Shown here in pieces: positions 1 to 64,000 of a stretch of DNA of 64,000 nucleotides. Position numbers and translations under genes: made by a program. The stretch's first letter is position 1. Each line of letters opens with the position of its first letter. The notes below the pieces were generated by a model. That model ran no database searches. It was not told the origin of the DNA and worked only from the letters and a program-made list of their open reading frames with translations. Source of the stretch: Kappaphycus alvarezii (taxonomy: Eukaryota; Rhodophyta; Florideophyceae; Gigartinales; Solieriaceae); NCBI GenBank assembly GCA_002205965.3, contig NADL03000648.1, positions 558,001 through 622,000 on the forward strand, given 5' to 3'.

Positions 1-118
1 ATAAAGGCCACAGCTCTGTTATATTTCCAGACAGACATTTCTTGACAACATTCTGTAATCTAAGTTTATGTGAGCTTGTGGCATCCACAGATGAAATAGA
101 GGAACTACTGAATGGAAC

Positions 119-383
119 GAAAGCAGAGATGAATTGTAAGAAAACGGTACTGAATTCAAAAGTATTATAGAAAAAGCGACCTAGAGGTATCAAAATACAA
201 GGTTCTGAAGTTTCATGTACTGTACTGAAGGTTCATGTTCTGATGTTTCTTGTGCTGTACTGAAGTTTCATGTACTGTACTGTACATGAGCCTTCAGAAC
301 CTTGTATTTTGATACCTCTAGGTCGGTTTTTCTATAATATCTTTGGATTCAGTACCGTTTTCTTACAATTCATCTATGTTTTC
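119..383. repeat. Long foldback (92-bp inverted repeat)
   Basis: Positions 119-210 and 292-383 are near-exact reverse complements over 92 bases, with about six mismatches. The 81-base spacer is built from repeats of a word like gaagtttcatgtactgtac. Transcribed, it would fold into a long near-perfect hairpin. No transposase lies nearby. It could be a foldback transposon, a MITE, or a small-RNA precursor; the sequence alone does not decide. Confidence 0.85.
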
Positions 384-3300
384 GTTGAGTATTTTTCTAT
401 GCAAACCCTAATCTGGTGCTTGGGCCTATTTACAAGAAGCATCAACCAACAGCACAACCATCTACCACTCTTTTTTGCGCTTAATACTCCACACGAGAGG
501 ACCTTACCAAAGGTTTCTATCGATCTAACAATTACTACTTTACTGTAAACTGTAGCTACCGCATGGCCTGTTCCAATCTCTAATTTTATAGATAGGTTTT
601 GGAATGATCCTGAATCTCGTATAATTCGAGATGTATTCTTGATACATGTGGTATAGTGGCAAATTTTGCTAACGGTCGGTGCGCCCCCGTGGGTTATTTG
701 AAGGGAAGTGAGGCAATGGATTTACCCGTCAGGTACGGTCTGTCTGATCCGCATTGCAATACACGTGACGAGCGTATGGCTGTGCTGTACAGTGCACCTG
801 GGTGAGGAATCCGCACGTTCTTTACAGTACTGTTGGTAGTTTACAGTAATTGTTTTAGTTTAATGCGTAATATTTTAACTAGAAACTGGTACCCTGTGCC
901 ACGGACCATTAGAGTCTGGGGCCGGCAGAAATTGGACTCCGGGCGGACTTAACAGATATTTAACTGCAATCTCCGTCACGGTTCCCGTCAAATAAAAGGC
1001 AAGCACCCTTTGCCTCTCGGAGTACCCGTCAACTTTTGCTACTACCATTTTTCTTTTACGGGTTACTCCGTGCTGTTTATCCCTTTTGGCCTCTATCGTG
1101 CCGTCGTCGACACCGCGCATCTCCCTTGACCGCGGTCCGCCAAGCTCGTCCCGAGATTGAGCCCACCTCTTCCTTGTGTCTCCATTATTCGTCCGGTCGG
1201 TGTTCCCTCGAGGGTACAAGGCCTATACCTAAAAATTTCTACCGAGTTATTGAGATCCTCGCGTTACCGACCGGAAACGTCTGTAAAGTAACAAGAGTGA
1301 ACCCTTACGGTTTCATACCTCAATACCTACAACATTTTGCAGTCCTTGCTACATTGAGGTACTTAAACCGGCTGGAAGAGCTATACATTACGTTATTAGG
1401 GGTAAGATGGTCTCAAAAATGACATTGATTAAACCAGTCCCTTCGCTAGATTCTATTGTGCTATTATTATCTATTATAATGTCGGCTCTTGTTCGTCGCC
1501 TTTTTGAGGTTAAAGAAATATGTAAATTGGTAGAGAAAATTATGTTAGGTCCAAAGTAAGGACGATCCTCTACTCTCAAAGTCTATGATATCGCTCCGTA
1601 ACGTGTGAGCAATACATGATATGTTCCTGAGACACTTTTTTTCCTTGATGAATTGTTGAATTTACCAGTTGTAGTGCAAGACTACAAAAAAGTTAATAAA
1701 AAGAGATTGATTTGATGTACATTTTGAAAACAAAACATGGGGAGGCAATATTCGCAATACTTTGCTCCAAAGAGGGAATTTGACGCTCTAATTGCTATTC
1801 TTCGGCTATGTAATACGTGAATCTGGCCCTGATTTGCTTATTTAATAGCATATTTATTTTTCTTTTACGTTGTTTGGTTATCGGTTGGTTTCTGAAATAC
1901 ACAAAACGTATACATTGGCTGCTCATAAAATAGGCCAGGCAATTGAATTGGTGTAAAAAAGAAATATTTTATTCCAACTTCTAACTCCATACACAAACTG
2001 AATGTGTACTACCGAAGCGTAGATTTAGGCACCGTCTTTCGATTATTTCTGAATTCTCTCGTTTCTCCGCAGTATTTGGCGTTGTACATAAATCCATGGC
2101 TTTCTGGCTCGAATAAAGTTTAGTAATTATGTTTCAGATGATAAAAATAGTAATCTTACTGAATTATAAATACGATAACCACCAAAACAAGAGATGCACA
2201 TATCTGGGAGAATTTTAGAGGCCCACCATTCTTTTGGCCATTTTTAAATTTCAACTTTGCGGAAATGCTCTGATTCCATGTGCAGACTGAAATGATTTTG
2301 ATATCCAAAATTAATACTTCTTAAGTTGTGCCCAGGGATCGAAAACTTTCATCCAGGAGGTGAAGACCCTGGATGAAATTTTTTGGGGAAATAATTCACT
2401 CTGCCTATAACTCTCCTGATGGATGTATCATACAAAACTTTTAGTTACCGCGGAGCTCAATTTTATTAGTCCTTTGATACGCATATACCTAATGGTTGAG
2501 CAAGACAAGTAAATAGTTCCATCGTCAATTACGTATTTAAGCAAGCCATAATCATTTTAACTTAGCTGGTGCTAAATTACTTTTTTGCTTTAATGATAAA
2601 CTACAACTCATTTGGAAGCTACGAACAAACAAAGAAATTCAGATGCAGGATAAATTCTCTCATATAAACAAACGAAAATATTTATAGAACCCTATTCGTT
2701 TGAAGGATAATTATATAGACTCGGGTACAAAGAATGCCCGCACTTCACTTTTAATTCATCTCAGTACCAATTTTTGGCTCTATTTAATATCAAAACAGCA
2801 GTATAGAGCCTTATCATTGATTTGAAGAGATTTTGCAGGTTTTCCTTCGAAATCGGCGACCAATGCTAGACTATGGATTTCTTCAGCTGTTATACAGAGT
2901 TTTGAATCCTTCCCTCACTGTGCACAGCCCTTTCTTTGATTTATCGTAGGTTTCATATGCCTTTTAAGTAAGGAGAAAAGGGGTTCAAATTTTAAACCAG
3001 CACATATTTTTCTTTAAACTATTTAGAAGTAAGCTTTGATACCATGACTGGGTATTATCTCGCTTATAAATATAAATTTTTCCATATATAATTGCGCTCC
3101 AATGACTCTGATTACCTGGCATAGTTTATTTATACTTCTCTGATTCCTGCTTTCCATTCAAAACATTAATCATAAGAACTGTAAAAAGAAAAGTACCCCT
3201 ACGCTTTGAGGCAATGAAGACCTTTTATTCTCTTAGTGAAAACAATTTCTTACTTTCACTCCAGTACTAAGAGAGGCTGTCTGGGCCATCTAAATAAAAT

Positions 3301-6299
3301 TATACTCGTCCGAGAATAAATCAAATTTAATTTGCACCTTCCGAGAATAACACTTTTTCTTATCCTGCAAGTTCCAATTCTTTCATTTCTTTCGCACAGT
3401 CAACCCATCTTTTGGTCTTAGCAGTGAGAAAAAAAATTATCTTGCTGTTGCTTGTCCTAGAATCAAGTTGATTTTTTAGCGACACTATTGTCTTCAAAGC
3501 ATCAATACTCAGTTTTTGTGGTTCTTTTGTCATATTATATATTGCTGAAGCCTCCCTAAGTAGTGTACGGACAGTAATCCTTCTAACTTTTAGTAACATT
3601 CCTTCTATAATCAAAGAATTTCTGTATTTTTTTACTCATGAACCAACTATAAGACATACTAACAGCTCATAGCACATCCTGTAGTTGTTTTGATGGACCC
3701 TTTGGAGAAAAAACAGCATCACTACTCGAACAAAAGCGCTTCAATATCAACTTTTATTACATTAATGCTTCATCTAGTGCCTCTGCTGAAAGTATCCCAC
3801 CTTCCCTAGAATTTTCTGCCGCTCTTTGGTTACTAAAAGGTGTTACGGATTAAATAGCCAAATTTACGCACGTTTAAATGATGAACGTATTTTGTCAACG
3901 GTAAACGGGTACGTAAATACTTCCATTACGAAGCAATATAAACCAAAAGTAAGCATTCGGTCGCTTCTTTCTTCTATTATTCATTTATATGCTGCAGAGA
4001 TAATGTCATAATTGAATGAAGGAAAAGAACAGTGCCAAGCTGTTGCGTCTTCCCTGAGATGAGAGCGGGTAATCCATGCATCATCAAATTATCATCGTGA
4101 AATTTATGCATAGAGGCAACTAATAGATGATTCCATTACCCCTCGTATATGAAGAGCACCTTTCGAAAGTTTTCCAACATTTCTTTGACAAAATCAAAAA
4201 ACTTGAACCTCCAATTCCAAACATTTAAGTAACCAACTTCTACACCGTCCTCGATTCTGAGTGTCAACATAGATTGGAGTGGTAATTGCACGGCGGTGTA
4301 TTGCAGAGCGCTTCTATTCAGTGGAGAAGTCCGAAATGGTAATCTTGGTATTTTGAAAACAAGAAAGGAGGACTGAAATTTCAAATGGTGAATAAAAATA
4401 GATATGCGATGTAAGTTAAGTTATCACAGCATGCGCATGTCACAATTCCCTCTGCATTTCATTAGTTGCATTGCAAAAGTGCGAAAATAACTTATTATCT
4501 CTTCAAGATTAGCAATTCAAGGAGATTCGAGCTGATTCTTGATAATCAACTTCCCAAACTTTGTGAAATTCGTCTTCAGTACGTCTGCGTTAATCACATT
4601 AAAACTTTTTCGACTCCTGACTTATGAGTTTTGCAAACGCCAACTCATCAGCGCGATATCTGCTTAATGCCCTCAAAACCCCATTCCCCGGACTCTGTGC
4701 TATGAAAAAGAACATCAAACGATGAGACATAGAAAATTATCCGACCATGATTTTAATAGCTTCTCTCGAATGAAACTGAGTAGACGAAATAGCACAATGG
4801 GCAAAACACAGTTGAAAATCAACAACAAAACTCTCCTTGGCATGAAAAAGGTTTGAAGGCCTTTTCTTGATAATATTTGTTTGAAGGTATATATTCTGTT
4901 TACAGTGACACCAACATTTTCCCTTCGCCTTACGATATATTAGTCCTGGGTCTCTAACGGTGATATTTTGTTGTCAGGGAGTATGGTTTTTTCGTATCCA
5001 AGTGTTTGCAGATGTTTGCTCCCTTGAAGAAGATTCCTAGGTAGAGTAGCGAAGTCATGGGGTTGAGAGGAGCAGAGAAAGGAATATGGTAGCAAAGATA
5101 ATTGAGTATTCTATTTCCCTGCTATTATCAAAGTTTTGATCTACCTACATGCATTCTTCGCTTTTTTAGTTTTTATTAGTTTGGGTGCATCTCTCAAGTC
5201 ATTCTTTCCATTTGGAAACAGTTGCACAGATGTTTTAGAATTTAACCGGGAAATTTTCCTGTAGAGATAATGAGACAATTTTGCTTGTCTTCAGATTCAG
5301 TAAAAATTGTGCCTGCTGGGATCAATTTCAATTTTTGATTATTCTGTTATTAAGAACATTTTCCATGTTGACTCTCTCCTCACTTAAAGTGGCCAATCAG
5401 CGTCTGCTTTATGCAGTTACAATTAGTTACTCGACGTTTTAACGAAGTTTGCACTGGCTGACCGACTACGTATTTAAGTAAGATCTAACTAGATGGTTCA
5501 CGTCGATAAAGTCCAATGGAACCCAAGGCATGATGGCCATATCCACAGATGACCAAAGTGCACAAATTATTCGTTCTTGGATGCGTGTGCGAATCGTAGC
5601 AGCGGTATTACTGTTGGGAGCGAGCACTGGAAACAGCTGGCCATTTCTTTCAAATACTAAAACACCCCAAATCTTCCCCGCAGTGTACTGTAGAGTTACG
5701 GAATGGCATTTCCAAGAAGCGCCCAATTTACAGTATATTTGGGTCTGCCCCACTTGGAGAGCAACTGCCTATCCGAATCCGTTTACGTCAGCAATCTTTC
5801 GTTCAAAACTCCCAGCTACTCTCACGCATATCCTTATCTCTTCATCCTTTCGAATTGCATGTATCGTCGGTCTTGAGTCGTTCCCGCCAAGTTTTTGGTA
5901 GTATGTAAAACTCGAGCAAGCCATTTATTACCGCTCCACAGGGTAAAAGGTGCCGTTTTGTGTGCAAATCTTTGGCATATACAGTACTTAACTTGTATTT
6001 TTCAATGCTGTATGAAATTTCAACTAGCGAAGTTCGACACCGAAACGATGAAGTCTGAATGAGATGACTCAACTCAGCATATTGCGGGGCACGACCTAAA
6101 ATATATGCGGTATATGATACGGATAATTTTTTTCTCCCGACTTTCTTTCCCTTTTCTGGAGCAAGCAGTCTACTCAGCTTGTATAGATTTTTTTACCAGC
6201 TCTAAAGTCTCAAAAAAACATACTAAATACCATAACATGCGTGAAAAGTAATCTTTCGGGCAAGAGAGACTAACAGAGGATACTATCAGGATAATTAGC
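384..6299. other. AT-rich tract without recognisable genes
   Basis: Only short open frames occur here, on both strands, and none shows a domain I recognise. Short overlapping frames at 5466-5753 (-) and 5530-5901 (+) are the longest in the right half, but neither has a family signature. A short hairpin (ttcatccagg / cctggatgaa) lies near 2350-2382. The stretch 875-1420 is somewhat richer in GC and has 114- and 128-residue frames on opposite strands, which may be transposon debris. I can support nothing further. Confidence 0.4.
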
Positions 6300-6918
6300 T
6301 GTATTTAATCCTCAGAATCTTCGTCTTCAAGAGAAGAGCCAAGTATTCTTCCAAAGTATCCATACTCCCATTGCAGTTCCTGGGAATTCCGTCGAACCGC
6401 CCAGAATAATAGGTAACCTCCTCGGACATATCAAGATCCTCCGACATCTCCTCATGACCTTCAAAATACGTTTCATCCCCGGCAGAGAAGTCCGAAAATA
6501 CTACTAATCATTCGCTCTCCCCTCCGTCCTCCACAGCAGCTCCCCCATGGTTGTACACTAATGGCTCCCGTTGGTCCATCCAATCCTCCTCATCCTCCGA
6601 TCCTTTCACATCCGCCTCAGCCTCCACCAAATCCTCGGCATCTTCTTCTTCCTCCTCATCTTCTTCTTCCTCCTCATCCTTTGCTTCCTCTGCCTCCTCA
6701 AAACGATGACGGGCTACCGACTACCGAAAGCCTTCCCGGTCTACTTTTCTGCAGTAGTCCTCGAAGTCAATTGGTCCAATGGCCTTCAAAGCCAAGCCTT
6801 TGATGGGACGTCGGGCTCTTGATGACGTGGCGATCGTGAGGACTGGACGGAGATTAGTCATGTTGAAGACAAAGCGGGTGATCCGATAGAGTGATTGGTA
6901 GCAGGATTGTTGCTTCAA
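6300..6918 (-). pseudogene. Relic of an acidic, glutamate-rich protein
   Basis: On the minus strand a coding-like frame runs from about 6918 down to 6300. It begins with a basic segment (ATSSRARRPIKGLALKAIG) and passes into a run of Glu and Asp near 6600-6700. A further acidic stretch contains HEEMSEDLDMSEEV near 6430-6470. Stop codons interrupt the frame at least twice (after EGFR near 6721 and after GGESE near 6508), so it is not an intact gene. The phenylalanine-rich plus-strand frame here is only the antisense of the acidic run. The family is not recognised; acidic tails of this sort occur in chromatin proteins and in some transposon proteins. Confidence 0.4.
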
Positions 6919-7042
6919 CGACGTTGATATCGATCCTTAAACAGGGCGATGTCTTCGAAAACTTTCTCGGCCTTGGGTGAAAAAAAATGAAAGGCAGTGT
7001 TGCGGCTTTGAATTTATATGCATTCTGGTTAAAATATAGAAA

Positions 7043-7454
7043 CTAAATTTGGAGGACGAAGCCGATCATGTTTCGAAAGATTTCTTTTTGAAAAAGGACC
7101 AAATCTTTAAACATAAAATAGAAAATGGAGTCGTACGGTGAATTTTTTTTCATAAAGGAAAACGGCTGTAGACCTTCTTTTTGTTGGAGGAAAAGGTAGG
7201 ATGATTGGTTTGCAAAAAGAGGGGTCAAGAATGGATCTCGGGATGAAGGAACCGGTTTCGTAATAACAGCACACTTGCACGATATTGCATAACCGGACTT
7301 TTGGTTTCGCCCGGACTTTACTGCCCCCTTCGAGCATCCGTTGCAATTCGCGACATTTGTCACGAATTCTTCGATGACTTCTTTCGTTGCCTCGGACGGC
7401 GATCCCAGTGAGTCGAAAGCTAGCGGAGCCAAATTCTAGTCTTGCTACCATCAT
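7043..7454 (-). pseudogene. Scrap resembling the LINE C-terminal tail
   Basis: The minus-strand frame starting at 7432 reads MAPLAFDSLGSPSEAT. This matches the block PLAFDSL(G/R)xPSPxT near the C-terminus of the LINE at 9.6 kb and of the copy at 63.6 kb. The similarity covers only about a dozen residues before diverging, so it may be a short decayed fragment or chance. The overlapping frame from 7454 is basic (RGNERSHRRIRDKCRELQ) and is not recognised. Length and decay argue against a working gene. Confidence 0.35.
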
Positions 7455-9599
7455 CCCGTCAGTGCGTGGTGTGGAATGGTCGCCGATTTCATAGTCAGGT
7501 TCCTCTTCTTTCGTTTGTCTGTGGCTTTGGCAATTACTCGCGCTTTTCGTGTTCTTAGAAACAGCGGAAGTCGTTCGGTGTTTTACTCTTGGAGGATATA
7601 TTCGATCTATCCTAATGTTTTCTGTACAACCACAATCGCCTCAAAAATGTATGCCGACGCTGTAATGGGAGAAGAACATGTAGCTCCGTTGGAATGCTAC
7701 GATACTGTAATATCGTGTGCCACGGGGCGGAAGGCGGGAATTTTTCGTCATTGGACCGTGGTGGAAGAGGATGTCCACAGGTCGCGCATTCAGTCCGTGG
7801 ATTAGGTATTTCGCCTGTTCATAGCGCACAAAGCCATCGTTTACTGAAACACTTACATCATTGTCTTCAGAAACACATTTGGTAAAAACTGCATTCATTC
7901 ACATAGCGACTACTAACAATCCAACGCCCGTAGTCTACATGGACCATCCGGTTAGATCTGAACTAAATAGTCGTTCAGTCTTTGTACAAATCAACGATAT
8001 GCCCGCTTCTTTTCTTCCATCCACTTCCTGAACACGTCACCGGAATCGCGTCCCAACCACGCTGTTCGTCTAATTGCAAAGGCGAGGGATATCAGCGCTT
8101 ATTTCCATATTCCTTACTAGCCCCCCTGCGTCCCTTCCTTGCTCCTTGCTCCTTGCTCCACCATGTTCTTCTCACGGATATGCGCCGTTGGTCCTGGCTT
8201 AACAGATTCTTTTGCCAGGATACGCCTTGTGGACCTAACTCTTAACGTTATCCGATTCATTAACTTGTTCGGTGAGCAGCGCTGCTATGACGGATGATGC
8301 TATAAATGACCAAGTGCTGGAAAACCTAATTGAAGTCGCCCATGCCGACGTGCCCTAGTTTCGCGGAGCTTATGCAAAGCAAGATTTTGAGATTGAAAAA
8401 CTAGAAGTTTTGAAGTAGACTTGTGCACTGGTCGCATACATATACTAGCTGAGGGCCCTTCAACGCTGGTAGTCAACGTTACAAGAACCTTTGCCGCCAA
8501 AACGTTGCTCGTTTATCCCTCTTGGAAAACTTTGGAATGCAGTGACCGCAGACTGTCTCAGCAAGTCCAAAACGCTGTAGACGTCGTATCTGCACCCTGC
8601 CTTTGGTGTAAGCATAGGATGTCAGTTTCCGAGGTTCGTGTGCTGTGGCTTGACCACAATTCACGTTTATCTAGAGTGGAACGTTGAGCTCACTTAGCAA
8701 GTTACGGGAAGTCATCTAGTCTATCTCACGTCACTGGGGCGAGGGAAGACAATACATTCATTGTCTCTGCAAATACCGAAGGTAAAGTGCAAGACGAGAG
8801 GCTACGCCTTTGATACGTCGCATGAGGCCCTAGGAAAACGTTAAACTCGTCCATCAACCCAGTATCACAAACTCAAGCAGAGCGCATGCGCTCTCAATCC
8901 AAACTCTAACAAAACTCACGAACTCCACGAGCAAAAGCACAACCACGAACACCATTCGAGTTGTGTTCATGGTCTTTTCTTTTCCCTTCGGTTTTTTTGT
9001 TGGCCAACGCATAGACCAAACCAATCTCAAGATTACAATGTCACATAGTCGGTTTTACTCATTAATTTTCTTCAGTACTTGCACAGGGCCACTAAAATTG
9101 ACTAGCTTTGGAGCGGGAGGCAAACATCTGCATGTTGCGGGCTACGACCAATCGCTGAAGCAGCACACGTGGACCAAATGGCATAGCTGAGCTTTTGATA
9201 AAGCCGAGAGGATACCTTCGCCTTAGAGCTTCCGATACGGGCCGCGATGGCGGCCGCATACTCGTCGACCACCTTGGATGTGGTCTCCGACGGGCATCAT
9301 AGTCGGTTCCTGCACTGGACCCCGATACTCATTAGTAAGGTTTTACTTTAACTTACACCCCAAAAAGTTTACAGTGGCCGTTTACAGGGAGCAATTACAG
9401 CACCCACTTTTCGCTCGCCCTACGGCACCTCAACGCCATAGCCTGCGGAGGCTCCGTTAAGGTATTTGTAAATTGTTTGACCGATCAGAGGCTACAATTA
9501 CTTCACGGCATTAGCACTTTCGAAAGGTGCCCGCTGCAAGATCCGACCCTATTGTTGGCTAAGAGCTAACCGGGTGTGCACGTCGGCCACATGCAGCAA
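7455..9599. other. Mixed-composition tract, no gene identified
   Basis: Open frames here are below 110 residues and lie on both strands without a recognisable domain. A short cttgctc microrepeat sits near 8138-8158. The composition is intermediate between the AT-rich left end and the GC-rich LINE, suggesting stacked, decayed insertions. The 3' part, next to 9600, may be the untranslated tail of the LINE, but no poly(A) or short tail repeat marks its end. Confidence 0.35.
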
Positions 9600-9605
9600 C
9601 ATGTG

Positions 9606-10451
9606 CTACAAGATACATTGTGCGATAGACGACCACGTCGTGCAACTGATGCGCCGGTAGATGCGCGTCCGGGTAACTCCAAGTGATGTGTTGAGCTTCT
9701 CCGCGATGCGTGGAAGGAGACCTTCTATGAAGAGGATAGTAGCGGGGGAAGGCAAACGCAGGGAATCGAACGCCAGCGGTTGGAACTCGAAATTGGGGGC
9801 CTGTGTGGGTTTGTCGGATGGGGGCGGGAGTTGACGTGACGGTTTGCGTTCCAGGTCGGCCGTCCTCATGAGGTGCGCCACTGCAGCAGCACCGCCCACT
9901 TCCCGAGTGGCCTTTGATCGTACGTCGTCCTTGAACGGTGAAGCGACGGTGACGTCGCAGGTGATGGGGCGGTTCGCAGTGTCGTCGGGAGCTCCTGGTG
10001 GATGAACCAGTATGTCAGCAGGTCGCAGCTCAGTGCCTTGTACCAGGAGCGGGATCTCGATCTGGAAGTTCAGGCCGGCTCCACGGACAATAAGGCCGGC
10101 AATGACGTTGCGGAGCGAGTCATGCCGGTGTTTGCAACGGAACCCTGAAGGGCACAGCGCGTGGTCTCTAACCTTGTCCATAGGGCTTATACAATGCTCG
10201 CAGTTCCGAGGAAGCGAGTCATCGTAAACAGGCAGTCCGAGGTAGCGGCGTAACATGGTCCTCCAGTTTACCGCAGACACTTCCGAGTCGGTGGTGGGAT
10301 GCGCGAGGAGGAATGCAGCACCGGGGCCTTTGCGGAATGCGACGCCACTTATCCGGTGCCTCACTGCAGCGGCGGTGAGATCGTCGGGATCCGGGGAACG
10401 AACCCAGACTTCATCGTCACGGTGCTCCTTGGCCAGCGCCTCCTGCAGCAC
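9606..10451 (-). pseudogene. LINE C-terminal CCHC finger and restriction-like endonuclease
   Basis: This frame of 281 codons carries CEHC (84-87), then H97 and C100, giving a CX2CX9HX3C knuckle. It is followed directly by KHRHDSLRNV (107-116), a conserved Glu (E132), RPADI (143-147) and CDVTVASP (165-172). In R2-type elements the equivalents are the CCHC finger, RHN motif and PD...D catalytic centre of a restriction-like nuclease that nicks the target DNA. Here an Ala is inserted between P and D of the PD motif. The tail after residue 230 contains FQPLAFDSL, also seen in the other copies. As an open frame this part is intact. The true start is upstream, in the RT. Confidence 0.72.
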
Positions 10452-11457
10452 ACCCTTTGGGTAGGTTTGGACGTGTGTGTGCGCTGCAGAGACGGGAAGC
10501 GGGTGTAGGAGCCAAGGTCGACGGAGTAGGGATGGCCGGAGATGCGGAGCACAAACTCGCGCATGGAGATGGCGGCGTGGCGGAGGAAGAAAAACTTAAC
10601 TCGGCGGCATCGGACACCTGTGAAGGCAGTGGAGCGGGTTCCGATGTGTGCTCCGGCCCTGACGCGGGCCGAAGCACACACAGTTCGAATCCGTCACAGG
10701 AGCACTGAGCGAAGCGGAGCCCACGGGGAGATGCCTCGCGCTCTGGTCGCGGGACGGTTGGCCAGTGGATGCGTGTTTTCCCGGGGTTGACATGCAAGCC
10801 GTATACGGGTCCCTCTTCTCGGAGCAAGCGGTGGGCTCGTCGGAGGTCGGGGAGGGACCCTATGAGCTTACCGTCATCAGCATACCAGTGGTTCATGAGG
10901 ACACCTGCTTCCTCGGCGATCCGGCAGATGAGCGGCTGGATGGTAAGGGAAAACAGGAGCATGCTAGCAAGGTCGCCCTGCTGTCTACCTTGCGCACTCA
11001 CGATGGTCGTCTTGTGACGTTTCGGGACGATCAACTGAGGTTGCGTACGACCATACGCCATGCTAATAAACTAGGCAAGGCCCACGGCCAACGACGGCAG
11101 GCGGCCGACCATTCACTGGCGATTAACTTGGTTGAGGGCGTTGTGCGCGTCAATGAGGACCGTGGCAGTATCGCGGCGGCAGGAGAACCGACGGAGTAAT
11201 GTGCGCATGGCATGGACGATCGCGTCCATTCCAGAGATGATTCCATTTGCCATTTGGAATGGGGCAAGAGAGTCGCGAGTGGGATCGATTGCCATAGGGA
11301 GCAGCGTCTTCTTAGCCAGGCGGCGGCGGGCCGACCAAACAGCAATGGGTCGGATCGGCTTAGGCCGAAGCGGAAGCAGAGTTGCAGGAAACAGAGGGAG
11401 GACGGAGCGCGGCAGGTCGCCTCTGGCGGTCCGAACGACGAGTTTGGTGTCGGCCAC
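10417..11457 (-). pseudogene. LINE reverse transcriptase, broken by frame changes
   Basis: The frame at 11457-11113 contains RPIAVWSARRRLAKK, then PFQMANGIISGMDAIVH and VLIDAHNALNQV, which are RT fingers and the first catalytic Asp (block A). The frame at 11061-10417 contains GRQQGDLASMLLFSL (block B) and NHWYADDGKLIG with the YADD active site at about 10873-10884. The two parts are in different frames, so at least one frameshift separates them. RT extends the nicked target strand using element RNA as template. The order and spacing of blocks are normal for LINEs; the RT palm is complete but not in one frame. Confidence 0.75.
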
Positions 11458-11818
11458 CTTGCCCGTGACTCCGGCTTCTGGGCGGACTGGAGTCTGGACG
11501 AGGAGGTGAAACTAACGCGCCGGCGTGCGGTCAGGTCCAGCAGAGGTATCGCGGGAGAACTGCAAATTCGACAGCATCAATTGTGACAGCGGGGGGTTTA
11601 GGAGGCTGTCAGCTGGAAGCGGTGTGATGGTTGTACCGAGGCTGTGAGTGTAGGATGAGGGGCGATTGGATGGTCTGCTGGCCGTTCACGTCCGCTAGCA
11701 AGGCGTTGTGAAGGGACCGCATGGCCTTGGCGTAGCGGGCATTGGCGCACAACTCTGCCGCGCGGCAAGCCCGACGCCTGGTGCTGCAGGCGGGTAGGGG
11801 GGCGGTGCTGTAAAGAGT

Positions 11819-11867
11819 CTATGGTTCGAAGCAATGCGTGCACATCACGCATTGCTTCGAACCATAG
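11819..11867. repeat. Perfect 22-bp hairpin inside the LINE
   Basis: Bases 11819-11840 and 11846-11867 are exact reverse complements (arm ctatggttcgaagcaatgcg..) separated by five bases. It sits at the point where the N-terminal LINE frame ends, so it probably arose as a templated inverted duplication that disrupts the coding frame. Confidence 0.9.
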
Positions 11868-12875
11868 CGCGGCCCACTCGGTACCAGTGTGAGTCCGCCG
11901 GATGCGAGAGCCCAGCGCTGCTCGTTGGCCCTTGGAATGCTGCTATCAGTCTTCCCTGCAGGAGATGCGACGCATGCCACGGTCGGGAGCATATGGAGGT
12001 AGAGGAAAACACGGAACGTGGCGTCGTCGACCCAGGCGTTCGCCGTAGCACGAACTAGCTTGATGAAAAGGAGGATAAAGGGCTTAAGGCATGTGAAGGG
12101 GATGTGCTGAAAGATGTCAGCTTGGCGGTATGGGGTGCAAATCTCGTCTTCAGGGTGGGCAGGGGAGTTGAATAGATTCACGCCTTTATGGTGAACGGGG
12201 GGGGGAGGATTAGGGTAAGTAGGGGATTAGTAGCGAGAAGCCGTGCTCACCTGCGTCCCGCTGGGCGAGGGAGGTGTGGCGACCTCTTTTTTCAAGAGTT
12301 AGGCGGTCCGCGGGGCAGTCGAAATTCCCGCGGGGACGTCGACCATGTTCGTGCTCCCGGCGGGCGGCGGTGCGGTCAGCGGCACGGACCGCGAGGTGGT
12401 CGGCGGCGCAGCCGGAGGTGCAACCAACGGGGTGGCTGGCGGCGCAGACAGCGGGTGGTGATGGCGCCGCCCTTAGTGGCGTGACTACGCCGTGGGTCAG
12501 CGAGAGCTTGGCGGCGAAGGGCAAGACGGTCGGAGAGGGCTGCGCCGCCAGTTCCCGCAATCTTGAGACTCGCTGTCCAGAGAGTGGGGAAAGCGTTGAA
12601 GAGGCGCCGTTAGAGCGGGCGGGACAGGAGGAACGGCGGCGGCGGGTGGTGGATGGGGCGCCGAAGGAGCCGGCGTCGAGGGTCGATGAGGGATCATTGG
12701 TGATTGCCTTGGCGGCCTGGTCGGTGGCGGCGCCGACATCATTCGAATCTTGGGCGGCGGTGACACTATGAGCAGCGGCGATTATCAACTTTCCTGACGG
12801 CGCGTTCAAACGCCCGAAGTATCCGCAGAAGGGGCTAAGGCCCGTTCCGCTCGAACAAAAAAAATGATACCCCAT
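11819..12875 (-). pseudogene. LINE N-terminal region
   Basis: Two minus-strand frames precede the RT. The one at 12875-12210 (221 codons) is Ala-, Ser- and Pro-rich with no recognised fold. The one at 12181-11819 contains DIFQHIPFTCLKPF and FLYLHMLPTVACVASPAGK, a block that reads like the conserved segment just upstream of the RT in related LINEs. That frame closes inside a perfect hairpin at 11819-11867. The assignment rests on strand, order, composition and distance to the RT. Overlapping plus-strand frames here are antisense products of GC-rich coding sequence. Confidence 0.5.
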
Positions 12876-13684
12876 CTACGCCCCCCATGAGCCTCCTCAG
12901 CGGTTGCCACTGCGTTTGCACTACCCCACGCGCCCGATGCGCTGTGCGCCACTAAACAACTTCCCACCCGCCCGTTCAAAAACCGTTCGCGCCTTGCATA
13001 ATGGTCATCACCGCTCGTAAAGTTTCTCACTTCCCGACACCCTCCCACCTGTACTGGGCGATAATCCCTCCCACCGGTTCCTGTACCTCGCCCTGTTGAT
13101 TTTCCAGCGCCAATTCCCGCAAGTGCAATTCCACCCATGAGCGTTTCATGTTTGCGTTGGCGCATGGCGCAGTTGGTGCGTGTCGCCAGTATGCGCGCCT
13201 GCTTACCGTCTTCCTTTTTCTTTCAAGTGGTGCCTGTGCGCGTGGGGGCGAGAGAAGATGTAACGGGTGCTGGTGGGGGTGTCAGCGGTGGGGGAATGGT
13301 GGAAGCTTGGCGTACTTTGTGGTGGTCAGAGAGCTGAAACGAGGGCAGAAGTGCAGGGGTGCAGGTCGGAGGCAAGTTTAGGGTGTCAGTGTTTTGGTTT
13401 TTTGGCCGGGATGGGAGAGTGGGCTAGGCGCTAGGGACGTGGGGGCGATATAGACTGAAGTTGTGCGGAGCAGAGGGACGGGACGGGGCAATGTCTTCTA
13501 AAAAACTGAGCTTTGAGTTGAAGCCATGCCTCGCGTCCTTACCGGTCCCATGAAACCACCCGTCTCCCGATTTCTCGTTTTAGTAGCATTCTCGCTAAAT
13601 GATCCTCCTTTCTGCCGTGTTTATGGTCTTTGCCGCATTCTTGTGTCATCATCTGATTTTCCTCCCCAACTCTGAGGTCCCACC
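12876..13684. other. GC-rich spacer upstream of the GT8-GT64 gene
   Basis: The left half (to about 13150) may be the 5' leader of the minus-strand LINE: a minus frame 13165-12806 continues the same composition. The right half should hold the promoter of the glycosyltransferase starting at 13685. No clear TATA box was seen in the last 150 bases before that ATG. Short frames here have no recognised domain. Confidence 0.4.
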
Positions 13685-15343
13685 ATGGGCGGCGGCGCTT
13701 CTGGACTTTCTGACTGTCAGTCCCACTTCCTGCCTCTGCTTGTTCTTGCCTTATTGACGTCCCTTGTGACTGCAAATCCAGCCGCTGGTCATCTTTCCGT
13801 TCCTCGGAATGCGTTTGCCACCCTCCTCTGCGATGATGCAACTCTTCCCGCGGTTGAGGCTTTAGCCAACTCTATCCGGCTGGCGCATCATGACGAACCC
13901 TTCCTCGTGGTTGTCCCTTCCTCTATATCCCCCTCCACCGTCACCCGAATCAACGCGCTCGACAACGCCCATGCATTCGAGGCAGCCCCTCTACCTTACC
14001 CCTTCAATTCCACTACCGACCGCATGGGTATCCACAAGCCATGCCGCTTTCTAAAACTCCAACTCTGGGGCCTGTCCAAGTGGCGAAAGATCATCTTTCT
14101 CGACGCGGATACTATTGTTCGACGCAATATCATGGAGTTATTCGATGCTCCCGGATTTTCTGCTGTCAAGGACCCAGTCGGTATGAACTATAACACGGGT
14201 GTTATTGTCATTGAGCCTAGTCGAGTCGTGTACAGTCTAATTGTCAAAAACTACATGCACGCGGGCAGCTATAATGTGGGCGATCAAGGTGCACTGAATG
14301 CGCTAGTGGAGTACGACGCGTGGAATTCGTTGCCAATGAGGTATAATACGTTTCATACGGCATCCGAAGCGGCGTTTGCAGAGGCAAAGGTGGTGCATTA
14401 TTCTGGAGATGCGAAACCATGGAATTTTTGGAAGGCTAAGGGGAAGGGTCGCATTCCGACGCGGGCGTTTGTTGAGTGGTGCCGTATGGCACAGAGTACG
14501 CCCACTGCGGCGTGCCATATGCGGGGTAAAGTGGACACGAGAGAGTGGGTGGGCGGTAGGAGGGGGGAGAGATATGAAGATACGGTTAGAGGGGAGGGAG
14601 GGGGTGTGAGTGTATTGTTGTCTACTTACAATAGGAAGAGTTGGAGGGAGTTGGCGGAGTGGTATGCAAAGCTGGGATTCGTGAGGGAGGTGTGGGTTGT
14701 TTGGCAAAATTTGAAGAGACAGAGGGAAGATGCGCCACATGAAAAGGTCAAGTTTGTATTTCCAGAAGGGGACTCATTGAACAATCGATATCTGGCTGCA
14801 GAGATGGAAGGGGATTGTGTGTTCATCTGTGATGATGATATTTACTTGGCGGAGCGAGCGTTACGGGCAGGTTATGAGGTGTGGAAACAAAATTCGGGTA
14901 GGCTAGTGGGCTTTTTTCCAAGATTATGGAAGGCAAACCCTGGAAGATATTCAGTGGATATCTCGGAAGGTTACAACATTGTCCTAACAAAGGGGATGTT
15001 TGCGCATCGAAGCTTTCTGACGGCGTATTCCCTGTTTTTACCAAAGCGATTGGCAGAGGTGGTAGACGAATATATGAACTGTGAGGACATCCTCTTTAAC
15101 ATGATGGCGGTAGGGATGACAGGGCTTCCCCCTTTGACGGTGTTGTCAAATGAGACGATCTATGATTCAGGGAAGGACTCTGGAATAAGTGGAGTGAAAG
15201 GAAGTGGTCATTTGAATACAAGAGATGTTTGTGTGCAGCGGTTTATCAAATTGGGGATGGATGAAGTGCCGCTGATTAGTCGTGGAAGTTTGTTGCCAAA
15301 TGGGAAGAAGAATATGGTTATCGGGGATAGCGATGATGCTTGA
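13685..15343 (+). CDS. Bifunctional glycosyltransferase, GT8-GT64 fusion
   Basis: One uninterrupted frame of 552 codons starts at an ATG followed by a hydrophobic segment (FLPLLVLALLTSLVTA, about 15-30) that should act as signal peptide or membrane anchor. Residues about 40-260 form a GT8 glycogenin/galactinol-synthase-like domain: IIFLDADTIV with the D-x-D at 140-142, NYNTGVIVIEPS, GDQGALN near 199-205, and HYSGDAKPWNFW from H238. Residues about 290-535 form a GT64 domain like the C-terminal half of animal exostosins: VSVLLSTYNR, VFICDDDIYL with DDD at 383-385, GFFPRLW, and NCEDILFNM with ED at 467-468. Both metal-binding motifs are present, so both active sites look competent. The likely site is the ER/Golgi lumen, building a glycan; the sugars transferred are not readable from sequence. 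Confidence 0.88.
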   Translation: MGGGASGLSDCQSHFLPLLVLALLTSLVTANPAAGHLSVPRNAFATLLCDDATLPAVEALANSIRLAHHDEPFLVVVPSSISPSTVTRINALDNAHAFEAAPLPYPFNSTTDRMGIHKPCRFLKLQLWGLSKWRKIIFLDADTIVRRNIMELFDAPGFSAVKDPVGMNYNTGVIVIEPSRVVYSLIVKNYMHAGSYNVGDQGALNALVEYDAWNSLPMRYNTFHTASEAAFAEAKVVHYSGDAKPWNFWKAKGKGRIPTRAFVEWCRMAQSTPTAACHMRGKVDTREWVGGRRGERYEDTVRGEGGGVSVLLSTYNRKSWRELAEWYAKLGFVREVWVVWQNLKRQREDAPHEKVKFVFPEGDSLNNRYLAAEMEGDCVFICDDDIYLAERALRAGYEVWKQNSGRLVGFFPRLWKANPGRYSVDISEGYNIVLTKGMFAHRSFLTAYSLFLPKRLAEVVDEYMNCEDILFNMMAVGMTGLPPLTVLSNETIYDSGKDSGISGVKGSGHLNTRDVCVQRFIKLGMDEVPLISRGSLLPNGKKNMVIGDSDDA

Positions 15344-15567
15344 ATTCAAACACTAGTTCTAATGGAGAGTGAAAGTCGGGATACTTAGGTTCAAGCGATG
15401 ACCCAACCTTACGTTGACGTCAAGTGAATCGACAGCGACGGTGTCGCGGATTTCTTATAGCCTACGCTGGCTCTTCCAAGGTGTTTGTCAAAAATCTATA
15501 AATCGATCAAACCACGACTGCATCGCTGCACAAATGTAGGTAAATAGCCTCGGTTTGGATTCAAAAC

Positions 15568-15576
15568 TTTTTATAA
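15568..15576 (+). promoter_or_regulatory. TATA-like box before the LCAT-like gene
   Basis: The sequence ttttataag lies 26 bases before the ATG at 15602. It fits a TATA element only if the 5' leader is very short, so the assignment is weak. Confidence 0.3.
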
Positions 15577-15601
15577 GACCCAATCTAACCATCCCCGGAC
15601 A

Positions 15602-16825
15602 ATGTTATATTCCGCGCCTGCTAGTTCCCTTTGTGCGATCGTCATCGTCCAAGTTTTCTCCCTCTCAACAGCCGCTACCGCTCCTCCCGCTATCCCTTTA
15701 GACGATTTCTTAGACCCTCCCTCTCCCCACCCCGCCAGACAAACCCGTCCACCACTCCTACCAAGTTTCCTTCATTCCCCCTCTTCTTTTCATCCCCTCC
15801 TTTCAGGGAACACTCCTCTCACTATGCTCCCCTCATAGCTGCCATCCCCTTCACCTCCAACCCCAGACTTATCCAAACACTCCCTCCCTCTACCACCATC
15901 TCCTCTCCTCCTCTCTCCAACCGCATCCACACACCCATGCAGACTACCCCACCGCCTCCTGCGCCCCTTCCCCCTACTCCCATATCGGCCATTGTCATCC
16001 TCTTCCAGCCCCAGGCCCCATTCATCACCTCATCCGCTACTTCAATGTACGCGGCGTAACCATGACGACCCTCCCGTACGACTGGCGTCTTGAAACCACC
16101 GAACTATTCCGCAAGGGCTTTGTCCAACGTCTTCAAGACGAAATTTCATCACTACGGCGAGACAACAGCGGCACCGCTGGCCGCGTCATTCTTCTCGCGC
16201 ACGGCACGGGATGTTATGTCATTCGTCACGCCTTGGATCTCGTCAACGATGCTGTCTGGTTAACGAGTAACGTTGCCACTGTAATCTGTGCGGCGGCTGT
16301 TGGGGCTGGTTCTCCGTTTGTGAGGGATGCGTTGGAGGAAGGGAATGGTATTTTGACGGCAGGTGGGGCGCATGTGTACATGGATGCGATGGCGAATGCG
16401 AGGGTTGAGGGCCGGCTGGATTTTCGATTGATGGAGTTTGAGCTGGGCTTGAGGAAGGGCAGAGGGATGGGTTTGGGAGAGGTTGCGGGAATTTGGGATT
16501 TGGGGATAGCATGGTGGATAAGGACGAGAGGATCCGGTTGGCAAGGGAACTGGCTAGTTTGAAGGAATTAGGGCGCCAAGGGGAGTGGGGTGGTGCTGGT
16601 GGGGTCAAGGTAGTTTGCTTGGGAGGTGAATGTGGAAATGGGGAGAGAGCAGGCCCAAAGGACATGGGTTACTTTAATTTGACAGAGTCTTTTGGGGAGG
16701 TGGTGCTGCGAATGGTTCAAGAAATGGATGCGGGCAGGGAGCTCGATAAGAAAGAGGCGATTGACGTGTTGCAACGAAAAGTTATGCCTCTTGATGATAA
16801 GGGCTATGCACAGGGTCATCGGTGA
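15602..16825 (+). pseudogene. LCAT-like alpha/beta-hydrolase, frame-broken
   Basis: The gene starts with a signal-peptide-like segment (SLCAIVIVQVFSLSTAATA). The middle, in a second frame, reads HHLIRYFNVRGV and TTLPYDWRLETTELF, then RVILLAHGTGCYVIRHAL. The YDWR block and the following strand-turn-helix are hallmarks of lecithin:cholesterol acyltransferase and plant PLA1/PDAT relatives. In those enzymes the turn is GHSxG; here it is AHGTGC, so the nucleophile Ser is Gly. The end (16493-16825) is in a third frame (DSMVDKDERIRLARELASL). Frame changes fall somewhere between 15700 and 16020 and near 16495. The first 130 codons are Pro/Ser-rich and could not be aligned to the family. The 3' end overlaps the tail of the opposite GT90 gene by 44 bases. 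Confidence 0.6.
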
Positions 16826-18533
16826 ACTTGAACTCGGTGCCGTTTCCAATATCTCGCCAGCACTCGAATCGGTATGGATGTTGCTCCTTGGCGCCTTTGT
16901 ACTTACATCCGAAAGGGACGCTTCCATTGTAAATGTACCAGCCGTCAAAGCAACCCATGGGCCCCTCTGCCGTTGCCGGGCGCATCCTGCACTTGGATGG
17001 CTCGATGTGTTCTCCATCACTGGCTGGGTCGTATTGTAATTGGCTGTATCTCATGAGCAACGTCTTCCAATACAGGCCTGCCGCCTGTTCCGAAATCACG
17101 TTCTTGCCAAAGCAAGTGGCGCGCTCGATCATGCGTTCTGATTCACTTGGATCGTTCTTGACGGCTTCAATGGTCTCAACTAGATCTTGGAGATACGTTT
17201 CAATCGGAAGGTAATGGTAGAATGGCTTGAGCAAAGGCTCATACCACATGGACCAGGTCGATTTTTGAAACAGTGGCACGGAGCCGCTGGTTAGAATGCC
17301 TCGCTTGCGACTGCTGCCCAATCCACCATCTACGTCGAGGACAAACTGGAACTCTCCTTGCTGCTCGAAATCCATGTGTTCTACGAGCCCTGTACCCAAT
17401 GATCGCTCCATCTCCTCCGCTGTAGCTCCCTTCCCCAACTTCATCCATTTCGTGATCCCGGCGTCAAGGAGATCGGGACGTTCCTTTGCGAGCGCGGCCA
17501 GACGCATGCGCGGGACGGAAAGCCAGTTGTCATCGTGATAATCTTGCAAGGAACTCGCGCTCCCTCGAAAAACGGCCTTCGGGATTCGCTCCGAAAATGG
17601 TACGCTTTTTTCAGCCTTCCACACATAGTTCCCGTTAGATCCGTATTCGACAGGATCTGGTACTGGCACGTCCAAATATGAAGCTCCTGTTCGGAAAGAA
17701 AAGACAGGAATACCGCCCATATCCTTTGACATCGAGTCCACCGTCGAGCGCGGCGAATCTGCAACGTTGACGTAAAATTCGCATCGCACCTTGGCCAGTT
17801 CTGGATACTCCTGCATTGCCTTTTGCAGCAAGTCCATTGTCCACGTCATTCGACTGATTCGATACGTCTGTCCCCAATGCTCCAACACGCGATAACGCAC
17901 TTGCCCATCTCCAGCAAGGCGTACACGAAACGCCCCACCTCGTAGCAATACTTCCATCGAATTGAGCAACTTCATTGTTATAGGACGCTCAAGTACCGGG
18001 GTACGACTCGACACAGGGATCCATGGCGAGAAATATCGGGCAGCGAGCACTTCGAAGGCTTGTTCCATCTCCGCTTGTTCAATATGCATCGTGGCGGCAG
18101 AGCGGAAGTTGGAGAATAGTGCACGGCCCGCGCACAACGTGGGCTCCCCGTGCATGTGTGATGGGCGATAGATGGGGTCAGCACGTGGGTACATGGCGCT
18201 GGAGACTCGGCGTGGTAGCAAAGCCATGGTCAGGGTTGCTCTTGGAATTCGAGGGCTCTTTAGACTCCTTTGCAGTCGAGGTAGAGGATGCTGGGTCATG
18301 GGATTATTTTGGTGACATGTGTAAAGGGTGAGAAGAATGAGGAGTGCTAATTGTGTCCATGTGAAAATTTTATAGAGCTGCAGTTGAGAGAGGGCATGTA
18401 GCCGGCGCGTTTTCGCCGCCATGGACGCGGCAGCACCTTGGGGCGTTCCGTCCTTCGAGACGACGAGTGTTGAGCGCGTCGTGCGTTGAATGAATCTGGT
18501 GGTGTTGAAACGTTTCTCGTTACTGCTTTTCAT
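16782..18533 (-). CDS. GT90 (CAP10/KDELC-like) glycosyltransferase
   Basis: The reading frame is open from a GTG at 18659. I choose the first ATG, 18533, giving 583 residues, though the ATG at 18422 would put the single membrane anchor (FTWTQLALLILLTLYTC) nearer the N-terminus. Numbering from the GTG, the Cap10 domain spans about 290-545: KAVFRGSASS (361-370), RMRLAALAKERPDLLDAG (384-401), FVLDVDGGLGSSRKRGIL (439-456), and SGSVPLFQ with LLKPFYHYLP (476-485). These blocks are diagnostic of GT90, which includes fungal CAP10 xylosyltransferase and animal POGLUT. A Cys-containing tail (557-600) follows. It would be a type II Golgi protein adding a sugar, possibly xylose or glucose, to a glycan or protein. 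The frame has no breaks. Confidence 0.88.
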   Translation of the reverse strand: MKSSNEKRFNTTRFIQRTTRSTLVVSKDGTPQGAAASMAAKTRRLHALSQLQLYKIFTWTQLALLILLTLYTCHQNNPMTQHPLPRLQRSLKSPRIPRATLTMALLPRRVSSAMYPRADPIYRPSHMHGEPTLCAGRALFSNFRSAATMHIEQAEMEQAFEVLAARYFSPWIPVSSRTPVLERPITMKLLNSMEVLLRGGAFRVRLAGDGQVRYRVLEHWGQTYRISRMTWTMDLLQKAMQEYPELAKVRCEFYVNVADSPRSTVDSMSKDMGGIPVFSFRTGASYLDVPVPDPVEYGSNGNYVWKAEKSVPFSERIPKAVFRGSASSLQDYHDDNWLSVPRMRLAALAKERPDLLDAGITKWMKLGKGATAEEMERSLGTGLVEHMDFEQQGEFQFVLDVDGGLGSSRKRGILTSGSVPLFQKSTWSMWYEPLLKPFYHYLPIETYLQDLVETIEAVKNDPSESERMIERATCFGKNVISEQAAGLYWKTLLMRYSQLQYDPASDGEHIEPSKCRMRPATAEGPMGCFDGWYIYNGSVPFGCKYKGAKEQHPYRFECWRDIGNGTEFKFTDDPVHSPYHQEA

Positions 18534-19003
18534 CCCCTTCCAGTGGGTTGTACTGCTCGGGAGGAGAGTGAGCGCCACATGAGGAACAGAATCTCTGTGC
18601 GATCGTAACACAGCTTGGTCTCCCTTGTGCCTAGAAACATATTGGCTCAGAGAGGCCACTGTAGGGGGGCTCTCAAAACTGAGGCTGGCTTGGACCGCAG
18701 GGTTAAGATCATCTCATGGAATTTGAAGAATTTTGCTGGGACAATGTTGGTGAGCCAAGAAGTGTCGGTTCAGTAACGATGATCCGCAGTCCAAAAGGGG
18801 CAGAAAGGATATCCGCGCTCCCCAAACCGGTTTGCAACAAATGCATTGGATTTCTTGGCAAAAGCAAGACCGGCCCCCCATCGAGATGTTTCGATGCAAG
18901 TTCACTCCTGTGTAGTTTGCAAGGTCAAGGTCTTGTATCCCACAAGTGTTGCGGTTCTCGACCGAGAAAACCCCCGTTGCAGAAGGCAAACACCCAATTC
19001 ACG

Positions 19004-20093
19004 ATGACCTCTGCGGGTTCAAACCAGCAGACGCAACAAATCCTTGTATTTGCCACATTGTTCCCCAAGCCGTTTGCAAGGGCGCTTGCGTCACTTTACC
19101 TTCGACTGCGCGGACATTTCCGGGTAGTTTTACCGACAATTGTGGGGATCTGTTTGCTGTTTGTATTCGTCTTGACGAGAAAGGAAAGTGAATTTGCCAC
19201 GGTGGGTGGACGGGTGAAGCTACCACTCTTCGAGCATCGCAGCTACGCATCGTCAGTGGTTACGGACTGCGTGCATCGCACACCGGAGACTGAAGGACGG
19301 ACGTTTGAGACGAATGTGCGGGAGTGGGAGTGTCGTTTGTGTCGTGGACACAGAATAGGACGTACGACAAGGACCATGTGCTGTTGCGGGTGCACGAGGC
19401 GGTGCGGCTGATGTCCAAGTTGCGGCGTGCGGGGACGTTGTTGGACGTGGGGCGAACATTGGGAAGGTGACCTTTCCGGTGATGGCAATGCACCAGATGC
19501 ATTCGGTGGTGGCTGTAGAGCCGGTGTCGACAAACGTGAATATGTTGTGTATGACAGCGAATTTGAACGGGTGGTTGGGGAATGCGGGGTTGACTCTGCT
19601 GGAGGCAGCCATGTCTGACAAGGAGGGGGAACTGGAAATCTTTGTACCTGAGGGAAGGGAGGATAATGCGGCATTGAGTAGTGAGGCGGCGACTGCCAAT
19701 GTGCATGAGCACAAGCATGGGGAAATGGTCAAGGTGCTGGTAGGAGATGAGGTGTTGCGGGATGGAGGGTTTAAGCCGGATTTGATTAAGATTGATACAC
19801 AGGGACATGAGTTGCATGTGCTGCGGGGACTGACGGGGTACTTGCGGCGGGCGGCACCAGAGTCTGTTCTTGTGATGGCGGAGAGTGATCCAAAATTGAT
19901 GGCTTTGTCGGGGGTAGATCCGAAGGAGATTTACCAACTGATGACGGTGGAACTGGGATATGCTTCATATTGTCGACCGACGATTGACGTTGTTGACGGA
20001 ACAAGGTTTCAAGTGTCTGGTACGGTGCTGTCGAAAGAAACGTATCCACCTGGTGGTTGTCGGGATATCTTTTATTTCAAGCATGTGAGGTAG
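19004..20093 (+). pseudogene. FkbM-family methyltransferase, frame-broken
   Basis: The ATG at 19004 precedes a single membrane anchor (VVLPTIVGICLLFVFVL) and a stem, as in Golgi type II enzymes. Coding then jumps frame in the 19325-19345 region to TYDKDHVLLRVHEAVRLM and LLDVG. One base is missing at about 19452, so that LLDVG-(A)NIGKVTFPV continues in the third frame. The rest (19467-20093) has VVAVEPVSTN, DLIKIDTQGHELHVLRGL and a C-terminal GGCRDIFYF. These are the SAM-binding and IDxEG/H blocks of FkbM methyltransferases, which O-methylate sugars and other small substrates. The conserved blocks are all present; only the frame is broken, by one base at the second site. This is either a very recent pseudogene or a sequence error. 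Confidence 0.68.
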
Positions 20094-20803
20094 GTCATTT
20101 TGGTTAGCTGCAACGCATGGGCTTGCAGTTGTCGACATGTTTGGTTGTGATGTCGGTGGCAGATGCATCTGCATCAGAAGGCCTTTTATCAAGAACCTCA
20201 ACGTACACCTCATTTGGTCGACGGTGGGCGTTGCATGTTTTCAAGTTGGGTATCTTGCAAGGGATTGTCGAAAACATTCGTTTTTGATGTACAGTACTGT
20301 ATTGCAGGAGTCATACATTTCTCAACAAAAAGTTGACGCAAATATTTAGGTTGAAACTTTCAAGTCATACCTGATATGGTCACATCGACATCAATGGTTC
20401 TGAAAACTGCATCCAATTGCAACGGATTGATCCGAGGTGCTTTTGACCAACGATCGGGATCTTGACAAAGTCAAAGAAACGTCGTACCGACCACAGTCAC
20501 GCGCAATTACGTGCCATCTACTAAACTCAACTTTACTTCCCCTCCTTGCATCAGGACCTCCACTAGTTTCACCGGATCCACCCAACATCAACTGTCGTTC
20601 TCCCATCGCGCACCGTCTTACATCGACTCCCGACTCATCACCACAACCTCCCTCACTGCATCACCTTCACCTTCCCCACATCGGGATCCTACTTTCTCCT
20701 ACTCTGCAGGCCTTGACCCGCCCCGACATTCAAGACCCATCACGTTTGATCCCGCCACTCTAACCCCCCTCACCGTATATACTGTAAACTTTAGCGACTC
20801 GTC
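20094..20803. other. Spacer between FkbM and EndoU genes
   Basis: No domain-bearing frame is present. A tgtacagtactgta word occurs near 20290. The right part (20500-20790) is pyrimidine-rich and pre-genic in character; gtatatac at 20774-20781, about 25 bases before the ATG, is TATA-like. No other structure was seen. Confidence 0.4.
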
Positions 20804-22040
20804 ATGTCCACCCTCTCCGTTGAAGACGCGCTTGACCAAGCGGGAAACTCCCTCGAGATTGCCGCCTCGTTACTCTGGCCTTTGGACAACAATCGCCTTC
20901 GTCCGACCGTCGATTATCGTCTCGATGTTCAGGCCCGCACTGAGGCTTATTCGCATGACGCTGCCCGGTATCCCTATTCGAGCACTTTGACGACCAAGTC
21001 TGGCAACGTCCCACCTACGGCCTTTTTAAACGACTTTTGGACAATTACACCGCTGAGACGGGCGTGCCGGAGGTGGTGTCGCAAGAGGAACGCGCAGAGG
21101 AGGAGAGCTTTCTCTCTGCAATTTGTGAGACGTCGTGCATCCAGTTTGTGTACCGCTGGCTGCAAAACAACTCGAGTATGAATTGCGATAGCATGGAGAC
21201 TTTTCGCAGATGCTCAAGGAGATGTGGTTCTTTCACTATAGTCGCGACGCGTATCGAGATTCATCTGGATTTGAGCACGCTTTCTGTGGTGAGTTGGATG
21301 ACTGGGAAGGTGAAGGGGCTGCATAACTTTGTTCAAGTGCTAATTGAGGAGGGGCGCGGCAATTTCAATTACCAGGGTTACCTGGACATTCGCGGCGAAC
21401 CCTGTCCCGAGGCACCGCCAGAGAATCAGCAGTTGATTACAATCCTTTGAATGGTTGGGCGAAACCAAGCCGGTGTCATCGATGTTTGTCGGTGTGTCAC
21501 CAGAGTTTGAGTTTGCGCTCTACACGCTCATCTACGTCGCTGGTAGGGAGAGCTGGAGGTGCAGCTTGGTCCGTACAATACCCGGATCAAGGTGTACCAA
21601 ATGGATGGCAAGATTGGCACCGCTTTCCGGAACTTTTGGGGGTGGATTCCGACATGCTTGAACAAGAACAAGCTGCCCCAACCTATCAGGTAGAGACTGA
21701 GCAGCAGACGGCGCCCTCTTATCCGGTGGAGGCAGAGGAACACGGCCCTTCAGGATATGCCGCTGAGACTCCTCTTGGTGGTATTCCTGGACTCGTAAGT
21801 GAAGTTGCTCAAGGTGATTTTCCTCCCCTGGGGTCGTTGGCAAAGCCGGTGAGTGAGGCGATTAGCTATGCGAGTGCGTTATTGGGTGGTGATGAGCAGA
21901 ATCGAGAGGGTGGGGCAGAGGCCATTGCAAGCAATCTTCTGGGTGCGTTTGGGGTACAGAAGACAAACACGGAAGGTGATGATGAGAAGGAGAAAGCAGA
22001 AGGTGAGGAAAGTGGTAGATTAACAGCCACAACAAAATGA
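20804..22040 (+). pseudogene. EndoU (XendoU)-like endoribonuclease, frame-broken, with acidic tail
   Basis: The ATG at 20804 opens LWPLDNNRLRPTVDYRL. Following similarity across frames gives PTYGLFKRLLDNYTAETG, GFEHAFCGE, GLHNFVQVLIEEG, ETKPVSSMFVGVSPEFEFAL and a final IKVYQMDGKIGTAF. These are the XendoU blocks in the correct order. The catalytic His (FEH at 21276), second His (LHN at 21322) and Lys (TKP at 21467) are all encoded. The frame changes near 20975, 21195, 21305, 21444, 21547 and 21625, six times in about 650 bases, with conserved residues on each side. The last 135 codons are a Glu/Pro/Gly-rich tail (ETEQQTAPSYPVEAEEHG). EndoU enzymes cut RNA at U using Mn2+. No secretion signal is visible, so a cytosolic or nuclear role is likelier if it works. 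Confidence 0.72.
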
Positions 22041-22589
22041 AATTTGTCGATGTGTTCATGAAGCTCTATCGCAAGCTCAGGCCAAAACGATAGTGCGCCT
22101 TGTGAGGTGCATTTTGCCATAACCTTGCGGTGAATGTTCGAACCGTATCTGACTTTTGTGTAATGTTTTTTCCTGTTTGTGTTTGTTCTTAATTGGAGGT
22201 GGGTCGGTATGGGGGCGCCCTGCTTGGTAGATGTGCGGGGTGCAGCGCACAAAAGGAATGCGTCAGTGGTTTACCGCGGAGAGATTTACCATCGCGAAGA
22301 GTGAAGACCATATTTTAGTGTGGCGCATTCATCCGTAATTCGCAACTCTGTTTGCGTGATTCCCCGCGGCCGGTCCAAATGCTGTTCGGCTGATTAAATT
22401 TTCCAGTGCAAACCGCATGGAACGAGCGAAATTCTAGTTGTTAGACGCAATTCGCACATCACCACACGGCAGTCAATGACCTCATCGTGAGTAATGACGA
22501 CGACTCTGAACCTCTCTCGCCGTAAACTTAGTATCTCATTGATCCTCTGCGATCAATCTTCAAGTTGCGAGCACACGGAAAACCCACCC
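22041..22589. other. Spacer between EndoU and kinase genes
   Basis: No credible coding frame is present. The stretch should hold the EndoU 3' end and the promoter of the first kinase. I see no clear TATA box, repeat or RNA gene in it. Confidence 0.4.
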
Positions 22590-23720
22590 ATGACCACATC
22601 AACATTCTAGGCGTCGACGCCGGTGGCTCTGCAACACAAGCTGCGCTCTTCTCATCCACCGGACACAAGCTGCACTCCATCACTGGAAGGCTGCCAATCC
22701 ACACGCGGTCGGGTTTGACTCGTCCGCAGCCGAGATTTCCCACTGATCCTGCAGCTTCTCCGCACCGACTTTTTAGCGCCGGAGGTCATTGCAGTATGTC
22801 TATCCGGCGGAGAATGTGCGAATCTGCGCGAGCGCTACAGGACGTATATCGTCAATACGCTACATGTGTCGAGCAGCACGCACGTGTGCGTGATGCATGA
22901 TGCAATAGGGCCAGTGGGACTGATATTGGGGTATAAGCGGTGTGAAGTGTCAGAAAGTGTGGGTATAGTTAGTTTGATTGTGGAACTGGGTCCGTGGCGG
23001 CTGGGTTTGGTGTGCGGCCTGTGGGGTGAAAGGAGCGTGGGGGTGGGAAATTCAAGAGTGGGGCAAGTGTGGGGGCCGTGGGCCGATTGTGGGTGATGAA
23101 GGTTCGGGGTATTGGATTGCGACGTCGGTGTTGAGGAGAGCGCTGCGTGTTTGGGATGGAATGGAAGGGGAAGGTGTTAACGCTTGTGCGGATAGGGGAA
23201 TGGCGGAGGAAATTCTGCGGGTTGTGTACAGGGCTTGGATCGGTTGACAGACGGGGTGAGTGACGACATGGTGGAGCGGCTGGTGGGATATATTCATGCC
23301 GGCAGTACGCGTCGTGGGGACATAGCGTCGGTGACAGAGGCGTTCGGTGGCTTGGCGAAGCGGGGGAACGCAATATGCAGCGAAGTGTTCTTCGTTGCTG
23401 GCAGACACCTTGCGGATTTGTTGCTTACAGTTGCGAATGGACTTTTGTCGGCGGTGGAGATGAATGTGATTCGAGTGGATGCGGTGGCAGCGGGGGGTGT
23501 GTTGGGATGTTGGGATGTTGTGCCGTCTTTTTCAAGCGGCTTTCTGCAGAAAATCGAGCCTCACTGGAGCGCTGGGAAGCAGATTCGAATCATGCTGATG
23601 CGGAATGAGGTTGGAGATTTGGCATTCGCCTGCGCACGACTTGCTCGAATCTCTTTGGGCTACGATGATACAGATCTATGGGAGACATCGGCGGATCAAA
23701 TGCTTCACGTGATCAGGTAA
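22590..23720 (+). pseudogene. BadF/N-acetylglucosamine kinase-like gene 1, frame-broken
   Basis: The ATG at 22590 is followed in the next frame by ILGVDAGGSATQAAL, the phosphate-1 loop of the ASKHA-fold BadF/BadG and GlcNAc-kinase family. Then come NPHAVGFDSSAAEI, VIAVCLSGGECANLRERY, VCVMHDAIGPVGLILG, DCGTGSVAAGFG and PIVGDEGSGYWIATSVLRRAL, in family order and spread over the three frames. These are the connect, phosphate-2 (GTGS) and adenosine-contacting (GDEGSG) motifs. The C-terminal 160 codons from 23235 are open. At least five frame changes occur. The family phosphorylates GlcNAc or related sugars, or acts as an ATPase activator. It sits head to tail with a diverged paralogue 100 bases downstream. 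Confidence 0.68.
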
Positions 23721-23759
23721 ACTATTACACAACAGCATTCACAAGTCGATCTCAAAAGC

Positions 23760-23767
23760 TATAAAAG
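23760..23767 (+). promoter_or_regulatory. TATA box of kinase-like gene 2
   Basis: tataaaag lies 60 bases before the ATG at 23820, in the 99-base spacer after gene 1. Position and sequence suit a core promoter, which means the second kinase would be transcribed on its own. Confidence 0.5.
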
Positions 23768-23819
23768 CACCTCACCTTAGCATCCCATTGCAGCCACCTT
23801 TCAGTGCCTCAACCATGAC

Positions 23820-24978
23820 ATGTCAGATGTCCACACACCTCGCTACTATCAAAACCCATCACAATCCTCCAATCCTCCATCCACTCCTCCTTCTCACCAC
23901 ACCATCATCGGCATCGACACCAGCACATCCACCTCTTGTGCAGTTTACTCACACTTCACGGCCGCCTGCTTCGCACCGTATATGGACAAGCCCTCAACCC
24001 TCGTATCCTCGGCTTTGATTCCTCCGCCACTGCTCTATCAAACCTTATCCAGCGTTCGCTACCCACGCCAAACCAAACCCGTCCGTATCGTCGCCATCGC
24101 CCTTGCCGGTGCCCATCTGCAATCCCTTCGCAACCGGTATACCGCTCACATCCGCCAAACAGTAACTTTGCCCTCTTTCACTCGCGTCATCATCGCGAAT
24201 GAAGCCCTATCCCCCATGGGTCTCGTCGTTCCTGCCGTGTTCCATGGTGATCTCACACATATGAACCCCGCCTCATTGTCCTTGTTGCTAGCGTCGACAC
24301 CGTTACGACATCTTGTTCAATCTGTGAAAACAATTTCGTCGATTCAACCACCGATAGTCTTCTCCACGGTGACAAGTACACTACAAAGTAAACAAGATAT
24401 GCGGAAGCTGGGGTTCCATCCTGGGTGCTGACGGCTCAACCTATGCTGTCGCCATAAAAGTGCTTCGCACAGCCCTCCGCATTATCGATGGTCGTGCCTC
24501 GATGGTTGTGAAAAAGCTCTTAAACTGCGGTGCCATTGCTTTCTGTCATGAGGATGAAGCGAAGGCACTGGCTGTTACTGTTCTTTACGCTGCGCTTGCG
24601 CATTTTAGCATTCGCGCAGATGATATTGAGAATGGCGTAGCACGACTAGCAGCCCACCTTAACAACAACAAAACGAGTCGTTTTGATATCGCTTCCTTGA
24701 CTGCTGTCCTATCTTCACTGGCCGCCGCTGGTCACGGCCTGTGCAAGCAGGCCTTTGCAGATGCCGGTCGTGAACTAGGCTCTTCCCTTATGGACACCTT
24801 GAGAGGAACAACCATGACCGAGAGGGACACCCTGCAACGCACGGCTGTTTGTGCTGCCGGCGACATGTTCAATGCATGGCGGGAGGTCCCGGACTTTGCA
24901 AAACGCCTTCCGCGGGATGGTGCATACCTGTCGAAGCGAGTAGAACAAGCCTACCGTCAATTGGATGGACGTCGCTAA
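23820..24978 (+). pseudogene. BadF/N-acetylglucosamine kinase-like gene 2 (diverged paralogue)
   Basis: From the ATG at 23820 an open frame of 203 codons carries TIIGIDTSTSTSCAVYSHF, a phosphate-1 loop in which the usual GG is STS. Later comes VRIVAIALAGAHLQSLRNRY and VIIANEALSPMGLVV, matching AVCLSGGE and VMHDAIGPVGLIL of gene 1. Between 24370 and 24400 the reading moves to another frame: GSWGSILGADGSTYAVAIKV corresponds to the GDEGSGYW block of gene 1, with D-E changed to A-D. The final 172 codons from 24460 are open. Substitutions in both nucleotide-binding loops suggest altered or lost kinase activity besides the frame change. The 3' end overlaps the opposite-strand oxygenase frame by 110 bases. 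Confidence 0.6.
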
Positions 24979-25567
24979 AGTTGAGCGGAGACTCATACAT
25001 GCGAAGGGATCCACCGTGAGTGTGCTGCCAATCTGGAGTCAGATAAAGTAAAGCAGTTACAACGCGATCATCTTGGGTGGGGGTAGAGTCGAGATGAACA
25101 GGAAAGCAAGCGGAGAAGCCATCGGACCGTTGGACCTTGATTGCATGGGAATGTAGCGTCATGCGAGGGGCAAAGACGTTCAGCAGGGTGCAGATGGTGG
25201 AGTCGTCACGAAGTGCATTGAGCGCGGGAAGCGTTTCAAAAGCGTCCGGAGGAAGGAGGTTGAGTTCCGCTTCGTAGACATGACGCTTTGGAAATGTGCG
25301 AGCGGGAGACCCTTTGCGCACAATGTGTGTAGCATTAAGGCGGAGATGACCGTCGCTTGCAAGGGTATCTATTTCCGCACGGAGGGCGGCAGTGGTTGTC
25401 GGGGTTAGGGCCTGATCAAAGATGGCAAAGCCGTTTGAGACCAATTGCTGGGCCGTCTGCGGTGGGAAGTGGCGCACGCCGTGGATGGAACGAGTAGAGT
25501 AATTGCTGATTCTGGACGAGTGGCGTGAAGTTCGGGTTAGGGAAAGAGTTCGAAGGGCTTTGTTCAT
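24869..25567 (-). CDS. 2-oxoglutarate/Fe(II)-dependent oxygenase (prolyl-4-hydroxylase-like)
   Basis: An open frame of 232 codons starts at ATG 25567. The first 30 residues (MNKALRTLSLTRTSRHSSRI...) lack acids and are rich in Arg, Ser and Thr, like an organelle transit peptide. The core has the metal ligands HLD (H158 and D160) in FPVHLDSTP, then VVTALLYLTPDWQHTHGGSLRMY and DGRLVLLAS (204-212), the standard order of the double-stranded beta-helix. The distal His is probably H216 or H217. The usual Arg that binds 2-oxoglutarate is not clear, because the frame diverges after residue 220 where it overlaps the kinase gene. A GTATG just there could be an intron donor. Its substrate is unknown. Confidence 0.65.
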   Translation of the reverse strand: MNKALRTLSLTRTSRHSSRISNYSTRSIHGVRHFPPQTAQQLVSNGFAIFDQALTPTTTAALRAEIDTLASDGHLRLNATHIVRKGSPARTFPKRHVYEAELNLLPPDAFETLPALNALRDDSTICTLLNVFAPRMTLHSHAIKVQRSDGFSACFPVHLDSTPTQDDRVVTALLYLTPDWQHTHGGSLRMYESPLNFSDVHPIDGRLVLLASTGMHHPAEGVLQSPGPPAMH

Positions 25568-26838
25568 TGTGAGCTCGTTTGGGATCTACGAAGCTTGACA
25601 TCGCGAAAGAAGATAACGGATCCGAAGTCTGTACGGGTGAGTCATTCGCCAATGTGGATTTTGAACGTGGCCACGTGTTGTTTTCGGTACAGCACGGTAT
25701 TGTCCAGTTGGCAGCAGCAAAAAAGTAAACACTGTAATGTGCGGTACCTTGCTGGCACTGTAGAAATTGTGATATGGCTGTCGTGGGTGGCCACATCAAA
25801 GTACAATGATTACACCCTGGCAACAGAGATCCTCGCCAAGGTGACCATTTGAGTTCTGCCCATAACCGGTTGTACTACCGAGAAAATGGCACAACTAGGG
25901 TGCCTAATGTCGGTCCACTTGGGAAGTGATGTGTAACTATGTAGTGCAATGCGCGGTGCGCAGTTCTTCTCGTCTCGGAAAGGAACCCCGTCAGACACAG
26001 AGAAAACAAACAAACACACACCAAGACCCATAGGGTGTTCGGTGCCCCTCATTCTCTTAAAAAACCTGCGACGTAGTAGCGCAGCTCTCCGACTGCAAGG
26101 AGAAGTGGGGCTAGAAGAGCGGGGGTGATTCCTTGGACGGCGGGGCGGTAAACTTGTCCTCCGAGTTGTAAGGCCGGACTGTGTCCGCGGAATGCTACAA
26201 AATTGATAAGGATCGGTTCCAAAGAACCGTAGACACCAGAGGTGTAATACTGGACAAAGAAGATTTAATAGTGGGTCAGAGATGCTGAATATCTCCTTTG
26301 GAGATAATGGAGTTTCAGCAACGACAACCTTGAAGTTCCTATTTGTATATGAACGCCAGAGTTCAGGGCGCCAAGTGTGAGTAAATATCACAAACAAAAA
26401 ACAAAAGGGGTATTATAATCTTGGATAGAGAGGGAGAATTAAAAAGGGGGACTCGGACGGATTAACGTGGACGGATAAACGTGGCTATAACCAAAGTTGC
26501 CGTTGGCAAGGTTTCTGCAAATGCGGAAGTTGGGAGATAAGTTCAGAGCCAACACCGGGGAGGCTGTTTGATCTGGGGTACTAGTGGCCAGGTAGGTATA
26601 AAAAGTAGTTAGGTAGGTTAGGATTATCTACGGCGGCGGGGTAAGTAAAGTCACGGTCAGCCAAGTAATGGAGATCCAAGTTAGAGATAATCAAGTCCAA
26701 TTTGGGGGCCGATTAATCCAGATTTCAAGCCCTTAAATCGTCTCGGGTGGCTATACAGTACCAAAAGTAATAGTGGGCGACCAGCGAAAATTGCCCTTAC
26801 TGTAAATTACAGTGCCTGCTGGTTAGCAGGCACTGCAA
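25568..26838. other. Spacer with possible LTR and primer-binding site
   Basis: The left part should hold the oxygenase promoter. A 195-codon minus frame (26397-25810) is Arg/Ser-rich with no recognised domain. On the minus strand TGGCGCCCTGAAC begins at 26373 and resembles a retroelement primer-binding site, which would place an LTR end just to its right, but no matching LTR partner was found. A short hairpin (gtgcctgct / agcaggcac) lies at 26811-26833. Confidence 0.3.
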
Positions 26839-29800
26839 TTACCAAAAAAAGATCACAAAAATAAGCTCTGCGGATGGCAGTACAGTGTGAGTGCCAATTG
26901 TACTATAAATTATTCCATTTGGAGTTGTCTTAAAGTTTACCACTGCGATTTTTGTGTTTTCAAATTTTCCCTCTTTAGATTCGAATCGTTCGAGGGTCTT
27001 GTCCGGCTCTTTCAAAAATTCGTTATTTACACAAATGAGGGAGTCATACACATAAGCACCAACAAAGCCAAGTAGGCCACCCGCACTATGTTTCGAATAA
27101 CGTGATATTTCAAGGGGCGTCGGTTTCATTCCAATTAAATAAGTAAGTTGATGGGAAATAGTACTATTACAATAGTCTCCGGCATCCGTGAGGCCGTATA
27201 GGGGTTTCAACATTTGCAAGAGTTCTTCTGATGAGATTTTAAGTCCTAGGTTGGGTTTGATAAAGACTTTTCGCATAAGCTGTTCTACAGATTGAAGATA
27301 GGCTTGTCGAAAATGATGGCTCCATTGACGGAAATTTTAATTAGCGGCATGCGATATTACGAGTTTATAATCGACGAAAAGGAGTGTAGTCGTGCACTAG
27401 GGAAGCTTTTTTTTGTCACGGTGACCTTGCACTACGACTCGTGCTTTGAAGGTGGCTAAGTCGTTTCGACTTTCTTAATAGAAAGGAAGAAGCGCGCATT
27501 ATGTATATTCGCATTATAGGGTATGCAAATTTTGAGAACAAGTACCTCTATCAATGAATCCATGTATTTCCTTAAGTTTGTAATCGATGAATTCGAGTAA
27601 TGTACAACGTGGATATGAATGTTGAAGGATTTCGTTGATGATTTAATCGGTATAAAACGGTGGCTGCGTCTCATTGACTCTCGCTTCAGCTTGGATGGCA
27701 TATTTAATGAAGGATTCATGAGTACTTTTCTTCGAGATCGGTAAGGTCTCGGATGTAAGGATAGAGTTGCGATATTGCATGTCGACCGATTTCGCTAATG
27801 CAATCCATAAAGGCTTGCTTGTCATCAAGACGAGTGATATTGAAGGGACCTGTCCACCTAATTTGTTCCTTTTCTCGATACTTTAGAACTTCTTCTCCAA
27901 CTTTGAATTTATATTTAGTGACCTGTGGGAGGTTGGACTGAAGTGCCCTTTGGATTCGTAGTTGCCATGATCGTTTCTATTTCGGCACGAGCTGCTGCCA
28001 AAGCTATCATTCTGTCTGCTTGGAATTCTAACGATGTGTTTATTGCGAGAAAACTTAGAATATTACTATAGATAAGAAGGAAGGGGACGAGTCGTCTGAG
28101 TTCATTGCATCGTTCATAGCTTTGGCGGCAAGTTGTAGGGCGAAGGCAAATTCTACACCGGGACGATCGAGGCGGATTTTCCGAATTATTCTACGAATTG
28201 GCTCGTGGTATCGTTCTCCAGGTCCAGGAGAATTGTTAGATTCGATTCCAGATAATTATAGTGTGATTCCAGTCATGTTTGTTATATCTCGGAAACGTGG
28301 GGACAAAAAGGTGGATATTTGATCCACGTTGAATTTACCCGGAACTAGATGTATACTTGTGCCAAGAATTTTAGAAAAGAGATCCAAATGCGTTATTGAA
28401 TGTTTTAGAAACTGAGCAAACTTAGAAGCTGCAGTCTGTCTCTGGTTTCGTTAAGGACGCTGAGCCAGGATATGGTCTGGCGAGCCATATCCCCAGCAGC
28501 AGCGACTACCTGCCTGATTTACAGAGCAAATATGCTGACTAGCATACTTGGTAGCTTTGTCAAGGTGTTTATAAACGGCCTGATGACCAAAAATTTTCTA
28601 TGGGTAGGCTGATTTCCGTAATTATTGCCGAAGATAGACTGATCTGACTGAGCATATATGTTTCTTCAATATCTTTTATGGTTCAATGTAGCTGAGTGTA
28701 CATTTGATTGTATATTATTGCCGCAAAAGTGGTGTGAGCAACAGTATTGCTAGCCCAGTCACAGCTTCTGATTTCGTTTCAAACACTCGACCTTTTTTTC
28801 TTTAGTTCTGCAATGAGGAGATGCTCGGGAATGGTATTTTGTGATCAGGCTATGGAATTTATCTAGCGCTGCGAAGTGGTTGAGTCCTTTAGAGACGAAT
28901 TCTTGGAATGACAATTTGGAGAGAAAGCGGTAGAATGGTTGTTGGGCTACAATACTGTCAATTTACCAGTCCGTAATTTCGATATCTTCTCCAAAGTCTC
29001 GGAGTTGTCCTTCAATGTGTGTTTGGAAGTATTTAATAACGTTAAAAATGAATAGTAGATGCAGAAAATGCATTTTATGTTCCCTGCTAATGTTGAAGTC
29101 TCGACAAGCGTATTTGTATTCCTGAGCAAATAGTTGAAGGCTTTCGAGCATATGTGGAGAAAATTAACGGTATTTGGTTGTATCTGGCGGACATCGCTGA
29201 TGTAATTTTGGTGACGTCAGGTTTAATCGGTTTATGAGGTGCCTTATGAGAGGTGCTTGCGGGGTTATTCTGACCAATTGCATTTTATTGTGCTGGGCCT
29301 TCGGCGTTGAGAAGTATATTGATGTATATATTTGCAACGGAGCAAATGTTTTCAAGGTACATTGCGTAAAAACGTCGAAGAGAAGCCCTTGATTTTTTTT
29401 CCGACCTTTTGGTGACAAATTTCGCAGAAAAGCAGAAAACACCGAAATACCCTTTTGTGTCGAATAATTGATTTCGAAAACATAGCTGGCACTGAAAAAC
29501 TTTCGCTGGTATTTGATAAAGTTCTTCACCGAAGAGGTTATTATCGCGCTCATAGCCGCGGATGGCGTAAAAAATTCCTCCTGCCACTCCGTTATTAGAA
29601 ATATGTTGTGACCGAGGACGAAAACTTAGTTATCATTGTGTGTATTTAGTGCCAAGGGGGATTTATTTGGATCGAATAGAGCACAGGGCCTGTATGGATA
29701 GGGTACTTGTTTTGATACGGGGCGGGTGGTGGTTTTGGGGAGGCAGTTTGTACGAAGGCTGATTTTTTAGTTGAAGGTCTTTTTGGAGGAAGAAGGTCGG

Positions 29801-30215
29801 AGTTCCGAGCTAGGACTGGCGGTATCGAGAGAAGATATTGGTTCTACACCGTCCGTTACTATGTCGGATGTATCCGGGGCAGCATAATCCATTCTTTTAG
29901 ATAGCGTAAGTTTACTAGTGGTACTCGGTGTATCGGGGGTTACTGTAGTCTCCTGGGCGTTTGCTTCTGTACAACGACTAGCGGCAGGTGGTGTATCGGA
30001 GGTTACTTTATTCATATACTACTCGGTTTTTGCTTGTGTACGGCGAGTAGCGCTTCGTATATTTGGCAGGGATCCAATTTGAGACTTACGATCCCGTGTC
30101 TCAGTCCATCAAAAAGCATTTTCTGTGCTAAATAACTAAATAATGCACTTGAGCCAATATAAAAGTTCTTTATTCTCAAATAATTAATTTTAAAGAAAAA
30201 AATAATGGAAACCAA
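26839..30215 (-). mobile_element. Ty1/copia retrotransposon fossil A
   Basis: Read on the minus strand, the order is a gag-like region (about 29.6-28.9 kb, LQLFAQEYKYACRDF), an integrase (about 28.4-27.7 kb) and a reverse transcriptase (27276-26839). The integrase contains PGPGERYHEPIRRI and an end domain with WTGPFNITRLDDK. The RT contains LLKPLYGLTDAGDY. The Gag-integrase-RT order defines copia. The element is old and broken many times; RT is only partly represented. LTRs could not be recognised, so the boundaries are approximate. It is the same lineage as fossil B at 52 kb. Confidence 0.72.
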
Positions 30216-32169
30216 TTAACTTGAAATAAATTAAAATTAAAGAACTAAAAAATAACTGTCCTTACATTTTTCAACGACGAAACAGTATAGTCAAGTGCTT
30301 TTTACTTTCAAATGGAGGTCAAAATCGTGCGGGGACTGCGACATCTTATCGCAAAGTGGGAAAAAAGGGTACGTCGCTCGGAGCAGGTGTTGCGGTGTTC
30401 CTGGATATAGCGGGGTCGTGAAGGAAGAGAGCGGTAGAAAAGTGTGATTGTTGCAGGGAAAACAGCGGAATTTGGGGGTGGAGATGGGTCCTAAAGTGGA
30501 TGGATGCACGCGCTGATTTCTGGTAGCGCGAAGAATGCGGTCTTTTACGATGCGTGAGTTGCCGAAGCTCTAGCGGTGGTAATTTTCTCTGTCGTCAATG
30601 CGCTCCATACAGGGTCAGTTTCTTGCCCTTGTAGCTTCGAATGTGATGGTGTTGCGAAAAGGCGCGCCAGCTGGCTAACGAGCAGAGCTTGGGACGCGGT
30701 TTGCAGAATGGATAGCGGATCTTGTTGTGTTGCGTATCTATGATGAGGTAGTGAGAATATTGCGGGCGGAGGATCTTGTCAATATCGGAGATAGCGGCGA
30801 GCTTGCGATGAACATGCAATCAGGAGAAACAGAGGATGTGTTCAAATTTTCTTCGGTAGCGATCGCCAGCGGTGGTGCCTGCGAAAGAGAAGCCTATTCT
30901 TCTTCGCCCAGCCACTCGGTGGGTATAGTGGCCGCGGGGGGTTCTTGGTTCGGTCAATGTCCCGGTTCCGCAAAAAAAACAATTGCAACACGCTTGTCAG
31001 TCAACTAGCTAGGCTTGACGTACCATAGTGTGGTATGTCAATTTTGGTCAAGTGTTCGCTGGCAGCGATTTGCAACTTACTTTAACATGCGTCATTAAGG
31101 ACGTGTATTCCGGAATTTCAGTCCACTAGGAACGTGGATTGGGGTGACAAAGTTGTTGAGACGTTGTTGAATACTATGTAGATGCTTATGCCCATTCTGT
31201 CCGCTAATCGGTGAACTGAGCTCTTTATATAGTGGTAGAATAGGTCTGGACTCTAATCTATTGTAGAGTAGATGCAATAAAGATAAAAGAAATTATTACA
31301 CTAAAGGAAATTGTGTGTTTTGGGGACCTGGTGCTGTGACTGAAACCAAACGTTCTGAGAACGATGGAATGTTTTGGAGGGTTCCGCTGGATAAGCGAAT
31401 ATGTGCGCCTTTGTGAACTCGACGTGAAAAATTCTTCTGGTCGGCTACTGAAATTTCGCATATGTAGTATAGGGCGTACAAGTTTTCTGGCTCGTATGGA
31501 TCAAGCATTCATGTCGATGTTTCTACCTGAGTTAGTGCGCAGAGTTTGCACGATGTAAAGGTATATCCTATAGACATATGATACAAGTGGTACAATGCAG
31601 GCACTATAATGAATAATACAGGGACTTTCACGAGTTTCACAGGTACACGTGTTTGTAGTATAGAGTAGTAGTAGGAGTGAGCTGGCAAATTTATATTTCG
31701 TTGATGTGTATTAATATTGCGATGTATATAATTACGTTATGCTGGTATGATGTTTTTTATGATTATTTTGTGTAGTGAGTTTTTTGTGTTGTTGGTTAGG
31801 TTGTTCTTGGATTTTTTTATTCATGGGGGGTGTGAATTTGACGTAGTTCATAAGTTGCAGTTTGCTGAGATTCCAAGTAAAATTACAGCAAGAGCTAACT
31901 AACTTTCTTTGTTAAAAATCGCCCTTTCACTTCAACCTTCTTTTTACAGCTATAATCTCTCTCGAAGTGTCGCACTGGAGAGAAGAGGTAACTAAATAAT
32001 TGAAATAGCTACGGACTGCGCCTGTTTCCTGAGTAATGCTCTAAATTTATCACGATAATCCTTACTAGGGTGTGTATCTACATTGTTGGTGTTAGTTTTG
32101 ATACTGTTGTAGCTAATTTTCTCGGTGTCGATGTTGATATCATTGATTGTGATGTCATAAGTGTGTTTA
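30216..32169. other. AT-rich tract beside copia A
   Basis: Short frames on both strands have no recognisable domain (for example 30819-30595 minus and 30727-31008 plus). Part may be the 5' end or LTR of copia A. A small hairpin (ttgacgtacca / tggtatgtcaa) lies at 31016-31043. Nothing else could be supported. Confidence 0.35.
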
Positions 32170-32348
32170 GGCAAACAACGATCGGTAAATATTCGGTGGA
32201 AATTTCGGAACGAAATTAGGGTTAACATCGTGGTACCGAAAAGTCTGACCGAATTTTCGGTCTTCACCCCTGTGTACCGAAATTTTCTTCGATAGTTAAA
32301 AACCCATTCCTCGCCCTCAGCAACTTTCAATTCCGCACAACCACCACC

Positions 32349-33364
32349 ATGACATCCACCCCCATTTTACCCCCTACCCTGTCAAGCCCCTTCAGGAGCA
32401 ATTGCGGTTTCAGAGGAGCAAACCCGTCAGCAGCCACGCAGGCAAGTCAACCATCTCAACTGCCCCATTCAACGCAAGGCGTTGAGTTGACGGTGCTCCA
32501 AGCATCTGCAAAGGTCACTCCTTCTGCTGCATCGACAGCAACTATCGTGCGGGGCGGTACATCTAGGCGAAGTTTACATCTGATCTGGACCTCGCCCTTT
32601 TGAAAGAGTTACAAGCCGCCGGGCCTCACCGCGCACCACACGGACAGACGTTAGTGTTTTTTGAGGAATCGGCTAAGCACTTCAACGGTTTAGGGTTGGT
32701 GCAATGGAAAACGGATGGTAAACACTGCCAGAACCGCTTCAAACTTATCATAGGTAAGTTTCGTAAAGAAAACGGGGAGAGGGCGGCTTCATCCGGCGTT
32801 GACGAAGAGTATGGAGGGTATGAGCAGCTCTGTCAGGATCTGATCACAGAAATAGATGACTTCAAGCAGTAGAAAACATAAATTAAGTCGGAGGCAGCAG
32901 ATAAGGACGCAGAGCTTGTAACTGCAGGAGAAAAGGTAAGAGATATGGAAATGGCCAGGGCATCAAAGCGTGGAAGTCCTGATGGCGATGATGAAATACC
33001 AACGCCAAAGAAGCAGAAGAAAAGTCACACACAAGCAGAAACGGACATGAGCAGACCTATTTCAGCAGTGGAAAAGGCGGAAGAGGAGCGCGTAGTTTTG
33101 CTTAGTCGACAGGAGCGTCGTGACGAGAAAATGCTGGAGTTTGAGGAACAGTGCCTTGCCCTTGATGAACACCGTATTGAAACACAAGCTGTCGCTGCAA
33201 AGCACCACAAAAATATTGAGAGACGAAGGGTATTCCTAAAGACGAGAAGGTTTGAGGAAGAGAAAAAGAGAGCTGAGGAGGCGGCAGCCGAGCGTAGATT
33301 GGGTTTGGAGGTACAGGTTTCTATGTTGGAGCTCATCAGAGAGATGCGGTCGAAAAAGTACTGA
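32349..33364 (+). pseudogene. Harbinger Myb/SANT-like DNA-binding protein
   Basis: The ATG at 32349 opens a Ser/Pro/Thr-rich head. A frame change near 32575 leads into SDLDLALLKELQAAG and LGLVQWKTDGKHCQNRF, the trihelix/SANT-like fold that binds the transposon ends. Two stops (TAG then TAA, 32870-32882) interrupt the linker. The rest (KDAELVTAGEKVRDMEMA, KKQKKSHTQ, then a long charged coiled coil to REMRSKKY) matches the usual C-terminal layout. In active Harbingers this protein carries the transposase into the nucleus and to the ends. A similar, more decayed sequence lies at 57.9-58.4 kb. Confidence 0.65.
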
Positions 33365-33406
33365 GTAGGTTTGTTTGCTTTTGCGGGGAGGAGTGAGGGC
33401 AAAGTG

Positions 33407-33510
33407 GTTGAATGCTGCGTTGTGCGAGGAGCTTGCGACGACGAGCGAAGTGCGAGCGACGAGCGAGCAAAACAGGGTCCGGGGCGGAGCCCCGGGCGCT
33501 CATAGCGTCT
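33407..33510. repeat. GC-rich hairpin between the convergent Harbinger genes
   Basis: A gacgagcg-type repeat array at about 33435-33468 is followed by a strong stem-loop (ccggggcggagccccgg, 33479-33495). It lies exactly where the two transposon genes converge, so it may serve as a shared 3'-end signal. Confidence 0.5.
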
Positions 33511-33539
33511 TTTCAGTCATGTGTTCCCATTTCACTTAG

Positions 33540-34740
33540 ATATGTCTCAAGCAGTGGGGGACGGAACTTAAAGAACTGAGAGCCTTGAAATCCATAAAAG
33601 CACGTTTGCATGTTCCACAACACAGGGGAGACATGATACGACAGCCCCGCGGGTGTTTTTCCAAGAGTGAGCCCTTGCGCGACGAGTCTACATGAGTAAA
33701 GTATTTCTTGATATCCGTGAAAGCCCTTTCTACAGCTGTTCGAACAGCTGACATCCTTTTGTCAAATTACTCCTGTTCTGCCGTGAGTGATGCGCCCTTA
33801 TATATTCTACTTGTAGAAATGCCCTCAGCACGTAGGCCGGGTCCCCATAGATGCAGAGTTGCCTACTCCTAACGGACAGGGACCTTTCTAAGTCCGCAGC
33901 TACGTTAGACGTTCTAAACTACGTCATATCATGACGACGCCCCTCTACTGGACCAAACATGTTAAAGATAATTACATCCGGAAGACTTATCGCTTGGAAC
34001 TTAAGACAATTTCGCCGCTTGTGATCGTTATATGTTGCTCTTTTTCCTCTCCCTTTCGGACGTGATATATACAGATTGATACTGTCTATAAAACGCACAC
34101 AACTATCCAAAGGAGAATCTACTGCATTCACACATTCTGCATACAACTCAGCACGGTTTTGCACAAAGGAGTCTTTGTATTCGGTCAGCGTTTTACTAAA
34201 CCGATTATAAATAAACTCTAACGCCTCGTTAAATATTTCATTTAACTCCGATGCCTTCATTTCAAACTCTTCCTTGAGATCCCACCATCTTGACATGACT
34301 CCCAGTCTTCTACAAAGCAAGCAGAAAGATATGACAGCGTTAGTTCTATAACGACGTCGTGCAGTTGAATTTGCGCTTATAGGCCACGAAAGCATCGCAA
34401 ATATCGTGTATATATCTTCTCTTGTAAAACGCTACCGTTTTAGACATACAGCATCGTCGAGGGTGTCGACCAAGAAGCGAATACTGCGCACGTGTAAAAG
34501 ACGCTCGGTGTATAACGCCTCTTCAATTGCACCATGTAATACTTGCCTCAAGAACAGGCATGTCAGAAGGTTACTTGCATTGGCATTTCTGCATCGCACT
34601 AAGCAAAGAAGGGCCGAAGTCGCACGATTTCGTACCTTTGTGATGCCTCCAACTCGAATACGCATTTCAGTCTGGTGGTGAGGGGATGCAAAGTCGACCC
34701 CTGACACCAAAATTACTACCGAACTGTGTGCAAAAACCAT
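33540..34740 (-). pseudogene. Harbinger DDE transposase
   Basis: Reading down the minus strand: a frame from 34740 with VRNRATSALLCLVRCRNANAS and LDDAVCLKR reaches a TAG, after which RFTREDIYTIFAMLSW continues in the same frame. The frame 34395-33919 carries ALEFIYNRFSKTL, then RFIDSINLYISRP, YNDHKRRNCLKFQAISLPD and FGPVEGRRHDMT, the first catalytic Asp (FID), the YNxHKR block and the second Asp (RRHD). The last part, 33754-33536, has VRTAVERAFTDIKKYF, the final block with catalytic Glu. Besides the stop, at least one frame change lies between 33919 and 33754. The family cuts and pastes at TWA sites. Confidence 0.7.
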
Positions 34741-34805
34741 TTTTCCGGGAGCAATACAAAAATGGGTACTGTCGTACCGAAATTTTTTACCGAACGGTAC
34801 TTGCC

Positions 34806-35602
34806 AAAACTCTCAATTGGTGACTAACACCTCCTCCTATCCGCATTGCTTACTTATGTAGGCCCTTTTGAGATCCATGCTTCGAGCTTTGAGCTTGTTA
34901 AATGAAGTTTGTCGACTTTTTTGGCCACTTGACCCGATACAATACAGTTTACAACATGAATAAGAGGATTTGTGAGATATACTACAGACAGAGCCATTGT
35001 AAAGCTACTACGCTGCTCCTCAAGAGCTAAGTCGGCTTCCAGGTTGAAAGGGATACTTGGACCAATTTGAGAGGACCTCCTAGGGTCCAATCATATCTGC
35101 GGTACTTCTTGTTTGCACTTGCTGAGCTGCACTGTACTGCATGCCTCGACCTGCTGGGTAGAAATCGTAGTTTGGACCGGTTGTGTTGAATTCCCAGGAT
35201 ACAACACTTTCGATGGCACCGTTCTTCACCTGATACTTCGAAGAAACAGTCATTTGGAGCGTTTTGAGGTTCATGTTCTCGGTCCATTTGCGCCTCCATG
35301 TTGGGGTCTCAATAAAACGACTGTTTTTTGGAAAAATTGAACCTACAAACTTGCGTCTTTTAGTTTTTTCGCGCACTGTACATGTGATCAGTGAGTTATC
35401 GAATAGCTAACTGCAAGTTTTTTCACATTCTGGGTAGCGTCCGCATGTAGCAGCTATGTATTTACTGTAATTATTGCCATTAGGGCAGGTCTCTGCGTAA
35501 CTCATTATCGATAAAGGTAGCGCTCGCCGATAGTTCTCCGTTACAAGTTCCACTGATTTCTCGATCCTTATCATCGACTACGCTACAATATATCGATAGT
35601 CG
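34806..35602 (-). other. Unidentified open frames beside the PRP gene
   Basis: A minus frame from ATG 35274 to 35080 encodes 64 residues (VVSWEFNTTGPNYDFYPAGRG is its most gene-like part). A second frame, 35090-34854, continues in the same direction with IGPSIPFNLEADLALEEQ. Together they read like one small protein with a frame change near 35085. I do not recognise the family. It lies about 230 bases downstream of the PRP gene on the same strand. The remainder of the stretch shows nothing. Confidence 0.3.
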
Positions 35603-36370
35603 CTAAGAACCCTTTGATGACAAAAACGGGCATCCAAGTCCGACGATACTTTGTCCGCCATGCAGCTCTTTGGGATCAAGCTTCCCTTCGACCGCCTTTA
35701 GGAACTGTTCCGGCTTGTAAAATATTTCTATCTCCTTCACCTTGAGTTCCTCATTCAGGTCTAGGATCCCAAAGCCGTACATGTCATAAACCTTTCCATC
35801 CCCACTCCTTCCCCGATACTCTCCATTAAAATTTGCCCAATGCCTCCAAGAGAATGCAACCTTTGGGGGCGGCGAGAAAACTTTCAGAACTTCCCACGGG
35901 AAACCATCTAAAAATGCTCCACGGAACAGATGATGACTGCTATCAAAACTTTCTTGTTCAGCATCGTACAGCTCCTTATCTACATTTTCCAACAGCCAGT
36001 TGTAATTTCCCGCCAAAGCCCCGTCCTCACCCACAAACTTCTTTCCCCCGTTTGCACTCACTGTGTACACATCATGTTGAACACTCTGCCATGCAGAGAA
36101 CGGCAAATGTGACGCCTCCATTTCCCAGACTTTCACTGCATCTTCGACGATTGCCTCCAACGATCCTTCGGGGTGGAACATGCTGCGACCACGAAAGTAA
36201 AGTAGGTCAGCCTTATCATAGTTGGGTAGACCAAACTTCCAGGGTCGGTTTGGGTCCAGCGTCGATCTCGCTGGCCTCCGAAACTTGTGCTTTTGAATGT
36301 GCACATCCAGTTCGGCTCGAATTTCGGCCTCTGTCATTTGCGATATGGCAGATTGTGCATGTGGAGTCAT
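35603..36370 (-). CDS. Pathogen-related protein homologue (SnoaL/NTF2-like fold)
   Basis: A complete, unbroken frame of 255 codons begins at ATG 36370. It matches plant 'pathogen-related proteins' from end to end: RPWKFGLPNYDKADLLY (42-58), EGSLEAIVEDAVKVWEMEASH (68-88), the motif GNYNWLL (121-127), SFDSSHHLFRGAFLDGFPWEVLKVF (141-165), VAFSWRHWANFNGEYRG (171-187), YGFGILDLNEELKVKEIEIFY (198-218). Plant members are about 230-240 residues; this one has some 20 extra residues at the C-terminus (LHGGQSIVGLGCPFLSSKG). The fold is an NTF2/SnoaL cup; its ligand or reaction is not established. No signal peptide or membrane segment is seen, so it is cytosolic. It stands alone among transposons. Confidence 0.82.
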   Translation of the reverse strand: MTPHAQSAISQMTEAEIRAELDVHIQKHKFRRPARSTLDPNRPWKFGLPNYDKADLLYFRGRSMFHPEGSLEAIVEDAVKVWEMEASHLPFSAWQSVQHDVYTVSANGGKKFVGEDGALAGNYNWLLENVDKELYDAEQESFDSSHHLFRGAFLDGFPWEVLKVFSPPPKVAFSWRHWANFNGEYRGRSGDGKVYDMYGFGILDLNEELKVKEIEIFYKPEQFLKAVEGKLDPKELHGGQSIVGLGCPFLSSKGS

Positions 36371-37479
36371 GACTATGGTGCTTTGCGGAAGCGCTGCCCG
36401 CTCGGTAGCAATGATGGAAGAATTAGAAGCAGTAGTTGCTCCGAAACGGAAGGGACTCGGCTCGGGAAGAAGGTACCTGTATGCCGTAAGGGAGCCAGAC
36501 CTCTTCGAAGTTTCAGATCTTTAAATCATCTTGATTCGCACGGGGAGCTCATTTTGCACGTACAGTACGATGCCTAAATAAGAAAGAATGGGGCCTCTCC
36601 TGAATTGGGGCTTCTCCTAAAAGCCCTAAAAGGAGAAGGGTTTCTCCTTTACGAGGAACTCTTAATTATTCTCATGAACCACCCAGCGTTGCACCATACT
36701 TTAGTACTACGTTTGCTTACACATTAGCAAAGTACCACTAGCGCACAGGGGCGGAGGAGTTACACGCAGCATTTTCCCAACGGACAGTGCCGTATGAAAA
36801 CATCACCTTTTCTTTACGGATTTGACAAGGAGAGGCATAGCGCTGGGCGCTGGGCTGTGGGACTACACAGGATCAGCTCAGGAGTGGGCCACAACCAGGT
36901 GGCAGCAGTTTTCAGAGGCGGCAGTGTCTTGGGCCATGAGCGAGGTGGGGGGAAACATATATTTGACTACTGAAGTGAAGCAGGTGAGCAGAAGGTACCC
37001 TCGGAAGACAGGGGGTTGCCCCGCTGCAAACCGTCCATAGGGGTGGTCTGCAACGAACAAAGCCTGACTAGGTACAGTAAGGTAACACGTACGATATGAC
37101 TAATGTAGTGCAGCTCAATCCACATTAATCCTGCATCAGTACGGGGAACTCAAGGGGTTCATTTGCTGTAACTAATGCCATAAAGTATCACAAAGATAAG
37201 CTGACTGACACACCCCAATCAACTTGTATGGTGGTCGTGAGCATGTACGTGACAGGTTGCGGCAGGCGCTTGTGGCGCTTCACTCTACCCCGACACGTTT
37301 TCTCTCATTACGGAAGTGGACCGTTTGGTAGCCAGCTGAGCCATGGACCAATACTCCAAGTTAAGGGCCTTTCTCCTTCAGCGACAAGCCGCGTTGATGG
37401 TCACCTCCAACGCTGCGTGCTTGCTGAGCGGGCTCTCAGCCACATTTTAGTCGGCTGGAAAGCTCACTGAACCGTGCGC
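36371..37479. other. Spacer, possibly the upstream part of a LINE relic
   Basis: A cluster of short repeats (ctcctgaa, cttctcctaaa, aggagaag) at 36595-36645 forms small hairpins. The plus frame 36822-37040 (GAGLWDYTGSAQEWATTRWQQF) may be part of the LINE whose tail follows at 37.5 kb, but this is not certain. No other gene is visible. Confidence 0.3.
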
Positions 37480-38060
37480 TTATTGTAGACCTAGTTGTAG
37501 CAACGTTATTGCAGGGCTCCCTACCATTACAACACTCGCAGAAGACAAACCCCAGAGAACACGGTTGTTTTTCGCAGACCTCTCCAAAGCCGTCCGACAC
37601 CCTGACCCCGAGCCCTCACAACCCACCCATGCAGTTCGCCTGGACATTAAGGCGCTTGGAACGAACGGTGGCACGGACTAATATGACGTAACCGTCATCC
37701 ATACCTTGACCCCCGCCCTCCTCCACTCCCTGCCGCGCGATGCCCACTCAAGCCCCTTAACCATGCTCGCCTTGGCAAGGACACCCGCTTTGCCGAGTTG
37801 ATACGTTCCAAGGGTCCTGGGCATCGCTTCACTGCCCTTCCACTCTCCATGTTGGGGGGCTGGCACCCGACCCCTCGGGACTTTGCTAACCGGGCTGCGA
37901 CTGGCATTGCCGCGGGCAGGCTTTCCGATTGCTGATGCGCAGCAAACATTGTTCGCTCGTCACGCGGCGAGACTCGTCCAGAATAACGCCAGTTGTTTGT
38001 TGGAGGGGTTCTTGAGCGACACTTAAGGTCACATCCTGAAAGTGTATATATTGCAGAGAA
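37480..38060 (+). pseudogene. Second LINE family, C-terminal fragment
   Basis: Across shifting plus-strand frames the text reads FFADLSKAVRHPDPEPSQP, AVRLDIKALGTNGG, YDVTVIHTLTPALLHSLPR, KDTRFAELIRSKGPGHRF and ALPLSMLGGWHPTPRDFANR. The D-V-T-V block followed by an Ala/Lys-rich helix and a 'PL...GGW' block is the tail of endonuclease-bearing LINEs, corresponding to CDVTVASP and FQPLAFDSL in the 9.6-kb element. Sequence is clearly different from that element, and it lies on the other strand, so this is another family. It has several frame changes and at least one stop (near 37935). Confidence 0.5.
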
Positions 38061-38071
38061 AGGTATTTCAA

Positions 38072-38385
38072 TGGTTACCCTGCTGTACTTGGACCTCGTC
38101 TGCGATCGCTCTTATCAGGAAAATTAAGTAAACTACCCCATTTAACCCCAGAGAGCCGATTTGCTTCCACAGGGTCCATACTTCATCTTACTGGTGATGT
38201 GGTAGTGGTGGATGAGTTCCTTTACCATAGACCAACCCATACCAACCCAATTAAGTAAGCTACCCTATTTAACCCCAGAGAACCTCCATTCTCAGGTTAT
38301 GTAAGTGGCTACCCAAATTAGGCCTCGTTTGCGAATACTGCTATGAGGAAAATTAAGCAAATCATCCCATTTACCCCACTTTTCC
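38072..38385. repeat. Degenerate direct repeats after the LINE fragment
   Basis: The word aaaattaagtaaactacccc with following atttaaccccagag recurs at about 38119-38156, 38247-38283 and, diverged, 38347-38380. The sequence before it (cctcgtctgcgatcgctctta / cctcgtttgcgaatactgcta) is repeated as well at 38091 and 38322. Copies are spaced by about 100-230 bases. They may be the tandemly repeated 3' tail of the LINE. Confidence 0.6.
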
Positions 38386-38848
38386 CGCGCTACCAGCATA
38401 TACAGGGGAGGCTAGCAACCAAACAAGTCGCATTGGAGGTTACTGCCAATGCGAAGTGTGGCTGTATAAGAATACCTTGCACCTTCGAAACCCGTTCCAT
38501 CGCGCGGCTGGCGAAAGCTTTCACATGTTCCTTGACAACGGCGAACGCCGCCGACATCATTAGTAAAGGTGGTAGTTTTACTCATTCAATGTCATAGGGA
38601 GGGGGGACTTTGGGGTGCTTTACAGATTAGAGATGTAAGATGTAGGACCGCTATTTCCCGAGACAGGAGCAGGTGTGTATTCGAGGGTCTGAGGAGACAG
38701 AGTCAGGCGGGATTACAGGACAGTACTGTACAGTACAGTTGTATTCAAAGGCTGGTATACATGTACAGTACAGTGCACGAAATGGTTATAAATACACCAT
38801 CGGTGGGGCCCGAAAACGGTCCCTCAGTGAGGCTGCATTACTATTCAG

Positions 38849-39000
38849 TGACGGAACGTAGACCGTTACTTCTGTTTATTTTGTGAATTGTCGACGGCGG
38901 ATCGCCTTGTACTTTTCCTACTCAAGGACAGTCTGTCTTGTGTGCTTTGTCACTTGCGGTTTTGTCCAACGTTTTCTTTGTTTTCTTGGGTGCTTCGTCA
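38849..39000 (-). repeat. Copia C 3' LTR (left)
   Basis: Starts TG and ends CA on the plus strand. It pairs with 41397-41501; the two copies differ in length. A purine-rich tract on the minus strand (acaggggac) abuts its inner end, as a polypurine tract should. Confidence 0.8.
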
Positions 39001-41396
39001 GTCCCCTGTGAAAACGTCAGGACAAGAGCGCACGGTGGATTGCGTGGTTGGTGTTCGGTGTGGCGTGCTGGAGCTTGGTGGAGCTTGTCTTGGCTGGTTG
39101 TTGGTCCTGCGATGGTCGGGAGCGGGGAGATGCTGAGAGCGGCGGTGTGGCGGGTGACGTTGAGGCGTCCAAGCGGCTTAGTCAGGAGGTCGGCAACGTT
39201 GTGGTGGGTCGATACGTGGTGAGCGGTGACGTTCTTTGCGATGTGGTTGCAAAGGTGGTAGTGGGCAATGTCTATGAGTTTCCGCCTCTTAGTCGTAGCT
39301 TTGCTGTTTGCTACTAGGACCGAGGTGTTGTTGTCGAGGAGGACCTTCAACGGAAGGGTGGTCGCGATGTGGCAGTCTTGGATAAGACGACGGAGCCATA
39401 TGGTGTGTTGGACAGTAGCTGAGCCGGCGAGGTACTCGGCCTCGCATGTGGACTTGGCAAATACATGCTGCTTGGAGCTGGTCAAGCTGACTGGGGAGAC
39501 CCATGCTGTGTGAACACTACCCGAGCGCGATTTGCGATCTTTGTCGTTGGCGAAATCGGCGTCACTGTACGTGACGATGGGGTGCCCGCGTTGCTCTTGT
39601 CGTGGGGACTTGCGGAACGTGATTCCATGCTGAGACGTTCCTTGTATTGTATTAACCAGGTGAGTAGTCGGTTATGGTGGAATGTTGGCTTGTGCATGAC
39701 TTCTGCAAGGCGGTTGACAGCGTATTAGATGTCTGGACGCGTGTTGTCAGTTATATATCGCAGGTCAACTAGAATTTGTTGGAAGTGTTGCTTACGTTGC
39801 GGGGTGAGGGGGGGTGCCTTGTCGGCCTCATCCCAGTTGCACTTTTCGGGAAGAGGTGCGGGGTTTGCGTTTACGAGTGGCCACCGTATTGGCCCTTGCA
39901 ATGCGGTCAATGGGGAAGGTGGTTTCTCGTATGACGTAGCCTTGGGTCGGCTTGTCCCACTTGGCCTTGGCGAGGGGTCGTATGCCGTGCGCTGTGGCTT
40001 GCGTGAGGATGGCATGTGACTTGGTGAAGATGACCGGTCCGGCGGCATGTGTAAGGGGATGAACAGAGAGGAGGTTGTGGTGGGCGTGGGGGTTTGCGAA
40101 GGCTGGGACAGTGACCTTGTTACTATTGCTTAGCTGCACATCAGTTCTTCCGAAGTGGGAGTGGGTGCAGTGCGTGTTAGTGCGTGTGATGGAGGTGAGG
40201 GGGATAGGGGTGGGGAGTTCTTGCATGGAGGGGCTGGATTGTGTGACCATGGTGGGTTAGGCCCCTGAGTAAAGTCTGAACTTACGCTCCGTGTCGTGGA
40301 TCTCTCAGTCGGGTTGGTCATCCTGGTTGGCGCGATCTTGGAGTTCTCGGATCAGGGTTCCGTAGTCGATGGTAGAGCTTCGTGCGGCCGGTTTGCCGTT
40401 TTTGTTTTTGGGTGATTGGGATCCCTACACTGTGCATCAGTGTGCCTTGGATTGGCGAAGCCAAGTGCCACGTGGTGTTGGCAGGGGTTGAACGGGCGGT
40501 CTCGCTGGGAACGTGAACCTTGTCCGAGTGCTCGGACTTGCTTGAGGATTTCGGCTAGGGTGGCCGCGGTGGTATCATCGATCGATGAACCTGAGGATGA
40601 TGCGGATCTTGTCGGAGTGGAGAACATCTTGAGTTAGTTGAAGCGGTGAACAAATACTTTGGGATCCTTGGGCTTGTTGCTAAGCATTTGCATGCCTATC
40701 GGAGCCGTGGTGGGGTTATGGCGGAGTCCGTTGATCATGTAGGTCACTGTTGTGGCGGCGTTTCAATGTCGAGATAGTTGGTTGCGATCATCTGTGCACG
40801 AATGGATTCGTGATTGGCTGGGTATTTGTGGTGTCTTGATCTTCTGTGAAGTGTGTGTTCTCTGCTACGGATTTGAGGTATTAGTAGTCACTTGTCATAT
40901 TGGTGTCTAAGTAGTTTTGTACTTGCTGGATAAGCTGGTGGGGTGTAGGGTTGGAACCCGGTTGGATGATTGGTTTGGCAATTTCGGGTCGTATGCTATC
41001 GGATAGGGCGCATAATTGTGTGTCCTTTTTATTTTCAAGCTTTTCTAGCTGGGCTCGATCGTTCGGGGGAGCGGGTTGGAATCGACCTGATCCCTAGCTT
41101 GGATAGAAGCGGCGGCGCCTTTTACAGATAAAAGACAAGATTCGTGGTTTGATCTGTCAAGTTTGGGGATTCTGTCAAGTTTGGGGATTCTGGCTTACGT
41201 TGAGTGTGTTCGTGTGGGTTGGGTAGATGAGTGATATGGTGGGTCACTGTCGGACGCGGAGAGTTTGGCGAGGTGGAGGAGTTCTCTGGTGAGATCAGTG
41301 AACGGGGCAGCTTAAGCCCTTCTGGTAGCGCGGCTGGCGAGAGCGGTGAGATGCTAGGGAGTTGTCGGCAGTGTTTGTGCGTTTTTGCCCATTACC

Positions 41397-41501
41397 TGAC
41401 GGAACGTAGACCGTTACCTTTGCTTATTTTGTGACTTTTCGACGGCGGATCGCGTTTTGTACTTTCTCTACTCAAGGACAGTCTGTCTTGGGTGTTCGTC
41501 A
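41397..41501 (-). repeat. Copia C 5' LTR (right)
   Basis: Shares tgacggaacgtagaccgtta, gacggcggatcgc and ctcaaggacagtctgtcttg with the left copy. The following gtcag belongs to the transposon TIR that was duplicated on insertion. Confidence 0.8.
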
Positions 41502-41753
41502 GTCAGCTGCATTTTGAAGTAAAATAAGGCGCTGAATCCGAATATGGACTCCAAGGGAGATCAAACAGAAACGGGGTTTGTTTAGAAAACCGAAAGAAAT
41601 TCGTTTAAGTACACGAAATTCTATAAGGCACAAGTTATTCAAAAGTACACAGGTGGCGGGAAAAGGGGATACGCAAGAAACTGTTTCCGCCAATAAATAG
41701 CTCAAATCCAGACCTTCCCCCCCAATGCCCAAAGCTCAGTTCATGGCATCAGT

Positions 41754-42745
41754 ATGAATCGGGGAAAGTTACTCACTAAATTTGAAAAAGGCCAGATCTT
41801 GGCCTTGCGCCATGAGTGCGTGACCGTCAGATAAATTTATTGTCGTTTGAATCGGTCCCCAGGAGCAGTCCAAGGATTTCTCAAGCGCTCGAAGGTATTT
41901 TACTCCCGCAAGTGGTCACGAAACGCAAACAAATTACGAAACGTCAAGTTCGTCGACTACTGCGAGTGGTCGCCAAGGGTGAGAAGTCAGCGAAGCAGCT
42001 CCAAAGTGTTCTTGAATTACCGGTCGGAGTTCGAAGAGTACAGTAGATATTGAATGAAGTACCGCATTTGAAGTGCAAAAAAATGTTAAAGCGTCCATCA
42101 AGGTTACAAAGGAATAATTACACAAAGCTTGGCTGGAAAAAGGAGATGCTGCAGAAAGGGCAGGAATTTTGGCGTTCAGTGGTCTTCTCGGACGAGAAAA
42201 ATTTCAACTTGGACGGGCCAGAAGGTTTAGCAAGTTACTGTCATGACCTTATGACAGATAAGCGTATGTTTTCTTCACTTCAGCAAGGGGGTATTCAGTG
42301 ATGTTATGGGTGCAATAATGTATCATGTAGTTTCGTTTTTGTCTAACTGCAAAGGCAATGTTGAATCCGTGCCGTACTGCAAAATACTTCAAGGAGTTTC
42401 TGCCAATTGAGGCGGAAAATTGGGCGAAAACTGGGTGTTTTAACAAGATGGGGCTGCTCTACAGCGCTCAATTACACGAAACATTGGCTACGTGATCATA
42501 ACGTTGAAGCTTTGGAGTGGCCGGCTAAGTCCCCTGATATAACCATTATTGAGAATGTGTGTGATTTGATGGCTCGGAAGAATTATGAAAATGGGAGGCA
42601 GTTTAAGTGTGTGAAGGACCTCACTGATACTGGTCTGGATGTGTGGGAGAATCTTAGCAAAGGTTGCCTCCACCGATTGTATGACTCGATTCCGAGGCGT
42701 CTCAATGAAGTAGTTGGGAAGAAGGGGGATGCTATGAAGTATTAG
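41754..42745 (+). pseudogene. Tc1-like transposase 1
   Basis: From ATG 41754 the frame reads MNRGKLLTKFEKGQILALRH, then a TAA at 41832, then LNRSPGAVQGFLKRSK: the helix-turn-helix pair that binds the transposon ends. The catalytic part is split between frames: SVVFSDEKNFNLDGPEG (first Asp, near 42190), a QDGAAL segment near 42446 (second Asp), and WPAKSPDITIIENVCDLMARK (third acidic residue, near 42560). The C-terminal frame 42407-42745 is open. Stops and frame changes make it inactive. The DDE order and the 'SPD..xIEN' block are typical of Tc1/mariner. Confidence 0.75.
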
Positions 42746-43014
42746 TTTTGCTTTTGTAAACGTTTCACTGCTGTGAGTCATATAGAATTTTGTGTGCTTA
42801 AACGAATTTCTTTCGATTTTCAATTTTCCCGTTTCTGTTTGATCTACCTTTACTTTGAGTCCATATTCGGATTCAGAGCCTTATTTTACTTCAAATATGC
42901 AGCTGACTAGAGATGAAGTCTCACTGAAGTACTGTTTTTGGCCCCCACCGACGGTGTATTTATAACCACTTCGTGCACTGTATATCGTAAAGAGTGTACA
43001 TTAACTGGATTGTA

Positions 43015-44568
43015 CAGTAGTGGCATTAAATATACGTCAGATGGAATTTTTAAAAGTGTTTGCTTAACTTTTAAAGGTTGAAGAATGGCGTTTTGTTTGT
43101 GTACATTATTAGCGAAGAAAATTCTATCCCCAAAGAAAGATTTTAGAAAACAGTAGTATTTGTAAAAAATTTTGCATTTTCCACAAACACCCTGGCATTA
43201 AATATAGCAACAGTTGAAGAAGCCGTTTAAGGACAAGCTGAATTTACTTGACTAACTTTTAGTAGTATATATTTCTGCTTTTGGAGTTAATAAAGCTAAC
43301 AAAGCGCTTCTGCATACATTTAACCAGCTTATCGAGCGTTTATGAGGTGACATTTCTCCACACCTCGACGATGCATTCTGTAAGAGAGTTGATATCTTCA
43401 AATTGACGCTGATGAGCATAAAACTGTCGAGCTAGTATACCGCAAAAATTTTCAATCGGATTGAGGTCTGGAGAATTGGCTGGCCAGTCCAAAACGGAAA
43501 TAGAATTTTCCTGGAGCCATTTCTTCGCCGGAATCGAACGATGGAATGGAGCAATATCATGAATAATCTGCCATTGAATAGGAAGACGTTCCGGGAAAGG
43601 AAGCAGATAGTCTTCTAGCGTCTTTACGTAATTAGTCCCGTCCTTTTTACCATGTAAAATAACAAGCGGGGAAGATTGTGTACCTGCAAAGGACACCCAA
43701 AGAATTAAACTTTCCCCACCATTTTACCTTGTAGAAAAACACTCCTTTTTTTCGAGGATCATGCCACTTGTACGCCAAACCATGTGGTACGTCTAAATTG
43801 AACTTTTTTCATCGGAACAGACGATTTGGTTCCACTTAGTGTTATTCCAAGTAACTTTCCCGGTTGCCCAGCTCATGCGAGCTAATTGATGCCTCTCACG
43901 CATTGCGGGAGTGCGGGAAATTCTCTTGTAACGAAGATGAGCTTTCTCTTGAAGCATCAAACGTACGCCCCGAGGCTTTACCGTATTTTGCAAGCCTTTT
44001 ACCAAGCCTGAATACCCCAGATTTCCTTTTGATGCTTCTCGTATTACCCTTCTTTTGATGCTCTCAGTCATCTTCGGCGGCCTACCCGGGCTTTCCTTAA
44101 TTCCATATCGGCCTGGACTATTAATAAAGCGATAGATAACATCCCGTTAGCGGCGTAGATCCCTCGCAATTGCGGAAAAACTTAAACAGTTGGAGTGATT
44201 GGCCAGTATCTGACCTTTTTCAAAATTGCTATGGGCCGGCCTTCGAGTCATCGCAGTTTTTGTTGATGGCCTTATTTTGGAACACGTTCTGCTTCTTCTA
44301 TTCGGGAGGTGTTCATTTTTATGTATGCCGTCACTTGCGAAATTCAGGTGCATTTTCCCGCGCAAGAAAGGTTTCGGTCAAAGTGTTGCTATATTTAATG
44401 CCAGGGTGTTTGTGGGAAAACGCAAATATCTTTATAAATATCACTGATTTCTGGGATAGATGTGTCTTCTCGAGTACTGTACACACACCAAACGCCGTTA
44501 TTCAACCTTTAAAAGTTTAGAAAACACTTTTAAGAATGCCATCTGACGTATATTTTTTGCCACCACTG
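43015..44568 (-). mobile_element. Tc1-like transposon 2
   Basis: TA (43013-43014) precedes cagtagtggcattaaatata and TA (44569-44570) follows its inverted copy cagtggtggcaaaaaatata, giving exact 1,554-base limits. The outer motif recurs as cctggcattaaatatagc at 43191 and, inverted, near 44387, about 177 bases inside either end (IR/DR type). Terminal repeats match along about 95 bases with few differences, so this is younger-looking than its neighbour. It starts only 34 bases after transposon 1 ends. Confidence 0.88.
43340..44251 (-). pseudogene. Tc1-like transposase 2
   Basis: From ATG 44251: MTRRPAHSNFEKGQILA and SFSAIARDLRR form the first helix-turn-helix, followed by an in-frame stop. Next comes the conserved linker GRPPKMTESIKRRVIREA and the second DNA-binding part (GVRLMLQEKAHLRYKRISR). 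Catalytic blocks are IVCSDEKSSI (first Asp), QIIHDIAPFHRS (second Asp) and WPANSPDLNPIENFCGIL (third). Between the first and second blocks the frame changes at least once (43793-43700). Length and motif order are normal; a handful of breaks separate it from an intact copy. Confidence 0.78.
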
Positions 44569-44653
44569 TACAAGAAGTGGCTTAAAGATGAATAAGATTA
44601 ATGCGCTTGAGATTTAAACCCTTAATATTAATAGCATAAAGTTTATTGATCCT

Positions 44654-44938
44654 TGTCGCCCAAGTATAATGTCTCGGGACCACTTGCGCCGCAGTCTGAT
44701 TGGACCAGTTCGCTCGTACAGTATACAGTACAGTACTACTGTACACTTTACGAGAAAGAAACAGACTCGCACCTTGTACAGTGTTAGTGCACTATTGGGC
44801 ACTGTAAGGACGTAGGAACTCCGGAATGGTAGCGTAAGAAGGCGAAAGGGCTGCCGGAATCCGAAGGAAAGGGAGGGTAGGTTCCGCTTTACCACAGAAA
44901 GAAGAATAAGCAGAGTTAAAGCATTTCCTTGTACCGCA
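44654..44938 (+). repeat. Gypsy 5' LTR
   Basis: Starts at tgtcgccc and ends near gtaccgca. A sequence like a tRNA-Met primer-binding site (tggtatagaac, 44943-44953) follows four bases later. It is shorter than the right LTR. Confidence 0.75.
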
Positions 44939-47900
44939 TCCATGGTATAGAACGACGAACATGAACGATTCTACACGTTTTCTTCGACGATTACCCCTCT
45001 TCCGACGGCGCACGCTTCCTTTTCGCGTACGATAATGTAGTCATATGTGGGAAAGAGATGAAGAAAAGGCGCCCAAGCTCTTATGCCACCTCGAGGGCGC
45101 AGCGTTTGAGCGTTTCCGCGAAGCTTTTGCGCGCGATGGCAGGTTGAAAGAGGAGACAAAGGAGGACTATTCGACGGTCAAGTCCAACTTCATCGAGGAG
45201 TTTGGGAAGACTCTGAATTCGTAGGAAGGACGAAACAAGGCTATCAACGCTTGGTTAGACTCGAAGGACTTATCGGGCTCCCTGGTGCAGTTGGACGATA
45301 TATAAAAAAGAGTTGGATTCAATAATACAGCCTCGCTTCGTTTGCCCTGCTTCGGAAAGAGTGGACAGAAAACCAAGACATGGCGCATTATATGATTTTT
45401 GGAGCCCCTAAGGACTACAAGGGTCTCAGAAACGCACTTAAGGACTTTGATAGTGGACAGAAGACATTCTATAGAAAAGAAATTCAAGGATCCTCATCGA
45501 TGCAATGCCGGACAAGATCCTCTAAAGACCAGATGCTCGTGGTTCTCAGATCCTGGAAAACAAGGTGAATAAGCTGGCCGACTAGCTGAAATATCTTTGT
45601 CCGTGAAGAAACAATTCGAGAACGAAGCCACCAATGAAGACGGGTGCAGAGTATTTTTTGCAGTTATTGCAATCAGAAATGTCATGGGGCGAGCTGTATC
45701 CCGCATAATCCTCATAGAGATACTCTTTGCATAAATTGTGGGAGTAGAGGCCATGCAGAGGCAGCATGTTGGTCCAAGGACCATCGTGGTGATGATCAGC
45801 GCCACGGAGTTGCTAGGGCCCTCTCTCAGTCTGGAGAAGAGCTGAAAATGAAGGAGCCGAAGGATGATGACAAGATCACCTTTGTTCAGGAATCTCGCCA
45901 AAATGACCTTATTCCCACCGCGAAGAGAAGTGCGGACGGGGAGGCACCCCCAAAATAGAGGAGAGAGAACTTGACGGATCTTGATGCCATTTTTAACAAG
46001 GCCCCTGCTGACCGTCAGCCGATGATGGAACTCTTCCCAAGGAGGAAGAATAAGAGAGGAAAAATCAATCAAAAGAAGAACTCTGGTGGAGTCCAGGATC
46101 ATGTAAGCAAATATGGCGTGATCGATGAGCTGGCTCCCGCTGCCATGGGGATGAACTTCGGGAAAATATTGCGCGAGGGGGCTAAGGAGGCCAGAAAGGG
46201 TTTAAGGAGACTTTTATCCAAGAGGCTACCGGTAACACATCTATCGATGCTTAATTCTTGTAGAAGTCCATGTTGACCCAAGGTTGTAGCCGTGAAGTTG
46301 TATGGAACGGAAACCAACGCTCTTCCGGACAAGAGAGCAGTTCCTAACCTGATTTTCTGGGACCTCTTCCAAAAGCTCGCTCTCAACCCGACAGAGACCG
46401 ACTGTCAAGTGATGGTAGCAGACGTAACTTTCCCCAAGGCTCTTGGTCGTCCCAGTGAGTGTCTGTGCCTTACGGCTCAATGGTAGTGCACCTAGAGTTC
46501 CTGGTGGTCAAAAATTCCCCGTTTGACGTTATCATTTGAAGTACGCCTCTGGAAGACCTCCAGATGTGCATTGATTATGTACTACAGCATGTCACCTCGT
46601 TCATAGGAGAAGAAGATGTTGTATTACCATTCGTCAGTGAGTCGTCCAGAATCAATGGGGCTCAGATGAACAATGATGAAATTACGTCTACCAAAGGTTC
46701 GGACGATGAGAAAACTCTCCACCCTTTCTTGCCGTCTAGCGAAAGCGATAACGGAACGGATAACCTCAAAGACCTGGTATTAGCAATCATTGACAAGGAA
46801 CCCTACAAGCCTGATCTACTTCGCTCGGCGAAGACCGAAATTGAGAAAGAGGTGGAAGTTAAGGTGGACCGCTCGGCTATATTGGCCTCGAAGCAGGACC
46901 ACCTCGAAAAGAAGAACGAGAAGGAGCGAGCGAAAGCTCTCAAGGATATGGGTGTCATAGCTTGGGAAATTCAAGATCTGGAGCCTTCTCATGTACCAGT
47001 AGTACATTATTTCGAGTTGACAGACGAGAATCCGACACATTCGAAAACCCGCCGAACGCTGCCGAGGCATAACGAATTAGTAAGGAAAGAAGTGAAAGAA
47101 TTATTGGAAGCATGAATATTTACGCCGTCAAGGTCCGCCTGATACTTTACCGTAGTGATAGACACGAAAAAAGACGGAAGGCCCCGGTTATGCGTCAACT
47201 ACGGTCACTTGAACAGGGCGATGAAGCCAGACGGCTGGTCGTTACCGAAAATAGAAGAAAGTTTCGACGAACTCTCTTGCGCATAGTTGTAACCAACATT
47301 GGACCTTTACACAAGATACTGACAGGCTAGGATGTCCGAAACTTGCAGGGAAAAGAAGACATTTGTCTCTCGATATGGAACTTACAAGTTCAAGGTTTTG
47401 CTTTTTGGACTCATGAAAGCTCCAGCGAAGATTCAAAGCATGATGGACGAGATTCTTCGCGGGTTACCGTTTGCTATGGTGTACGTGTACGATGTTTTTA
47501 CATTCTCTAAGATGCTGGTGAAACAAATGGCTTATTGAAAAGAGGTGTTCAGGAGGATCAAAGAAGCGAAGTTGAAGCTGAAGGTAGCCAAGTGCAGCTT
47601 TGCTCAGTCAGAAGTGAAGTTACTCGGACACATCCTAAATTCAAGCGGTATGAAGGTAGATCCCGACAAGATCAAAGATATCATGGAGGTTCCTGTACTG
47701 GAGAATGTGACCGAACCCAGGGGGTTTCTAGGGCTCGCAGGATACTACTGGCGGTTCATAAGGGGGGTTTCCGACAACTCAGCAGTGTTACACGCGTCGA
47801 TGTCTGCTAAGAAGACTTTCGAATGGACTCCGGAGATGCAAGAAGCTTTTGAATACTCGAAGGGGAAACTGACTAGTCCTCTGGTATTAGCGTTTCCGGA

Positions 47901-50344
47901 CTTCAAATATCCTTTCTTAGTGGAAAATGGCGCCTCTTAGGTGATCTTTGGGGTGGTTTTCTCGCAGAAGAAAGGAGGCGGAAAATTACTCCCGATTCAG
48001 TTCGCTTCTCGAGCGATGAAAGACAAAGAGCGCCGCTACTACACAAGAGAAAGAGAAGCACGTACCGTAGTTTTTGCTCTTAAGAATTTCCAATTGTTAC
48101 TTCTGTCAAATAAGCCTTTCGTTGTCTGTAAGGATCACCAAGCCCTTCAAACCGCATTCAAGAAGAAAGATATTCGCGTGCGGTTGGTAAGGTGGATGGA
48201 ATTTATGGCGGAATACGACTTCAAGATCAAGTACAGTCCGGGTTTGGTGAATGGGGCAGCCGATTATCTCTGGCGAAGACGGAGCAAGAAGGCAGAAGGA
48301 AGGAATGATGAGAGCATAACAAATAACAGAGGGATTGGTAGCGACACTGGATTGGGCAGACCCGAAGTTGGACGGTTTGGAACCGCAATTGCTAGATATA
48401 CCATGGTTCTTGGCTGGAGAAAAGGGTTGTAGAATGAGATCCGAAGAAGAGAGTCGCAGCCAGACGGAGTGCGAATAGTTTAATGCTCGGGAACGACACC
48501 CCCTTTCGTCACGAGAAGGACGTACTCCGTTTTTTGTCTCTAATTGATCAACTCCCAGCGAGGCTGGCCACCTTTCACGATTATATTGGCGACTAGGACG
48601 TCAGTTCAAGAAGAAAATTCGTAAGAGACCGATTATGGTGGCCTGGGGTGAATCGTGAAGTCACTGAGTATGTACAAGGTTGTGATGGGTGTCAGCATGC
48701 GAAAAGGTTTCCGACATGTCATCCGAGTCTGAGAACTCCCGTTACTGAACTCTTTGAGACCTTCGCGGTGGAATTTTCTGGACCATACAAGCCTTCGAAG
48801 ACTGGAGAAATTTTGTTCTGATTGCCGTGGAACATGTGACTGGGTGGCCAATAGCTTGGGGAACGACGGACTCTACTGCCGATAAAGTGATGAGGTTCAT
48901 CGTGGAAGAGATAGTATTAACGTTCGAACCGCAAAAGAGGATCATCTCAGATAAAGCGACAGAGTACATGGCGTATTGGTACAAGAGTACATGAAAAGAA
49001 GGGTTTCGAGTGGAAGGAGGTGCTTGCTTGCGTACCGATGTCAAACGGTCGCGCGGAGAGGATGGTTCGAAGCATCAAGCATGAGCTCAAAAGGTCGGTC
49101 GTACGCGGTGGGGGTTACTCGGCAGAAGATCTCCCCAAAGTCCTTTACAATTATCGCAGACGCGACCGAAGCGACGCCCCTTCCCCTCTCCAACTGATCT
49201 ATGGGATTAATCCGAGGATGCTGGCTAGTGATTCTTTAGCATTTCTCAGTGACGCAGCAACCTATCATCGGCTTATCGAGATCTTAGGCGATTTTGAACG
49301 CCGGCTGGTGCGGCGGAGAAATCTAGCGAAAACTGCAAGGCCACGGGAAACGACAGGGAGTTCGAAATTGGAGATAAAGTACTTGTGGCGCACGGTGCGC
49401 CCTTCAATAAGGTGCGCAAGTGGCCAACATTCGACTCATATTTATATGGACCGTGCCTGGTGATTAAGGTTAGCCACCCATGCTACGAGCTTATGTCCTC
49501 CACCGGTCGCATTAAACGCAAGAAAACTCATGCGCGCCGGGTTTCCCGTGTAAGACGAGACCTACTCATTTACTTACGTAAAGAAAAGCAAGAATTTAAA
49601 CAAAAAAAGAGGAGTGGATTCAAGAACTAGAGTAGGTTGAAGAGCAACGACGGAGAATAATTCATCGTAAAAGGCTAAGTAATAAGGAAGCATGGAGAAA
49701 CACCGTAAACGTTGTGATTGAAGCTTGGAATATTAATTGACTAGGGAGCAGCACTGCTGCCTCCTTGGTATTCTCTCATCCTCCGCTCGCGCTTCCGGAC
49801 GGACAAGGAGTTACGAACAGCGCAGCTTCCTGCACTTTCGTGCAGTCGCGAGTACCGCCTTTTTGGACCTCCAGAACGTATATGAATAAAGAATTATGGC
49901 AGACACATGCACGTAGAGCTTGAGAAGAGAGTTCTCAAGCAAAAAAGTCACACGGATCCCATATCTGGCTGGTCTCAGTGTTCATCGTAACTCAGTGATA
50001 AAACACACGAGAACCCTGGATCTTCACGACATTAACCGCAACAGAAAGGGCTAAAGTCTCGTTGAGGCCCGAATGAACACTAAACACCTGATGAAGAATG
50101 AAAGAACGTGGAAGCATGCTTTTAAGCGTCTCTCAAACTTATAAGGCCACTCACGCCGCCTTTGTGGCAATATTATTGCGAAGAGGAAGACAATTCCCGC
50201 TCAAAAAAGCAAGTTGCTTCGTACAAGCCATCACTGAGGGGAGGATTGACAGCGTTGAAAAATGGATAATGGGGGATTGAAGATGTGGGGAGAAGAGCAG
50301 AAGTCGTTTCGAAATGGTTGTTGGTCGATGGAGAATAAGGCACC

Positions 50345-50452
50345 TTCGGGCGTATACCGGCCGTATAGCGGCACCATGGTCGTTCGCCTGGGCAAAAGGT
50401 TGATCGTCGGGCGTATAACGGCCGTTTAGCCGCACCGAGGTCGTTTGGCCGA
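50345..50452. repeat. Short tandem duplication before the gypsy 3' LTR
   Basis: A unit of about 45 bases starting tcgggcgtata is present twice, at about 50346 and 50408, with an intervening tgggcaaaaggttga. The two copies differ at a few places (cggccgtatagcggcacca / cggccgtttagccgcaccg). Confidence 0.75.
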
Positions 50453-50635
50453 CGGAAGTTGAGAAGATGTATGTGGTCTGGTGGCGGGTCGACATGTGGG
50501 GTAGAGAACGTGGTCTAGGAGTGAGTTGGACGGGAAGAGAGTAGATAAAAGAGCCCTTTTTCTATGATAGGGGGGCGGGGCTGGAGTCCGTTATTTCTGG
50601 TGTGGCGCCCGTGGCCCACAATGAGTAGGGGGGCG

Positions 50636-51023
50636 TGTCGCGCGATTTTAGTTTCGCGGGACTACTAGCGTCGCAGTCTGATTGGACCAGTTCGCTCGTG
50701 CAGTATACAGTATTACTGTACACCCTTTTATAGGGGCTGCCGTCCGGGTTTTCTACGTCCTTACAGTTCCCGTAAAGTATACAGTACTACTGTACACTTT
50801 ATGAGTGGGAAACTGGCACGCGGGAACGTGCGGAAAGTGGGCTCGTACAGTGCACCAGTGGTAGTGTTCAATGTACGGGCACTGAACGGGCGTAGAAACC
50901 CCGGACTGGCAGCCCCTATAATAGGGTCAAAGGTCTGCCGGAATCCGAAGGAAGGGGATGTTAAGTTCCGCTTGGCTGCAAAAAGAAGGATAAACAGGAA
51001 ACAAGCATTTCAATCTTGTTGCA
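50636..51023 (+). repeat. Gypsy 3' LTR with internal foldback
   Basis: Pairs with the left LTR over its whole length. Bases 50724-50774 and 50874-50925 within it are inverted copies (ccttttataggggctgccg.. against ..cggactggcagcccctataa), so it folds into a roughly 50-bp stem with tacagtatactgta-type words in the loop. Confidence 0.75.
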
Positions 51024-51799
51024 GACTCGTCACCCTATTTGATCCTAATTTTTTCAGGGTTTTGGATGTAAGGTGTGTTGGTGATCCTTGAAGAGTCGTG
51101 AAAACAATCATATTCTGCTACTAATATGACTTTTTTTGGTAGTTCCTGAGTTAGTCAGGTTCTGTACCCTATAGTTGCTTTTTATTATTTTCTCCAGTAT
51201 TTTAGTTATTTTTTAATTATTGTCGGCTTCGCGGCGTGTGGCTCTGGAACTTTCGGACAGATCCCAGAGTAGCATATAAACAGTGTCGGTCGTTGGTGGC
51301 GAGGGGAATGGGGACACAAGACACAGCACAGAACCCCACCTCCTTCCTGGGGTCACTTTTTCCACCTCTATCTATTCCGCCCCTACCATGGTACTCTTAT
51401 GTAAGACCTCTTCTTACGGAGCGAGTTTCGTAGCTTACGGTGGGACAGTGATGTGATGAAGTCACTATTCTTATTATTCTGCGACAATGTTTTGATAGTC
51501 GGAAATTCCAGTTAGGAGAAGAAATTATCCCTCCTAGTACTTCTCGATATAGCAACATTTAATCTAAAACTTCGGACACGATATCGACAGCCGGGTGCAC
51601 CTGATTATGTAAAGCTCATTGTAAGTGTGGCTGATCCAAATATTTCTCTATTGCTTGTCTTGATTAATTCGCATCACGGCGAGTGCCTGTAAAGTCGGCC
51701 GAGGCACGGAGAGTTCCCAAAAAGTCCTTGTGCCCGAAGGATACTCACCGCACACCCACGTAGATGGTACAAACCTCTCCGTTCTAATATTGTCATTTA

Positions 51800-52200
51800 C
51801 TGCCCTAAAAGACATAGAAAGGAAGAATTAATCGCTGAAATTTGGTTACTTTTCAGTCCTTGGTAGGTATTGCGCATAGGTCGGTTAAACCGCTCACCGA
51901 CGCCAAGGGCGTTGTGAGTCTTGATTCCTGATTTGGGGACATAAATGTTTGATAACCGACCGTCTTTGACAAAAAAAAGTCTTGAAATTTTGATCCTTGT
52001 TCCACAGAAATCTTACTGGGGAGTCCAGTGTACCAAATTGACCAAAGTTAGACAATAGTTTCCGAAACCGGTTTTCTAGAAACGTCGGCTAAGTAACTAA
52101 CGGCACTCAAACGACTATAACTATAGAAAATTTGTAAGACCGGTTCTTTATATATGTCAACGATGCAGTATCATAGTATTATTAATTACCGAACCTTTAC
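51800..52200 (-). mobile_element. Ty1/copia integrase fossil B
   Basis: Reading the minus strand in changing frames, the stretch resembles an integrase core: SYLADVSRKPVSETI, WSIWYTGLPSKISVEQGSKF and GIKTHNALGVGERFNRPMR. The last block is the same signature found in copia fossil A (PGPGERYHEPIRR), so both belong to one lineage. Only part of the integrase can be seen; the element is very old and heavily broken, and its limits are not recognised. Confidence 0.55.
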
Positions 52201-54966
52201 CGCCGACATTGACACGGAAAAGATCAGGTCCGTTTTTTTTCCGTCGGCATACGTCATACGTCGTGGGAATTTCTTGCAATGTCTTGAGTGTTTCACACTT
52301 GAGAAACTCTTGCCTTATTCATTCTAAGCGAGAAAAAATAGTAGTAACAGAAAGAGTTGCGAACTTTCGATATAGTTTCCGGAGTTAGATTCGTGTGAAA
52401 AATTTTAACATGGGGAAACACATATAAACACAAATGTGTCCGTCCGCACAATGTATTTGCAGATTGCATCCATCCACTGTGTACCTCTACCTGAACGACC
52501 GGGATTATTCTATAAAAACTCACTTAACGAGAATCCAGTCAAGATATCAGTTTTCAGGGAATGCACAAACATATCATTTGAACCTAAGAGAGCTGGAACG
52601 TCAGCCGTCACGACTTTAACCCTGATGACACTCGTTGCGGTCCCTGCCGGAGTGTGGAGACGCATTTAAATTTTCCTAAGCTAATCAAATACGTCATCTT
52701 CGAACTTGAATCTCCTGTAAATCATCTGAAGGTGCAGAATCCTGCCTCCCAAAAGGGAGAACATTTTTCTTAATTACTAAGGTTCGATGATTGGAGTATG
52801 CATCACTGCGTCAACGCCAAACTAGGGTCTTAAATTGCCGAGTTTTTCAGGAAATAATCGCAAAGCTAAGTTGATCTCATTAGCATCCTTTTTGGGCTCC
52901 TGCTTCCAAAATCTTTGATTAAGTCTTGAGGTTGCATTACGATTTAAAAGGGTCAAAATGATGGTAATTTGGTCGAGTTTTGAAGAAAAGAGGCTTTTTT
53001 TCGCCTAATTACGTTGAGAGGCAGCTTTGTCTGCTTATAAAGTGCTGCGACTACCTCCTAAGAGCGAATAAGTCGGAACAAAGTAGCAATGATGAGACGA
53101 ACGGAAATATAAATTGCGTTTTGTGCAACGCGGTCGTGTATCTCATGATAAAATAAATGAAAATGTGTTCCGTTGATGCCTAGTGGAGTTGCACAAAAAA
53201 ATTGAAGGCAGTCTTAAGTTGTGATGAACAAAAACAGAGCAGAGTACAAAAATCACAGAAACTGTTATTTGGACTCGACAGAAATTTCAGCCCATTGGCG
53301 CATAAGCAACAAAGGTGTATACAGACAATAAGGTACTGGTACTTTGCCACTGGATGGAGATGACAAGCAGATTGCTGTACGCACGCTGTCGCAGGGTCCG
53401 TACACAAGACACTTGCGCAATCAGTGCTGTAGATGTAGTATCTGCTCCATTTTCTGCCGAAGACCGGGAGAAGTTTCTTTCACTTGCCTACTCGACAGTT
53501 GGATCAATCACCGCAGCATAGCTCCCTACATCGCTGCTTTATCATCCGAACTTGACACTATATAACACTCCACAATGTTGCAGCGAACCTAGTTGCCTTC
53601 TTTGTCTGGCAACGAACGATTATGTCTCAGCGTCATTGCCGACAGAAACCCTTTGAGCGCCGACTTTTATGCACTTCGAAGTGAACCCTTAATAAAAATC
53701 AAGGGTGACATTTTGGTCCCAGTGAACCCTTGAAAATCATCTGCTCTGGATCTAATGGGCCAATAAAGGTGCGGAGATGGTTGATAACGTTGAATTTTCA
53801 ATTTAGCCAATAGCATGGAATGCGTCACTTGGCGTCTCCAAGCCTCCCGTCGTCGTTCGATCCGGATCCGATGCTTCTTTTGTTGTGGTTTGACGGAACT
53901 TTTTTTCTTCCAAGGACTATTCAGATTCGGTTCCTGATGAATGACGTCCACTCGAAGCGCCAAATTCATTCACAAACGGAAGCTTTTCAAAGCTGTAGGA
54001 CAGCTTATATAGCAGCCGGACCCAAGGGGTGCCTTTTCCAAGTTGTTCAAGAACTTAACGCTTCTCGTCCTTGATGGGTTAAAAGCTGGATTAAATGCTC
54101 ATTGGGTTTTCTAGCGTGACAAAAATAAAACATTTCCGTGGAGAACAAGAGGATTCTTATTCAATATCGTTGCAGTGCGTCTCATTCTTTGTGTCCTCTT
54201 ATTGGCGATCTTCGTGAGTAAAGCGGTATTTACTAGATCGTCTCCCATTATTCGGTTATGATACTTTATCATTTGAATTACTGTTGATCTAATTTTTTTC
54301 CACATTTAACTCAACCTGTTCACGAAGCGCGAGAATGAAGCGATGGTAAGTGTAGATCAACGATCCTATCTGACTTATAGCCATTTTGCCCATTTGTGGA
54401 GAAATTTGACTCGGAGCAGCACAGTATTCTTTATTTTCGTTCTGTGTGGTTCTATTATCGAGGCGCGGGGGTTTCGCGCTATTAAGCCTGTGGTGGCTAT
54501 TATCCCAAAAGGCGGATATAATAAAAGATGAAAAGAGGAGGATAGAAAAGGGAATTTTGATTTGGTTCTCCGTAGCGCTCTGGATCGAGAAGGCGACGGT
54601 TAATACGTAATACATACTGATGCAGTGGAAATATTGCAACCACTTCAGTATAATTGGACGAAATCTGCAGGTGTAATACTGCACTCATCATTACCCCAGA
54701 AATATATCTACAGCCATTGCATTACACTGACTTACTAGCAGTAGGTGAAAAATAGAAAGACCACCTACCGAAAAAAACAAAAAAAAATACTGTTGAATAG
54801 GGAATCTCAACTTCACTATATTGCAGCTCTCCACGCATAATACCGTGGACGCTGGGTATTTGGGCCAAATGGCATAACTAACCAGTCGAACTACATTTCA
54901 GTACTAATTCTACCCGTATTTACTCATTATAGGAATATTCTAGTTGCAACCTAGGTGATGTAACTA
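52201..54966. other. AT-rich tract without recognisable genes
   Basis: Frames are short (below 131 codons) and lie on both strands with no recognised motif. Some of the left side could be further debris of copia B. A short duplicated coding-like word (ctgtagatgtagtatctgct, 53431) resembles one near 8574 but is too short to interpret. Confidence 0.35.
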
Positions 54967-55059
54967 CAATTGGCGAGCTTATATTACTTTTTTTATTTCC
55001 TAATTCTATTGCCTTTCTTAGGAAAACTGGAACAATTTTTGGTTAACTTCACGGTTTAA
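54967..55059 (+). pseudogene. cob: 3' end of mitochondrial cob (nuclear mitochondrial insertion)
   Basis: In one frame the stretch reads QLASLYYFFYFLILLPFLG then KLEQFLVNFTV and a TAA. This is the end of cytochrome b: the final transmembrane helix of the family reads roughly 'GQLAS..YF.yFl.l.Pl.g..E'. The match begins abruptly at 54967: the expected IG before QL is replaced by codons including a stop, so only the last 30 codons are certain. The stop lies inside a perfect palindrome and a mitochondrial-type tRNA follows at once, so the piece was copied from mitochondrial DNA and is not a working gene here. Confidence 0.72.
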
Positions 55060-55115
55060 ACCAGCTTCAAGGTATGGTCTATATTATAGACCATACCTTG
55101 AAGCTGGTTTAAACC
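55053..55115. repeat. Perfect 31-bp stem with one-base loop
   Basis: Bases 55053-55083 and 55085-55115 are exact reverse complements around a single T at 55084. It lies between the convergent cob fragment and trnL, where florideophyte mitochondrial DNA is, to my recollection, known to carry a stem-loop linked to transcription start or stop. Confidence 0.95.
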
Positions 55116-55117
55116 AC

Positions 55118-55202
55118 TATGGATGGAGAGATTTGAACTCTCACTATTTAAAAAATAATTAGAACCTAAACCTAACACGTCTTCCACTTCCGTCACACCC
55201 AT
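55118..55202 (-). tRNA. trnL(uag): tRNA-Leu(UAG), mitochondrial type
   Basis: On the minus strand, 85 bases fold as a type II tRNA. The acceptor stem ATGGGTG/CATCCAT pairs fully (one G-T). The D-arm has the organellar Leu pattern TGACGGAAGTGGAAGACG. The anticodon stem TTAGG/TCTAA encloses the loop TTTAGGT with anticodon TAG. A long variable arm (TATTT/AAATA) follows, then the T-arm GAGAG-TTCAAAT-CTCTC. Discriminator A precedes no encoded CCA. Every stem is intact, so the transfer to the nucleus was recent or the region is conserved. Its neighbours and AT-rich form say mitochondrial origin; it is unlikely to serve the cytosol. Confidence 0.88.
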
Positions 55203-57919
55203 AATTAATTCCGAATTTCCATAAACTTTACAATTTTGCCAGGACTTCGTGCTAATTGTATCTCTATGCGTTGTTTTTTTACAAAGATTTCTGTAGTTTT
55301 CGGTAATTTCCTAATGCACCAAATGTTAAGCTCAGACAATATCCCCTTCCGATGTGTGAGATAAGAAAACGTACACCCGAAAATTATGGCTCGGGTGAGG
55401 TGATATTGTAATAAATAACTGGAGATTTAAAAAGCATATGAAAAATTAACTGTCTCATACGAAGCGATCTTTCTTCAACCACAGTTGAACAAGTCAAAGC
55501 GTAAGAGCGGTAGTGTGACATAATTAATCTGTGAATTTACACCCAATAATCCCCCCTCTCTCCCATAAAAAAGCTGTATAATCAACATGTTTCCAGACTG
55601 AAAATATACAGAAGCCTTCAACTCGCAGACATTTCGGGCTTTTTGTCATAATCAACGTAATATGGAAATCTTTTTTTGATCCAATCTCCCGCAAGACCGT
55701 ATCACTTGCATCCACTTTCATTCACCAACATATGAGAGAATATCGTGACATGCTGTCCACTAAGATCATTGATGGTTTCACAAATCCACTTACCAGGAAC
55801 CATATTGGGTCATCCAAGGGCCTTTCCTCCCGTTCGGAATTGTAAATGAAGCAAATATTTCCTAGAATCACCTCAAATCTCCTGTACTACATGACCTTTC
55901 CAAAGCTTGGGCCTGTAATGTACTTCTGCTCAGTTTCATTCAAAATGTCACTGCGGCTTGAGAACTCCAAAGAACTTCAATTTATCTCCTGGCGAAACGG
56001 ATTATATTCCAACGGCATCTAATTCCACATTCGTAAATAAATGCATAAATCTGAGCTAAACGAGCAGAATCATACCAATATATCATTCAAATGGCTATTA
56101 ATTTCAATGAAGAAGCGCAGATATGCGAGGATTAACAGAGTAGCCAATTATCTTGCAGCTATTTTCGGAAACATTTCATAAATAGGTGTGAATACCTCCG
56201 GATTGGTCCTTACTTACCTGGTGTGAAATTGCAGTTTCATCTCATTGATGCACTGTGGATTCATCTTAGTCCCTACCTGAGGCGTAAAGAGACGATTGAA
56301 AAGCATATATCTCTTGGTTTTCAAGTTGTTTCGGAATTTGAGCTTGTTTAATCTCCTCTTCAACGTCTGTTGGAGGTCAAAATTTTCTAATTTTGACAAT
56401 TTTAAACTTAAAATTCTTGAAACGGCCACATATATCCCAGCTTCTTTCCACTGAATTCCTCTCTCGCGCACTTACAATGTCAATATGAACGGCAAAAAGG
56501 GTTCCAGAGACCAAATTCGTTTTCCAAGCGTATCGCTATAAGCGTTTGCATTCCGCTGCTGACATAACAAGTAAATGGTTCCAATGAATTCTATTTGCTG
56601 AAATGCTTCGTGAATCAATTTTTTGGGAAGAAGGCAGAATTGAAGGTTGCCTCGTCAAATAAGGTTGTTTCTGTGCTGCGCAGAGTTGCAGTTCTCGAAA
56701 CATTTGTTTTTATTGAGTATCTGCATGTTTAAAAAAGAACCTGGAACCGGAAAAATAACAAAATATTACCTCTTAAATACTAGCTGTTAAACATTAGACC
56801 AATAATTCCACACTTATTTCTCAATTTTTCGGAGGTAAATATTCCCACGTTAGCACAACGGTGCAAATCGTACTAATTATGAGTAGTTCACACTTAATTT
56901 TCTTCGTGCAAGGAAGCAAAGATACTAACCGCATTTCGTGTGATTCTGACGGGAAAAATTCGAGGGCGACGAAAAATCAGGGACTGATCCAGCGATGGCA
57001 CCGTCGCGCTAGGCCCTTCCCTTAGGGAAATCAAGAAAATTTAGATATGGAATTCAACCTAGTCCTCGCATTGAGGAAGTATTCCTTTCGCAAAAAGCCC
57101 TCCTTTCTAACCCCCAAACCCTTTCATACCTTACAACTCCGATGCAACTGTCCCTCCTTCTGCTACCCACCCTACCAAATTTTCCTATCGGGAGAACTTA
57201 CTCATCCTATATGACACCGAATTAACATTGTTCTTGAACGTGCCTCCTCATAACCTTCCTACAACTGTTATCATATATGCTTCTGAACTTCGGAACACTT
57301 CTAGTAATCATTCTTCCAATCCGTTTGCCGATTCCGTCGTCAAAACCTACTGGGCTTAACGTATACAGCTCACGCTGCAACTGTGACGATAAAAATTATA
57401 GAGCCGCTCTTTTTAGTTCTTCACATCACCGTATTCCTACACAGCACCGTAACATAAACTTCCCAGCTCATCCATATTCATACTACAACAACGTGTACCT
57501 GTAAACCTCGTGGCAGTCCCTGCACTCTTACCTATATTGGCTGTGCTGTACCACCTCTACCATCTATCAATAGGGTATTCCTGTACCTCATTCAAAGGCT
57601 GCAGACTGTCTTAGATAGACACGTATATATATAGGCTTTATCTACACCAGCCCGAACACTTTTAAGAACCACAATGTATATGGGAAATTGCAGTTTCCAG
57701 TCAAAAGCCCGTTTCAAGTTGATTTAACAAATTCACGCATATGCACTTCTGCAACGGCATCCTCCAAGTCAGCCTAATATCCCTGGAACATTCTTTTTTT
57801 CCCTGACTGCACCAGCCTTCAAAGTGTAGCATGGGAAGATCCGAAATCGCTGAAGTTCTGTCCGAGAAAGGCGTCCTGCTGGACGATCTAATATAAAAAT
57901 AGGCGTACAATCAGAATCA
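55203..57919. other. AT-rich tract right of the mitochondrial insertion
   Basis: The first 200 bases may continue the mitochondrial piece: the minus strand holds GYCLSLTFGALGNYRKLQ and a stop just upstream of the tRNA, which looks protein-like, but I could not name it. Beyond about 55.45 kb nothing is recognised; frames are short and lack motifs. The segment 57050-57560 is C-rich and pyrimidine-biased, unlike its flanks. Confidence 0.35.
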
Positions 57920-58385
57920 GTCAAGCAGGCTAAAAAGGAACAGACCGATGCGGAGAAGAAGTTGGTGGAAGCTGGGAGAAAAAAAGATCAAAATCTATAC
58001 AACGGAAGAAGAAGGATAAAGATTCCAATGAGAAGTCCTGCAATTAAAAAGAGAAGAAAAATTAGGAAACTGTCTCAGATTGGTTCGAGACGCACAAAGC
58101 AGAAGTGATGGGGCCATCTAGAAAAGGGAGGAAACTGATGAAAGAACATTGCGGATGAACTAGGCCAAATGAGCTCGAAAATTATAGACGGGGAAAGCAA
58201 GGAGAGATTTGAAACAACTCAGGATGTAGCAGAGCGACCCATATGCTTATATGAAGCTAGTTTCAAATTGAATTAGGAGAGAGAGAAACGCCTTGTAATG
58301 GATAAAAAGTAACGCGAACAGCCGAGGAATCGGAATAAGGTGACTATAGATTTGATGATCAAAATGATTAGCAAGCTTTGCTGAT
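57920..58385 (+). pseudogene. Possible second relic of a Harbinger Myb-like protein
   Basis: Plus-strand text reads VKQAKKEQTDAEKKLVEAGR (57918 on), close in form to AADKDAELVTAGEKVRD of the Harbinger protein at 32.9 kb. A Lys/Arg-rich segment (PAIKKRRKIRK) follows. After more charged sequence comes REQPRNRNKVTIDLMIKMI, resembling the final helix. The order charged linker, nuclear-localisation-like patch and coiled-coil end agrees with that family. Several stops and frame changes are present. No transposase or terminal repeats were found nearby. Confidence 0.4.
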
Positions 58386-60297
58386 GTTTATTTTAACGAG
58401 TTATTTAGATTAAAGTAAAAAAGTGTGGTTTATCAAAGGTAGAAGAGGTCATATACGGAGCCCTTGTGAAGTTGCGGGAACGCTTACATTGAGTGTGCCC
58501 CCAATGGAAATACGATGGCGTCTGCCCACTTTTTGCAATGCACATTAGAATGTTGAAAACTAGAACCGCATTCTTGTCGATAAGGCCAATGCGAGCTTTA
58601 TATACCTTGGTAATGTGATTAAAATTGTTCATCGTTAAAATTTATTTGATGTACTTTTAGCTCCATTCCACGCGCAACGCGGAAATCCTGCAACTGCACT
58701 CTACTTGATCCCTTTTCGTGCAAATACGGCCAAAAAGAGGCTGCATAGAGGGCATAATGAGATAGGAACAATCACCAAAGATGTAGAACTGCCTTCCATT
58801 GATTTCTAAGCTCTCATTAAGATGATTTTGTAGGCCGCCCCTACACAGTAACTTGGGATCGTGCTTATTACCTTCCTGAGGGCAATAAAACAGAATATAA
58901 AACCGTCTAGAGTAGAAACAGACTTATAAATGAGGCAGTACATACTCCTGTGGCCAGAATAGGAGCTACATTGCATAATTTCGCACTCCTCATGGCGTAC
59001 CATTCTGATTTTCGTACAATGTATGAAGCGCACGGGCCTTTCCGGAGGGCATCCTTTCCTTATAAAAGCTTCGGCTTACAGAGCTGCTCTCGCCTGCACT
59101 AGATCGCCGCGAAAATTAAAAAAATCCCTCACTCGATACAAAATGTTCTACCATCTCCTACAATATCTCGGTAAGTTTTGAGGATCTGCATCCAAACTAA
59201 AACTGAATATCTTACTTCAGCTTTGGGCTTGCCAATCCTCGAAAAACAATGCAGAAAGTTATGATTGGATCGCGATAGTATCTGCAACGTCTTTTGGATG
59301 CCCTCCATTTTCATGAAAATTAAAAATGTAGCGAATATCGCTCTAGAATGTAGACGAATTTTCTTCACATCAACTTCGAAACAGGTTATTTTTCGTCTTG
59401 CGAATAAAGCCATTTATAGGTCTTCGTTGATAAATGCTGGTTGCACGTATACCAACCATTCATTCATGTTTTCTACAATTTAGGAAGAGCGTTCATTGTG
59501 CTACTGCATGTCGTAGACCGTATTAAGATTACGATTTTGTGATATTCACTCGTTCACCAGCGGAGAAGGTGGCGTAGGAACGTCCTGTTGGGTCCAAATT
59601 CGAGAACAGAGCGTGCTGTTGTACTTGTGATGCGGGCTGAAGTAAGCAGGGACAAGGTTTACAATATAGGACGAACTGGGGCTAATAAATTTTTAGTATA
59701 AACGTTTTCTTCTATTAGTCACATCAAATTAGAATTTCCACCAAATAAGAATTTCCTCGCTTACTTTTTTTTTATTTTTGTAGTGGGCTTAATTTCGTAA
59801 CAAGCGGACGAAGCACTGAACTTGGCAGCAAATCGAGAAAAAGTTTCTCGCGAAAATATGTTCTCTTTTCTGATCGCAAAATAGAACTCGCTCTCGTCAT
59901 TTTTACTGCTGTCTTCTATGCTACAATCCACCTAACCTTCGCCCCCAACAAACTCGACACAATCCACTCTGTTGACGAGCACACCAACTTGACTGACCTG
60001 ACCGACTACCTTTCACGCCTCTTCCTATTTCTTGACAGCCTCCAATACTAAAGCTCAGTATCTTTTAACGCGCACCCACTCCAACCACAAGATTTCGTTT
60101 ACTTCGTTCACTTCTGCACCGATCTCAGCTCTCCCACTGCCTCAAACGCTTACAAAAAAAGAAAAGACTTCGTCGGCCGAAAGCGTGCTCTTATAAAAAA
60201 TACCGGCTGTGGTGTGGAAAGCAATATACAAGGGCTTGATCGAGTCTATGTGAGCCCAATGCGCGGCTAGAGCTGCATTGTTCGATGAGAAGGATTT
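58386..60297. other. AT-rich tract without recognisable genes
   Basis: Short frames on both strands lack domains. A pyrimidine-rich segment at 59880-60170 resembles a promoter or untranslated region but leads into no gene I can see. Confidence 0.35.
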
Positions 60298-60422
60298 GGG
60301 TCAGCTGTGGTAAAAAATATTCCCAGGTCGGATTGTATTGCATACTGCAAGTATTGCATACTGCAAGTATGCAATACAATCCGACCTGGGATGGGAAAAG
60401 TTTTTACCAGAACAGCTGACCC
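60298..60422. repeat. Small foldback element
   Basis: The left arm begins gggtcagctgtggtaaaaa and continues with cccaggtcggattgtattgc. The right arm (to 60422) is its inverted copy with two small insertions. The centre is a direct repeat, tgcaagtattgcatac / tgcaagtatgca. The whole, 125 bases, is a foldback or miniature inverted-repeat element. Confidence 0.85.
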
Positions 60423-61978
60423 AGAAGCCTTTCAAAAGTTTTCCCTGCAAAGTAATGATGTGATATGACGTATCAGAAACACTGACACTATTACCAAGAA
60501 GAAGATGTCGAAATTTAGGGAACATCTCGCAAACGGCTCCGTAGTCTTCGATATAGGCGCAAAAGCCGAGAGAAGCGCAGGAATCAGCCATACGTGTAGC
60601 ACAGACTCTAAAAATCAACGTTAGAAAAAATTATAATTGGTATAGAATGCTGTCAAGGCCGTATCAAGTACGATTGAGATGATTGAGACGAAATCTTCTG
60701 ACTTGACACATGGTGTACAGGAGCTGACTAAACTGCAATCCTGCAATCCGAAGACGTCAAAAAACCTCAAGACGTTCTTGAACTTCAGTTCCGTGTCCTT
60801 GGGTTGCAACGGCGTCATTATCGAGGAAACCGCCTGAGGTGTCCAATCTACGGTATTTGTTTTGCAGAGATGTCAAAAAGGGGTGCTTTTTTCGTTCCAT
60901 AGAGATGTTGCCGGTGCTTACCGAACTAAAAATTATGTCTATACAGTTCCAAATGAGTGAGCTGACTGCAGTTCTCAGAAATATTCGGCCGCGATTGCAT
61001 AGAAAGATGAAGCGCCTGATGCTACCACGAAGCTAAAGTGTGTTCGCCAAAAATCTGAAACTCTATCGCGAGAGGACAGTGTATATTTTCTTTCAGCAGA
61101 TAAAGCAAGTACCTCATGGGTATAGTGGCTGCGTAAATCAATAAGCGGTCAGATAAATTGACATAAATCCTCCAATTCCCCTGGAATATTTGATAAGATT
61201 GCTTGGTCGATATATCTTGAGATCAAAAGGTTTACGGAGTAGTCGCCGGTTTAATCTTTCTACATGTCGTCCATCAGGAGCGCTAAAAGCTGCATAACTG
61301 AACTGCGTACCTTGAAGAGATTCATGGCGTGCGAATTTATTGCTATCGATGTTATTATGGTATGCGGTAATTCATCGTTGATTTCCTAACTGAAGTTGCA
61401 ACCAGATAGAGAGCGCGGGGGAAAGAGTGAATGAATCTGAGGGCGGCACGGGGATTGAGATTGAAGAGAACAGAAGGAGTGGCTGAATTTTTCTGTGGGC
61501 GGTGCGAGGATCACGGCGGAGTAGGGTAGGTGAGGCGGGAGCCAGACGAGGTTGGGCGCGGTGGGAGGTGGGCACCGAGGGAAAGAAAGCGGAAAATGGG
61601 AGGACCAGTTGGTGGGACGGAATACACAGGAGGCCAGCAGTGTTCTGGTCGGGAGGTGATTATCAGCTTCCAGCAGAAGCTCGGGTGCCGGAACTTACCA
61701 GAATACTAGAAAGACCTCTGTTTGGAGGTTTTTTTGAGTTTCTTCAAATAGGCGATGTTAAAAAAATTGATTAGTGAAAACTGGCAGTACCAATAAACTG
61801 CTAGTTGACAAATTTGTCTACTTTCGGCGAGGTCTACTGCACCGAAAATCGTATTGCTGAAATCCTCAAATATCCTCAAAATAGGACATTGTTCCGAAAG
61901 AAATTAGCTAGGAGGTAACTAGGTGTTCCACGTCGGCCACGTGCAAACAAAATGCGTGAAAAGACACAAAGCGTAATA
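60423..61978. other. Spacer before Tc1-like element 3
   Basis: No recognised coding domain. The stretch 61420-61700 is GC-richer and carries a 90-codon plus frame (61502-61774) and a 67-codon minus frame, neither with a motif. The words cgtcggccacgtgca (61931) and cgtcggccacatgca (9582) are shared with the left end of the LINE, too short to interpret. Confidence 0.35.
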
Positions 61979-63521
61979 GGGTGCGGAAACTCGTATATGA
62001 GCACCCCTCTTTTTTATGGTATCTCCGGAAAAACTTTGCTATTAAATCTAAAATATCGTAATCGCGTTCTTTTTCATGTTTATTTAAAACATCAAAAGAG
62101 TTTCCAATAAACCTAATGCTATTGATGAAATTTTGAAAAAGGCTACCAAGAAGGGGGAAATTCGTTTGTGAGCATCCTTCGTTAAACTGATTTTATACGG
62201 AAGGACGTGAGCAAATGAAGTATTTTAGTAGTCTACTTTCTTCCCCTGGCTCTCTAAAATTGCCGCACACTGGTTTTGCATGCTTTGAGCGAGCTTGTGA
62301 CACACGTCGCAACTTATTGTGTTCCATTCAACCAAAATGCCATTTGTTAGAGCATCCAGGACCTCTTATTGTCGTACATCGTGATAAACCTTGCCGCGAT
62401 AGTACGGCTCATAAATTTTCAATGAGATTAAGGTCCGGACTTCGAGCGGCCCAGTCCAAAACGGAAATATTTTTGTCGTCAAGAAGTGACTTAGTTACCG
62501 CAGCTGTGTGAATAGATACTTTATCCTGCTGAAATTTCCAATTTCCAAAGAATTTAGAGATTGAAAAGGGCAAAAAAGCCTTCAATGTCTCTATGTACTT
62601 CTTTGCATTCTGCTTTCCAGACAAGATAATCAATCTACTTATACCATCCTCACAAAAAGCTCCCCAAACCATCAGGCCTCCATCTCCCATTTACTGACGA
62701 CAAACCACCTTTTTCGCTCTCTTCAACTCATGCCAGTAAAACATCATCCCGTCAGGACCATCCAGTTTGAACTTTTTCTCGTCAGAGAAAACAATTTGTC
62801 TCCACTGTTGAGGTGTCCATGCGTGGCGCTTTTGGGTCCATCCCAATCAATATTTCTTGTGCGCATCGGTCAACAGCGGGGTTTAGTTTATCTTCTGATA
62901 TCCCAAATGGCACTGCGAGTTCAATATTGTGCGAATACGCCTCGCAGAAATTTTCAGTTGAAGCGAAGATCGCAACTGAGATGAAGATAAACGTTTTTTG
63001 GGTGCCTCTCGAACCAAATCGTGGGGGGTTCTGTTGTCGATTTTTGTATTGCCCCTAGTGTATAGGTTCTTGCCGTATCCACTCTTGTCCCTCATGTATT
63101 TGCGCGAACTGTGTTAGCGCTGTTGTTGAGGTTTTCCGCTATTTTGTTGCTGCTGAATCTCTCTTTTTCGTAAAAGTCAATTTGCTCCCTCTCTTCCTCT
63201 GTCAAAAGTGTCCCTCTTGTCATTTTTTGCTCTGAGTTTGGCTGAGGAATTGAGCAAGTGTCCAAGAAAGTTTTTGAGCTGGGATCTGCTCACGAAGAGA
63301 AACAATTGAGAGGTAAAAGAGAATGTTCACATACGAATTTCCCCGCCTTTGGTAGCCGTTTTGAAAGATTTTATTTATAAAATTCATTACTTTAAAACCC
63401 TTTTGCTCCTCTATACAAGCCTGGAAAAGGATGCGGATGGTACATATTTAGATTAAATTGCAAATTATTTCTCGAGATATCATTACAAATGGGGGTGCTC
63501 ATGTACGAATTTCCGGCACTG
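61979..63521 (-). mobile_element. Tc1-like transposon 3
   Basis: TA (61977-61978) precedes gggtgcggaaactcgtatat and TA (63522-63523) follows the inverted partner cagtgccggaaattcgtaca. Both repeats run on with atgagcacccc. A second copy of the motif, gaaattcgtttgtgagca (62157) and inverted near 63325-63345, lies about 177 bases inside each end, after a shared block (ggctaccaa). This is the same IR/DR plan as elements 1 and 2, with different sequences. Length 1,543 bases. The minus strand carries the transposase. Confidence 0.85.
62400..63223 (-). pseudogene. Tc1-like transposase 3
   Basis: From ATG 63223: MTRGTLLTEEEREQIDFYEK and FSSNKIAENLNNSANTVR, the first helix-turn-helix, then a stop (TGA near 63092). 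A second DNA-binding part (SSSQLRSSLQLKISARRIRT) follows in another frame. Catalytic blocks: IVFSDEKKFKLDGPDG (first Asp, near 62780), then after a stop MGDGGLMVWGAFCEDG, a KFQQDKVSIHTA segment in the place of the second Asp, and LDWAARSPDLNLIENL (third). At least two stops and two frame changes are present. The end after IENL is missing or diverged. Confidence 0.75.
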
Positions 63522-63539
63522 TAGGATACAATGCGCATT

Positions 63540-63960
63540 ACAGTACTCGAACCGCTGGCGCAACTAGTGCTCGTGCGGATAACCAGCAGATCCGATGAAC
63601 CTCACCGAGATGCACGGGAGGAGACTCTCTGCGAAAAGGAAAGTATCGGGGGAAGGCGAACCCAGGGAATCGAAAACCAGAGGTTGGAACTCGAAATTGG
63701 GGGCCTGTGTCGGGTTGTCGGAAGGGGGCGGGAGTCGATGCAACAGTTTACATTCCAGGTCAGTGATCCTGTTGCGATGCGCATTTGCAGCAGCACCGCC
63801 CACTTCCCGAATGGCCCTTGATCGTGCGTCATCATTGGACGGTGAGGCGATGGTGACGTCGCACACGTTGGGGCTGTTCACAATGTCGTCGGGAGCTGCT
63901 GGTGGATGGAAGAGGATGTCAGCGGGTCATACATGTAGCTCTGTACCTGGTAACAGCACA
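63540..63960 (-). pseudogene. LINE tail fragment, second copy of the 9.6-kb family
   Basis: The minus frame 63881-63564 reads CDVTIASPSNDDARSRAIRE, then VGGAAANAH, LPPPSDNPTQAPNFEFQPL and FDSLGSPSPDTFLFAESLL. The 9.6-kb LINE has CDVTVASP, EVGGAAAVAH, LPPPSDKPTQAPNFEFQPL and FDSLRLPSPATILFIEGLL in the same order, and the nucleotide match (cgaacccagggaatcgaa) confirms common descent. Similarity runs leftward to about 63545 and rightward to about 63945. It is a 5'-truncated or cut copy, directly beside Tc1-like element 3. Confidence 0.82.
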
Positions 63961-64000
63961 GTACACTAATGCTGTCTGGTGTTCAATAAAACAATTGAAA

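Follow-up and report, generated by a model that had tools for sequence, protein, structure and literature searches.

A probable nuclear insertion of red-algal mitochondrial DNA from the cob-trnL-nad6 junction in Kappaphycus alvarezii

How the end of a cytochrome b gene (cob), a perfect palindrome and a tRNA-Leu come to lie side by side in transposon-rich DNA of Kappaphycus alvarezii is the question raised by this locus. The window, the whole stretch of 64,000 nucleotides that was analysed, is C644:558001-622000 in an assembly of 336,021,096 bases and 884 contigs. Comparison of the sequences indicates that window 54966-55280 is very probably red-algal mitochondrial DNA inserted into the nuclear genome (NUMT). 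The features are as follows.

50872 to 54971, plus strand: left nuclear flank, colinear with the C658 paralogue (84.8% over 4192 columns)
54966 to 55280, no strand: mitochondrial part of the probable NUMT, 92% (291/316 columns) to the C530 copy; breaks of the C658 paralogue at 54971/55288
54967 to 55059, plus strand: last 30 codons of cob and TAA stop (translation, table 4; the C530 copy extends upstream into PF00032)
55053 to 55115, no strand: 63-bp palindrome, 31-bp arms with a 1-nt centre (arm search, fold), counterpart of the cob-trnL hairpin
55118 to 55202, minus strand: tRNA-Leu(UAG) with long variable arm (ARAGORN, Rfam, Infernal alignment)
55205 to 55280, minus strand: last codons of nad6, stop at 55205-55207 (the C530 continuation partly matches PF00499)
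55288 to 63485, plus strand: right nuclear flank, colinear with C658 (85.9% over 8250 columns), holding a many-copy repeat

The mitochondrial part is about 315 bases long. On its plus strand, 54967-55059 translates under table 4 as QLASLYYFFYFLILLPFLGKLEQFLVNFTV followed by the stop, the cob end that the first-pass annotation had recognized, and the TAA (55057-55059) lies within the left arm of the hairpin. In the C530 copy, a PF00032 match (50.5 bits, cut-off 20.7) is found upstream of this cob tail. Directly upstream of the tRNA and on the same strand, a second frame ends in KIVKFMEIRN before its stop codon (55205-55207). We call it the nad6 tail because the longer C530 copy runs into a partial PF00499 match (30.5 bits, below the 33.2 cut-off). 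The extent first given for the mitochondrial slice, 54967-55202, rightly took in the cob end, the palindrome and the tRNA but stopped about 80 bases short, missing the nad6 tail, as the mitochondrial part runs to 55280. The order is cob forward, hairpin, trnL reverse and nad6 reverse, i.e., convergent.

Between the hairpin and the nad6 tail, ARAGORN called a tRNA-Leu at 55117-55203 on the minus strand, the only tRNA it called in the window, and the Rfam tRNA model matched 55118-55202 on that strand with 43.2 bits (gathering score, 29). Its anticodon loop, TTTAGGT, gives the anticodon UAG, in line with the tRNA-Leu(UAG) first proposed for the opposite strand. The tRNA stems had also been described as intact, and no pair is flagged as non-standard in the Infernal alignment; this statement rests on the covariance model because the minimum-energy fold of the tRNA strand gave no cloverleaf and stayed within the ordinary range (z, -1.40). 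The palindrome is as perfect as first described, with arms of 31 nt each (55053-55083 and 55085-55115), 100% complementary and 1 nt apart, while five mononucleotide-shuffled versions of the window had longest arms of 8 to 9 nt. It folds at -52 kcal/mol (z, -16.4), and none of 200 shuffles did as well.

A mitochondrial origin is indicated by the cob tail, the nad6 tail and the tRNA-Leu(UAG) standing in published mitochondrial order, with the C530 copy linking the fragment to PF00032 and, below the cut-off, to PF00499. The account of the Kappaphycus malesianus mitochondrial genome describes a 47-nt hairpin (-34.73 kcal/mol) between cob and trnL1, at the junction of two opposed transcription units (PMC10013388). 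The window palindrome lies between the same two genes, at the same place and between opposed transcription units, but differs from the hairpin described there in its size (63 bp), its folding energy (-52 kcal/mol) and its nuclear location. In Gracilariopsis lemaneiformis, as described in PMC3386957, cob and nad6 lie on opposite strands and a hairpin beside trn-Leu forms a complete inverted repeat at a transcription boundary, where it was proposed to end transcription. The window palindrome is likewise a complete inverted repeat at a transcription boundary near trn-Leu, whereas the G. lemaneiformis hairpin is put at 21 nt (at 42 bp in the figure legend) and is placed between trn-Leu and trn-His; according to the same text, the larger stem-loops of three red algae share no visible homology (PMC3386957). 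The cob-hairpin-trnL arrangement thus fits the published hairpin position in Kappaphycus, which upholds the coherent mitochondrial gene order seen at first pass, and the clue it was thought to give to the host lineage points to red algae, the order and the convergent orientation agreeing with what is published for K. malesianus and Gracilariopsis mtDNA. From this we infer a florideophyte red alga, Solieriaceae-like, as the source organism, and the insert supports placing the window in such an alga.

The nuclear location of the fragment is addressed by a paralogue of its surroundings on contig C658, which is colinear with both flanks and lacks the insert. The match to this paralogue ends at window 54971 and starts again at 55288, the gap being 12 bp in C658 and 316 bp in the window, so that the stretch without a C658 counterpart is 54972-55287. 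The nearest flanks match it at 84.8% (53363-54971) and 88.7% (55288-56998). Colinearity on both sides of an insert-free site favours a nuclear insertion over mis-assembly, and on these flanks (85-89%) the nuclear insertion first proposed stands. At the left edge, the window reads GTAACTACAATT and C658 reads GTAACTCAAATT, while mitochondrial-type copies read AGGACAATT or AGTACAAT; target and mitochondrial end match imperfectly. No target-site duplication was seen at the insert, which is weak evidence because two larger stretches absent from C658 (32164-34815 and 38771-44566), serving as controls, also lack a clean one.

The duplication that includes this site is long. Window 29502-64000 is colinear with C658:1496200-1519200 in pieces of about 82-93% identity with gaps, and possibly beyond, the comparison starting at window 29.5 kb with the start of the C658 stretch compared and reaching the window end. 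Three larger window stretches are missing from the C658 stretch, at 32164-34815 (2.7 kb), 38771-44566 (5.8 kb) and about 44928-50871 (about 5.9 kb), which means that the window copy gained, or C658 lost, several segments. A retrotransposon reverse transcriptase RNase H domain (PF17917, 77.1 bits) lies at window 47941-48432, inside one of the C658-absent stretches. Window 55456-56755 is a repeat, probably of a large family: among the best 40 of 324 candidates, at least 39 further rows besides the window and C658 match the query 55290-57290 at 69-73%. The many-copy repeat in the right flank and the RNase H domain agree with the transposon-rich surroundings noted at first pass.

A search of the assembly with the insert and adjoining flank gave 17 matches, four of which are pieces of the mitochondrial stretch on other contigs: C530 (291/316 columns, 92%), C508 (186/191, 97%), C840 (62/62) and C697 (38/42). 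The other 13 rows comprise the window itself, three inverted matches of the palindrome, two to the C658 flank and seven flank rows on other contigs, the last being 38-45 bases long at query 657-701. Larger queries returned at least 32 matches for C530 and at least 26 for C508, with short pieces of the neighbourhood apparently on many more contigs. Two changes in cob, both synonymous, and three in the hairpin set the window insert apart from the C508 copy, and C508 and C840 carry the tRNA only in part. At about 860-2060 of C508:685442-688630, an apparent mosaic NUMT joins a cox1 piece, a cob-hairpin-half-tRNA piece and other mitochondrial pieces. Searches with the insert DNA, cob and nad6 found no mitochondrial contig in the assembly, and a 35-base exact pattern from the tRNA had 0 matches in viral_contigs and 0 in genome_contigs. 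Open COX1 frames, 564-759 codons long, lie on contigs C546, C562 and C580, the first and last of which also carry COX2; these contigs of the assembly are possibly bacterial. A mobile element, suggested by the look-alike left edges of C530, C508 and the window, was rejected: C530 and C508 continue upstream into cob, and the shared left edge is therefore the window's own end only.

Algal DNA preparations are rich in organelle DNA, and a fragment of an organelle read could in principle have been joined into a nuclear contig during assembly. Such a chimaera is very improbable here. Chimaeric reads would be expected to join at one side, whereas the 316-bp insert is flanked on both sides by colinearity with C658; the insert also departs from the C508 copy by the cob and hairpin changes given above, and comparable fragments match many contigs.

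Read as a NUMT, the locus suggests the following history. A mtDNA fragment of about 315 bp, taken from where two transcription units converge (cob against nad6-trnL(UAG), with the hairpin between), would have been captured at a nuclear DNA break, probably by end joining, with about 12 bp of the target lost and a short stretch at the left end matching imperfectly. The insertion would have taken place well after the duplication behind the C644/C658 pair, leaving the tRNA and the gene ends still intact. Divergence of the near flanks from C658 is 11-15%, while the tRNA shows 0 changes in the 62 bases shared with C840 (P = 0.008 at 7.5% decay per lineage, presuming that both paralogues decay at the same rate and that the tRNA pieces come from a single mitochondrial source). 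Such conservation is improbable at duplication-age decay, so the insert is probably younger than the duplication, a young age being also the best explanation for the intact tRNA.

The tRNA bears on one further explanation, that the insert is retained under selection for a nuclear function, e.g., as an expressed tRNA-Leu. Its alignment without a non-standard pair would fit such a role, as would its A box, which departs from the canonical pol III consensus at 1/11 positions; the B box departs from its consensus at 3/11 or more. Between the window and C530, 1/85 tRNA positions differ against 24/227 in the other parts of the insert (Fisher P = 0.004; right-junction changes from 55281 on and 2 unchanged spacer bases excluded). 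The C530 cob carries two internal TAA codons, which means that some C530 changes are nuclear decay. A tRNA that was slow to change while still in the mitochondrion, ahead of both transfers, predicts the same contrast and best explains it. With the B-box mismatches and the partial tRNA in C508 and C840 added, a selected nuclear function is scarcely credible; nothing about the intact tRNA requires a nuclear role, and the insert appears to lack function.

The hairpin exists in several versions. In C508 it has 28-bp arms and a 5-nt loop (-47.9 kcal/mol), and in C530 it is a 61-nt version with mismatches (-27.4 kcal/mol). Two bases of the window hairpin, G at 55076 and C at 55091, are absent from C508 and C530 and occupy nearly mirrored places in the two arms. 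These added bases can pair, since the 63-bp palindrome sets 55076 opposite 55092, which like 55091 is a C. In C530 the facing sites 55061 and 55107 carry T instead of C and A instead of G, respectively. As far as the sequences tell, the G/C insertion pair of the window and the change from a C-G to a T-A pair in C530 are compensated arm changes; other arm changes in C530 lack a compensating partner, as expected from decay. The hairpins of the window, C508 and C530 may, as a tentative and somewhat doubtful reading, be fossils of successive states of the mitochondrial hairpin whose arms changed in concert, although a test would need more than three copies and the window version could reflect a symmetric sequencing error. 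If so, either selection or palindrome correction would keep the two arms of the mitochondrial hairpin complementary, and NUMTs would let its changes be dated.

The hairpin was also considered as a preferred point of transfer and rejected as a hotspot, since coverage of the C530 reference by NUMT pieces shows no peak there. Among the matches listed, the two hairpin bins have a mean depth of 2.0-2.7, less than the bin starting at query 301 (3.9) and those starting at 851 and 901 (4-5). These depths count 28 of 32 listed rows, with the C530 self row and the three inverted-palindrome rows dropped, on a reference that is itself one NUMT and with some rows weak (identity down to 75%).

The locus is a real but ordinary NUMT, and NUMTs have already been surveyed in red algae. 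That survey compares them across 14 red algal species and describes insertion by non-homologous end joining (PMC10250338); like the cases it describes, the present one consists of a mitochondrial fragment in a nuclear contig, with no difference in kind from that description. Relative to the cases described there, an insert-free paralogue that fixes the limits of the NUMT is its own feature. A literature search, with most subscription journals outside its coverage, found no paper that by its title dealt with the K. alvarezii nuclear genome, and none on NUMTs in Kappaphycus. The nuclear copies could serve to study how the hairpin at a mitochondrial transcription boundary changes over time, and they could mislead PCR-based mitochondrial markers at cob-trnL. 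Elsewhere in the window, at 13685-20093, adjoining reading frames carry enzyme domains: GT8 with GT64, an LCAT-like domain, GT90 and an FkbM-type methyltransferase.
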